Shown piece by piece: positions 1 through 38,284 of a stretch of DNA of 38,284 nucleotides. The position numbers and the translations under genes were made by a program. The notes under the pieces were generated by a model. That model was not told the DNA's origin. It saw nothing but the letters and a program-made list of their open reading frames with translations, and did not search any database. Within the stretch, counting starts at the first letter, position 1; the number at the start of each line of letters is the position of its first letter. The stretch lies in the IMG/VR virus record IMGVR_UViG_3300006802_000220, positions 1-38,284 of that record. One strand, written 5' to 3'. Origin of the DNA: a virus.

Positions 1-232
1 AAAAGCAACGTATGTCGGTAGTGGATGGCTCAAGGTGTTCGAGATCGGCGGGAAGGTGCTGAACCTGTCAATCAAGAAGGAGGCAATCGACCAGCTTCCG
101 GTTGACAAGTACGGGAACGTCTATCTCACCGCAGGAGCGAGGAAGGAGCCTGATGAGAAGTCAAAGGCAACGCATTGGGTGGCGGTGGATGACTACCGCA
201 CTCAGAAGGCGAAGGATGACCTGCCCTTCTGA
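1..232 (+). CDS. Single-strand DNA-binding-like protein, C-terminal part (5' truncated)
   Basis: The frame is open from base 2 to the stop at 230-232, so the gene enters from outside the window. The 76 visible residues end in AKDDLPF, the acidic D-D-x-P-F tail by which bacterial and phage SSB proteins bind their partners. The body has short basic stretches. ERF-type annealing genes, one of which runs off the other end of this window, are commonly followed by an SSB-like gene, which supports the call. The likely role is coating single-stranded DNA during replication and annealing recombination. The OB fold cannot be confirmed from the part visible. Confidence 0.6.
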   Translation, partial: KATYVGSGWLKVFEIGGKVLNLSIKKEAIDQLPVDKYGNVYLTAGARKEPDEKSKATHWVAVDDYRTQKAKDDLPF

Positions 233-519
233 TGATATGCCCCCGTTGCGGTAATCGGTTCACACCCGAAGAAGAATGGAAGGTGATATGTAGCAGGGAA
301 GATTGGGGCTGTGCCGATGAAGTGGATCTGTACGATACGGAGAGCATGAAGCTGTGGCGGGGGCTGTTTCTGATTGTCAACTCGAAAGCGTATGAGGACC
401 ATCTGATTGACTGGGCAGACTCTAAGGGTGCAGATATGCTCTTAGACCTCATCTGGAAGCACAAGGACAAGAACACAAAGATACAGTGGATGCTGAAGAA
501 ATCGAAGGAGGTAGTATGA
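232..519 (+). CDS. Hypothetical protein with N-terminal CPRCG motif
   Basis: 95 residues. The ATG shares its first base with the preceding TGA stop, the tight coupling seen through this early operon. The N-terminus reads MICPRCGNRF, a C-x2-C knuckle. A further Cys at residue 20 and C27 could complete a metal site. The rest is mixed helix with many charged residues and no motif I recognise. It sits between an SSB-like gene and a winged-helix-like gene, so a DNA-metabolism role is possible, but this is only context. Confidence 0.65.
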   Translation: MICPRCGNRFTPEEEWKVICSREDWGCADEVDLYDTESMKLWRGLFLIVNSKAYEDHLIDWADSKGADMLLDLIWKHKDKNTKIQWMLKKSKEVV

Positions 520-821
520 CCCTCGACCTGTTCACAGACGCGCCCTACGGTGGGCATCCGGGGTATCAGAGAACCAAGACCTCCATCGAAGCCGCAAGGA
601 GGATGACGAGGGCTGAGACCCTGAGGGAGAAGGTGCTGGAAGCCCTGAAGGAAAGACCGATGACCCCAGATGAGTGCGCTGAAGTCTTGGGGGAGAAGTG
701 GTGGACGATACGCCCCAGGTTCACGGAGTTGAAGGATATGCAGAAGATCAGGGAAACGGGGAGTGTCCGAGCGAATGAATCCGGCAGGAACGCGGCGGTG
801 TGTGAGGTGGTGAATGGCTAA
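516..821 (+). CDS. Small winged-helix-like DNA-binding protein
   Basis: 101 residues from the ATG at 516. That start is chosen over an upstream in-frame GTG at 486 because GAAGGAGGT (504-512) is well spaced before it and the ATG overlaps the previous stop. Residues 30-80 are helical, with 'RPMTPDECAEVLGEKWWTIR' followed by 'PRFTELKDMQKI'. This is the pattern of the winged-helix modules many phages encode beside replication genes (helix, turn, recognition helix, then a wing with a G-x-V-R strand). It is probably a DNA-binding accessory of the replication operon; no target is known. Confidence 0.6.
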   Translation: MTLDLFTDAPYGGHPGYQRTKTSIEAARRMTRAETLREKVLEALKERPMTPDECAEVLGEKWWTIRPRFTELKDMQKIRETGSVRANESGRNAAVCEVVNG

Positions 822-1638
822 GAGGTTCACAGACACAGAGAAATGGAAGCGGGTCTGGTTCATGGAGCTATCCCCGGTACATAAGTGCCTCTGGTCGTTC
901 ATCCTTGACAACTGCTCGACGGGCGGGATCTGGGAAGTTAACTGGAAATCAGCCGAGTTTCACATAGGGGCCAAACTCCCCCTGGAGGCGGTAAGAGAGG
1001 CGTTTAGCAAACAATTCGTGGAGTTGGACGGAGGGAAGCGGTGGTTCATCATGGACTTCGTGAACTTCCAGTATGGTGCATTGAACCAAAATAACCCCGC
1101 GCACAAAGGGGCTATCAAGGAGCTTCAAAGGTACTCCCTTCTTGACGATGAACTCTCTATCTCCTTGCCAACCAATCTTTTAGAAGCTCCTTCAAAGCAC
1201 CTTCCAAGCCCCTCCGAAGGGACTAAGGATAAAGGTAAAGATAAGGGTAAAGGTAAAGAAGAAGCAAAAGATAAGATTGAGCGAGTTTCGGAGTTTGTTT
1301 CCATGTCAACCGGGGAAATCGGGAAACTCACGGAGATGCTTGGGGAGAAGCGGTACAGGCGCGCTGTGGAGATTCTTGATAACTACAAGGGGGCGAACGG
1401 GAAGCGATACAAGTCTGATTACAGGGCTATTTTGAACTGGGTGGTCGGGAGACTGGAGGAGGAGGAAGCGAAGAAGGGCAAGCCCGTACCCAAACGCGCT
1501 TCCTACTGCGATAAATGCGGAGAGGAGGGACACCAGGGGTACAAGTGCCCGAAGGTCAGGTACGGAGACCCCAACAAGGCCGCAGAGGGCATCCGTAGCG
1601 TAATCGAATCACTGAAATTACAGGGAGGCGAGCAATGA
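814..1638 (+). CDS. Phage replication initiation protein (O/DnaD-like N-terminus, CCHC zinc knuckle)
   Basis: 274 residues. Residues about 5-100 match the winged-helix replisome organiser seen in many phages (W-K-x3-W-F, L-S-P, L-W-x-F-I-L-D-N-C, G-I-W-E-V-N, D-F-V-N-F-Q-Y-G). A Lys/Gly/Asp-rich linker at residues 136-153 follows, encoded by an A-rich repeated DNA tract. A helical region of about 160-215 comes next, then C232-x2-C235-x4-H240-x4-C245, an exact CX2CX4HX4C zinc knuckle, which usually binds nucleic acid. As in lambda gene O, the repeat inside the gene may be the origin that this protein binds. It would load the host helicase. The ATG overlaps the previous gene by 8 bases. Confidence 0.75.
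   Translation: MAKRFTDTEKWKRVWFMELSPVHKCLWSFILDNCSTGGIWEVNWKSAEFHIGAKLPLEAVREAFSKQFVELDGGKRWFIMDFVNFQYGALNQNNPAHKGAIKELQRYSLLDDELSISLPTNLLEAPSKHLPSPSEGTKDKGKDKGKGKEEAKDKIERVSEFVSMSTGEIGKLTEMLGEKRYRRAVEILDNYKGANGKRYKSDYRAILNWVVGRLEEEEAKKGKPVPKRASYCDKCGEEGHQGYKCPKVRYGDPNKAAEGIRSVIESLKLQGGEQ
1219..1279 (+). repeat. A-rich GGTAAAG/GATAAGG repeat inside the replication gene; candidate origin
   Basis: Short units of the form GATAA(A/G)GG and GGTAAAG follow one another about five times on the coding strand, in a stretch with much higher A content than its surroundings. They encode the Lys-Gly-Asp linker of the replication protein. Lambdoid phages carry iterons plus an AT-rich element in the middle of the initiator gene, so an origin here is plausible. 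The repeats are short and could simply reflect a low-complexity linker. Confidence 0.35.
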
Positions 1639-2024
1639 ACTTCAAACAAGCCTGTAAGTCTTTGGCGGAGATGGAGCCGGGGAAGTTTAGGTGCGGGGAG
1701 CACATTTTTGAATGGACGAAGAACGACAAGCCGGACTTTTTCGGTATTGACGATTTCCTGAATCACTGCCGCCCAGAATATCCCACTCAAGATGACATCG
1801 ACTCCATTCTGGCAGAGGTGGGGTGGGAGTATAGCCTTGATAAGTGTTATGGTTGGCACGCATCTATTTGGCGTGTCGGGGCGAAGATAGTCGGAGAGGA
1901 TGGGGATTATCCCGGTCCACACATTGTTCCGGTTATCATTACGGGGGCGCATCCCACCAAACTCGAAGCGGCCCAAGCCGCGCTGATCGCAGTTGTCGAA
2001 GAACTGGAAAGGAGGAAGAAGTGA
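1635..2024 (+). CDS. Hypothetical protein
   Basis: 129 residues. The ATG overlaps the replication gene's stop (ATGA) after GGGAGGCGAGCA. The sequence is mostly polar, with a pair F-R-C-G-E near residue 20 and a C-terminal helix rich in Ala, Glu and Arg (residues 107-129). No domain is recognised. The C-terminal layout, a phage small-protein sheet plus a final 'EAAQAALIAVVEELERR' helix, is reminiscent of the widespread phage proteins of unknown function whose C-terminus reads 'pxxAlxxAllellk', but I cannot assign a family. Confidence 0.65.
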   Translation: MNFKQACKSLAEMEPGKFRCGEHIFEWTKNDKPDFFGIDDFLNHCRPEYPTQDDIDSILAEVGWEYSLDKCYGWHASIWRVGAKIVGEDGDYPGPHIVPVIITGAHPTKLEAAQAALIAVVEELERRKK

Positions 2025-2212
2025 ATCCGAACCAAGCGCATGAAGAGGCCGCCAACCTTGAAGGACTCAGGCATCTGGCAATCTGGCTCGAAGGGTTGAA
2101 GAAAGGGCAGGGAGGTAGCCTGAATCCACTCGGAGCAATCGTGCTTGAAGATTTGTGGAAGGCGATCCGCGAGTTGGAGGATAACCGAAGAAAGGCGAAG
2201 ATGATACCATGA
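2021..2212 (+). CDS. Small hypothetical protein
   Basis: 63 residues starting at a GTG that overlaps the previous TGA (GTGA), with GGAGGAAGAA just upstream; this fixes the start. The product is helical and charged, beginning N-P-N-Q-A-H and ending R-R-K-A-K-M-I-P, with a Gly-rich middle. There is no signal peptide, membrane segment or known motif. It is one of a run of six tightly coupled small early genes. Confidence 0.55.
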   Translation: MNPNQAHEEAANLEGLRHLAIWLEGLKKGQGGSLNPLGAIVLEDLWKAIRELEDNRRKAKMIP

Positions 2213-2550
2213 CCGTATCCAGAGAAGTCGCAGAGAGGTTGAAGAAGGCGGGGGTGGAGTTTGAAGGTGTTGAGATGGGGTACGCACTACTGCATGGGAG
2301 GGTAGTGGTGGTATATGCCAATATGAATATGTCCAAGAAGGAATTGCTCGCCCCCGCCCCCATGCTCCACGACCTGCTGATGACGGAGGAAGCAAAGGAG
2401 TTGGAGATTGGTTTAGATGTGTTGGTTTCGGGGTGGTTCAGGGTGGAGGATGCCGATAGTGGTAATATCGAACACCTTGAAAACTTCCAGCAAGCCCTTG
2501 ACCACATTGGCAACCTCATCGCAGAACAGAAGGAAAGGAAAGGGAAATGA
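2209..2550 (+). CDS. Hypothetical protein
   Basis: 113 residues. ATGA overlap with the gene before and after. The body contains a hydrophobic strand pattern (residues 22-38, 'MGYALLHGRVVVVYANM'), then an acidic helix and a Lys-rich C-terminus. No family is recognised. Context is the early, replication-linked operon. Confidence 0.6.
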   Translation: MTVSREVAERLKKAGVEFEGVEMGYALLHGRVVVVYANMNMSKKELLAPAPMLHDLLMTEEAKELEIGLDVLVSGWFRVEDADSGNIEHLENFQQALDHIGNLIAEQKERKGK

Positions 2551-2783
2551 AACTCGACATAGCTAAGATACGGGAGAGGGCGGAGAATCATCTGAACAAA
2601 GGGCTTCCGTTCAGCGACCCATTACTGGTTCGGGAGGCGTTGAGGGTTGCAGACGAATCCATCCTCTCCCTCTGCGATGCGCTTGAAGAGGCGGTGAAGG
2701 GTATGTGCGACACGGAGGACAACTGCGGGGAGTGCAACGAGAAGCTCGCCCGCATCTCCGCAAAGCTGAAAGGAGAAAAGTGA
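2547..2783 (+). CDS. Small Cys-containing hypothetical protein
   Basis: 78 residues. ATGA overlap upstream and a one-base overlap downstream. Residues 43-63 hold four Cys in the pattern C-x9-C-x5-C-x2-C, finishing with 'CGECNEKL'; this may be a small metal site. The N-terminal half is helical. No function is assigned. Confidence 0.55.
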   Translation: MKLDIAKIRERAENHLNKGLPFSDPLLVREALRVADESILSLCDALEEAVKGMCDTEDNCGECNEKLARISAKLKGEK

Positions 2784-3007
2784 TGGACTTACACGAGAAG
2801 ATTTCTGATATGATTGTACAGGCTACGCAAGAAAGGAGCCACTACTACGTCAAGTCCCTTTTCGTTGAGGTGAAGGATGCGCTCACCGAACTCCAAGCCG
2901 AGAACGAACGGCTGAAGGAGGTGCTACGAGAGTTTGACCTACACGCTGGACATCGTGTTGGGTCGAGAATCCAGAAACTTGTTTCGGAGGCGTTGAATGG
3001 AAAGTAA
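2783..3007 (+). CDS. Small coiled-coil hypothetical protein
   Basis: 74 residues. The start ATG at 2783 shares its A with the preceding TGA, and AGGAGAAAAG lies just upstream, so the longer in-frame extension is not used. Residues 28-55 form a heptad-like helix ('LTELQAENERLKEVLREF'). Probably a small oligomeric cytoplasmic protein of unknown role. Confidence 0.55.
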   Translation: MDLHEKISDMIVQATQERSHYYVKSLFVEVKDALTELQAENERLKEVLREFDLHAGHRVGSRIQKLVSEALNGK

Positions 3008-3356
3008 GAAATTGCTCCCCTGTCCCTTCTGCGGTGGGGAGGCTCAGATTGACCGCCTTACGGATAGTGAGGGTATCCCGTTAGACGAGTATGGCGTTAG
3101 TTGTGTTCCATGTAATTTCGGGCTTGAGGTGATGAGAACGCCAGAGGATTGCAGGGTTGCATGGAATCGCAGGAGCGACAAGTCCGGCCTACTCCGGGCG
3201 GCTGAGATTGGCAAACAGGTAGGTATGGAGTGTTTCGACCCTGACGGTGGGTGCGAAATGGACGGAGAGAAAGCCGTCCACGATGAATACTGCAAGGCGT
3301 ACCGGGACGGCGCAGATGAAGCCGTCCGCAGGATCAGAAAGGAGGCAGAGGGATGA
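2997..3356 (+). CDS. Lar-like zinc-ribbon protein with C-terminal Cys module
   Basis: 119 residues. The N-terminus has L-L-P-C-P-F-C-G-G-E-A, then C-V-P-C and finally A-W-N-R-R. This is the layout of the Lar/phage zinc-ribbon family (restriction alleviation in Rac prophage; elsewhere of unknown role). A second module follows (residues about 78-103): M-E-C-F-D-P-D-G-G-C-E-M-D-G-E and A-V-H-D-E-Y-C. A matching module forms most of the small gene at 37253-37459. The ATG follows CGGAGG. An antirestriction role is family-based inference only. Confidence 0.65.
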   Translation: MESKKLLPCPFCGGEAQIDRLTDSEGIPLDEYGVSCVPCNFGLEVMRTPEDCRVAWNRRSDKSGLLRAAEIGKQVGMECFDPDGGCEMDGEKAVHDEYCKAYRDGADEAVRRIRKEAEG

Positions 3357-3661
3357 ACTACAAAGAACTCGTCCTCTTGGTCAGGCCGGGGGCGGTGGAG
3401 AAGATGGGCGGTATCATCGACGAGAACCGCAGAGTCATCGGGCATAACTGGCAATCCGCTTTTGAATCTCTCCCCGCATGGGAACAAGCGAAGGCTTACG
3501 TGCTGGACAAGTGGCCTGATGCGGTGGTGATGCGGGAATGGGATTTTACAAAGTTCGTCATCCTGAGTGGACTATTCAGCATGGACCTACCATCGAAGGA
3601 ACTCGGCAAAGGCGACGCCCCCGAATCCGCATGGCTCGATGCTGAGAAGAACCTGAAATGA
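3353..3661 (+). CDS. Hypothetical protein
   Basis: 102 residues, ATGA overlaps on both sides. It looks like a compact alpha/beta protein with several Trp ('HNWQSAFESLPAWEQAKAYV', 'WPDAVVMREWDFTKFVILSG'). No family is recognised and there is no membrane segment. It lies between two zinc-ribbon-like genes of the early operon. Confidence 0.6.
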   Translation: MNYKELVLLVRPGAVEKMGGIIDENRRVIGHNWQSAFESLPAWEQAKAYVLDKWPDAVVMREWDFTKFVILSGLFSMDLPSKELGKGDAPESAWLDAEKNLK

Positions 3662-3864
3662 AACTCAAACGAAAGACAGCATATAAGGGACGGTGTGAAT
3701 GTGGGAGGCCGATGAGGGCTTATGCTGAAACCTGTATCAGGTGCGAAAGGGAAGTCGATAAGCACAGGAGGATCTTGCGGGAAAGCCTACCCTGGTACTT
3801 ACAACCGGACCCTGTTTCGACATCGAAGAAGGAGAGGAATGTCTATCGGAAGTATCACCTGTGA
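3658..3864 (+). CDS. Small zinc-ribbon-like protein
   Basis: 68 residues, ATGA overlap upstream. The Cys pattern C-E-C-G-R-P-M with a later C-I-R-C-E-R-E gives two Cys pairs about 14 residues apart, the usual arrangement of a small zinc ribbon. The rest is strongly basic. It may be a nucleic-acid-binding accessory protein; no target can be named. Confidence 0.6.
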   Translation: MKLKRKTAYKGRCECGRPMRAYAETCIRCEREVDKHRRILRESLPWYLQPDPVSTSKKERNVYRKYHL

Positions 3865-4135
3865 TATACGGTCCGGCGTCTGTTCAGGGACCGCTTCAAG
3901 AGCCTACTATTTCAGGAAGTCCAGATACAACGCATGTTCCCACTGTTTCAATAGTCTGATAGAGGAGAAGAAATGCGACGCGGCCCCCGCCTCAGAAGAT
4001 TTGTCATTACCTGTGAAACCTGTAAAACCGCGTGGCCTACATCGAAACGGACTACCCGGTTTTGCGAGACTTGCAGGCTTGAACACATGCGGGAGTATTC
4101 GCGTCAGTACCAACGGAAGAAAGCGAAAGGGGTGA
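3839..4135 (+). CDS. Uncertain Cys-containing reading frame overlapping its neighbours
   Basis: An ATG at 3839 is preceded by GAAGGAGAGGA, a good ribosome site. The first 45 codons look like protein ('ASRAYYFRKSRYNACSHCFN' with C-x2-C). The frame then runs on to 4135 inside the better-supported gene that starts at 3973, where its sequence looks like a shadow. An alternative is a 32-codon GTG frame at 3861-3959 that overlaps the previous stop as GTGA. One of these probably occupies 3865-3972, possibly with a sequencing or real frameshift. Confidence 0.3.
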   Translation: MSIGSITCDIRSGVCSGTASRAYYFRKSRYNACSHCFNSLIEEKKCDAAPASEDLSLPVKPVKPRGLHRNGLPGFARLAGLNTCGSIRVSTNGRKRKG

Positions 4136-4272
4136 AGGTCGAACGCAGGCCAGTGAGGGAGAGGGATGGCTACGAGTACATCTTTCTGGATGGCAACCGG
4201 ATGGACTGGGAGAAGATGCCGCAAGCCATAATCGACCGCCACCTTGCGGAGCTTGGATATTACGAGACTTGA
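3973..4272 (+). CDS. Zinc-ribbon-like protein, last gene of the early operon
   Basis: 99 residues with AGAGGAGAAGAA just before the ATG. C-E-T-C-K and, 13 residues on, C-E-T-C-R-L-E-H form a clear CxxC...CxxC zinc ribbon, followed by a basic helix (Y-Q-R-K-K-A-K) and an acidic tail. Its TGA stop lies inside the -35 box of the late promoter (4269-4274), so this is where early coding ends. No specific function known. Confidence 0.7.
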   Translation: MRRGPRLRRFVITCETCKTAWPTSKRTTRFCETCRLEHMREYSRQYQRKKAKGVKVERRPVRERDGYEYIFLDGNRMDWEKMPQAIIDRHLAELGYYET

Positions 4273-4297
4273 CTTTAGTTTGCTAAGTGCATATATT
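4269..4297 (+). promoter_or_regulatory. Sigma-70-type promoter for the late operon
   Basis: TTGACT (4269-4274), 17 bases, TATATT (4292-4297). The -35 box overlaps the stop codon of the preceding gene. A GTTTGC element lies in the spacer (4278-4283) and its inverted counterpart TTGCAAA sits just downstream (4301-4307). The same GTTTG element recurs around the early promoter at 35.55 kb, which suggests one shared regulator. Confidence 0.7.
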
Positions 4298-4498
4298 GGA
4301 TTGCAAATTTCCCGCAAGTCCCGCGTCAATAGCTCTCCCTAACGGGAGCGACAGTCAGAAACGGGTTTGAGTAATCAAGCCTCCCGCAGTACAGAAACCT
4401 AAGCCGAAGAAAGTAACACCACCCGTACCGAAGCCCTCGCGCCGAGCGGAATCATACCGCCTGGACAGGGGGCTTCGTATGATTTCGAGGTACGGCAG
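4298..4498 (+). other. Late leader region without a clear gene; hairpins
   Basis: About 200 bases between the late promoter and the small terminase gene. It holds a small hairpin CTCCC-TAAC-GGGAG (4335-4348) and a second hairpin GGTTTGA-GTAA-TCAAGCC (4364-4381), capped by a GTAA loop of the GNRA type. An open frame (4371-4502, Pro/Lys-rich) overlaps the terminase ATG as ATGA but has no usual start codon except seven codons from its end. The region is a reasonable place for a packaging site (cos/pac) next to the terminase, but no signal proves it. Confidence 0.4.
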
Positions 4499-4945
4499 AT
4501 GAAGGCCCGCAAGAAAATGGGCCGCCCCTCCAAGTACAAACTCCCCACGAACGAGACTAATGTCGACAAGTTCCTGTCGGGTATCGAATTAGGTCTCTCA
4601 GAGGAGTCCTGCGCTGAACTCATCGGTGTATCCCCCTCAACGATAGGGGAATGGAAGAAGAAGCACCCGGACTTTTCGGAGGATATAAAAAGGAAACGGG
4701 GCGAGGGGAAAGTCTGGGTCTCCGCTCAACTCAGGGAGGCGATCAAGAACGGTGCAAAGAGAGGGAATGGAACGGCGGCCTTCTTCTGGCTGAAGTCGAG
4801 GACTGAGGAGTTCAGGGAGAAGCACCCGGAGATTGATGCAAACACAGCAGAACTCAAGCGCATTTCAGCCTTATTTGCCGGCCAGATGGTTTCCCTTGCC
4901 GGAGCGGGCCGAGCGACACCCCCAGATCCTGAGATACCGAAATGA
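4499..4945 (+). CDS. terS: Terminase small subunit
   Basis: 148 residues. The N-terminal basic segment (K-A-R-K-K-M-G-R-P-S-K-Y) leads into a helix-turn-helix ('GLSEESCAELIGVSPSTIGE') and then W-K-K-K-H-P-D-F, typical of small terminases that bind the packaging site. A helix with F-F-W-L-K-S-R-T-E-E-F-R-E-K follows, also characteristic of this family. It overlaps the large subunit by 110 bases, and the pair would cut concatemeric DNA and start packaging. A CGAGG site lies upstream. Confidence 0.85.
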   Translation: MKARKKMGRPSKYKLPTNETNVDKFLSGIELGLSEESCAELIGVSPSTIGEWKKKHPDFSEDIKRKRGEGKVWVSAQLREAIKNGAKRGNGTAAFFWLKSRTEEFREKHPEIDANTAELKRISALFAGQMVSLAGAGRATPPDPEIPK

Positions 4946-6134
4946 GCCTAAGCGGTTCAAGATCGTTCACGCTGGCAGAAGGTCATTCAAGACTGAGATA
5001 GCTAAACGGACGCTGGTAGCTGAGGCGATGTCGAGGCCGGGGGTTTCGTTGTTCTTTGGTGCGCCGACGAGAGATCAGGGAAAGCGGATAGCATGGGAGG
5101 ACATCAAGGCTCTCACACCATCCTGGGTGGTGAAGCGAATATCAGAGACCGATATGCGCTTGCAGTACGGGAACGGCTCTGAGATATGGGTCTTAGGCTT
5201 CGACCGACCTGAGAGGTTTGACGGTAAGAGCCAATGGCACGGCGGGATACTCGATGAATATGCCGACATGGATGAAGCGGTCTGGGGGGAGCATGTTGAG
5301 CCAGCCATCAGGGATACGAGGGGTTGGGTTTGGTTTGTAGGAGTACCGGAAGGAAAGAATCATTACTTCGAGCTTCTTGACAGATACAGGGACAATCCTC
5401 AATGGGGTGAATATAGCTGGAAGTCAGCGGATGTCATGGGCGCGGAGGAGATCGCTGAGGCGAGGGCGCACTGTGACGAACGGACCTTCCGGCAGGAATA
5501 CGAGGGCAGCTTTGAAACGTATGATGGGCTGGCTTACCCGTACCATGACAGGGATACTCACTGTTATCGGGCTGATTACGACCCTCGCGTACCTGTTATT
5601 CTGTGTTGTGATTTCAATATTGACCCTTGCCTTTGGCTCTTCGGGCAGGACAGCCCGGAAAGAACCTACATCTCCGGAGAGATCCGACAGCAACGAACTG
5701 ACATCTGGAAGATGTGCAACGAAGCCAAGTCCAGGCTCGATGAGTACACAGGAGGAAACGCCCGTAGTGTCAGGCTTCGGATATACGGAGATTATCAGCA
5801 CGGGACTGCCCGTGGCCTGTCTGCGACAGCCGGTAGCTGGGAGATTATTGAGTCTGAGTTTGCTGGATGGAATGTTGATATACGGAAGCGACCAAACCCC
5901 CGCATTTTGGACCGTGTTAACTCCACTAACTCAAGGATGCGAACAGCAAGCGGAAGTGTACGATTTGGGTATTCCCCCGACTGTGTTGAACTGAGGAAGG
6001 ATTATGAGATGGTGAGCATGGGGGATTTCACGAAGGCAGATCAGGGGCAGAGAACACACGCCTGCTCTGCCGTGGACTACATGATAAACTACGAGTATCC
6101 GGTAGCAGGAAGGGCGACGTGGCGCGCAGTCTAA
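4836..6134 (+). CDS. terL: Terminase large subunit (ATPase/nuclease)
   Basis: 432 residues from ATG 4836, preceded by CCGGAGATTG. Walker A is HAGRRSFKT (45-53) and Walker B is G-G-I-L-D140-E141-Y-A-D. The RNase H-like nuclease has acidic residues in C-C-D259-F-N, Y-G-D319-Y and S-A-V-D414-Y-M. These are the two halves of the packaging motor that pumps DNA through the portal and cuts it. The 432-residue length is normal. The gene starts well inside the small subunit gene, so the two are translated together. Confidence 0.93.
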   Translation: MQTQQNSSAFQPYLPARWFPLPERAERHPQILRYRNEPKRFKIVHAGRRSFKTEIAKRTLVAEAMSRPGVSLFFGAPTRDQGKRIAWEDIKALTPSWVVKRISETDMRLQYGNGSEIWVLGFDRPERFDGKSQWHGGILDEYADMDEAVWGEHVEPAIRDTRGWVWFVGVPEGKNHYFELLDRYRDNPQWGEYSWKSADVMGAEEIAEARAHCDERTFRQEYEGSFETYDGLAYPYHDRDTHCYRADYDPRVPVILCCDFNIDPCLWLFGQDSPERTYISGEIRQQRTDIWKMCNEAKSRLDEYTGGNARSVRLRIYGDYQHGTARGLSATAGSWEIIESEFAGWNVDIRKRPNPRILDRVNSTNSRMRTASGSVRFGYSPDCVELRKDYEMVSMGDFTKADQGQRTHACSAVDYMINYEYPVAGRATWRAV

Positions 6135-6550
6135 TCCTCGCCTGCCTGCTCCTTGTGTCCTGCTCAGACGATATAACAATCGTCGGCAGTGGCCCTGTGC
6201 CGACCGACCTCGAACTCAGGTACTATGATGTCAGGTGGGCTGAAGATATGGGCGACGGTTTCTGGGTTGCTTACAGCTACGGGCATCTGATAAACACCGG
6301 AGACAGAGCGATCACGGTAACGCCGGGGCTTGAACTGAGGTACGATACAATCGAGGGGGAGACATTCCAGACTGCATACGGGGTGACGGGGAACGTCTTT
6401 CTCTCCATCCCTCCGTTTGAGGGGTTAGAAGATACTGTCACCGTGCTGAACCCTGGAGAGGGTGCGGACTTCTCTGTTGTGACGATTCCGTTCCAGAGGA
6501 ATGACCGTAACATCTACGGCTATTCCATATTCCAGGTGGAAGTGCGCTAA
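6119..6550 (+). CDS. Predicted lipoprotein between terminase and portal
   Basis: 143 residues from GTG 6119, which overlaps the terminase gene by 16 bases and has AGGAAGGG upstream. The N-terminus MARSLILACLLLVSC with S-D-D after it is a short lipoprotein signal, with lipobox L-V-S-C15. Serine at +2 would favour the outer membrane if the E. coli rule holds. The mature part is beta-rich, with no catalytic motif. A membrane-anchored product in the packaging/head cluster is unusual. Known phage lipoproteins of this size block superinfection by masking or inactivating the receptor, so that is a guess worth testing. It is not a Rz1-type spanin by length or Pro content. Confidence 0.7.
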   Translation: MARSLILACLLLVSCSDDITIVGSGPVPTDLELRYYDVRWAEDMGDGFWVAYSYGHLINTGDRAITVTPGLELRYDTIEGETFQTAYGVTGNVFLSIPPFEGLEDTVTVLNPGEGADFSVVTIPFQRNDRNIYGYSIFQVEVR

Positions 6551-8104
6551 ATGTTCAACTTCACTCCGATAGCACCGCTGTTCCGGTCCGTAGCCGGACA
6601 AGACTTGTCGAGGGCTTTGTACCTCGCAGAAAGCGATACGCTCCAGAAGATCCAGCAGTCAAGGAGGGAGTGCCTTGATTACTACCGCAATGAGGTATTA
6701 GCCGAGCATGGGGGTCAGGATGCTTATCTCAAGGACTTCTTCCGGACGTTCGACCATGAGAAGCACGCATGGGATGAACCCGCCAAGCTGGACAGCCTGC
6801 TGTCTCATGTCCCGATTACCGCCCAGCTCGTTGACCTGAAATCGAGGATCTATCTCGAACAGCCGGAGCGGAAGGTAGTGAAGGCAGGCTCAAAGCCTGA
6901 GGTGGCAGACAAGTACACCGAACTCCTGAAGAAGTCGGGATGGTTCCCGTTCAGCAAGGTGGTAGAGCGACACACACAACTGCTCTCTGATGTGGCTGTC
7001 GGGGTGTTCGTGAAGAACGGCAAGCTCCAGTTCGTCCTGATACCGGAATACTACCCGATCTTCGATGAGGATGATGAGCTTCAGATTGAGCCTACTGGGG
7101 TTGTCTATCCCACCGCCCTGAGAGCGAAGGACGGAAGCCAGATCTGGGTACACTGGGACGCAAGTGAGAAGCGGAAGATTGACGCTCTGGGGAATATCGT
7201 AAGCACAGAGCCTAACCCTTACGGGGTGTTCAACTTCTTCTTCCCTCGCAGGGCTTACCCTGTTGAGAGCCATATCGACCAGCCGAGGACGGACCTTGTG
7301 GTGCAGAACCGTGAGATCGATATGGCGGTATCTGCGCTGAATCAACTGCTCCACTACAACGGGTTCAAGCAACTGGTGGTGGTCGGGGATACCGATGATA
7401 CGGTCAAGGAGTTCAAGCTGGGCAATAAGCACGTCCTGAAGATCAAGCCTGTTGAGGGGGTGGGAGCGGGGTCGCTTCAGGCTTATCCATTGGATATGCA
7501 GGCCAACTTCAGTGAGCATATCGAGGCTATCAAGTTCCAGATGGAACTGGCCTCGAACACCATGAACCTGAACTTCAACTGGTCGATTGACACAGGCCAG
7601 GTATCATCTGGGAGAGCCTTGCAGATCAAGAACGTGCGAGACCTCGAGGACAGGGAGGCGCAGATCGAGATTATCGAGGAGTACATAGAAGCCCCCCTGT
7701 ACCGCATTGTCTCTGCGATGGGCGGGAAGTTCGGGCTTCCGGCTATCGAGAAGGGTGAGTTGATTGCAGACTTCGCAGAGCAGGACAGCGGCTTTACTTC
7801 GGTTACTGACGAGATAGCATGGCGGGAGTTCATGCTGGCGAATGGTGTTATCTCAAGGCTTGACCTCATCCTTGAGGAGAACCCGGACCTCACGGAAGAG
7901 GAAGCGGTCAAGAAGCTCGATGACAACATGAAGATCAACAGTCTGGGCAAGTCAGACGAAGAAACCATCCTTGCGATACTGAGGGACGAAGATGCACCAA
8001 GCGGAAAAGCTGATGAGAAGGAACCTGGAGGAGAGGCAGAAGGTCCAGGCGAGGGCGAAGGAGGAATCAGAGACCTTGTTGCCGAAGGTGAAGAAGGTAG
8101 CTGA
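6551..8104 (+). CDS. Portal protein
   Basis: 517 residues starting directly after the lipoprotein stop. The order is right (after terminase, before head morphogenesis). The sequence has a portal-like core: a long alpha/beta N-terminal half with conserved aromatic strands, 'NREIDMAVSALNQLLHYNGF', then S-S-G-R-A-L-Q-I and a helical stem with E-D-R-E-A-Q-I-E-I-I. The C-terminus is a disordered Gly/Glu-rich tail (about 487-517). It forms the dodecameric ring through which DNA enters. Call rests on position, length and this pattern. Confidence 0.85.
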   Translation: MFNFTPIAPLFRSVAGQDLSRALYLAESDTLQKIQQSRRECLDYYRNEVLAEHGGQDAYLKDFFRTFDHEKHAWDEPAKLDSLLSHVPITAQLVDLKSRIYLEQPERKVVKAGSKPEVADKYTELLKKSGWFPFSKVVERHTQLLSDVAVGVFVKNGKLQFVLIPEYYPIFDEDDELQIEPTGVVYPTALRAKDGSQIWVHWDASEKRKIDALGNIVSTEPNPYGVFNFFFPRRAYPVESHIDQPRTDLVVQNREIDMAVSALNQLLHYNGFKQLVVVGDTDDTVKEFKLGNKHVLKIKPVEGVGAGSLQAYPLDMQANFSEHIEAIKFQMELASNTMNLNFNWSIDTGQVSSGRALQIKNVRDLEDREAQIEIIEEYIEAPLYRIVSAMGGKFGLPAIEKGELIADFAEQDSGFTSVTDEIAWREFMLANGVISRLDLILEENPDLTEEEAVKKLDDNMKINSLGKSDEETILAILRDEDAPSGKADEKEPGGEAEGPGEGEGGIRDLVAEGEEGS

Positions 8105-8255
8105 GAAGCTGAATATCTCTGACCTTCGTACCTTCCGCGAGAGGTTGCCTCTGATACTGGAGACCGTAGCGAAGCATGAGGCGAAGAAGTACACGAAGGA
8201 TATTGTGCTTTCAGCGAAACGAGGAGCGGAACTGACCCGTGCAATTCAGGGCTGA
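7992..8255 (+). CDS. Small helical protein overlapping the portal gene
   Basis: 87 residues in a different frame from the portal, overlapping its last 113 bases. ATG at 7992 follows GAGGGACGAAG. The product is highly charged and helical (Q-A-E-K-L-M-R-R-N-L-E-E-R, then K-V-K-K-V-A-E-K-L), with no motif I know. The part beyond the portal stop (8105-8255) has no other gene, so at least that section is real coding sequence. Confidence 0.6.
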   Translation: MHQAEKLMRRNLEERQKVQARAKEESETLLPKVKKVAEKLNISDLRTFRERLPLILETVAKHEAKKYTKDIVLSAKRGAELTRAIQG

Positions 8256-8712
8256 GATACAGACCGATATTGACCTGAGCAAGATCGCTGAGGGGCTTAT
8301 CATCCCCGAAGTGGTGATGAAGGACATCGGCCTTGCCTACCGGAAGTACCGTGAGGAGAAGATGCGGTCCGGGTTGAACCTGAATGACCTAAGCCCCATG
8401 ACACCCCTGAAGGCTAAGACCATCGAACGGAAGCGGAAGAAGGGTAGCAGAAGCCCCCAGACTCCACTCATAGACACAGGCAATATGTCGAGGGGAACGA
8501 CCATCAGGCCGGGAGCGGGGTTCCTCGAAGTGACGCAGGGAACAACGAGGTCAGAGGTACAGGCGTTTCATCAACACGGAGAGGGGAACCTTCCTCAGAG
8601 GGTGTCCCTTTCATGGAATCAGGACTTCCTGAACACGAAGGTAAAGCCGATCATCAGGGCGTACCTCCAGAAGCTGGCACAGAACGCGAAGAGGCGTATC
8701 AGTGGCGGATGA
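8239..8712 (+). CDS. Virion morphogenesis protein (Mu gpG-like family)
   Basis: 157 residues from GTG 8239. 'LSPMTPLKAKTIERKRKKG', then P-L-I-D-T-G-N-M, F-H-Q-H-G and L-P-Q-R match the phage virion morphogenesis / tail completion family: the L-S-P-x-T-l-x-R-K start, the P-L-x-d-T-G core and the H-x-x-G with P-x-R near the end. Such proteins help join head and tail. It sits between the portal and a Mu gpF-like gene, the usual neighbourhood. Confidence 0.7.
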   Translation: MQFRAEIQTDIDLSKIAEGLIIPEVVMKDIGLAYRKYREEKMRSGLNLNDLSPMTPLKAKTIERKRKKGSRSPQTPLIDTGNMSRGTTIRPGAGFLEVTQGTTRSEVQAFHQHGEGNLPQRVSLSWNQDFLNTKVKPIIRAYLQKLAQNAKRRISGG

Positions 8713-9235
8713 GAAGGATCTGGTGAAGGCGGTCAACCTCGTGCTCAGGCAGAACGGGTACTTGCCTCATGCACTGGAAGCGGCATCGAAGCGGACGGTT
8801 ATCGACGTGGAAGAGTACATTATGCGCCGTTTGATTGCGGGGGCTTCTGAGGGTGTGATACTTGATGAACTCATGGAGAGTCTGGATGACAAGCTATCGA
8901 GAGTATTCAGCGGCTACCCGACACAGGTCAAGACCGCCATTACCGGGGCAGTCAATATAGCAAGCACCAACGGTATGATCGCTGAGATACTGTCGGGTCA
9001 GTCCGCTGGAGAGTTCACGGGTGAGAAGTTCCGCTGGCAGTCCAATGGTAAGAACGTCTGCCCTGATTGCGCTGAGAGGCACGGTAGACTGGAGACAATG
9101 GAGACCTGGACTACGGTCGGCCTTCCGGCTGAGTTCGGGTCGAGATGCGGGGCAAATTGCCAGTGCATGATTGTCCCTGAAGATACCCCTGAATTGAGTC
9201 CGATACTTGTAGGAGTGGGGCCTGTTGTCCAGTAA
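8702..9235 (+). CDS. Head morphogenesis / minor capsid protein (Mu gpF or SPP1 gp7-like)
   Basis: 177 residues from GTG 8702. The C-terminal half has the family signature: F-R-W-Q-S-N-G-K-N-V-C-P-D-C, R-H-G-R, M-E-T-W, G-L-P, and C-G-A-N-C-Q-C-M. These are paired Cys likely to bind a metal. Members are minor capsid proteins carried near the portal, needed for head assembly. The gene overlaps the previous one by 11 bases. The N-terminal half is helical. It is shorter than the full Mu gpF, so it is a compact version. Confidence 0.78.
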   Translation: MADEKDLVKAVNLVLRQNGYLPHALEAASKRTVIDVEEYIMRRLIAGASEGVILDELMESLDDKLSRVFSGYPTQVKTAITGAVNIASTNGMIAEILSGQSAGEFTGEKFRWQSNGKNVCPDCAERHGRLETMETWTTVGLPAEFGSRCGANCQCMIVPEDTPELSPILVGVGPVVQ

Positions 9236-9350
9236 AGTCATAGAGTTCATCAAAGCATACTGCCTTGCGAAGAAGTACGGGAAGATCGTGCTTCACGTTG
9301 AGGCGGGGGTCATTACGAGAATTGTAACAGAGGAAAGCATCAAGCTGTAA
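9225..9350 (+). CDS. Small DUF2292-like protein
   Basis: 41 residues from TTG 9225, with AGGAG at about 9211-9215. The pattern is V-I-E-F-I-K, Y-G-K-I-V-L-H-V-E, then I-T-R-I-V-T-E-E-S-I-K. It resembles the tiny phage proteins called DUF2292 (helix, then two strands ending in a T-E-S/K motif), whose function is unknown. It lies just upstream of a strong terminator. Confidence 0.55.
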   Translation: MSSKVIEFIKAYCLAKKYGKIVLHVEAGVITRIVTEESIKL

Positions 9351-9383
9351 CCATAGCGACATAAGACGCTATCAGAACAACTG

Positions 9384-9420
9384 AGGCGAGTATAGACCAG
9401 AGGGTCTTACTCGCCTTTTT
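9384..9420 (+). terminator. Intrinsic terminator upstream of the scaffold gene
   Basis: AGGCGAGTA-t-AGACC pairs with GGTCT-TACTCGCCT, a stem of about 14 pairs with one bulged base and loop AGAG, followed by TTTTTC. It is the longest perfect hairpin I see in the late operon. It lies inside the operon, so transcription must pass it or restart. Confidence 0.85.
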
Positions 9421-9452
9421 CATTTCAATCACAGGCTCGGAGGAGCAAAGTA

Positions 9453-9989
9453 ATGGCGGAAGCCGAAACAAAACAACCGGAGCAGGAAAGCTCCAAGCCG
9501 ACTGCGGAGCAGTTAGCTGAACGGGTCGCATACCTCGAAGCGGAAGCGAAGAAAGCCTTTGCATCACGCGACGAGCAAAAGGCCAAACTGCGGGAGTACG
9601 AGGAACAAGAGGCGAAGCGCAAGGAAGCTGAACTGTCGGAGACAGAGAGGCTGAAGGCGCAAGTGGAGAAAACCCAGAAGGAACTCGAATCGGCTCAGAG
9701 GAAGGCGAGGGAGTGGGACACATTCCAGAACGCCAGACGAGAGCAGATCAAGGCCGAACTGGGCGACAAGTGGGACGATACCTTTTCAGCCCTCCCGATA
9801 GAGGGACTGGAGAAGCTCGCAAAAACTCTCGTGGTAACGAAACCAGCCGGAAGCCCGAAGCCCTCGGAAAGCGTCACGGTAACATCGTTCAAGGATGCGC
9901 TTGCAAGCTCTAAGGCGATGGAGGAGTTCCTGAAACTCCCACCGGACGTTCAGGAGCGCATGAAGGCCGATTACCGGCAATCACGATAA
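9453..9989 (+). CDS. Scaffolding protein
   Basis: 178 residues, between minor head genes and the coat gene. It starts acidic and Gln/Lys-rich, then residues 18-90 form a long coiled coil (E-Q-L-A-E-R-V-A-Y-L-E-A-E-A, Q-V-E-K-T-Q-K-E-L). A Pro/Ser-rich hinge (about 128-140) follows, and the C-terminus is basic helical (V-Q-E-R-M-K-A-D-Y-R-Q-S-R). Elongated coiled-coil with a basic C-terminal coat-binding helix is typical of internal scaffolds. GGAGGAGC lies upstream. Confidence 0.82.
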   Translation: MAEAETKQPEQESSKPTAEQLAERVAYLEAEAKKAFASRDEQKAKLREYEEQEAKRKEAELSETERLKAQVEKTQKELESAQRKAREWDTFQNARREQIKAELGDKWDDTFSALPIEGLEKLAKTLVVTKPAGSPKPSESVTVTSFKDALASSKAMEEFLKLPPDVQERMKADYRQSR

Positions 9990-10001
9990 GGAACTAACAA
10001 A

Positions 10002-10973
10002 GTGGCAGCAACAGCATTTTCGGACCTTGTTGACAAGAGTCCCGTATTTGCCGCCTATATGGAGGCGATGCTTCCTGAGAAGATTCAGCTTGTGCGGTCT
10101 GGTGCGGTTGGCATCAACCCGCGGTCTGATATCATCGGGGAGTTCAGCCGGCATGGTGGCAAGACGTTCAAGATCCCCTTCTACAAGGAGATCTCACAGT
10201 CCAACGCCGAGCTTTTAACGGCGAACACAAACCTCACCCGACGCGCTATGACCACAGGAGTGGATATTGGTGTCGTCTGCGCCAGGGGTCTGGTGATGAG
10301 CGGTGAGGATATTGCGGCAATCTTCGCAGGGACCGACCCCGTGAAGGAAGCGGCTCGCCAGATGGCGAACTTCTGGGCGCGGCAACTTGACACATCGCTC
10401 ATCAAGGTTCTCTCCGGAGCGATTGCGTCCGAGAGTGCGACATATCAGCTCGACAAGTCGGCGCAGGAGTTCTCTCCTGACCTTCTGATTGACGCGGCTG
10501 ATCTGCTCGGTGATGAAGGGGATAGCCTCTCCATCGTCATCATGCACTCGAAGGTTGCGCACAAGCTCCAGAAGGCGAACATCCTGACCTACCCGAACGC
10601 TACCGATGTCGGTGCGAATCACCTTCTCCGTGAAGGTCGCATCGGACCGCGTATTGTGTTCGTTACAGATCAGGCTCCGGTGTCAAGCTCGGTCTATTCG
10701 ACGTTCTTGCTTCGTCCGGGGGCGATGAGCCTGTACTACCAGAAAAACCTGAAGCTGGAAGCCAACCGTGAACCGTTGCTTGCCGGTGGGACGGATGATC
10801 TGGTCAGCACAATTCACTACGTTCCGCATCTGAACTACCTCAAGTGGATCGGCACGGCTTCGGGTACAACCCCGACCGATGTTGAGCTTGCGACCTCGGG
10901 CAACTGGGATTCAGTCGCTGGCAACTCGAAGGATGTCGGTGCGGTCGAGATCAAATCACTTGCAACCCTCTAA
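10002..10973 (+). CDS. Major capsid (coat) protein
   Basis: 323 residues from GTG 10002, immediately after the scaffold. Features of the HK97-type phage coat: an N-terminal helix, G-K-T-F-K-I-P-F-Y, an A-R-Q-M-A-N-F-W-A-R-Q-L-D spine-helix region, 'LSIVIMHSKVAHKLQKANIL' and a C-terminal L-L-R-P-G-A-M-S-L-Y-Y strand region. The call is made from order and this pattern. The gene is followed closely by a small secreted-type gene and then a terminator, giving a high-expression unit. Confidence 0.85.
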   Translation: MAATAFSDLVDKSPVFAAYMEAMLPEKIQLVRSGAVGINPRSDIIGEFSRHGGKTFKIPFYKEISQSNAELLTANTNLTRRAMTTGVDIGVVCARGLVMSGEDIAAIFAGTDPVKEAARQMANFWARQLDTSLIKVLSGAIASESATYQLDKSAQEFSPDLLIDAADLLGDEGDSLSIVIMHSKVAHKLQKANILTYPNATDVGANHLLREGRIGPRIVFVTDQAPVSSSVYSTFLLRPGAMSLYYQKNLKLEANREPLLAGGTDDLVSTIHYVPHLNYLKWIGTASGTTPTDVELATSGNWDSVAGNSKDVGAVEIKSLATL

Positions 10974-10986
10974 GGAGAATAGGACA

Positions 10987-11421
10987 ATGAAAAAGCTTCT
11001 TTTCGCTTTCGTTGCCCTCGTCCTTCTGGCGGGGGTAGCATCTGCACAGCCGAACGTCCTCACGACCACGGCACTGAATACGACCTATGCCTCCACAATC
11101 GACACTTCGGGGGTGGTCAACATCAGTCCGGTCGGTCGGGTGTCGGTATTCGTTTCTGCGGCTGACTCTGCTGAACTGGCAATCAATGTTGATTACCGGG
11201 GAAGCGGAGCGCAGAACTGGGTAACGATGACGGCGGCGGCTGGCGATACCCTCATCACAACGAGCAATAGCGGTGCGGGTCTGGGTCTGGAACTCAGGGA
11301 TAACTCAGCAACGAACCGGATACCGGGAGGCGCACAGATTCGCTTCCGGGTGGATGGGGTCAGCAACCTGGGGGTCACAAGCCCTAACTACACGGTCCTT
11401 GTCTTTACCGAAAGGCCATAA
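10987..11421 (+). CDS. Small Sec-signal-bearing protein next to the coat gene (possible head decoration)
   Basis: 144 residues from ATG 10987 after AAGGAGAATAGGACA. The first 20 residues (MKKLLFAFVALVLLAGVASA, then Q-P-N) are a textbook Sec signal peptide with an A-S-A cleavage site. The mature part is Thr/Ser/Val-rich beta sandwich-like, such as decoration proteins show. Position after the coat gene is where decoration proteins are found, but virion parts assemble in the cytoplasm and rarely carry signals. Either it is an exported protein or the signal is not functional. Confidence 0.7.
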   Translation: MKKLLFAFVALVLLAGVASAQPNVLTTTALNTTYASTIDTSGVVNISPVGRVSVFVSAADSAELAINVDYRGSGAQNWVTMTAAAGDTLITTSNSGAGLGLELRDNSATNRIPGGAQIRFRVDGVSNLGVTSPNYTVLVFTERP

Positions 11422-11427
11422 CACAAA

Positions 11428-11454
11428 GGGGGCGGTAACACGCCCCCGATTTTA
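11428..11454 (+). terminator. Intrinsic terminator after the coat/secreted protein pair
   Basis: GGGGGCG (11428-11434), loop GTAACA, CGCCCCC (11441-11447), followed by GATTTTAT. A compact G+C-rich stem with a short T-rich tail. It closes the capsid gene block and precedes the head-tail connector genes. Confidence 0.75.
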
Positions 11455-11475
11455 TACACAAGTCTGAGGAGTCAG

Positions 11476-11778
11476 ATGGCAAAGCGTAAGACGGTGGAAG
11501 CCGAAGAAGTACCTGAGTCAACAAACAGCCTCGTCAAATGTGTTGTACGGATCAACGAATACTCGGCCTATCTGGGTGAGTTGAAGGACGAACGGCACAA
11601 CGTCCTGAAGCGGTTTCTGTTCTACGACCCGGAAGTGGTCGATAACAGAACTGAGAAGGTCCGACTGAGAGACCTCGCGGCTCAGTGTGATGTCGTTGCC
11701 AAGCCTGGTGATACAATCGAACTGACGGAAGAAGAGGCCCAGTTTCTCGAACGGCCCGGAGCAGTCAAAAGGGTATAG
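11476..11778 (+). CDS. Hypothetical head-region protein
   Basis: 100 residues, start ATG after GAGGAGTCAG. The middle is acidic/basic mixed with 'HNVLKRFLFYDPEVVDNRTE', and the C-terminus has 'LTEEEAQFLERPGAVKR', a pattern (helix that says E-x-Q-F-L-E, then a basic strand) known from small phage proteins preceding the head-tail adaptor. It is probably a connector or head-closure accessory; the family is not certain. Confidence 0.5.
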   Translation: MAKRKTVEAEEVPESTNSLVKCVVRINEYSAYLGELKDERHNVLKRFLFYDPEVVDNRTEKVRLRDLAAQCDVVAKPGDTIELTEEEAQFLERPGAVKRV

Positions 11779-11781
11779 CGG

Positions 11782-12825
11782 ATGCAAACGCAATACTGCA
11801 ATACAAGTACAGACCTTTCCCGCGCATACGGGAGGGTATTCGAGTACCTGAAGGGTCAACAGCAGATCCTTCGCGGCTTTCTGCCTCATACTACGGCAAA
11901 CATCTTCCGCAAGGCCGGGACAGGCTATGTGGAGGCGATGTTCGAGGATGGGGTGAAGATGACGGAGGCCGCCTCACTTGGGGCGGTCGATGCCGCTCAG
12001 GAATGGTACTACGATTCGACCAATGACGTTCTGTACTTCTATCCGACCGGGGGTGTGCCTGAGAATCATCAGTACACCATCGGGCAGGATATTGACACAA
12101 TCAGGACCGATGCGGTGAAGGTGGCGAGCAGGGAAGCGGAGGCGAGGCTTCACTCGAAGCATATCGTCCCTATTCCCATGTCGCCTTCCGCTACGGTATC
12201 CGGTGGGGTGGTCAAAGACCCTTATGACCGGGACTTCATCGACGCGGTGGCGAAGATAGCCTGCGGGCATCTGATCGGAAACGTAGAGCCTGCGGTGTTC
12301 AACGACGGTATCCCTGAGAATATAGCGGCCCAGCTTCTCGCCGCGGGTCGTGGGGTGCTGGATGAGTATGTGACGGGGAAGAGAACCTTCAGTTGGGAGC
12401 TTACCCAGAGTGAAATCGGGAAGGCGAAGCACTGGCCTGATTCCTCGAATACCTCACACGGTATGATACAGCTACGGGGGGAGTTCCAGCCGGACAGGAC
12501 GACCACGACATCGGTATATCCCGACCTATCCTCACCTGTCGGGTTTAATCAGGATGTATTCTGGAAGATCAAGATAACAACGGGCGGGGCTTTGGGTACT
12601 GCCACGTTCCAGGTGTCGAAGGATAACGGCACGACCTACAACGGAACAGACATCACTACAAGCAACCAGTGGGCGGAGATCAGCAATAACATCTTCGTGA
12701 GATTCCTTGCGAGGGCGAACGCTTCGACTGATTTCATCGTGAACGATACATGGCAGATCGAGATTAATGCTCCCGGTCGCCAGCCGTTATCGACTCACGT
12801 TAAGAGCGTGAAGGTGGTCATTTGA
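11782..12825 (+). CDS. Head-tail connector region protein with Ig/beta-sandwich-like C-terminus
   Basis: 347 residues starting 4 bases after the previous gene. The N-terminal part (about 1-215) is helical with 'YDRDFIDAVAKIACGHLIGN', similar to gp6-type adaptor helices. The C-terminal 120 residues are beta-rich with repeated T-F-Q-V-S-K-D-N-G-T-T-Y and I-F-V-R-F-L-A strands, like the Ig-type domains many virion proteins carry to decorate the particle or bind sugars. It could be a head-tail adaptor with an accessory domain. This two-domain call is from pattern only. Confidence 0.5.
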   Translation: MQTQYCNTSTDLSRAYGRVFEYLKGQQQILRGFLPHTTANIFRKAGTGYVEAMFEDGVKMTEAASLGAVDAAQEWYYDSTNDVLYFYPTGGVPENHQYTIGQDIDTIRTDAVKVASREAEARLHSKHIVPIPMSPSATVSGGVVKDPYDRDFIDAVAKIACGHLIGNVEPAVFNDGIPENIAAQLLAAGRGVLDEYVTGKRTFSWELTQSEIGKAKHWPDSSNTSHGMIQLRGEFQPDRTTTTSVYPDLSSPVGFNQDVFWKIKITTGGALGTATFQVSKDNGTTYNGTDITTSNQWAEISNNIFVRFLARANASTDFIVNDTWQIEINAPGRQPLSTHVKSVKVVI

Positions 12826-13346
12826 TACCCACTGAATACTCCAGAAGCGAGAAGATACTGGATGACATCGTAGCGGAGTGCGAGGAGATCCGGAGGGCGA
12901 ACGGCTACCGTATGGATGTGGCCTACGTCCACAGGGTTCCGCTGGATGAGGACAAGATCGGGGAGATGGTGAAGAAGGAGTTTCCTCTGCTCTCGGCATG
13001 GCTCGGAGAGGAGACTGTTGCTTTCACGACGGTAGGCTCCATCGGGACACCCCCGGTTACGGACTCGGTGATAATGGTGAACCTTACGAGCTATGTAAGA
13101 CTCAGCCCTCATGCCGGAGATGTGAAGCACTCACAGGTTGATGAATGGGGTGAGCCTTCACTTCACGACCTGAGAAAGATCATGTCGAAGCTCTGCTTCA
13201 AGTACAGCAAGGGTGACGGTAGGTGGCAAGTCTTACAGACCGAGAACCCAAAGGTGGTACGAGAGTACAAGCCCGACGAAGAATGGGCGAGCGTTACATT
13301 GCAATTCATGGTATGGACAATAGCACAGGATGATACATGGCAGTAG
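12822..13346 (+). CDS. Putative tail completion / tail terminator protein
   Basis: 174 residues from TTG 12822 (TTGA overlap with the preceding stop, AAGGTGG upstream). Located between the connector and the tail chaperone, where tail-terminator genes lie. Its length (174) and pattern of alternating helix and strand ('YSRSEKILDDIVAECEEIRR' at the start and V-T-L-Q-F-M-V-W-T-I near the end) fit, but no diagnostic motif is visible. Confidence 0.45.
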   Translation: MIPTEYSRSEKILDDIVAECEEIRRANGYRMDVAYVHRVPLDEDKIGEMVKKEFPLLSAWLGEETVAFTTVGSIGTPPVTDSVIMVNLTSYVRLSPHAGDVKHSQVDEWGEPSLHDLRKIMSKLCFKYSKGDGRWQVLQTENPKVVREYKPDEEWASVTLQFMVWTIAQDDTWQ

Positions 13347-13711
13347 AGAATCCGTTTTCACCGAAGCCGCTGGAATTTGAGTACAAGGACAAGACCTATC
13401 GCTACAAGTTCCCGACGATAGATGTTGTCGAGGAGGCGATGCGGCTCGGTGCGGAACTGGGGATGAACCAGGAGGGGGTTAGCTGGACGCAGAAGGCGAT
13501 GGGTACTGAGGGGTTCCGTGAAAAGTGGGCGGCGTTCTGCAAGGCGATCATCGAGGATGTGGAGGGGTTGAACCTCGGAGGCTTGACGTTCCCCGAGGCG
13601 GAGGTGATTGCGGCGGGTTTTTTTATGTCAGCGGGGTTAACGACCCGCATCTCTCCAAAGTGGTTGCAGAGTTCCACCTCAGATACAGAGGAGAAGAGCA
13701 AAAAGGCGTAA
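13337..13711 (+). CDS. Tail assembly chaperone, short form (gpG-like)
   Basis: 124 residues. Start ATG 13337 overlaps the previous stop. It is acidic/helical, with V-V-E-E-A-M-R-L-G-A-E-L and W-A-A-F-C-K-A-I-I-E-D-V. The ribosome may slip -1 at the T7 run at 13618-13624 to make a longer product. Short tail chaperones of this kind hold the tape measure protein before tail tube polymerisation. Confidence 0.75.
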   Translation: MAVENPFSPKPLEFEYKDKTYRYKFPTIDVVEEAMRLGAELGMNQEGVSWTQKAMGTEGFREKWAAFCKAIIEDVEGLNLGGLTFPEAEVIAAGFFMSAGLTTRISPKWLQSSTSDTEEKSKKA

Positions 13712-13875
13712 AGCCGAAGAAGCCGATGCTCGAGCTACTTGAGTTCGACTGGCTCGCCTATCTTGTTGCAGACAGCGACGCGATGAAGGCGATAGAGATC
13801 AGGCGGTCGCTGGATTATCGGACAGTGGTGAAGTTCTCTCTGCTGAAGTATTACGAGAACTATCTGGACGGGTAG
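13337..13875 (+). CDS. Tail assembly chaperone, frameshifted long form (gpGT-like)
   Basis: Joins 13337-13624 and 13624-13875 by -1 slippage: the reading G-F-F in frame 0 becomes F-F-Y-V-S-G-V-N-D-P-H. The product has 96 residues plus 83 from the -1 frame, 179 in all. The T7 run (13618-13624) is placed as T TTT TTT in the reading frame, an ideal X-XXY-YYZ site. The -1 extension contains 'LELLEFDWLAYLVADSDAMK' and a basic C-terminus, as in T-domain extensions that recruit the tape measure. The arrangement is the classic one of lambda G/GT. Confidence 0.75.
13618..13624 (+). other. -1 ribosomal frameshift slippery site
   Basis: Seven consecutive T (last T of GGT, then TTT, TTT) upstream of ATG in frame 0. 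The -1 frame stays open for 83 codons beyond the site. Position in the tail chaperone gene just before the tape measure is where programmed frameshifts are known in siphoviruses. Confidence 0.75.
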
Positions 13876-14038
13876 GGGCGGCCAGAAGAATGAGGTACAC
13901 AAACAGCCCGAAGCCGAGCAGAGAATACCCGACAAAAGCACCGGCGTTGTAGCCCTTCATAGAGGCGACAAGCCCATTGGTTACAGACAGGCCAATGTAG
14001 ATGACCGCCGCAAGAATGATAAGGGTTTCGGTCAACAT
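13799..14038 (-). CDS. Antisense two-helix small membrane protein
   Basis: 79 residues on the minus strand, from ATG 14038 with GGGAGG six bases before it (a strong Shine-Dalgarno). Residues 5-23 and 31-54 are two hydrophobic segments ('LIILAAVIYIGLSVTNGLVA', then 'FVGYSLLGFGLFVYLILLAA') joined by M-K-G-Y-N-A-G, and the C-terminus is polar. It fills the 196-base gap between the tail chaperone and the tape measure gene, where the plus strand has no gene, and overlaps the chaperone's 3' end. Two-helix membrane peptides with a K-G-x-N link are common small bacterial proteins of unknown role. In a phage, an immunity or superinfection-block role is possible. Confidence 0.6.
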   Translation of the reverse strand: MLTETLIILAAVIYIGLSVTNGLVASMKGYNAGAFVGYSLLGFGLFVYLILLAAPTRPDSSRNTSAERTSPLSDNPATA

Positions 14039-14071
14039 GGGGAACCTCCCAATTTGTAAGATAGGGGTAAT

Positions 14072-15358
14072 ATGGCAGACGTAGTACAAAATGTCAAGCT
14101 GAAAATGTCCGTTGATGGGGCGGGGCAGGCTCAATCCGCTATAAACGCCACTGGTGCGGCTATGGACCGCCTTTCAACCGGGGGGATGAAGCGGCTCGGC
14201 ATTTCGATGGGTACTACGAACAACGCCGCTATGAACCTGGGGCGGGTGTTTCAGGATATGCCCTTCGGGATGATGGGTATAGCGAACAACATCGAGCCTC
14301 TTCTGTTCTCCATGCGGAAGTTGAGGGAAGAGGCCGCGGCGACCAGCACGTCCTTCGGGCAGATGGCGTTAGGGTTATTCAAGGGGCCTGCCGCCCTCAC
14401 GCTCGGCTTCTCCCTTCTCTCTGCGGCGATGGTCGGAGTCCCTATGCTTCTCCGGAATATCGGGAATGAGGCAGATAGTACGGCGACAAAGATGCAGTCC
14501 TTGAGCGATAGGCTTATCAAGTTAGGGTTGGGTATCCCATCGCTTGAGCTTGCCAAAGAGCGGAAGAACCTCCAGAGTGTAGAGGCCGAACTCCAAACCG
14601 CAAGGATGGGAACGGGTAAGGCGAAGTCCTTGATCGGGACGATGGCCCTCCCCTTCACTATCCCCGGACTGCCGCAAGTGAATCAAACGGAGGCCGCAGA
14701 TCAAAGCGTCATCCTCGCATTGGAGGAAAAGCGTGTATCAATCCTTGAGCGGATCAACATGCTTGAGGCGGCTATTGCACAGTCCACAGCAAGGCAGGCG
14801 CAGAACAAGGCCGCGGTGAGTTTCGGTGTGCCAGCCCCGGTTCCCGATGCTCAGGTTTTCACGCCGGTCCGGTTCGGTGCAAGTACACCGGGGAGATTTT
14901 CCTTCCCATCGGCTAACGGTGGGAGATCCGGCCTTCCTGCAGGGGCTATCGGGGCGCAGGAGTCTGTCATGCAGGATGCCCGCGGGCTTCAGTCCGGCCT
15001 CAATCCCATCTGGATGGGTATAGGCGGGTCGATCAGCACATATATCGGCGGGGCGTTCCGCAGGGTCTTTGGTGAGGCGCAGAGCCTCGCGGCTGATTTG
15101 TTCAGCGCAATCCTCGGAGGGCTGGTGCAGTTCGGAATTGCCGCGGGGATTACAGCTATTACGGGCGGTGCGGGTGGGGTTGCGGCGGTTCCCTTACTTA
15201 CTGGTGCGCCGGTTTCACCTGGGAGAGTCGCCACTGGGACTCAGCGAGGGAGCAGACGTTCTGCTCCACCTGTTCAGGTGTACGGTACAATCTCAGGCTC
15301 CGACATTCTGATCTCCAACCAGAGGGCGGCTACGTTGCGGAGGCGGTTCACGGTCTAA
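14072..15358 (+). CDS. Tape measure protein
   Basis: 428 residues, starting ATG 14072. The N-terminal region carries 'VFQDMPFGMMGIANNIEPLL', a motif I know from tape measure proteins of Bacteroidota phages. Several hydrophobic Ala/Gly helices (about 105-130 and 305-385) and a Gly/Ser/Pro-rich linker follow, and the C-terminus has I-S-G-S-D-I-L-I-S-N-Q. Tail length is set by this protein at about 0.15 nm per residue, so a short tail (around 60-65 nm) is implied. It immediately follows the chaperone pair, as expected. Confidence 0.85.
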   Translation: MADVVQNVKLKMSVDGAGQAQSAINATGAAMDRLSTGGMKRLGISMGTTNNAAMNLGRVFQDMPFGMMGIANNIEPLLFSMRKLREEAAATSTSFGQMALGLFKGPAALTLGFSLLSAAMVGVPMLLRNIGNEADSTATKMQSLSDRLIKLGLGIPSLELAKERKNLQSVEAELQTARMGTGKAKSLIGTMALPFTIPGLPQVNQTEAADQSVILALEEKRVSILERINMLEAAIAQSTARQAQNKAAVSFGVPAPVPDAQVFTPVRFGASTPGRFSFPSANGGRSGLPAGAIGAQESVMQDARGLQSGLNPIWMGIGGSISTYIGGAFRRVFGEAQSLAADLFSAILGGLVQFGIAAGITAITGGAGGVAAVPLLTGAPVSPGRVATGTQRGSRRSAPPVQVYGTISGSDILISNQRAATLRRRFTV

Positions 15359-16752
15359 TGGCTATCCCGACCTACTACTCTTACGACCTCGGTACGGTAA
15401 CAGTCCCGGCGGGGAGTCTGGAGATCAAGCTACATTGTGAGGTATCAAGTCTCACGATACCTGATGGGATAGCGCGGACACTCCGGTTCCCCGACTTCAT
15501 CACTGAGCGGTACGTCATCACTGATGACGGGTCGGAGATGCAGAACACCAACGCGGAGTTCATAGAAGATTACTCTGAATACACGCAGGGGTTCTGGTTC
15601 AAGGTATTGACCGCAGGACACGCCGAACTTCAACTGCTTCTCGATGAGGGGGCCGGGGAAACGAGCTTCTTCTGGGGGAGGGTTATCGAGTTCGATAGCG
15701 GTTTCGAGGAAGTATCATTGGTGACAAGCAACATCATCCGGCGCGGTTCTTTCCGGCTGGCTGATGCCTTCACCGAACGGCTGAACGACATAACTGCGCT
15801 TGAACTATACAACGAACTGGATAACGCTTCATATTACACCGAGATCTCTAATGACCGGCTTGTGAATATGAAGTACATCTTTTCAGGTATGCTGAAGCTC
15901 GCCTTCGCACAGACAATAGACACGGCGGACATCACGCAGGATGCCGAAGCACTCCAGTATGAGGCCAATTCTGACTGGAGGAGCTTTCTTGATATGTGGG
16001 TATTCACGCAAGCCTTCGCGCTCGGCGTGTGGGGAACACACCCTAATTCATTCAACATCTGGGACGCAGACGGATGGAGCGCGCTTGATATTCTAAGGAT
16101 GATCTGCCGGGAGCATTGTATCTACCCGCGACACACGCAGGCTAATTCATCCGCTGACCACAAGATACAGTTCATAAGCAAGGGGGCAAGCGAGGGGTAC
16201 AGCACCTACATAACCGAGCCGCGGAAACCCTCGTCGAGCATCCTGTACGCTCCGAAGCACCCTACCAGTGTGCGGAACATCTGGATTGAGAGGGGGAACG
16301 GACTGGCGAACGCCATCATCATCGAAGGTGATCTCGTAACCCCCTCAGACGTACCAGACAATACCACATTCGATGTCAACCTCCGTATCGCCTTCAACAC
16401 CGGCGGGTATATGGACTATGTATCCGGTGGAGTTCTCTACAACCAGACCGATTACAGGTACTACGCTAACGGGTGGTCCTCCGGCACGACAACGGCTGAG
16501 TCTGCGGTGGCCCAGTTTATGAACGAGAACTGGGGATCTGTCCCTGCGACGTTGTACGGGTATGAGAGGATCTACCAGGGTATAGGGCTGGATGACGGAA
16601 CAACGGAGGAGCATGTTCACGCACATCTCGGCCCGGATACGTTTATCAGCATCAACGATGGTGTGGCAAGTAAAAACTTCGTGGCGATTGAAGTGGGGAA
16701 GAATCTGGAAACAAACCAACTGAAAGTTATCTGGCGGGAACTCGCAACGTAA
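15358..16752 (+). CDS. Baseplate/distal tail protein
   Basis: 464 residues, ATG overlapping the tape measure stop (TAATG). Position after the tape measure and before the tail tube candidate suggests a distal-tail or hub protein. It is mostly beta-strand with Trp-rich N-terminal third and middle ('SDWRSFLDMWVFTQAFALGV'), and later strands such as I-I-I-E-G-D-L-V-T. No enzymatic motif is visible. It is not a known lysozyme hub. Function by position only. Confidence 0.55.
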   Translation: MAIPTYYSYDLGTVTVPAGSLEIKLHCEVSSLTIPDGIARTLRFPDFITERYVITDDGSEMQNTNAEFIEDYSEYTQGFWFKVLTAGHAELQLLLDEGAGETSFFWGRVIEFDSGFEEVSLVTSNIIRRGSFRLADAFTERLNDITALELYNELDNASYYTEISNDRLVNMKYIFSGMLKLAFAQTIDTADITQDAEALQYEANSDWRSFLDMWVFTQAFALGVWGTHPNSFNIWDADGWSALDILRMICREHCIYPRHTQANSSADHKIQFISKGASEGYSTYITEPRKPSSSILYAPKHPTSVRNIWIERGNGLANAIIIEGDLVTPSDVPDNTTFDVNLRIAFNTGGYMDYVSGGVLYNQTDYRYYANGWSSGTTTAESAVAQFMNENWGSVPATLYGYERIYQGIGLDDGTTEEHVHAHLGPDTFISINDGVASKNFVAIEVGKNLETNQLKVIWRELAT

Positions 16753-16792
16753 GACGCAGGACATAGGAAAGCAGTTCGCTATCAAAACACTT

Positions 16793-16823
16793 GAGGCGGA
16801 GCCACAACAGGCTTCGCCTCTTT
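16793..16823 (+). terminator. Terminator-like hairpin before the putative major tail gene
   Basis: GAGGCGGAGCC (16793-16803) pairs with GGCTTCGCCTC (16810-16820), 11 pairs including one G-T, loop ACAACA. A TTTC tail is short, so it may be a weak terminator or a 3' stability hairpin. It lies just upstream of the next gene's ribosome site. Confidence 0.6.
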
Positions 16824-16843
16824 CGCTTCAAAGGAGACAATAA

Positions 16844-17767
16844 ATGGCATTTGCAGACAGTAAATCTTCCATCCTGACCGCCGGGATTTCTACCGTCAAG
16901 GTGAAGATCGCAGGGGATGCGGCTTACTACTCCATCCCCTATCTCACAGACGAAAGCACTCTGGAGGTGACGCAGATTTCATCCCAGAATGACCCGAAGC
17001 AGAGAGAGTACGGGTTGGCCTTTATGGTCAATATCAGGGCGGTCACGAGGGCGACTGACATCACCAACATGATAAAAGTCCTCCCGGAATTTGCGACAGC
17101 GAACGTCTTTGTCAAGGCCGACTGTATCAACGGGACGAAGTTCTACTCTGAGGACATCAACGCTACTACCGGATACATGGGGTGTACCGCCGAACTGATA
17201 AACGACGGGGATACCGACCGGGAGCGCAGGGTGGAGTTCAACTTCATGATGGCGGTAACAGCGGCAGAGTTCCAGACAGCGATCACCGGCTCAACGGCTG
17301 ACGGTACGCAGGCGGGCGGGGATGCCATCAACGAGTTCGCTTCCCTTGTCATATCCGACATCACCCCGGCGAGGATCGAGAGATTCGATATGAAGGAAAC
17401 GTCCTCCGGTACATGGGATGACGTTATCCGGAACCTGAGAGAAGGAACCTTCAGGGCGTCCCTCAGAGGGGAGTCGGATTCACGGAAACGGGTCAGGCCA
17501 AACCGATTCAGGATTGACTTCTCGGTTCGGTACATGCAGGCTTCATCGACCGAAGTGGCTCTCATTGACAACTACGCTACAAGGGAAAACGACTACCGCA
17601 TTTCGTTCCCCGATGGGTATGTGACGCTGAACGATAACTGCGGGATCAACTTCCGGTGGAATGTGGAGGGATCGGTCGACCAGAACGCATATATCACCAT
17701 AACGGGTGGCGGGGTAGTCCAGCCTTCAGCGTTTGCCGCCCTCTTTACAACGGGGAGTCCGGCGTAA
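16844..17767 (+). CDS. Putative major tail tube protein
   Basis: 307 residues, strong AAGGAGACAATAA before ATG 16844. Beta-rich with V-K-V-K-I-A-G-D-A-A-Y-Y and a repeat-like pair of strands, then 'GYVTLNDNCGINFRWNVEGS', compatible with a tail-tube fold. Tail tube genes are usually upstream of the tape measure; no such candidate is there, and this gene is the best fit, with a dedicated ribosome site and a terminator on its 5' side. The assignment is by elimination. Confidence 0.5.
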   Translation: MAFADSKSSILTAGISTVKVKIAGDAAYYSIPYLTDESTLEVTQISSQNDPKQREYGLAFMVNIRAVTRATDITNMIKVLPEFATANVFVKADCINGTKFYSEDINATTGYMGCTAELINDGDTDRERRVEFNFMMAVTAAEFQTAITGSTADGTQAGGDAINEFASLVISDITPARIERFDMKETSSGTWDDVIRNLREGTFRASLRGESDSRKRVRPNRFRIDFSVRYMQASSTEVALIDNYATRENDYRISFPDGYVTLNDNCGINFRWNVEGSVDQNAYITITGGGVVQPSAFAALFTTGSPA

Positions 17768-18604
17768 TTGGATAGCATCGTTCTGTGCAAGGATACGCTT
17801 ACGGTCGAGGACTGCGAGGATGCCTGGACCGCAGGGACGAATGTTACCGCTAACCTCGACACTACGGACTACATGAAGGGTGCGGGGTCGGCGGAACTTG
17901 TAGTTGACGCGGCGGCTACCGCGGGTCAGGTTCTGGGGTATGAAGATATCACCTCCGTTGACCTGTCGGGGTATGATACCGCCATCCTCTGGGTGAAGTC
18001 AACGGTCGCTCTTTCTGCCGGGGATCTGGACTTCCTCGTTGACAACACCTCCGGGTGCGCTTCACCTATCGAGTCCATCGACATCCCCGCCATCAGCGCG
18101 AATACATGGACGAGGGTACAGCTTACTCTCGCCTCTCCGGGGAGCCTCACGGCGGTTATATCCGTGGGGGTGAAGATGATCGTTGATAAGGGAGCGTTCA
18201 CGCTCAACATCGATGATGTGGTATTCTGCAACGCCAAGAGCTACGACATCCTCGGTATCAAGGGGCTGGATGACCCTGAGCATATCTACCGCTGGCCCAA
18301 TCTGCGGGAGAGGCTTCTGGACGGGAGCCATTACAAGAAGGATTCTCGTTTCGGTCGGGTTGTGACGGTGCAATTCTACCCGATAACGACAGAGGCGAAC
18401 AGAACATGGCTGATGAAGGCCCTGATGGATGACTCCATACGGATACTCTACTCGAATGATGAGATCGAGGGGGTCGATGGGTTGGATGAGGAGAGTGAGC
18501 TTCAATGGGTTGACAACATAGACTTTCTGCACTCGGCAATCATACAGTGGCGGGAGAAAGAGCCGCTCTGGTCCAGCACAAAGGTTCCCCCTTCATGGTC
18601 ATAA
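17768..18604 (+). CDS. Tail protein with N-terminal carbohydrate-binding jelly-roll-like domain
   Basis: 278 residues from TTG 17768, immediately after a TAA. Residues about 12-150 have the look of a CBM-type beta sandwich: V-E-D-C-E-D-A-W at the start, 'AGSAELVVDAAATAGQVLGY', then L-S-G-Y-D-T-A-I-L-W-V-K, W-T-R-V-Q-L-T-L and I-D-D-V-V-F at the end. Residues 160-278 are a different tail domain ('FGRVVTVQFYPITTEANRTW'). A sugar-binding module fused to a tail protein would help the virion hold host or matrix glycans. Confidence 0.55.
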   Translation: MDSIVLCKDTLTVEDCEDAWTAGTNVTANLDTTDYMKGAGSAELVVDAAATAGQVLGYEDITSVDLSGYDTAILWVKSTVALSAGDLDFLVDNTSGCASPIESIDIPAISANTWTRVQLTLASPGSLTAVISVGVKMIVDKGAFTLNIDDVVFCNAKSYDILGIKGLDDPEHIYRWPNLRERLLDGSHYKKDSRFGRVVTVQFYPITTEANRTWLMKALMDDSIRILYSNDEIEGVDGLDEESELQWVDNIDFLHSAIIQWREKEPLWSSTKVPPSWS

Positions 18605-19227
18605 GGCACTGGGTACGGTCTGACGAACGCAGGCCGATAGACTTCGACTTTGACGGTGTTCTGCACGATGACGAGAGCATCTCATCGCATCAGAAAACAA
18701 TCTACGTCACCACGGATGACAGTAAGGCCGATGTAGCGTCAACCGTGATTGATGCGGGGGTGGTAGTCGGGAAGAAGGTCAGGCTTGTGTTCCACAATAT
18801 GACGCATGGTAAGACCTATCATCTGACGGTACGGGCCGTGACATCTTCGGGGAACAAGTACACCAAAACCGCGCTGATACAATGCGGGAAGTACGGGGTG
18901 GTGCATGAGATTCTGCCGACCAGCGGCAGACACTCCTATGAGTTGGACTTCGGTAACGAACTACCGGCAAGCGTCACCATCGACGGTGACAACTCGGTCT
19001 ATTCGGCCTACGATGTTACCGACCTTTCAACCGATGTGATCGGGAGCCTGAAGGCAGGACATCTGGCGTTGAACAACAAGCTCAGGATATATCTGGAGAA
19101 CGGGACGAAGGACGCTACCTATCTGGTTCACGTTCTGGCAAAGACCGGGGATGACACCGACTTCGGGGAAACGTCTGTGGATTATCTGGTCGGCAGGACA
19201 CTGATCGTAAGGTGCAAGGAATTATGA
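18595..19227 (+). CDS. Tail protein, beta-rich
   Basis: 210 residues from ATG 18595, chosen over an upstream GTG at 18547 because it minimises overlap with the previous gene; AAAGG lies upstream. Strands such as K-T-I-Y-V-T-T-D-D, V-R-L-V-F-H-N-M and Y-L-V-G-R-T-L-I-V-R-C near the C-terminus, and two similar halves, suggest a tandem beta-sandwich tail or baseplate element. It stands between the CBM-type tail protein and the fibre, so it could link fibre to tail. Confidence 0.5.
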   Translation: MVIRHWVRSDERRPIDFDFDGVLHDDESISSHQKTIYVTTDDSKADVASTVIDAGVVVGKKVRLVFHNMTHGKTYHLTVRAVTSSGNKYTKTALIQCGKYGVVHEILPTSGRHSYELDFGNELPASVTIDGDNSVYSAYDVTDLSTDVIGSLKAGHLALNNKLRIYLENGTKDATYLVHVLAKTGDDTDFGETSVDYLVGRTLIVRCKEL

Positions 19228-22200
19228 GAAAACTGATTGCGTTTCTGTTGCTTCTCCCGTCGCTTGCGCTTTCCCAGGTAGTGAACAGGGGAACGATATA
19301 CACGGGTATCTACCCCGTGAGGGTGGAGAACTCGGACTCGGCCTTTGTTGAGGTTCTTACTCAGCAGGGCGGGAAAGCGGTGGACTTCATCATCCCCTTT
19401 GATAAGTCTACCGCCGATTCTATGCGTATCTCGGTGCGCTTCTCCACCAATTCAGCCGGCCCGGATACGATCAGATGGAGGAATAACGGCTCAACCCACG
19501 CTGTCAATATCGCGAGCGCGGCTGTTCAGGACACGCAATTTACGAGCGCGTGGCTGTATGTGGGTGATATTGCTTCGGCTGATACCTTCGCGCTCTACGG
19601 TAAGAGTATGACCGCTCGGGGGGACATCGACATCTACTTTGCAAGCTATGAGCTTCTTGACCTTTCACCCGGTGGTGGTGGGTCAACGGAGACAACAACC
19701 GTCAAAGAAGGCGGGGCTTCGGTTGGTACGGCGAATGACGGGACTTTCGACTTCGGTGCAGGGTTCGATGTAACGGAATCACCCGCCGATGAGTTCAACA
19801 TTGTCCTTGACTACACGGAAGATCCGCCGAGCATAGACGCTCTGGCCGGCGAGATTGCGGGCGTAACCTCTGACGGTGACACGCTGAAGGTCCAGTTGGG
19901 TACGTCCTTGAACGCCATAGACCTTGAGGTCAACAACTCTACGGTGTTCTCTGTCGATACCGTCGGAAATATCACGGCGAACAACATATCAGGGACCAAC
20001 ACTGGCGACGAAGCCCTTTCCACTTCAAGTGCGGGGCTTACAGTCTCAGACCATGCTGTTGACCTGAACGGGTCGCAGTTGTTTGTCGCTGATGCGGACA
20101 CGGTGAAGTTCCAGCTTGGAGTATCCGATACTGTGTTCGCCATTGAAATAAATAACCAAACGAAACTCTGGGCCGATTCAACCGGGAAGCTGGAAATCGT
20201 TGATGACTTTACGGCGGGCGGGAACATCACCGCTACGGGGAATGTCTCCGGGTCTAACCTTATCGGTACGAACACGGGCGACCAGACGATAACAACGGCG
20301 AGCGCGGGGATTGACATCACCGGGGCAGACCAGGTTGACCTTGACGTTACTCCGTCCTCCGGGAGTGCCACGCTCATACAGGAAGAAGATGCTTTACAGG
20401 TGAAGTACACCTCACCTTTGACTGAGGGGGCATCCGGCCTTGCCCTAAACCAGAACGCAGGGACGGATATTACCGCAGACCTTGAGGAAGAGGCTCATGC
20501 TTCTGAGCATCAGGACGGGGGAGCCGATGAGATTAACCTTCAGGGCTTGGATGCAATCTCTGACGGTGACACGCTGAAGATTCGACTGAACACCGACCTC
20601 TACGGGATAGACTACGAGGTGAACGATACGAGGGTCTTTGGTGTCGATACCGTCGGGAACATCGTTGCCAACAACGTCCTCGGAGTCCGGCAGAACGACT
20701 TTCAGGTATTCACATCCTACACGGACAGCGTACACGCCTCTGAATACGCCGAGATTGACACGACCAATAAGATATTGAAGCTGAACGGGCAGGCATCTCA
20801 AGGCGGACGCATTGGGCTTCAGGAGGACTCGGACAACGGGACGAACTTCACGGGGTTTGAGGCTCCCGCTTCTCTTGCGGGGAATATCCTCTATACCCTG
20901 CCCTCGGCAGGGGGGAGTGCCGGACAGGTCTTACACTGGACGGCGGGGAATATCCTTACGTGGGATACCGACGATACGGGTGGTGGTGGTATGACTGTTC
21001 AGGAGGGGGGAACGAACGTATCTGCATCCCCAAATTACCTGACCTTCAACCCCACCAGCTTCAACATTACAGACGCTACTGTTGCGGATTCGGTCGAGGT
21101 GGCGATTGCTGATATATACCTCCTCATCAACGGTGATGCCGTGACGGGGAACCTTGACTTCAACGACGGGACGGGCGACACGCCGAAGATACTCTTCACT
21201 CCCCAAACAGGTACGGCTTGGCAGATTTACGCCGAAGATACCGACGATGATCTCCAGATAACTACCAACACGGGAACCACCGAAACGATAGATATTGTCA
21301 ACGCTGGTGCTGGTGTTGTCGATGTGACGATTGACGGGACTATCACAGCGGGGAACGTATCGGGTACGAACACAGGAGATGAGACCCTTTCAACCTCAAG
21401 CGCAGGGCTGGATGTATCGGACCATGTAATTGATATCGACGTAACGCCGGGAACGGGGGCGGCCTCTCTTGCACAAACAGATGATGCGCTCCAGTTCGCG
21501 TATTCTGCGACGCTGGCCGCTGACCCCGCGATGAACTCCCTGAATACCATGATGGGAGCAAACGGGATTCTATTTGAGGGTACAACGGCAGATGGCATCG
21601 AGGGACTTCTCAGGTGGCCTACCATCACCTCATCGGATAAGACGATAACACTCTCAGACAATACGGGTACGGTTGTCCTCCACGGTGCGGCGGTTACTGA
21701 TGTTGCTGGTACTGGGCTTGCTGTCTCAGGGACTACGCTGAACTTCGCCGCGAACGAGGCGTTGGGCGACCTCACATGGTACACGGGCGCACAACAGAAC
21801 AGAACGTGGACATACGCCGTTACTGGGACTGACCCCGTTATCAAGTTCAGTTCAGATTCCGTCAACGTAACGACAGGGACTCTGAGAGAAGCCAATAACC
21901 GCGTAATGACGACCTTCACCAAGAGCCTCCTTGTGGAAAGCCCAGTGGCCGGAGATTCGATGCTCGCCTTCGGTCCCTTCCCCTATGCGGTAACGGTGGA
22001 CTCTGTGAGGGCGGTGCTTGACGGTGCTGGCGGAGTGGATACCGATACCTTGACCTTCATGATTAAACACGCCACAAACTTCGGGCAGTTGGGGGAGAAC
22101 GGGACAAGTGCTGATTCGTTATTCTCTACCGCTCAGGCGGTGGATGATTTCACGACAGGGGAGAGGTTTTCGACATTCCAAGACCCCACGATTCCGGCTG

Positions 22201-22283
22201 ACAGGTGGATAGGTATGTATATCGCAACTCAGAACGGGACGGTTGAGAAGCTGTTGGTGACACTCTACATGAGGCGTGATTGA
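19224..22283 (+). CDS. Long tail fibre with N-terminal signal peptide and SGTNTGD repeats
   Basis: 1019 residues from ATG 19224 (ATGA overlap). The N-terminus MRKLIAFLLLLPSLALSQ is a clear signal peptide. The body has repeated modules: S-D-G-D-T-L-K (twice), I-S-G-T-N-T-G-D-E-A-L-S-T-S-S, I-G-T-N-T-G-D-Q-T-I and V-S-G-T-N-T-G-D-E-T-L. A fibre motif typical of phages also occurs ('TGFEAPASLAGNILYTLPSA' with G-Q-V-L-H-W). Such modules are trimeric fibre shaft and receptor-binding parts. A signal peptide on a fibre is odd, since tails assemble in the cytoplasm. Confidence 0.78.
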   Translation: MRKLIAFLLLLPSLALSQVVNRGTIYTGIYPVRVENSDSAFVEVLTQQGGKAVDFIIPFDKSTADSMRISVRFSTNSAGPDTIRWRNNGSTHAVNIASAAVQDTQFTSAWLYVGDIASADTFALYGKSMTARGDIDIYFASYELLDLSPGGGGSTETTTVKEGGASVGTANDGTFDFGAGFDVTESPADEFNIVLDYTEDPPSIDALAGEIAGVTSDGDTLKVQLGTSLNAIDLEVNNSTVFSVDTVGNITANNISGTNTGDEALSTSSAGLTVSDHAVDLNGSQLFVADADTVKFQLGVSDTVFAIEINNQTKLWADSTGKLEIVDDFTAGGNITATGNVSGSNLIGTNTGDQTITTASAGIDITGADQVDLDVTPSSGSATLIQEEDALQVKYTSPLTEGASGLALNQNAGTDITADLEEEAHASEHQDGGADEINLQGLDAISDGDTLKIRLNTDLYGIDYEVNDTRVFGVDTVGNIVANNVLGVRQNDFQVFTSYTDSVHASEYAEIDTTNKILKLNGQASQGGRIGLQEDSDNGTNFTGFEAPASLAGNILYTLPSAGGSAGQVLHWTAGNILTWDTDDTGGGGMTVQEGGTNVSASPNYLTFNPTSFNITDATVADSVEVAIADIYLLINGDAVTGNLDFNDGTGDTPKILFTPQTGTAWQIYAEDTDDDLQITTNTGTTETIDIVNAGAGVVDVTIDGTITAGNVSGTNTGDETLSTSSAGLDVSDHVIDIDVTPGTGAASLAQTDDALQFAYSATLAADPAMNSLNTMMGANGILFEGTTADGIEGLLRWPTITSSDKTITLSDNTGTVVLHGAAVTDVAGTGLAVSGTTLNFAANEALGDLTWYTGAQQNRTWTYAVTGTDPVIKFSSDSVNVTTGTLREANNRVMTTFTKSLLVESPVAGDSMLAFGPFPYAVTVDSVRAVLDGAGGVDTDTLTFMIKHATNFGQLGENGTSADSLFSTAQAVDDFTTGERFSTFQDPTIPADRWIGMYIATQNGTVEKLLVTLYMRRD
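19868..20579 (+). repeat. Duplicated fibre module at DNA level
   Basis: The 22-base string beginning CTCTGACGGTGACACG occurs at 19868-19889 and again at 20558-20579. In both copies a diverged GTCGATACCGTCGG segment follows about 75 bases later, matching the repeated protein modules of the fibre. This suggests growth of the fibre by in-frame duplication. Confidence 0.7.
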
Positions 22284-23008
22284 AGCTGATTAAAATAACG
22301 GCACTCCTTGTTTTATTCTGCGGGAGCGCCAATGCTCAGGTCGCCTTCGATGCGTTTGCGGACACAACCAACTTCGCAACTGGAGACTTCACCTGGACTC
22401 ACACTCCGGTAGGCACACCGAAGGGGGTTGTGGTCTGGGTCTTGGAGGCGAGTACGGCATCGCAGGACGGGGTAAGTGGGGTGACCTACGGCGGTACGGC
22501 GATGACGGAAGTTACCGGAAGTCCGCTACAACACGGAAGCGGTGAGTTCGGGACGGTGCATTGTTTCTTTCTTGGTTCGTCTGTTCCGACTGGTGCTGTT
22601 ACCGTAGCGGTAACAACCTCAAACGCCAACAGCAAGGTTGGGGGAAGCGTAACATTCACGGCTTCGGATGATACTGAGCTTGTTGACGTTGACGCTACCA
22701 TCAATTCAGATTCACAGGAGAACCCGTCTGTAACGCTATCTGCTACAAGCAGAACGGTCTGGGCGGGGATAGGATTCTATTCAGGTCAGAACGCCGTCAC
22801 AGGAATCACCCCGCTTACCAACTGGACAGGCCAGACTGAGGACGACATCGGTACAAAGACGATGGGCATTTACACCTACGATACAATCGGGACGAGCGAT
22901 GTGACGGCTGGCTGGACACAGGGGGCTGATGATGCGGTGATGATTGCCGTACTCGTTGCCGAGGTGGGCGGGGCTTCGCCAGCAAGGAGGGTTATCGTCA
23001 TTGACTAA
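22280..23008 (+). CDS. Secreted-type beta protein of the fibre locus
   Basis: 242 residues from TTG 22280 (TTGA overlap with the fibre stop). MKLIKITALLVLFCGSANA-Q is a signal peptide. The mature part is a beta-rich Thr/Val/Gly protein ('GAVTVAVTTSNANSKVGGSV', 'MTEVTGSPLQHGSGEFG') resembling phage tail/appendage proteins. No enzyme motif. It lies between a fibre and a beta-helix protein, so it may be an exported adhesin or a fibre part. Confidence 0.6.
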   Translation: MKLIKITALLVLFCGSANAQVAFDAFADTTNFATGDFTWTHTPVGTPKGVVVWVLEASTASQDGVSGVTYGGTAMTEVTGSPLQHGSGEFGTVHCFFLGSSVPTGAVTVAVTTSNANSKVGGSVTFTASDDTELVDVDATINSDSQENPSVTLSATSRTVWAGIGFYSGQNAVTGITPLTNWTGQTEDDIGTKTMGIYTYDTIGTSDVTAGWTQGADDAVMIAVLVAEVGGASPARRVIVID

Positions 23009-24809
23009 GCGAGCGTTCATTATTCTGGGATTTTCAATAATCGTGAACATCCTCGGAAATCGAACATACGCGGCTGACCCCACCTTCGTCACCACGTTCA
23101 ACTCCATCAGCATCTACTGGCTCCCCGCAGACCCTGATACAGGTAGCGCAAAGGCGCAGTCCATCCAATACTCTGAACTTGGTTCGGGGATATGGAAATC
23201 GGCACAGGCGATGGCGTGGGACTCGTCGAACGGGGCGGGGTTTCGTGGCTATCGCGGGTCTATCGTGTTCCTTAAAGCAGGAACCTCCTACGATATTGAT
23301 ATGCTGATAGGCGGGGAGAGCGGGAGTGCCTTCAGAGATACGGTAACGACATGGGCTGAAACTGATAACTGGACGATCTCAGCTACGACGGATGTGAACG
23401 GGGCGCAAAGTGGAACCTACGTCATCTCAACTGGGGGTAGCGGAGGGTACAGGCTCTACGATTTCACGGATGCGACCTTCGCGGCTTCCGGGGCCGATAC
23501 GAATATCGTTGTACGGTCAACTGCGGACAGCATCATCATACGCGGGGCATCCCCGACACAGGCTGGTGCGCTTGCCACAACACTTTCAGGTGCAGGGCGG
23601 TTCGGCATCTACATTGAAGCCGGGGCTACCGATGGGGTGATAGAGTACCTCGACATCTCCGGCTTCGGGACGGCTGACACAAATGTTTCCCTCGCTGAGA
23701 GCGGGATACACTTCGCAAACAATTCAACTGAGCGGTGGGTCATCCAGAGGAACAAGGTACATTCCCCGAACGGAACGAGTCTCAGGTGGCTCCACAGGAA
23801 GGACAACCTTTCGGCCGCCATCCATCCCGGCGGACCTTCGGCCATCAGTATGAATAACCCCGCATCGAACTCCAACTCCGTTGTGAGATACAACACGATA
23901 AGCGGGGGAGGGGATAACTGGGGGTCTAACGTCCAAAGACTGTTCAAGGACGGCATAACGACAGGCCCGGACCAGTCCCAGACCGGAGGGTTCAAGGATA
24001 CGGACATCTACGGCAACTCCTTCTCGTATATCGCTGACGATGCGGTGGAGAATGAAGGGCGCGGGATGAACGTAAGGCTCTGGCATAACTACACGAATCA
24101 CACATACATCTCCTATGCGTTCGCTTCCGTTTCGATGGGGCCATCCTATTTGTGGAGGAACATAGCGGACAACTCCAGGAGGGCTGACTATTACGACTCA
24201 ACAGACACAAGTCCGAACGGTTACGACCGTGGCCCGTTCCTGAAGGGCGGGGAGTCCGGGTCGAACACAGGATGGGTGTTCGTCTATCACAACACGATCT
24301 TGCAGGACACATCGGGCGGTGTGACCTACGGCAGAGGCCATAAACACTTCCTGAAGGATGACGGCGGGCCGTACTACAACTATACATCACGGAACAACCT
24401 CGTCACCCTGAACGCGGTCGCTACCCAACAGGTAATGGATGATGGGAGCAACGATGCTTCCAACACGGCTGACTACGACATGATTCAGGGGAACTATAAC
24501 TGTTGCGGGTCTGGGACTGGCTACAACCCCTCGAACGACACCAGCGCGTATCCGGCATTCAACGTAAGTGGAACGGGCTACCCCACGGTCGCAAGCGGTG
24601 ACTTCTCGCTTCAGAACGGAAGCACAGGGGAAGAGGCGGGCTTGGTTCTCGCTGAGATGTTCCAGCACAACGATAATACAGATCCAGCCATCGGCGCGAT
24701 GGAGAACACCCAGAACGCCCTTGAGTTTGGATACACGGCATACCTCAACCTTCAAGGCGGAGGCGGGGCAGTCTCAGGCAGATACCTTCTCATAGACAGG
24801 ACCAAATGA
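23001..24809 (+). CDS. Right-handed beta-helix protein with signal peptide (tailspike/lyase-like)
   Basis: 602 residues from TTG 23001, with AAGGAGG at 22984-22990. The N-terminus 'MTKRAFIILGFSIIVNILGN' then R-T-Y-A-A is a signal peptide. About residues 30-135 form a fibronectin-type N-terminal domain. A parallel beta-helix follows, with R-N-K-V-H-S-P-N-G, 'DTDIYGNSFSYIADDAVENE', W-H-N-Y and similar rungs. This layout is typical of polysaccharide-degrading tailspikes and of bacterial lyases. The next gene is a clear paralogue. No catalytic residues can be named with confidence. Confidence 0.65.
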   Translation: MTKRAFIILGFSIIVNILGNRTYAADPTFVTTFNSISIYWLPADPDTGSAKAQSIQYSELGSGIWKSAQAMAWDSSNGAGFRGYRGSIVFLKAGTSYDIDMLIGGESGSAFRDTVTTWAETDNWTISATTDVNGAQSGTYVISTGGSGGYRLYDFTDATFAASGADTNIVVRSTADSIIIRGASPTQAGALATTLSGAGRFGIYIEAGATDGVIEYLDISGFGTADTNVSLAESGIHFANNSTERWVIQRNKVHSPNGTSLRWLHRKDNLSAAIHPGGPSAISMNNPASNSNSVVRYNTISGGGDNWGSNVQRLFKDGITTGPDQSQTGGFKDTDIYGNSFSYIADDAVENEGRGMNVRLWHNYTNHTYISYAFASVSMGPSYLWRNIADNSRRADYYDSTDTSPNGYDRGPFLKGGESGSNTGWVFVYHNTILQDTSGGVTYGRGHKHFLKDDGGPYYNYTSRNNLVTLNAVATQQVMDDGSNDASNTADYDMIQGNYNCCGSGTGYNPSNDTSAYPAFNVSGTGYPTVASGDFSLQNGSTGEEAGLVLAEMFQHNDNTDPAIGAMENTQNALEFGYTAYLNLQGGGGAVSGRYLLIDRTK

Positions 24810-26401
24810 CAGTAATCCCTTCATATCACACAGCGAGCTTCTACCATAACGGCAACATCCCAAGCGTTACAGTCAACGGGAAGGTCTGGCGCAACGTCCA
24901 GTTTGACGGGACGGAAACCAGAGGGTCTATCTTCGGGCTTGAAGAGGGAACGGCCTACACCCTGACCTACAACGGCGGGTCGGTGTCGTTCACTACCCTT
25001 ACTGTCCCTGAGAGACCTCTGAGGACGCTCCCCTCTAACGGCATCATCACAGAATCTGGGCTTTACGAGAACGGGGAGATTTCAGGCAGGGACTATGGGC
25101 TACGGATTCAGGCATCGGGCGTAACCGTAAGGGGCTTCTCCATCCATGACGTTACAAGGTCTGGCATCCTGATAGAAAACGGGGTCTCGGATATTGTCAT
25201 CGAGGACTGCGACATCTACAACTTCGGCCCCTCTGCATTTCAATCCGGCTCAGATGCCGGAATCGCCTCTGACGGGTCTGCGGTATCGAGGGTACTCATC
25301 CAGAACAACCTGATACACGACCCGAACGGGGGCGCGACTTCATGGCTGGACGGTCACCCAGGTGGGACCATCGGGATACAGATGCAAAACCCCGGTGGGA
25401 GAATCGTCATCAGATACAACGAAATCTACTCCACCTATCCGCACTACTTCAGAGATGGGATGAGGGGCGGGGTGAACTTCTCCAACGAGGGCTTCCCCGG
25501 TCCTGACTCGGACATCTACGGGAACAAGGTCTCTCAGGTCTGGGACGATGCGATTGAGGTAGAGGGTGGCGGGAAGAACGTAAGGGTCTGGGAGAACTAC
25601 ATCACCAAGACCTTCACCTTCGTTGCCTGTGCGCCAGTGGCTATCGGTCCGCTCTATGTTGTAAGAAATGTATTCGATGAATCTCAGCAGTACGATCAAC
25701 CGGACTCTGATACATACCGAAGGGGTCCGGCAATCAAGGCGGGGGAAGGGAATGGAATTGGCAGAGGCAGAGCCTTCTTCCTGCATAACGTAACCTTACA
25801 GCGACCGCCTGAGCCGGGGAAGTCTGTATCCCTCGGTGCAAGGGGTGGCATCTACGGGAATGGAGGTGTGGTTTATAATCATGTCTCGCGGGGAAATATT
25901 TGGCAGGCAGAAACCACAAGTCGGAACGTCTTTACGAGAGCCTCCGATGGATCTAACAGCTATGACTTCGATGTTCTCGCAGGACGTTTGGGGGATGTTC
26001 CGGCGGGGTCTGAAGCCAACGGAGAAATCAGAAACACATATCTCCCCATCACAATCGACTTCGACGGACACCGAGGGACGTTCACGCCTGAGACAACGAG
26101 AGAGGTAGAGGATGTCGGCTTCGGGACTACGCCGGGGGTAACGGGTGAGATGGTATTCGGCGTGAGGGCTGAGGTTGTTGTCCCACCCATCTGTACGATA
26201 CAGGCGAGGAGCAGGAAGAGCAGAGTGAGAATAGATTGGACGAGTGAGAACGCGGAAACTGTACTGTTGAACGGAGAGCCGGTAGAACCCAGCGGCTTCC
26301 GTATGTTTCCTCTTGGGTTCGCAACCTATACGATCTCTGCGGCAAATTCAGGCGGGGCATCATCGGCATCCGTCACCGTCAGGGGAAGGATGGAGGAATA
26401 A
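24806..26401 (+). CDS. Right-handed beta-helix tailspike-like protein (no signal peptide)
   Basis: 531 residues, ATGA overlap with the preceding gene. It has the same rungs: N-N-L-I-H-D-P-N-G-G, G-I-Q-M-Q-N-P-G-G, I-R-Y-N-E-I-Y, 'PDSDIYGNKVSQVWDDAIEV', N-V-R-V-W-E-N-Y. It also ends with an Ig-like domain (about 455-531: S-K-S-R-V-R-I-D-W-T-S-E-N-A). It lacks any signal peptide. This is the likely virion tailspike, degrading or binding a surface polysaccharide, with the neighbour being its exported paralogue. Confidence 0.68.
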   Translation: MTVIPSYHTASFYHNGNIPSVTVNGKVWRNVQFDGTETRGSIFGLEEGTAYTLTYNGGSVSFTTLTVPERPLRTLPSNGIITESGLYENGEISGRDYGLRIQASGVTVRGFSIHDVTRSGILIENGVSDIVIEDCDIYNFGPSAFQSGSDAGIASDGSAVSRVLIQNNLIHDPNGGATSWLDGHPGGTIGIQMQNPGGRIVIRYNEIYSTYPHYFRDGMRGGVNFSNEGFPGPDSDIYGNKVSQVWDDAIEVEGGGKNVRVWENYITKTFTFVACAPVAIGPLYVVRNVFDESQQYDQPDSDTYRRGPAIKAGEGNGIGRGRAFFLHNVTLQRPPEPGKSVSLGARGGIYGNGGVVYNHVSRGNIWQAETTSRNVFTRASDGSNSYDFDVLAGRLGDVPAGSEANGEIRNTYLPITIDFDGHRGTFTPETTREVEDVGFGTTPGVTGEMVFGVRAEVVVPPICTIQARSRKSRVRIDWTSENAETVLLNGEPVEPSGFRMFPLGFATYTISAANSGGASSASVTVRGRMEE

Positions 26402-26405
26402 GGCC

Positions 26406-26678
26406 ATGCTTGAAAAATTGAACGGATGGGCGAAGGTGATTCTCACGGTTGTTCCGATGATGATTGGGATTGTCTGGGGATACGCCCAGTTGAACGCCGA
26501 GGTGGACAGTTTGAAGGCGAAGGTTGACTCGGCACAGGTGGAGCGCAAGGCTCTTGCCATTTCATCGGGGAAGGTTGAGACAGAGCAGGCGGTGACAAGA
26601 GAGCAGTTGCGTCAGATTATCGAGTCGCTGAAAGAGATCAAGGAAGATGTGAAGGACATCAAAAAAAAAGATAGGTGA
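26406..26678 (+). CDS. Membrane-anchored coiled-coil protein (lysis region)
   Basis: 90 residues from ATG 26406, with GGAGG 13 bases upstream. Residues 8-27 form one hydrophobic segment (W-A-K-V-I-L-T-V-V-P-M-M-I-G-I-V-W-G), followed by a charged coiled coil to the end. The last helix ends K-E-D-V-K-D-I-K-K-K-D-R. The layout suits an accessory lysis protein or the inner-membrane part of a spanin-like pair. It is the last gene before the promoter at 26710. Confidence 0.5.
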   Translation: MLEKLNGWAKVILTVVPMMIGIVWGYAQLNAEVDSLKAKVDSAQVERKALAISSGKVETEQAVTREQLRQIIESLKEIKEDVKDIKKKDR

Positions 26679-26709
26679 GCCTTCGCAGAAAATTATCTGA
26701 TTGCGCCCC

Positions 26710-26738
26710 TTGACATCATAGTATCCAAGCGTTACAAT
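26710..26738 (+). promoter_or_regulatory. Consensus promoter upstream of lysis and glycan cassette
   Basis: TTGACA (26710-26715), 17 bases, TACAAT (26733-26738), a near-perfect sigma-70 promoter in a 119-base gap. Predicted start is near 26745, only about 10 bases before the stem of a strong terminator, so untreated transcripts would be about 50 bases long. Unlike the other two rightward promoters it has no GTTTG element. Confidence 0.75.
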
Positions 26739-26754
26739 GCGGCCACTCTTCTGA

Positions 26755-26797
26755 AGTGATGTCGGGCCGACAGCGGCCTGCGGCATCACTTTTTTTT
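26755..26797 (+). terminator. Strong intrinsic terminator immediately after the 26.7 kb promoter
   Basis: AGTGATG and CGGGCCG on the left pair with CGGCC..CG and CATCACT on the right, giving a stem with an outer 7-pair arm and inner 5-pair arm around loop ACAG. Eight T follow the stem. It would stop most transcripts starting at 26745 and also those reading through from upstream. Confidence 0.8.
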
Positions 26798-26986
26798 ATG
26801 TATAAGGTCAGAGATGAAATACTGATGTCGCTTCCGGATGGTGAGCGTGTCCGGAAGGCGATAGCGAGAATCAGGGCTGAGGACGAGGCCAAGCGGTTGA
26901 AGGAGGAAGCTGAGGAACGTGAGAAATCAGAGAAGTACCTGAGAATGTTAGCCAAAAGATACAACAAACAAAGGAGCAAAGCATGA
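26798..26986 (+). CDS. Small charged helical protein
   Basis: 62 residues if begun at ATG 26798, which directly follows the terminator's T run and so lacks a visible ribosome site. An alternative ATG at 26825 would give 53 residues. The product is almost all helix with heptads of Arg, Glu and Lys ('KRLKEEAEEREKSEKYLRML'). No membrane segment. It could be a regulator or structural accessory of the lysis genes; nothing specific. Confidence 0.5.
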   Translation: MYKVRDEILMSLPDGERVRKAIARIRAEDEAKRLKEEAEEREKSEKYLRMLAKRYNKQRSKA

Positions 26987-27177
26987 GTTTCTGGGAATGG
27001 CTTTCCGGCAAAAAGACGGTGTTCGGGGCGATCATCCTGCTCGTCGTTCAGTTGGTCCCGCCCGATGTTGTCCTGTTCGGGTTCCTGAACGTGGCAGAAG
27101 CCCTGCTGTGGTTGGGGAATATCCTCGCCACGACTGGCGTCGCCCATAAGGGCGTGAAAGCGGTAGCCAGTAAGTAA
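26983..27177 (+). CDS. Holin-like small membrane protein
   Basis: 64 residues, ATGA overlap, AAGGAGCAAAGC before the start. Residues 12-35 ('TVFGAIILLVVQLVPPDVVL') and about 36-54 form two hydrophobic helices with a Pro-Pro turn, then a basic tail H-K-G-V-K-A-V-A-S-K. Size and topology fit class II holins, which open the inner membrane so the endolysin can act. Several other small membrane proteins follow, so which one times lysis is unclear. Confidence 0.6.
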   Translation: MSFWEWLSGKKTVFGAIILLVVQLVPPDVVLFGFLNVAEALLWLGNILATTGVAHKGVKAVASK

Positions 27178-27309
27178 ATGAACTGCGGGTGCATCGAGGG
27201 CGGTGCGTCACTCAGACGTTTGTGCGGGGGTGGATACGCATGATACGAAGCCATCAGCACAGCCGAGCGACCTGGACACTCGCAACCTTTATCCTTTTGA
27301 AAGGGAGAC
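27178..27309 (+). other. Short stretch without a convincing gene
   Basis: A 21-codon frame with several Cys (27178-27243) begins right after the holin-like stop, and its stop overlaps an ATG at 27240 that opens a frame running to 27389. Neither has a ribosome site, and the second overlaps the better-supported tiny gene at 27310 in another frame. I leave the stretch unassigned. Confidence 0.4.
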
Positions 27310-27396
27310 ATGAATACACTTCTTATAGCCGGGGCGTTGGTGCTTGGCATCATCGTCTATGCTATCCTTCTCGCCACAGACCGGGATGAGGATTGA
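27310..27396 (+). CDS. 28-residue single-pass membrane peptide
   Basis: ATG 27310 follows AAAGGGAGAC. The product is M-N-T then a 20-residue hydrophobic helix (L-L-I-A-G-A-L-V-L-G-I-I-V-Y-A-I-L-L-A-T) and D-R-D-E-D. Its TGA overlaps the TTG of the next gene. Such miniproteins are often antiholins or membrane regulators of lysis, but here this is context only. Confidence 0.55.
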   Translation: MNTLLIAGALVLGIIVYAILLATDRDED

Positions 27397-27959
27397 ACTG
27401 GGATGAGCTATTAGATAGCATCGCCTCTAAGGGGTGGCCCTACCTTCTTGTGGCTATCGTTGTAGCGGTAGCCGTCTGGATACAGCGGGACAATCACTGG
27501 CAGGCCGTCATCGAGAACGCCCCTGTCACGCGGGACAGCGTGGTAGTTCGTGATACGGTCTCCCTCCCTCCAGTGGTTGCTCCCGCTCTTATTGACACCG
27601 TAGAGATTACGGTCATTGATTCAATCATCGCGGCCTTTGATTCCACTGAAATCAGAGAGCTTGTTGCCTACCTTGCTTCACCCGCCTACATCGACACCCT
27701 GATAACCTTCGAGGACTACGCCTTAGACCTGAGAGTAGATTACTCTCCCATCTACCGGACGTTCCGCACAAGCCATGATTTGTACGTCAACCGTGAGATG
27801 ATAACGGAGACACGGCTTATCTACAAGGAACCTGAGTGGTGGCAGAAGTCTCTCATGGTCGCAGGGGCTTTGGCTGTCGGGTATGGGGTAGCGAAGGAGG
27901 ACTGGTGGGTAGCAGGGGCGGGGGCTGTAGGGACGACAATAACGCTGGTGACGTTTTGA
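27393..27959 (+). CDS. Membrane protein of the lysis region, spanin-like layout
   Basis: 188 residues from TTG 27393 (TTGA overlap). Helix at residues about 16-30 ('GWPYLLVAIVVAVAVWIQ'), then about 100 residues with a strand-rich pattern (R-D-S-V-V-V-R-D-T-V, L-P-P-V-V) and a hydrophobic pair near the C-terminus (about 152-188). The central T-V/D-T pattern is reminiscent of small phage proteins (such as DUF6808) that may act as spanins in Bacteroidota phages. I put this at low-to-moderate certainty. Confidence 0.45.
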   Translation: MNWDELLDSIASKGWPYLLVAIVVAVAVWIQRDNHWQAVIENAPVTRDSVVVRDTVSLPPVVAPALIDTVEITVIDSIIAAFDSTEIRELVAYLASPAYIDTLITFEDYALDLRVDYSPIYRTFRTSHDLYVNREMITETRLIYKEPEWWQKSLMVAGALAVGYGVAKEDWWVAGAGAVGTTITLVTF

Positions 27960-28591
27960 CTGAAACCCGCTGGCACGCGCTCTCTGCGAGTTATATGCTC
28001 CTTCTCCCGATTATCGCATTGGGGGCTTACCTGAGATTCTCGCAGTTGGATAACCCCGTCTGGATAGATGAAGTCCTGCCTCATACGTGGGAGAGAGAGC
28101 AGTTGCCGTACATCTTCAGTCTCTTCTTGCCTCCTGGTGATTTCTGGCTCAGACTCCCCTCAGCCTTATTCGGGACGCTCACCATCTGGGCGGTGTTTGA
28201 GGCGATAGAGGACAAGGGGATAGCTCTGGGTGCGGCTCTCTTCGTTGCGGTGTTTCCCTTGTTTGTGTTCTGGAGTACGCTCGCTCGTCCGTATTCGATT
28301 GCGGGGTTCTTCGTGGCTATCGGCTGGCGGTGGCGCGCCGGGTACATACTCGCCCTTCTGTGTACCCCGCTCGCCATCCTCGGCTTTCATTTCAATGACT
28401 GGAAGTGGATAGCGGTCGGGTTGGTCATCTGCATAGGGTTGTTCCTGATTCGGCCTGATACGGACAGGAGCTTTCTCGATTACAACTTTCTCACGAACGC
28501 CCGGAGGATCTATGTTCCGTTCTGTGTGGGGCTGGTTCTACATCTTGGTATGTACTCTGCTCGCATTGGACGCTTCATCTCTGAGGACTGA
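27956..28591 (+). CDS. GT-C-type polyprenol-linked glycosyltransferase, compact form
   Basis: 211 residues from TTG 27956 (TTGA overlap). Multi-pass membrane protein. After the first helix comes L-R-F-S-Q-L-D-N-P-V-W-I-D-E, whose D-E in the first outer loop is the catalytic site of GT39/GT83 (PMT/ArnT) enzymes. Then 'FWLRLPSALFGTLTIWAVFE' and F-W-S-T-L-A-R-P-Y follow, both marks of that superfamily. Normal members have 450 or more residues, so this is a shortened relative lacking the usual later helices and soluble part. It would transfer a sugar from a polyprenol carrier to a glycan outside the cytoplasm. A second small gene follows in another frame and may supply the rest. Confidence 0.65.
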   Translation: MTETRWHALSASYMLLLPIIALGAYLRFSQLDNPVWIDEVLPHTWEREQLPYIFSLFLPPGDFWLRLPSALFGTLTIWAVFEAIEDKGIALGAALFVAVFPLFVFWSTLARPYSIAGFFVAIGWRWRAGYILALLCTPLAILGFHFNDWKWIAVGLVICIGLFLIRPDTDRSFLDYNFLTNARRIYVPFCVGLVLHLGMYSARIGRFISED

Positions 28592-28871
28592 GAGCTGGTA
28601 TTCGGGATACGTCCACTTCTCGGACTGGAGAGGGAAGCCGCCTGTAACATGGGCGACCAATCCCGCGGTGTCGATGTACTACTCAGGTGGAAGCCCGAAG
28701 AGTCTGAGAGGGGAAGTTGAACTAAGGCCGGGGGATATTTTAGGCATAGACTACTATGCGCTGATGATTCCTCCGCTTGTGAACGGAAGGCCGCTTCTCC
28801 CGGTTGAGTTCCATCGGACGTTCGCAGATACGCTGTCAAAAGGTGCAGTCATAATCCTTCAGGTAGAATGA
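28512..28871 (+). CDS. Membrane-anchored protein overlapping the GT-C gene
   Basis: 119 residues. Its ATG lies 80 bases inside the GT-C gene in another frame. A single N-terminal helix (W-G-W-F-Y-I-L-V-C-T-L-L-A-L-D-A) anchors a strand-rich domain ('YSGYVHFSDWRGKPPVTWAT', L-R-P-G-D-I-L-G-I-D-Y-Y). It may be the periplasmic part of the GT-C enzyme, split off, or a separate partner protein. No known family is certain. Confidence 0.5.
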   Translation: MFRSVWGWFYILVCTLLALDASSLRTESWYSGYVHFSDWRGKPPVTWATNPAVSMYYSGGSPKSLRGEVELRPGDILGIDYYALMIPPLVNGRPLLPVEFHRTFADTLSKGAVIILQVE

Positions 28872-29815
28872 GTATCAAAGACACCATAGGCCAGTACATC
28901 AACGGCGTTCAGTTGAACATCGACCTCGTGAACGCCTGTTGCCTCGCCTGTCCGTCCTGTGCGGTAGGGTCAATCGCTACCAAGCGGAAGGGCGTGATGT
29001 CCATCGACCTCTTCAGGAAGATCCTGGACAAAGCAGACAGGGAGATGAAGATACGGCGGGTCATGCTCTACGTCTATTCCGACCCCTGTATGCACAAGGA
29101 CTTACATCTCTTCGTTCAGGAGTGTACCGACAGGGGGATAGATACGTGGATCTCCACCATGCTTCAGTCCACCAACTGCGACTTCGAGAAGGTGATAGAG
29201 GCAAGACCTACGGAGTTCAGGATAAGCTATCCCGGTCTGGAGCAGATGTCTTACTACCAGTCCAAGAACGCCGACCCTGAGAGGTTCCTTGCGAAGCTGA
29301 AGAGTGTCGCCAAGCTCCCCCGGCACAAGGAAACCACATGGACGCTCTTCTTCCACCACTACAAGGATAACGGACACGAGATAGAGCAGGCCGAGCTTTT
29401 CGCAAATCAGTACGGTCTGAAGCTCGTGGTCATCCCGGCTATCTTCATGCCGTTGGAGAAGTTCGTGAGGCATGATTACTCCGAAGCAGACCTTGGACTT
29501 ATATCGAGACTCTGGGAGACACCGGAGGAAGCCACAGCGAGAATGAAGCGGACAAAGGATTGCGTTCTCTGGAAGCAGTTGACCCTGGACGCCAACGCTG
29601 ATGTGTTCCTCTGTCAGTTACTCTACAAGGAAGAGTTCAAGCTGGCGAACTTCCTGCATACGCCATGGAGGGCGATTCAGAAGATGATGAAGTCTCACCC
29701 CTTCTGCGGAGACTGTTTGAAGAAGGGCGGGAACCAGTATCAGTTATGCTACGCTCCCCCCGCTGAGTCCTTAGACCCCGTAGGTGAAGCCAACAAGAAG
29801 CGGAGGACATGGTGA
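28868..29815 (+). CDS. Radical SAM enzyme with SPASM-type C-terminus
   Basis: 315 residues, ATGA overlap. N-A-C24-C25-L-A-C28-P-S-C31 holds the CX3CX2C [4Fe-4S] motif (C24, C28, C31). The TIM-barrel region follows. The C-terminus has C232, C249, C280-x2-C283 and C294, a SPASM/twitch arrangement for an auxiliary cluster. Such enzymes modify peptides, sugars or lipids by radical chemistry; related ones sit with glycosyltransferases in bacterial surface-polysaccharide loci. Here it is followed by two methyltransferases and a GT9 enzyme, so sugar modification is the best guess. Confidence 0.8.
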   Translation: MSIKDTIGQYINGVQLNIDLVNACCLACPSCAVGSIATKRKGVMSIDLFRKILDKADREMKIRRVMLYVYSDPCMHKDLHLFVQECTDRGIDTWISTMLQSTNCDFEKVIEARPTEFRISYPGLEQMSYYQSKNADPERFLAKLKSVAKLPRHKETTWTLFFHHYKDNGHEIEQAELFANQYGLKLVVIPAIFMPLEKFVRHDYSEADLGLISRLWETPEEATARMKRTKDCVLWKQLTLDANADVFLCQLLYKEEFKLANFLHTPWRAIQKMMKSHPFCGDCLKKGGNQYQLCYAPPAESLDPVGEANKKRRTW

Positions 29816-30381
29816 AGCTGATACCCATGTACGGCGACCGCATCATCCCCTTCTCCGAGCCGGGGGATGATAACGACATCAACTTCAACAAGGGTAAGAG
29901 AGTCCAGATAGTCAGAGACTTCATCGGGATGGACCTTCAGAACCTCAAGACCTTAGACATCGGTGCGCCCAATGCCTTCGGGAAGCTCTTAGGCATCAAG
30001 GATAACACCCTGAGAACCGACCTGAACGACGAGCTTCATGCTCCCGATAAGGACTACGACCTGATTCTCTTCTCTGAGATACTGGAACATCTGATGAACC
30101 CCCTCATGGCTCTGAGAAGCTGTCACGACCTCCTGAAGCCGGGAGGGATACTGATTGTATCCACTCCAACCCCTAACAGGTTCTTCATCCAGAGTCCATC
30201 ACATCTCACCGAGTACCGACCGGACAGGCTGGTTCAGATGCTAAGGTGGGCGGGGTTCGAGGTCTTGGACTACAAGAAGTTCTGCATCTGGGATAAGAGA
30301 TTCATGTTCTACGGCATCAGACCCTTCCTCCGGGTTCTCTTTCACAGAAGCCAACTCTGGAAGCTACGGAAATGTTCTTAG
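29809..30381 (+). CDS. SAM-dependent methyltransferase (class I), cassette copy 1
   Basis: 190 residues, start ATG 29809 overlapping the radical SAM gene. Motif I is T-L-D-I-G-A-P-N (48-55). 'YDLILFSEILEHLMNPLMAL' and L-K-P-G-G-I-L-I-V-S-T-P are the usual SAM-methyltransferase motifs (E-H plus L-x-P-G-G). It ends with G-I-R-P-F-L-R-V-L-F-H-R-S-Q-L-W, shared with the next gene. The substrate is probably a sugar or lipid of the surface glycan. Confidence 0.78.
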   Translation: MVKLIPMYGDRIIPFSEPGDDNDINFNKGKRVQIVRDFIGMDLQNLKTLDIGAPNAFGKLLGIKDNTLRTDLNDELHAPDKDYDLILFSEILEHLMNPLMALRSCHDLLKPGGILIVSTPTPNRFFIQSPSHLTEYRPDRLVQMLRWAGFEVLDYKKFCIWDKRFMFYGIRPFLRVLFHRSQLWKLRKCS

Positions 30382-31001
30382 GCCGAGACCCAAACCCTGA
30401 GAAGGGAGTCAAGGGGCAACGTGGGAAGCTGAAGGTCTATGACCTGAACGGGGCTATACCGTTTTCCGGGCATTTCACGGCAGACAAAGACGCTGAGAAC
30501 AACAAGCACAGGCTAAGAGTCTATCGGAAGTTCATGGGGGTTCAGGACTTCGAGGGGCGGAAGGTCTTGGACATAGTGAAACCGAACTACATCTCAAGGG
30601 AACTGAAGATAGCCTACAACACGGTCGGGGATCTGAACAAAGGCGTGAGGCCGAGACCGGATGATACGGACTTCGACATCATCACATCCTTCGAGGTCTT
30701 TGCCCATGTGATGAACCCGCTTCTCCTGACTCAGGAGTGCTACCGCTTACTGAGGCCCGGAGGGACGATGTACTTAGGGACACCGCTTCTCTGGCTCATC
30801 CCCTGGTTCCACGGCAGGGGGAACTTCACGGAGTACAAGAAGGACCGTGTTCAGATCATCCACGAGTACGTAGGATTCAAACCTGTTAGATACGAGTGGC
30901 ATAACCCGTGGCACTGGTGGTTCATCTTCAACGGGATAAGGCCTCCGCTCAGATACCTTCACAACAGATTCCAACTGTGGGAACTACGAAAGCCCTCGTA
31001 A
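30372..31001 (+). CDS. Methyltransferase-fold paralogue with altered motif I, cassette copy 2
   Basis: 209 residues, overlapping copy 1 by 10 bases. Motif I reads V-L-D-I-V-K-P-N (65-72), where the Gly after D-I, usual for SAM binding, is replaced by Val. The rest matches: 'FDIITSFEVFAHVMNPLLLT', L-R-P-G-G-T-M-Y, and a C-terminus G-I-R-P-P-L-R-Y-L-H-N-R-F-Q-L-W. Copies 1 and 2 came from a tandem duplication. Copy 2 may be inactive, bind a different ligand or form a heterodimer with copy 1. Confidence 0.7.
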   Translation: MFLGRDPNPEKGVKGQRGKLKVYDLNGAIPFSGHFTADKDAENNKHRLRVYRKFMGVQDFEGRKVLDIVKPNYISRELKIAYNTVGDLNKGVRPRPDDTDFDIITSFEVFAHVMNPLLLTQECYRLLRPGGTMYLGTPLLWLIPWFHGRGNFTEYKKDRVQIIHEYVGFKPVRYEWHNPWHWWFIFNGIRPPLRYLHNRFQLWELRKPS

Positions 31002-31846
31002 TAGACTGGAACTTCATCGGTGACTGCATCATGTCATCCCCCGTATTCCCTGCGCTCAAATCGAAATACGACCGCGTGGATGTGGTGGGCTATGAGTTCT
31101 GTAAGGAGGTCTTTGAGGCGAACCCCTACATCGATAACATCTACACCGGGGAGAAACTTACAGAGATGTGGGAGGCGAGGAAGAGAAGGTACGACCTTGT
31201 TCTTCAACTCAACACTTCGTTCAAGACTAATCTTCTGATGATGATTGCCGGGAAGAAGCGGTTGGGATATTCCGTTGGGCTGAAGGGGCTTCCTCTGACC
31301 ATCAGGTATCCGGTAAGATACAAGACCGCCCAGAAGGGGAACCGGATAGACGAGTGCATGACGTTACTGACGGCTATTGGCATCAGAGGGGAATATGGTG
31401 GCCCGATATTCCGGTTAGAGAAGAGGATGAGGAGGCAGGAGCATTTCGTTGGCTTCCATGTCAACCCCAGAAACACTCAGGATGCGAGAAGGTGGGACAA
31501 GTGGAGACAGCTTGCGTGTACCCTCAGAGCAAGGGGTTATCGGGTGTTCTACTTCGGGACAGAAGAGGACTTCGGCTACATCAGGTCGGTGGATAAGGAA
31601 GCGGAGATTGCCTACACCCCGACCTTACAGGCGTTAGGTTCCTTCCTCACGAGGTTAGGGAAGTTCGTCTGCGTCAACTCCGCTCCGATGCACTTGGCTG
31701 GTACTTTGAGCGTCCCTACGGTAGCCCTTGTGGGCGGTACGCCTTCCAGGGTGGTCTGCAATTACCCCACAGTGAAGCCGATAGAAGGGGAGGGGCTGGA
31801 CATGAGCGCAATCTCGGTGGAGGACGTACTTGCGGAAATTGATTGA
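30977..31846 (+). CDS. Glycosyltransferase family 9 (heptosyltransferase-like)
   Basis: 289 residues from GTG 30977, which lies 25 bases inside copy 2. W-N-F-I-G-D-C-I-M-S-S-P-V-F-P-A-L-K at the start and V-C-V-N-S-A-P-M-H-L-A-G-T-L near the end are both GT9 signatures (the second lines the donor site). GT9 enzymes add ADP-heptose or related sugars to the lipopolysaccharide core on the cytoplasmic side of the inner membrane. Its length (289) is a little under the usual 330-350. In this cassette it may alter a surface glycan of the infected host. Confidence 0.8.
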   Translation: MGTTKALVIDWNFIGDCIMSSPVFPALKSKYDRVDVVGYEFCKEVFEANPYIDNIYTGEKLTEMWEARKRRYDLVLQLNTSFKTNLLMMIAGKKRLGYSVGLKGLPLTIRYPVRYKTAQKGNRIDECMTLLTAIGIRGEYGGPIFRLEKRMRRQEHFVGFHVNPRNTQDARRWDKWRQLACTLRARGYRVFYFGTEEDFGYIRSVDKEAEIAYTPTLQALGSFLTRLGKFVCVNSAPMHLAGTLSVPTVALVGGTPSRVVCNYPTVKPIEGEGLDMSAISVEDVLAEID

Positions 31847-31958
31847 GTGGGTAGTGCTTGCCTTGATTGTAGCGGGTATCGTGTGGTTCTGTAATGAGTA
31901 CCTCGGCCCTAACTATGAAATGATACTGGACAAACCGCCGTGGAAATGGGACTTCTGA
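31830..31958 (+). CDS. Small single-pass membrane protein
   Basis: 42 residues from TTG 31830, with GGTGGAGGAC upstream. A helix of about 15-20 hydrophobic residues (W-V-V-L-A-L-I-V-A-G-I-V-W-F) is followed by E-Y-L-G-P-N-Y and a C-terminus reading D-K-P-P-W-K-W-D-F. The next tiny gene ends with a similar Trp/Pro-rich tail. Confidence 0.55.
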   Translation: MRKLIEWVVLALIVAGIVWFCNEYLGPNYEMILDKPPWKWDF

Positions 31959-32050
31959 TATTGCTTGCCATATACGCCATCTGTTCGCTGGTGTGGATCC
32001 TGGGATTCTACTGGCGGGATGAAAAAAAACCGTGGGACTACCCGCTGTGA
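31946..32050 (+). CDS. Small single-pass membrane protein, second of pair
   Basis: 34 residues, ATG 31946, overlapping the previous gene's end. L-L-I-L-L-A-I-Y-A-I-C-S-L-V-W-I-L-G-F is a single membrane helix, then W-R-D-E-K-K-P-W-D-Y-P-L. Its last base pairs overlap the GTG of the next gene (GTGA). Confidence 0.55.
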   Translation: MGLLILLAIYAICSLVWILGFYWRDEKKPWDYPL

Positions 32051-32229
32051 GCGAGTACAAGAAGATAGAGAACGGCGACAGGGTTATCGTGCCAAAACGA
32101 TACCTCAAGATTGCCTGCTGTGACTGTGGCTTAGTCCATACCTACCAGTTCAGGATAGTCAAGGGAAAGGTGACGTTCATCGTGAAGAGAGACAACAGAG
32201 CGACAGCGAACATACGGAGAGCGCGTTGA
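32047..32229 (+). CDS. Small CxxC-bearing protein common in phages
   Basis: 60 residues from GTG 32047 (GTGA overlap). The core 'IACCDCGLVHTYQFRIVKGK' with F-I-V-K-R-D-N-R-A-T-A-N and final R-R-A-R is a pattern I know from many short phage proteins of unknown function. The C-C-D-C-G element suggests metal binding with a distant partner. No function is assigned. Confidence 0.65.
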   Translation: MSEYKKIENGDRVIVPKRYLKIACCDCGLVHTYQFRIVKGKVTFIVKRDNRATANIRRAR

Positions 32230-32402
32230 AGATACAGCCCTGTCCTAAATGCGGGAAAGCCAAGCTGACAGAGATAAAGTCCAGAAAGAAGGGTCCGCAT
32301 TACGGATGGGTGCTGTATTACGCCGTGGAGTGTAAGTGCGTTCACATGGTCATCGCCGCGACCAAGAGGGAGGCGATAACGAACTGGAACAAGCCGAAGT
32401 GA
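32226..32402 (+). CDS. Lar-like zinc-ribbon miniprotein
   Basis: 58 residues from TTG 32226 (TTGA overlap). Q-P-C-P-K-C-G-K-A near the start, V-E-C-K-C in the middle and E-A-I-T-N-W-N-K near the end give the pattern of the Lar/phage zinc-ribbon family, more compact than the early Lar-like gene at 2997. Antirestriction is a family possibility only. Confidence 0.6.
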   Translation: MKIQPCPKCGKAKLTEIKSRKKGPHYGWVLYYAVECKCVHMVIAATKREAITNWNKPK

Positions 32403-32563
32403 AGCAGATACTTCTCGACCCCAAGATATTCAATTACGTGATAATGGTTCTGTATTTCCTGAACGCCGTGAGGTGGCTGATAGACGGGAAGATAGCGGAC
32501 GTATGTTACTGGTTGTCCGCACTCGCTATAACTGCCACGGTCACGTTCCTGTATAACCATTAG
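32399..32563 (+). CDS. Small two-helix membrane protein
   Basis: 54 residues from GTG 32399 (GTGA overlap). Two hydrophobic segments, I-F-N-Y-V-I-M-V-L-Y-F-L-N-A-V and 'CYWLSALAITATVTFLY', joined by a polar turn. Its sequence resembles short phage membrane proteins of unknown function. It could influence lysis or exclusion. Confidence 0.55.
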   Translation: MKQILLDPKIFNYVIMVLYFLNAVRWLIDGKIADVCYWLSALAITATVTFLYNH

Positions 32564-32576
32564 AGGAGAGTAAGAG

Positions 32577-32924
32577 ATGCTGAGTACAAGAGCAGAAGAA
32601 TTGCTTTTGACGGTGACGGGGGATAAACGCGCGCTCCTTCTGGAGATGCTCGAAAGCATCATCACGAAGTACGCCCACGGTGCGAGGGACCACGGGATGG
32701 ACATTGACGACATCCCGAACATTGACGAACTCATATCCGAGGTGGAAGATCAGCTGGCGTATCTCAGGCAGTACCGGAGAATCCTGGTGCGCGCTCTCGT
32801 GCTGATAGACGAGGGGAACCATCAGGGAGCGAGGAACATTCTGGCGAGGCAATTCAAGGCGAAGGCAACACATCTCGACCCCGGCTTCAAGCATGAACTG
32901 GAACGAGCAACGAGGGATGAATGA
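32577..32924 (+). CDS. Hypothetical helical protein
   Basis: 115 residues, ATG with GAGGAGAGTAAGAG before it. Helical throughout, with I-D-D-I-P-N-I-D-E-L-I-S-E-V-E-D. No membrane segment or known motif. The last residues L-E-R-A-T-R-D-E are repeated at the end of the next gene through a DNA repeat. Confidence 0.55.
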   Translation: MLSTRAEELLLTVTGDKRALLLEMLESIITKYAHGARDHGMDIDDIPNIDELISEVEDQLAYLRQYRRILVRALVLIDEGNHQGARNILARQFKAKATHLDPGFKHELERATRDE

Positions 32925-33241
32925 TGATAGCGTTATTACTGTTACTCCAGTTTGCTCCGACGGCCCATGCCCAGAGAACCTTTGAGGACTCAACGGGTTT
33001 CTATCTCATACGGTTCGACTACGATACTGGATGGGCCTTAACCCCGTCGACCTATCCGCCGGGGCAACCGCACTACACATCCCTTATTACAGTCCTCCAA
33101 GTGATAGACGGAGAGACGGGGGCTATCGGTGAACCCTTTTGGGGGGTTTACACGGAGGGTGGGTGCTTTGAGGATAACCCTGAGACCTTAGTGCAATGGG
33201 CGAAGAAACTACTCGCGGAACGAGCAACGAGGGACGAGTGA
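32900..33241 (+). repeat. 25-base direct repeat at two successive gene ends
   Basis: GGAACGAGCAACGAGGGA-yGArTGA occurs at 32900-32924 and at 33217-33241, with 23 of 25 bases the same. Both copies cover the last eight codons and stop of a gene (E-R-A-T-R-D-E). The 32921-33241 gene lies between them like an inserted unit. Confidence 0.85.
32921..33241 (+). CDS. Small protein with signal peptide before the endolysin
   Basis: 106 residues, ATGA overlap. The start MMIALLLLLQFAPTAHA-Q is a signal peptide. The mature part is strand-rich with Tyr/Trp, no known enzyme motif, and a C-terminal helix ending E-R-A-T-R-D-E. It may be a periplasmic factor linked to lysis. Confidence 0.55.
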   Translation: MMIALLLLLQFAPTAHAQRTFEDSTGFYLIRFDYDTGWALTPSTYPPGQPHYTSLITVLQVIDGETGAIGEPFWGVYTEGGCFEDNPETLVQWAKKLLAERATRDE

Positions 33242-33705
33242 CCCGCACAGAAGTCTTTGACATCTGCAAGCAGATAGCACCGCGGTACGATTACGACCCC
33301 GTGTTGATACTCGCGGTCTGCGAACAGGAATCTGCTTACGACCATCAGGCGGTGAGACTGGAGAATAATTTTCTCCGCAGATACGTTGACCCGATGGGCT
33401 TTGCAACAACCGTAAAGGTGTTGTTTTCAACGAGTTACGGGCTGATGCAGGTAATGGGTCTGAGTCTCTATGAGATGCAGTTCTTCGATGCTCCCCTTCA
33501 GGTTCACTACAACAAATGGGTTCCGCATCTGATAGACCAGTTTATGGTTGACCCCCGCTCTCAGATTGAGATGGGGTGCAAGTGGCTGAAGAGGAAGCAG
33601 GGAACGAGGACGTTAGACGAAGGGCTGAAGCGGTACAATGGTTCAAGTCTGTATCCAGCCCAAGTGTTCAGGCGATACGACAAGCTGAAGGTGATATACG
33701 GTTGA
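33238..33705 (+). CDS. Endolysin, SLT-type lytic transglycosylase
   Basis: 155 residues from GTG 33238 (GTGA overlap). 'DPVLILAVCEQESAYDH' carries the catalytic Glu (E31, followed by Ser), S-Y-G-L-M-Q-V-M is the second conserved motif, and Y-N-G near the end the third. These are the three marks of the goose-type/SLT fold that cuts peptidoglycan between the glycan sugars. No signal peptide, so it needs a holin for release. The size is right for a single-domain phage enzyme. Confidence 0.85.
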   Translation: MTRTEVFDICKQIAPRYDYDPVLILAVCEQESAYDHQAVRLENNFLRRYVDPMGFATTVKVLFSTSYGLMQVMGLSLYEMQFFDAPLQVHYNKWVPHLIDQFMVDPRSQIEMGCKWLKRKQGTRTLDEGLKRYNGSSLYPAQVFRRYDKLKVIYG

Positions 33706-34082
33706 CTAAATCCTCCGGCGCATGGCGAGAATGTAGTCTCTACATCAGAGAGAGAGACAAGTACATCTGCCAGTTCCACAAACTCTGCAAGGAGAAGGGG
33801 ATAAAGCCCCCCTGTGGCTGTACTACCGTGATGCAAGCCTGCCACAAGATAACCAAAGGCCGAGGGGCTGGCCTGAAGTGGGATGAGAGAAATATGTTCT
33901 GCGGGTGTGCGGGGTCTAACGTCTATGAGCGACACAACAGAGACACGATGCAGGCTATCTTCCGTCAGTTGTGGCCTGAAGATTACGAGTACCTGGAACG
34001 ACCCAGAAAGCCCGTGAAGATGGATTTAGACGCTGTGAGATTGTATTACCAACAGAAGCGGAGAGAGCTTGACAAAAGGTGA
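33702..34082 (+). CDS. HNH endonuclease-like protein (NinG-type)
   Basis: 126 residues from TTG 33702 (TTGA overlap). R-E-R-D-K-Y-I-C-Q-F-H-K-L-C, then C-G-C, 'QACHKITKGRGAGLKWDERN' and M-F-C-G-C form the Cys pairs and the H...N pattern of HNH nucleases, similar to the NinG/Rap branching nuclease of lambdoid phages. It may cut recombination intermediates made by the ERF/SSB pair. Assignment rests on motif spacing. Confidence 0.7.
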   Translation: MTKSSGAWRECSLYIRERDKYICQFHKLCKEKGIKPPCGCTTVMQACHKITKGRGAGLKWDERNMFCGCAGSNVYERHNRDTMQAIFRQLWPEDYEYLERPRKPVKMDLDAVRLYYQQKRRELDKR

Positions 34083-35019
34083 AATAGCGATAAGGCTCAT
34101 CGAGGAACACCCTGACTGGTCGAAGAAGAAGTTAGGCGAGTATCTTCATGCCAAGCACCCAGACCTCTTTCCTTCCGCTGAAAGGGCGAGGAAGGTTGTG
34201 CGGGTTGTAACCGGAGCGGCGGGGGAGGAGTCCAGAAGGAAAACATGGAGGACAACGGACAAGTGGCGTGGCGTTCCCGCTCCATCCAAGCACGATTACA
34301 GTAGAGTCCAGCTACCCCCCGGCAAGATTGGCCTGCTCTATGATGTCCACATTCCGTTCTACGACCCCGAAGCCTGCGAGATCGCCCTTACCTACCTTGA
34401 ACGCTACAAGCCTGATACCCTGGTACTCGCCGGGGATATTCTGGACTGCTATCATGTGTCCTCCTTCGTGAAAGACCCGTTAGAACGAAGGATGAGCGAG
34501 GAGATAGACATTCTCAGGGACTTCGTATCCATGCTGAAGCGGACGTTCAAGGCGAGAATCATCTATCAGCTTGGGAACCATGAAGAGAGATGGGAGAGAT
34601 ATATCCTGACCCAAGCCCCGGCAATCTTCGGGATAGATGCTTTCGACTTCGAGAACGTGATGGATCTTGACGTTGAGATTGTGAAGAACAAAAGAATTAT
34701 CGAGGCAGGGAACCTTCACATCTTACATGGGCATGAGTTCGGGCGGTCGATATTCTCTCCTGTCAACCCCGCCAGAGGTCACTTCATGCGAGCCAAGACA
34801 AGCGTTATCGGCGGACACTACCATCAGTCCTCGGAGCATATAGAAAGAGACCTGAGCGGGAAGATTATCGGCGCGTGGTCTGTGGGCTGTCTCTGCGAGT
34901 TGACCCCGAAGTATATGCCCATCAATAAGTGGTCACACGGCTTTGCTACTGTTGACCTTGACAGTGACGGGAGTTTCGAGGTCAGGAACCTGAAGATCAT
35001 CAACGGGAAAGTCCGTTAG
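34069..35019 (+). CDS. Metallophosphoesterase with N-terminal helical domain
   Basis: 316 residues from TTG 34069. The first about 70 residues look like a helix-turn-helix type domain ('LIEEHPDWSKKKLGEYLHAK'). The catalytic part has L-L-Y-D92-V-H94, L-A-G-D123-I-L-D, G-N-H171-E, H-G-H222 and G-G-H-Y-H252, the full calcineurin-like two-metal set. It removes phosphate from protein or nucleic acid; the target is unknown. Beside an HNH/NinG-like gene it recalls the lambda nin region, which also carries a phosphatase. It overlaps the HNH gene by 14 bases. Its end overlaps the convergent gene below. Confidence 0.8.
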   Translation: MTKGEIAIRLIEEHPDWSKKKLGEYLHAKHPDLFPSAERARKVVRVVTGAAGEESRRKTWRTTDKWRGVPAPSKHDYSRVQLPPGKIGLLYDVHIPFYDPEACEIALTYLERYKPDTLVLAGDILDCYHVSSFVKDPLERRMSEEIDILRDFVSMLKRTFKARIIYQLGNHEERWERYILTQAPAIFGIDAFDFENVMDLDVEIVKNKRIIEAGNLHILHGHEFGRSIFSPVNPARGHFMRAKTSVIGGHYHQSSEHIERDLSGKIIGAWSVGCLCELTPKYMPINKWSHGFATVDLDSDGSFEVRNLKIINGKVR

Positions 35020-35250
35020 CTGTTTCCTCCAGAGTGCGAGGAAGGCGGGTCTGATTCCGAAGAGCCTGCCGATCTCCCACACAGTCACATCCGTTTCCGT
35101 CAGGTAAAAGATCAGGCTGTCGGCTACGGCTCGCCGCCGTCCGTGGCGGATTCTACTGATCGTCCTTTGTGATAAGTCTGAGTCCCGTCGCTTGCCGGGT
35201 TTCTTCGCCAAGTTCCCGGCTGATATGTTCCTGTATGTCAGGACTGACAT
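34933..35250 (-). CDS. Second leftward DNA-binding-like protein, nested start
   Basis: 105 residues on the minus strand. Its ATG at 35250 follows a perfect AGGAGG that lies inside the preceding gene in another frame. The region 'LSQRTISRIRHGRRRAVADS' resembles the recognition part of a repressor helix-turn-helix; T-V-W-E-I-G-R-L-F-G-I may be a second. It overlaps the HTH gene by 98 bases and the 3' end of the metallophosphoesterase by 87. It may act with, or replace, the upstream HTH protein. Confidence 0.5.
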   Translation of the reverse strand: MSVLTYRNISAGNLAKKPGKRRDSDLSQRTISRIRHGRRRAVADSLIFYLTETDVTVWEIGRLFGIRPAFLALWRKQLTDFPVDDLQVPDLETPVTVKVNSSKAV

Positions 35251-35428
35251 AGTACCTCCTCGTGGTGAGCGTGGAGATGTACCGGGATAGTTGCCCCTTG
35301 TCTATCCCGTACAGCTTGGCTATTTCAGTTTGTTTCTTCCCCTGGTTGAGTGCTTCGATAAGCTCAAGGAGCGACCTGCGGCCTCCGAACCGCAGACAGA
35401 AGTTTAGGTAAGCAGAGATGGGACTCAT
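35153..35428 (-). CDS. Putative repressor (helix-turn-helix), leftward
   Basis: 91 residues on the minus strand, from ATG 35428, with AGGGG upstream. 'SLLELIEALNQGKKQTEIAK' followed by L-Y-G-I-D-K-G-Q-L-S-R-Y-I-S is a helix-turn-helix of the homeodomain/Xre-like kind. It is transcribed from its own promoter at 35493-35521, divergent from the early promoter, so it most likely represses the early and perhaps the late promoter through GTTTG elements. Small for a repressor, with no protease domain, so it would be released by something other than self-cleavage. Confidence 0.6.
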   Translation of the reverse strand: MSPISAYLNFCLRFGGRRSLLELIEALNQGKKQTEIAKLYGIDKGQLSRYISTLTTRRYYVSPDIQEHISRELGEETRQATGLRLITKDDQ

Positions 35429-35492
35429 AGCTAAACCCCTGTTTTGGTGGCTCGTCGCTCCTTCAAAAAGTTGGCCCGGTTACGGATTAGCC

Positions 35493-35521
35493 ATTAAAAT
35501 AGTTGCGGTTCTAAGGGTCAA
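35493..35521 (-). promoter_or_regulatory. Leftward promoter for the HTH genes
   Basis: Read on the minus strand: TTGACC (35521-35516), 17 bases, TTTAAT (35498-35493). The -35 box lies 30 bases from the -35 box of the rightward early promoter, so the two are divergent with a shared control region between. Confidence 0.7.
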
Positions 35522-35527
35522 AAAAAA

Positions 35528-35596
35528 GTTTGCGAAAATCGTCCAAACCTATTGACAAACGGCTTTTGAGGGTGTATATTGCAAAAGAGTCGTTTG
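35528..35596 (+). promoter_or_regulatory. GTTTG/CAAAC elements: candidate operators of the switch
   Basis: GTTTG occurs at 35528 and 35592, and its inverse CAAAC at 35544 and 35556. CAAACGGCT (35556-35564) and AGTCGTTTG (35588-35596) form an inverted pair with 8 of 9 matches, centred 32 bases apart, and bracket the early promoter's -10. GTTTGCG recurs at 35675. The late promoter at 4.27 kb has GTTTGC in its spacer. Confidence 0.55.
35552..35580 (+). promoter_or_regulatory. Rightward early promoter
   Basis: TTGACA (35552-35557), 17 bases, TATATT (35575-35580). The predicted start is near 35587. It has the same -10 (TATATTG) as the late promoter at 4269. Confidence 0.78.
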
Positions 35597-35620
35597 CCAA
35601 ATAATAACTACTTAGTCTAA

Positions 35621-35640
35621 CCGCAGACAATTTGTTGCGG
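35621..35640 (+). other. Leader hairpin upstream of the attenuator
   Basis: CCGCA and TGCGG flank an inner ACA/TGT pair, with one unpaired G, giving a small imperfect hairpin directly upstream of the terminator. Two successive hairpins in an early leader recall sites such as HK022 put, but this is only an analogy. Confidence 0.4.
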
Positions 35641-35644
35641 GACG

Positions 35645-35674
35645 CAGGCGACTCTAAACGGGTCGCCTGTTTTT
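35645..35674 (+). terminator. Intrinsic terminator in the early leader
   Basis: CAGGCGAC (35645-35652) pairs perfectly with GTCGCCTG (35662-35669), loop TCTAAACGG, then TTTTT (35670-35674). It stands about 60 bases after the early start point and before the first early gene, so it can act as an attenuator. Confidence 0.85.
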
Positions 35675-35723
35675 GTTTGCGCCCGGCTCAATTCGTTGCC
35701 ACGAAAAATTGCCGGAGTCCCGC

Positions 35724-36083
35724 GTGAGTCGTAAGCAAGATAAGGGGGGGAGTTCAGAGAAGCAAGTTCAATCCGCTACTCTGAATCTTTGCGAAACACC
35801 GACGACATTGGGAGATTTCAGCCAGTCAGCTTTCCTCAAGCTGGGGCTGAATAACTACTTCGTCAGCCATCCTCAGGAGGATGAAGTAGCGGCCTTCGCC
35901 GCATATCTCTCCCGCAAGCTACACCTACCTCAGAATCACAAATCCGTCAAGGCGCACATCCACAAGGTTCTCGCCGGCCAGACTTCTATGGAGCTTGACT
36001 GGTGGATCGTGTTCGGGGAGTTCTCCGGACTGCTGGAGAATTATTTGCGCGAAAGGCGGGACAAGATCGGGAGAGCGGGATGA
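35724..36083 (+). CDS. First early gene, HTH-like/Cro-like candidate
   Basis: 119 residues from GTG 35724, with CGGAGT upstream; an earlier in-frame TTG inside the terminator's T run is discounted. The C-terminal half ('SVKAHIHKVLAGQTSMELDW', F-G-E-F-S-G-L-L) looks like a helix-turn-helix with a Cro/CI-type second helix. It may be an early regulator opposing the leftward gene. No known family is certain. Confidence 0.5.
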   Translation: MSRKQDKGGSSEKQVQSATLNLCETPTTLGDFSQSAFLKLGLNNYFVSHPQEDEVAAFAAYLSRKLHLPQNHKSVKAHIHKVLAGQTSMELDWWIVFGEFSGLLENYLRERRDKIGRAG

Positions 36084-36271
36084 AGCCCAAAACACAAGAG
36101 CTTGAGAAACACGCCCACCGCCCGACTGTCGGGTACATCGTCGCTCCCAATGACATTCTCGCAGGATACAGATGTACCTGTATCTGCGGATACAATTCCG
36201 ACAAGCTCCACGACACCAGAGAAGAAGCCACCGAAGAGTTCTACCAACACATTGAAGGGAGAAAGCTATGA
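36080..36271 (+). CDS. Small CxC-bearing protein
   Basis: 63 residues from ATG 36080 (ATGA overlap, GGGAGAGCGG upstream). The core is Y-R-C-T-C-I-C-G-Y-N-S. The rest is acidic helix. It resembles small early phage proteins; no known family. Confidence 0.55.
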   Translation: MKPKTQELEKHAHRPTVGYIVAPNDILAGYRCTCICGYNSDKLHDTREEATEEFYQHIEGRKL

Positions 36272-36579
36272 CCGCGTCCATCCCCTGCCCCAATGGTTGC
36301 AGGACCGCAGAGCAATCCTACGACTGCCCGTTAGAGTGTACTATCGAGGGCGACCACTACGAGACTGAGGTTGACTATGAGTATGAAGTCCAGAAGCGGG
36401 ACGTAACGATAGTCAACCTGAAGCACACCTACACGAATCTCAGGGTCGAAGTCCCGCCCTCAACACTGAAGATGCTGAAGGCGAAGGCGTTGGTGGATTA
36501 CGATGAAGTCCACCTGGAGGACTGGTGTGAAGATCCTTACGTCGAGAACGGTGTATCACGTTCGGACTTTGTGAAATGA
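36268..36579 (+). CDS. Hypothetical protein with N-terminal Cys residues
   Basis: 103 residues, ATGA overlap. I-P-C-P-N-G-C near the start, then D-C-P-L-E-C may bind a metal. The middle holds strands (E-T-E-V-D-Y-E-Y-E-V) and an acidic region near the end. No function known. Confidence 0.55.
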   Translation: MTASIPCPNGCRTAEQSYDCPLECTIEGDHYETEVDYEYEVQKRDVTIVNLKHTYTNLRVEVPPSTLKMLKAKALVDYDEVHLEDWCEDPYVENGVSRSDFVK

Positions 36580-36830
36580 GGCCCGGCTACTTCAGAAGAG
36601 TGGCTCCTCATGCCGGACGGGGGCGTACCTCCGACCCTGTTGCCCGACAGGGTACTGCGAAGTTAGTGGACTTCGCCGCCCCCTCCGGCTTTGAAATGAA
36701 CATGGCCTTACGTCAAGGCCTATGGATACTGCTGGTGTTCCTTCTTCTGGCAGTCTGGATTGTTGTAACCGCCAAGCCTTCCGGCGGAACCGTGGAAGGT
36801 AGTCTCATAGATAAAGTGCAAGTGTGCTGA
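36576..36830 (+). CDS. Small membrane protein, start uncertain
   Basis: 84 residues if begun at the ATG that overlaps the previous stop (36576), or 44 if from an internal ATG at 36696. A single strong membrane helix 'LWILLVFLLLAVWIVVTA' is certain; the basic N-terminal 40 residues may or may not be translated. No function known. Confidence 0.5.
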   Translation: MRPGYFRRVAPHAGRGRTSDPVARQGTAKLVDFAAPSGFEMNMALRQGLWILLVFLLLAVWIVVTAKPSGGTVEGSLIDKVQVC

Positions 36831-36836
36831 AACGTA

Positions 36837-36866
36837 GGGGGCGTGGACCCTTGAAGCCGCGCCCCC
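36837..36866 (+). terminator. GC-rich terminator-like hairpin
   Basis: GGGGGCGTGG (36837-36846) pairs with CCGCGCCCCC (36857-36866), nine pairs plus one G-T, then GCATTATT. The T tract is poor, so it may be a stability or pausing element. Its arms match those of the hairpin after the coat block (11428-11447). Confidence 0.45.
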
Positions 36867-36888
36867 GCATTATTCCAAAGGAGGGAAT

Positions 36889-37086
36889 ATGGCAAAGTAC
36901 AAAATCAAATGGGATGAGGACTTCCGGCGATTCTACGCTTACCGTGAGAGCGGTTGTATCGTGATGACCTCCAATAATGGGTTGGTGAAGGGCGACACCA
37001 TCGAAGAGTGTGAGAAGATGTTGCGGGGATCAGTCCCCGCGTCCAACCCCACCCCCATAATCACCGAGAAGGAGGTAGAGATATGA
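36889..37086 (+). CDS. Small hypothetical protein
   Basis: 65 residues with a strong AAAGGAGGGAAT before ATG. 'KIKWDEDFRRFYAYRESGCI' and a Thr/Glu-rich tail, no membrane segment. An acidic small protein of unknown role. The strong ribosome site marks it as a well expressed early gene. Confidence 0.6.
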   Translation: MAKYKIKWDEDFRRFYAYRESGCIVMTSNNGLVKGDTIEECEKMLRGSVPASNPTPIITEKEVEI

Positions 37087-37256
37087 GTATCTACATCCAA
37101 GACATCGACCGGGAGCAGGAGTACAAGCAGATGCCGGATGAAATCAGTCTCTGCTGTCCAGCTTGCGGGGAAGCACCGAGACATTGTGAGTGCGCTCCCC
37201 TGAGTACCCTGTGGGCGCATTTCAAGAAAACCATCAGACCAATGGAGGGAATATGA
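37083..37256 (+). CDS. Small CxxC protein
   Basis: 57 residues, ATGA overlap on both sides. L-C-C-P-A-C-G-E and C-E-C-A-P are Cys groups of a compact zinc ribbon. It sits among the other Cys-rich early genes. Confidence 0.6.
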   Translation: MSIYIQDIDREQEYKQMPDEISLCCPACGEAPRHCECAPLSTLWAHFKKTIRPMEGI

Positions 37257-37459
37257 CAAGGGAAGCGAGGGACTACCTACAGAGGGTTGTCGGCTACTTG
37301 CAGGAGAAGTCTATGTCCTGTATCGGTGGCGGGAATTGCGAGATGGACGGTGAGGGGGCGGTACACGGGGAGGGTTGCCGTGAGGCAAGGGAGTTGGTTG
37401 ACGATGCGTGGGACATCATTCTCCGCGCATTGGTGAAAGAGAAAGGGATAATGCGATGA
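37253..37459 (+). CDS. Small protein with GGNCEMDGE Cys module
   Basis: 68 residues from ATG 37253, following GGAGGGAAT. M-S-C-I-G-G-G-N-C-E-M-D-G-E and A-V-H-G-E-G-C-R-E-A match the second half of the Lar-like gene at 2997-3356. This shared block is rich in conserved Cys, Asp, Glu and His, so it is likely a small fold with a defined role, unknown to me. Confidence 0.6.
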   Translation: MTREARDYLQRVVGYLQEKSMSCIGGGNCEMDGEGAVHGEGCREARELVDDAWDIILRALVKEKGIMR

Positions 37460-37788
37460 AAACCTCCAACTGCTGTAACGCATCACCAAAGGCGTACTTA
37501 GGTCCGCATGGTACGCCGGACTCCGACTCCGAAGATTACGGGGTCTGTTCAAAGTGCGGGGAGCATTGTGGCTATGAGGAACCGGGGGAGTTCGAGTTCG
37601 AGGAGTCGGTCAGGGACTTACTGAGTCGCGTTGTGGATTCTTATGTGAAGGCGGGGAAGGAAGTGAAGGAGAAGGAGGGGGCAGAGGATTCAGCGTACTA
37701 CTACGCCCTCGGAGAGGCGTTGGCCCTGTCTGTGGTGAAGGTCGAGCTTGAAATGATATTGTCAAACCTGGAGAGAAGCCGTGACTAA
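37456..37788 (+). CDS. Zinc-ribbon-like protein with acidic tail
   Basis: 110 residues from ATG 37456. S-N-C-C-N-A-S-P-K, then 'DSDSEDYGVCSKCGEHCGYE', forms a Cys-pair ribbon of a type often seen in phage early regions. The C-terminal half is helical and charged. No function is assigned. Confidence 0.65.
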   Translation: MKTSNCCNASPKAYLGPHGTPDSDSEDYGVCSKCGEHCGYEEPGEFEFEESVRDLLSRVVDSYVKAGKEVKEKEGAEDSAYYYALGEALALSVVKVELEMILSNLERSRD

Positions 37789-38050
37789 AGACGACAGACT
37801 CAGACAGTGGGCTTTCATAGCGACTGAGATGAGGAACGCAAGGAGGGCAATCCTGAAGGAGCAGGGGTTCACGGAAACAACGTGGCGGGACTTCGAGGAT
37901 TCCCTCACAGAAGAAGTCAACGAGACAGAAGAAACCGAGTACGGTACGATACAGGTTGTCTCCAAGCCGATATTTCAACGGCGCATCGGGGACAAGCGTA
38001 TCGGGGAAAGGAAGCGATTATTCTTAGGGAGGAACGATGAACAAGTCTGA
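37781..38050 (+). CDS. Hypothetical protein upstream of ERF gene
   Basis: 89 residues from GTG 37781. Helical N-terminal half ('RQWAFIATEMRNARRAILKE'), acidic middle and basic end (R-I-G-D-K-R-I-G-E-R-K-R). It overlaps the previous gene by 8 bases and the ERF gene by 14. Possibly linked to recombination by position; no family known. Confidence 0.6.
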   Translation: MTKDDRLRQWAFIATEMRNARRAILKEQGFTETTWRDFEDSLTEEVNETEETEYGTIQVVSKPIFQRRIGDKRIGERKRLFLGRNDEQV

Positions 38051-38284
38051 ATCAATCGGGAAGCTGGCTCTTGCTCTTGCGAAAGCGCAGGGAGCAATCA
38101 AGGCCGCAGTCAAGGACAGTGAAAATCCTTACTTCAAATCGAAGTACGCAGACCTTGCGAGCGTCTGGGATGCCTGCCGAAAGGCGTTGTCTGACAATGA
38201 GTTGTCCGTTGTCCAGACGACCTCAGATGGTAACGGGGTGACGGTCGAGACAACCCTTCTCCATTCAAGCGGTGAGTGGATTTC
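38037..38284 (+). CDS. erf: ERF-family single-strand annealing protein (3' truncated)
   Basis: 82 complete residues visible, start ATG 38037 with AGGGAGGAACG. Residues 29-59 ('ENPYFKSKYADLASVWDACR' and the following L-S-D-N-E-L-S-V-V-Q) are the hallmark of ERF-type recombinases. These pair homologous single strands during replication-linked recombination and circularisation. The gene is cut by the window edge; full members have about 200 residues. Confidence 0.9.
   Translation, partial: MNKSESIGKLALALAKAQGAIKAAVKDSENPYFKSKYADLASVWDACRKALSDNELSVVQTTSDGNGVTVETTLLHSSGEWI

Follow-up and report, generated by a model that had tools for sequence, protein, structure and literature searches.

Alteration of host surface sugars by phages is best known from temperate seroconverting phages. 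In the gtrABC modules of P22-like and Shigella phages, a GT-C-type membrane transferase uses a polyprenyl-linked donor sugar. LPS-related and radical SAM genes have precedents in marine phages (PMC7029224; PMC7150976), where the host-recognition region of pelagimyophages holds gene cassettes of the LPS and radical SAM kinds (PMC7029224). A heptosyltransferase gene has been reported in a huge phage (PMC10747093), and a plasmid block of Brachyspira hyodysenteriae combines radical SAM, glycosyltransferase, epimerase and rfbC genes (PMC4267127).

The sequence studied here, IMG/VR virus record IMGVR_UViG_3300006802_000220 (38,284 bp, referred to over its whole length as the window), carries a cassette of six consecutive ORFs on the + strand at 27956-31846 (Table 1). 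As in the gtrABC modules, a GT-C-type membrane transferase and a polyprenyl-linked donor sugar would be used; unlike them, the cassette is sited in the lysis region and has no gtrA or gtrB, no integrase was detected in the record, and GT9, radical SAM and methyltransferase genes are present in addition. The absence of gtrA and gtrB, pointed out in a preliminary description of this DNA, was borne out, no gtrA or GT2 family match being obtained among the cassette genes with Pfam, PHROGs or NCBIfam. The pelagimyophage cassettes likewise hold LPS-type glycosyltransferases and radical SAM cargo and are thought to alter the host surface; however, those cassettes, compared here by description only, belong to large myophages and consist mostly of GT8 genes close to the tail fibres (PMC7029224), whereas the genome of the present phage is small and its GT9 and GT-C-like genes are sited within the lysis region. 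The Brachyspira hyodysenteriae block, also compared by description only, is a surface-saccharide locus of mobile DNA in which radical SAM and glycosyltransferase genes are closely packed, but belongs to a bacterial plasmid and not to a phage. The viral contigs L011 and L012 bring together a radical SAM gene, a GT2 glycosyltransferase and a truncated methyltransferase without motif I near phage structural genes (terminase and portal adjoin); they differ from the cassette in having no GT9 or GT-C gene, in the presence of UDP-galactopyranose mutase (Glf) and in a radical SAM protein with a SPASM match that is about 28% identical over part of its length. The twitch radical SAM dehydrogenase BtrN has, like the cassette protein, a CxxxCxxC motif and four cysteines for an auxiliary cluster, and the folds match at E=4e-08, but it is only 13% identical and its substrate is an antibiotic intermediate instead of a surface glycan. 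Sugar-modifying cargo is known in phages and the enzyme families are known; the combination of genes, which was not found elsewhere, its position in the lysis region and the reduced methyltransferase pair are new. The reading favoured here, with slightly more confidence than doubt, is that the cassette modifies an envelope glycan of a Gram-negative host late in infection, the glycan probably being LPS or a related lipid-linked saccharide.

Profile searches showed that the record encodes a terminase, a portal, a Gp13-like major capsid protein and a minor tail protein, and a replisome organizer gene is also present. No integrase was detected in the 38,284-bp record using Pfam. The source is an uncultured, probably lytic phage, and its record may not be complete. 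From another metagenome, a 12-kb contig (L002) is 99.99% identical over window positions 2062-14211 and a further contig (L003) is 75.6% identical over 4520-17034; both stop short of the cassette. The window also encodes a metallophosphoesterase (34069-35019; PHROG 221, E=4e-37), and a scan with this protein for a near relative spanning the cassette returned just a 39%-identical relative on a short viral contig (L087). The six overlapping genes previously placed in the phage late region were confirmed on the + strand with phage codon usage, each cassette gene scoring like the neighbouring phage genes in the phage's own usage. Successive overlaps, from the 188-aa TM protein through the 39-aa TM ORF, measure 4, 80, 4, 7, 10, 25 and 8 nt. 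Coupling to phage genes is seen at both borders, the TTG at 27956 overlapping the stop of the 188-aa gene and the 39-aa ORF overlapping the GT9 stop; a weakly Rz-like gene (E about 0.007) and a holin-like gene precede the cassette, and the SLT transglycosylase follows it. On the strength of the codon usage and the gene overlaps, the cassette looks resident in a co-expressed late operon rather than a recent or chimeric insert. An assembly chimera was thought unlikely given the phage codon usage and the coupling at both borders, the junctions being known from one assembly. Good ribosome-binding sites were identified for ORF2 (CGGAGGAT) and MT1 (CGGAGGAC). The count of promoter- and terminator-like sites across 26400-33800 was not above that of shuffled sequence; within this chance-level total, one promoter-like site (26710-26738, 11/12 matches) directly precedes the lysis and cassette genes.

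Table 1. Genes of the cassette and of the adjoining lysis region (window coordinates).
Feature	Coordinates	Strand	Basis
Holin-like small protein, two TM segments, upstream of cassette	26983..27177	+	ORF, hydropathy
188-aa protein, N-terminal TM helix, possibly spanin-like, lysis region	27393..27959	+	Coupled to cassette start
Compact GT-C-like (PMT_2-like) membrane protein, 211 aa, TTG start	27956..28591	+	Sub-threshold PMT_2, hydropathy, motifs
ORF2, 119 aa	28512..28871	+	ORF, N-terminal TM helix, own ribosome-binding site
Radical SAM enzyme, predicted twitch type (single auxiliary cluster), 315 aa	28868..29815	+	Relatives, cysteines, AF2
MT1, reduced class I methyltransferase-like protein, 190 aa, motif I LDIGAPN	29809..30381	+	Pfam
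MT2, MT1 paralogue, 209 aa, motif I LDIVKPN, possible pseudo-enzyme	30372..31001	+	Pfam, phmmer
GT9 glycosyltransferase (heptosyltransferase family), 289 aa, likely GTG start	30977..31846	+	Pfam, NCBIfam
39-aa TM ORF overlapping GT9 end	31839..31958	+	ORF call
SLT lytic transglycosylase, endolysin candidate, downstream	33196..33705	+	PF01464 E=1.1e-05

Of the families initially proposed for the six products, GT9, a pair of paralogous methyltransferases and a radical SAM enzyme were upheld, while a full SPASM enzyme was not, GT-C is weak and the membrane-anchored partner (ORF2) is without a relative. Judged by its sequence, the last product belongs firmly to the GT9 family (PF01075, E=2.7e-15, 56.8 bits against a Pfam cut-off of 22), with heptosyltransferase III, RfaQ and heptosyltransferase II as its best NCBIfam models, none of which reached the heptosyltransferase equivalog cut-off (51.7 bits versus 170.2). 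Its start is likely the GTG at 30977 (289 aa) and not 30908. The N-terminal IGD motif is kept and aligns with that of WaaF (PDB), and in the C-terminal donor motif (DSG..MH) the protein has Asn (NSAPMH) where solved relatives have Asp. A search of INPHARED with GT9 returned six records at 22-24% identity; the two with annotation are bacterial contigs, in which the match is a bacterial heptosyltransferase II gene, and the other four are unannotated. For the first product, the compact GT-C membrane glycosyltransferase originally suggested remains a weak assignment from sequence: a PMT_2 match is present but below threshold (E=0.0055, 17.4 bits, Pfam cut-off 26.1), only four hydrophobic segments pass a simple hydropathy cut, against the many TM helices of GT-C enzymes, and the motifs WIDE (an acidic motif after TM1), RLPS and ARPY, recognised by eye, lend it support. 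ORF2 has one N-terminal TM helix followed by about 95 aa, presumably periplasmic, and matched none of the families of Pfam, PHROGs, NCBIfam or PADLOC. Fold prediction, which had been recommended for the whole set, yielded a good AF2 model of the radical SAM protein (pLDDT 87.7, pTM 0.86) and an unusable single-sequence model of ORF2 (pLDDT 41.5). Two separate genes were preferred to a frameshift fusion, since ORF2 is read in the +1 frame with respect to GT-C and is preceded by a good ribosome-binding site of its own. In the 80-nt overlap (28512-28591), the frames of the GT-C end and the ORF2 start each encode a hydrophobic stretch.

Both methyltransferase-like proteins match PF13489 above the Pfam cut-off of 27 (MT1, 46.6 bits, E=4e-12; MT2, 29.7 bits, E=7.5e-08) and are paralogous (phmmer about 1e-29, 37% identity), in keeping with their earlier description as two related methyltransferases. 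However, the GxG SAM-binding loop of motif I is absent from both (LDIGAPN in MT1 and LDIVKPN in MT2 versus LDIGCGxG), as is the segment that follows motif I, and methyltransferase activity is doubtful because the canonical SAM-binding glycine motif is absent. The best relative of MT1 in the set is a bacterial radical SAM-methyltransferase fusion (L060). A defence system was considered and rejected, PADLOC having given just a weak match to the generic methyltransferase part of mad2. The loss of motif I from MT1 and MT2, the sub-threshold PMT_2 match, the shortening of the GT-C-like and GT9 proteins and the Asp to Asn change are consistent with a partly decayed cassette, in which GT9 and the radical SAM enzyme have been retained and the methyltransferases and the shortened GT-C/ORF2 pair are remnants of little function. 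Decay is nevertheless considered unlikely, as stops or frameshifts would be expected whereas the six frames are intact, the codon usage is phage-like and the overlaps are tight.

The identity of the radical SAM protein is firm, with 73 bacterial relatives, invariant cysteines and a good AF2 model; the Pfam radical SAM match itself (E=0.00075) is below cut-off. Seven cysteines are invariant in 52 sequences, comprising C24, C28 and C31 of the CxxxCxxC motif that the superfamily carries in a partial TIM barrel (SAM cluster) and C232, C249, C280 and C283 (auxiliary cluster). A SPASM domain has two auxiliary clusters and about seven C-terminal cysteines, only four of which are invariant here, and the match to PF13186 (E=0.18) is below cut-off. 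The four-cysteine pattern fits a twitch domain, the one-cluster form of SPASM; in BtrN the auxiliary cluster has four Cys ligands (PMC9012708). The protein is therefore assigned from its sequence to the twitch type, like BtrN, with one predicted auxiliary [4Fe-4S] cluster, in place of the radical SAM/SPASM enzyme reported before. Foldseek searches with the AF2 model gave BlsE and BtrN, which use sugar- or cyclitol-like substrates, as the best matches, and also anSME, CteB, MoaA, SkfB and EpeE; the modelled fold alone does not tell a sugar from a peptide substrate. In a tree, the branch leading to the protein is very long and lacks a close bacterial source that would mark a donor lineage, and three phage sequences do not form one group.

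The bacterial relatives of this protein sit in polysaccharide loci. Scanning 84,980 species genomes with a profile identified 73 radical SAM loci, and a descriptive tally, made without a matched control set, of 142 neighbouring ORFs from 40 loci showed methyltransferases (4 TylF and 4 RMNT_CmcI among them), GT2, GT41 with TPR, ABC-2 transporters and epimerases as the commonest neighbour families, with Wzt, GT4, DegT and hexapeptide transferases at single loci. Aminotransferases and sugar O-methyltransferases also belong to the polysaccharide genes that surround these relatives. Relatives at 27% and 25% identity were found in a plasmid search; one plasmid relative lies in a Methylocystis exopolysaccharide cluster with a MurJ-type flippase and an O-antigen ligase, and a deltaproteobacterial plasmid carries three radical SAM copies in a row near a perosamine synthetase. 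In L060 (9965-12061), the radical SAM domain is fused to a complete class I methyltransferase and two glycosyltransferase genes adjoin. The same enzymes might instead glycosylate tail or capsid proteins of the phage's own virion late in infection, as the late position of the cassette after a beta-helix tail protein (24806-26401 of the same record) and its translational coupling with late genes would allow; however, GT-C and ORF2, with its TM anchor, imply action at a membrane, lipid-linked saccharides are the substrates of known GT9 enzymes and the radical SAM relatives occur in polysaccharide loci, so that a virion target appears very unlikely. Radical SAM-dependent modification of a peptide (RiPP-like) or protein, with the sugar enzymes unrelated, would agree with the Foldseek matches to the maturases anSME, CteB, SkfB and EpeE and with weak NCBIfam matches to cofactor and peptide maturases, but is judged highly improbable: no precursor-like gene was recognised, one auxiliary cluster is predicted as in BtrN and not two, and the genomic context of the relatives is again that of polysaccharides.

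Single-sequence scans of IMG/VR gave no close relatives of the radical SAM, MT1, GT9 or GT-C proteins, and no radical SAM or GT-C relatives were found in INPHARED phages. Profile scans of IMG/VR yielded 19 contigs with radical SAM relatives; together with the published pelagimyophage cassettes (PMC7029224), these make it too strong to call a radical SAM enzyme uncommon in a phage. The gene lies directly after endolysin and spanin-like genes in L089 (9989-11149), near RecT and terminase genes in L088, and beside thymidylate synthase and DNA polymerase genes in L010/L091. A near-related radical SAM gene is found near an endolysin in L096 (747-1916), L089 and L096 sharing the lysis-region position of the window. 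The viral contig L099 (4645-12849) combines a nitroreductase-like gene and a gene for a DegT aminotransferase with two or more radical SAM genes, one of which has a SPASM domain, possibly as a biosynthetic cassette, and in the related viral contigs L101 and L103 multiple radical SAM genes are found close to a DnaB-type helicase. GT9 was present in 0 of 22 related or radical SAM-bearing virus records, and relatives of GT-C, ORF2 or the methyltransferase pair as a block were likewise not found, many of these 22 records being fragmentary. The lack of GT9 in all 22 indicates that the six-gene block is not a conserved unit as far as could be searched, and the co-conservation by which the preliminary description had proposed to judge the cassette was not found. 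Matches to DNA- or peptide-modifying proteins had likewise been named as counting against a glycan role; there was none to DNA modification, whereas the Foldseek matches include peptide maturases. Some phage DNA hypermodification pathways employ radical SAM enzymes and glycosyltransferases, but the attachment of sugar or alkyl groups to bases by this cassette is extremely improbable, as the record has no thymidylate synthase-type hydroxymethylase and no match to such families, the operon has membrane proteins and its position is late, not early.

Modification of an envelope glycan, the role first proposed for the cassette, retains support from GT9, from the radical SAM relatives in polysaccharide loci and from the L011/L012 block, and loses that of six-gene co-conservation; the L060 fusion beside glycosyltransferase genes, the fold matches to BlsE and BtrN, the coupling to the lysis region and the published cassettes with radical SAM and LPS genes also speak for it; the points against it are the unconserved block, the lost SAM residues of MT1 and MT2, the Asn of GT9, the sub-threshold GT-C match and the peptide-maturase fold matches. 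We infer its substrates, order of steps, target (LPS) and benefit as follows. On the cytoplasmic side, GT9 would extend a lipid-linked core with a sugar taken from a nucleotide donor, a sugar hydroxyl would be oxidised or epimerised by the BtrN-type radical SAM enzyme, and MT1, if still active, would cap a sugar by O-methylation, MT2 serving as its partner or as a regulatory paralogue. On the periplasmic side, the GT-C-like protein would transfer a polyprenyl-phosphate-linked sugar, with ORF2 as its membrane-anchored periplasmic partner. Action at the end of infection is suggested by the lysis-region position and the absence of a detected integrase, and the benefit would be the escape of progeny from trapping on receptor-bearing cell remains, not lysogenic seroconversion. 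The preliminary description had offered the blocking of rival phages as another conceivable benefit. A more specific proposal, quite unlikely as a whole, is a receptor-masking operon in the lysis module of a lytic phage, in which a radical SAM dehydrogenase or epimerase and GT9 would rewrite a lipid-linked glycan of the host shortly ahead of lysis, through radical oxidation of a surface sugar, and the methyltransferase paralogues would work without the usual SAM-binding loop. We are aware of no published case of such chemistry in a phage. The cassette represents a phage setting for a widespread, polysaccharide-associated radical SAM group, of which no characterised member was found here. If the envelope-glycan reading is true, a sugar operon among lysis genes with no detected integrase would point to receptor masking at release.
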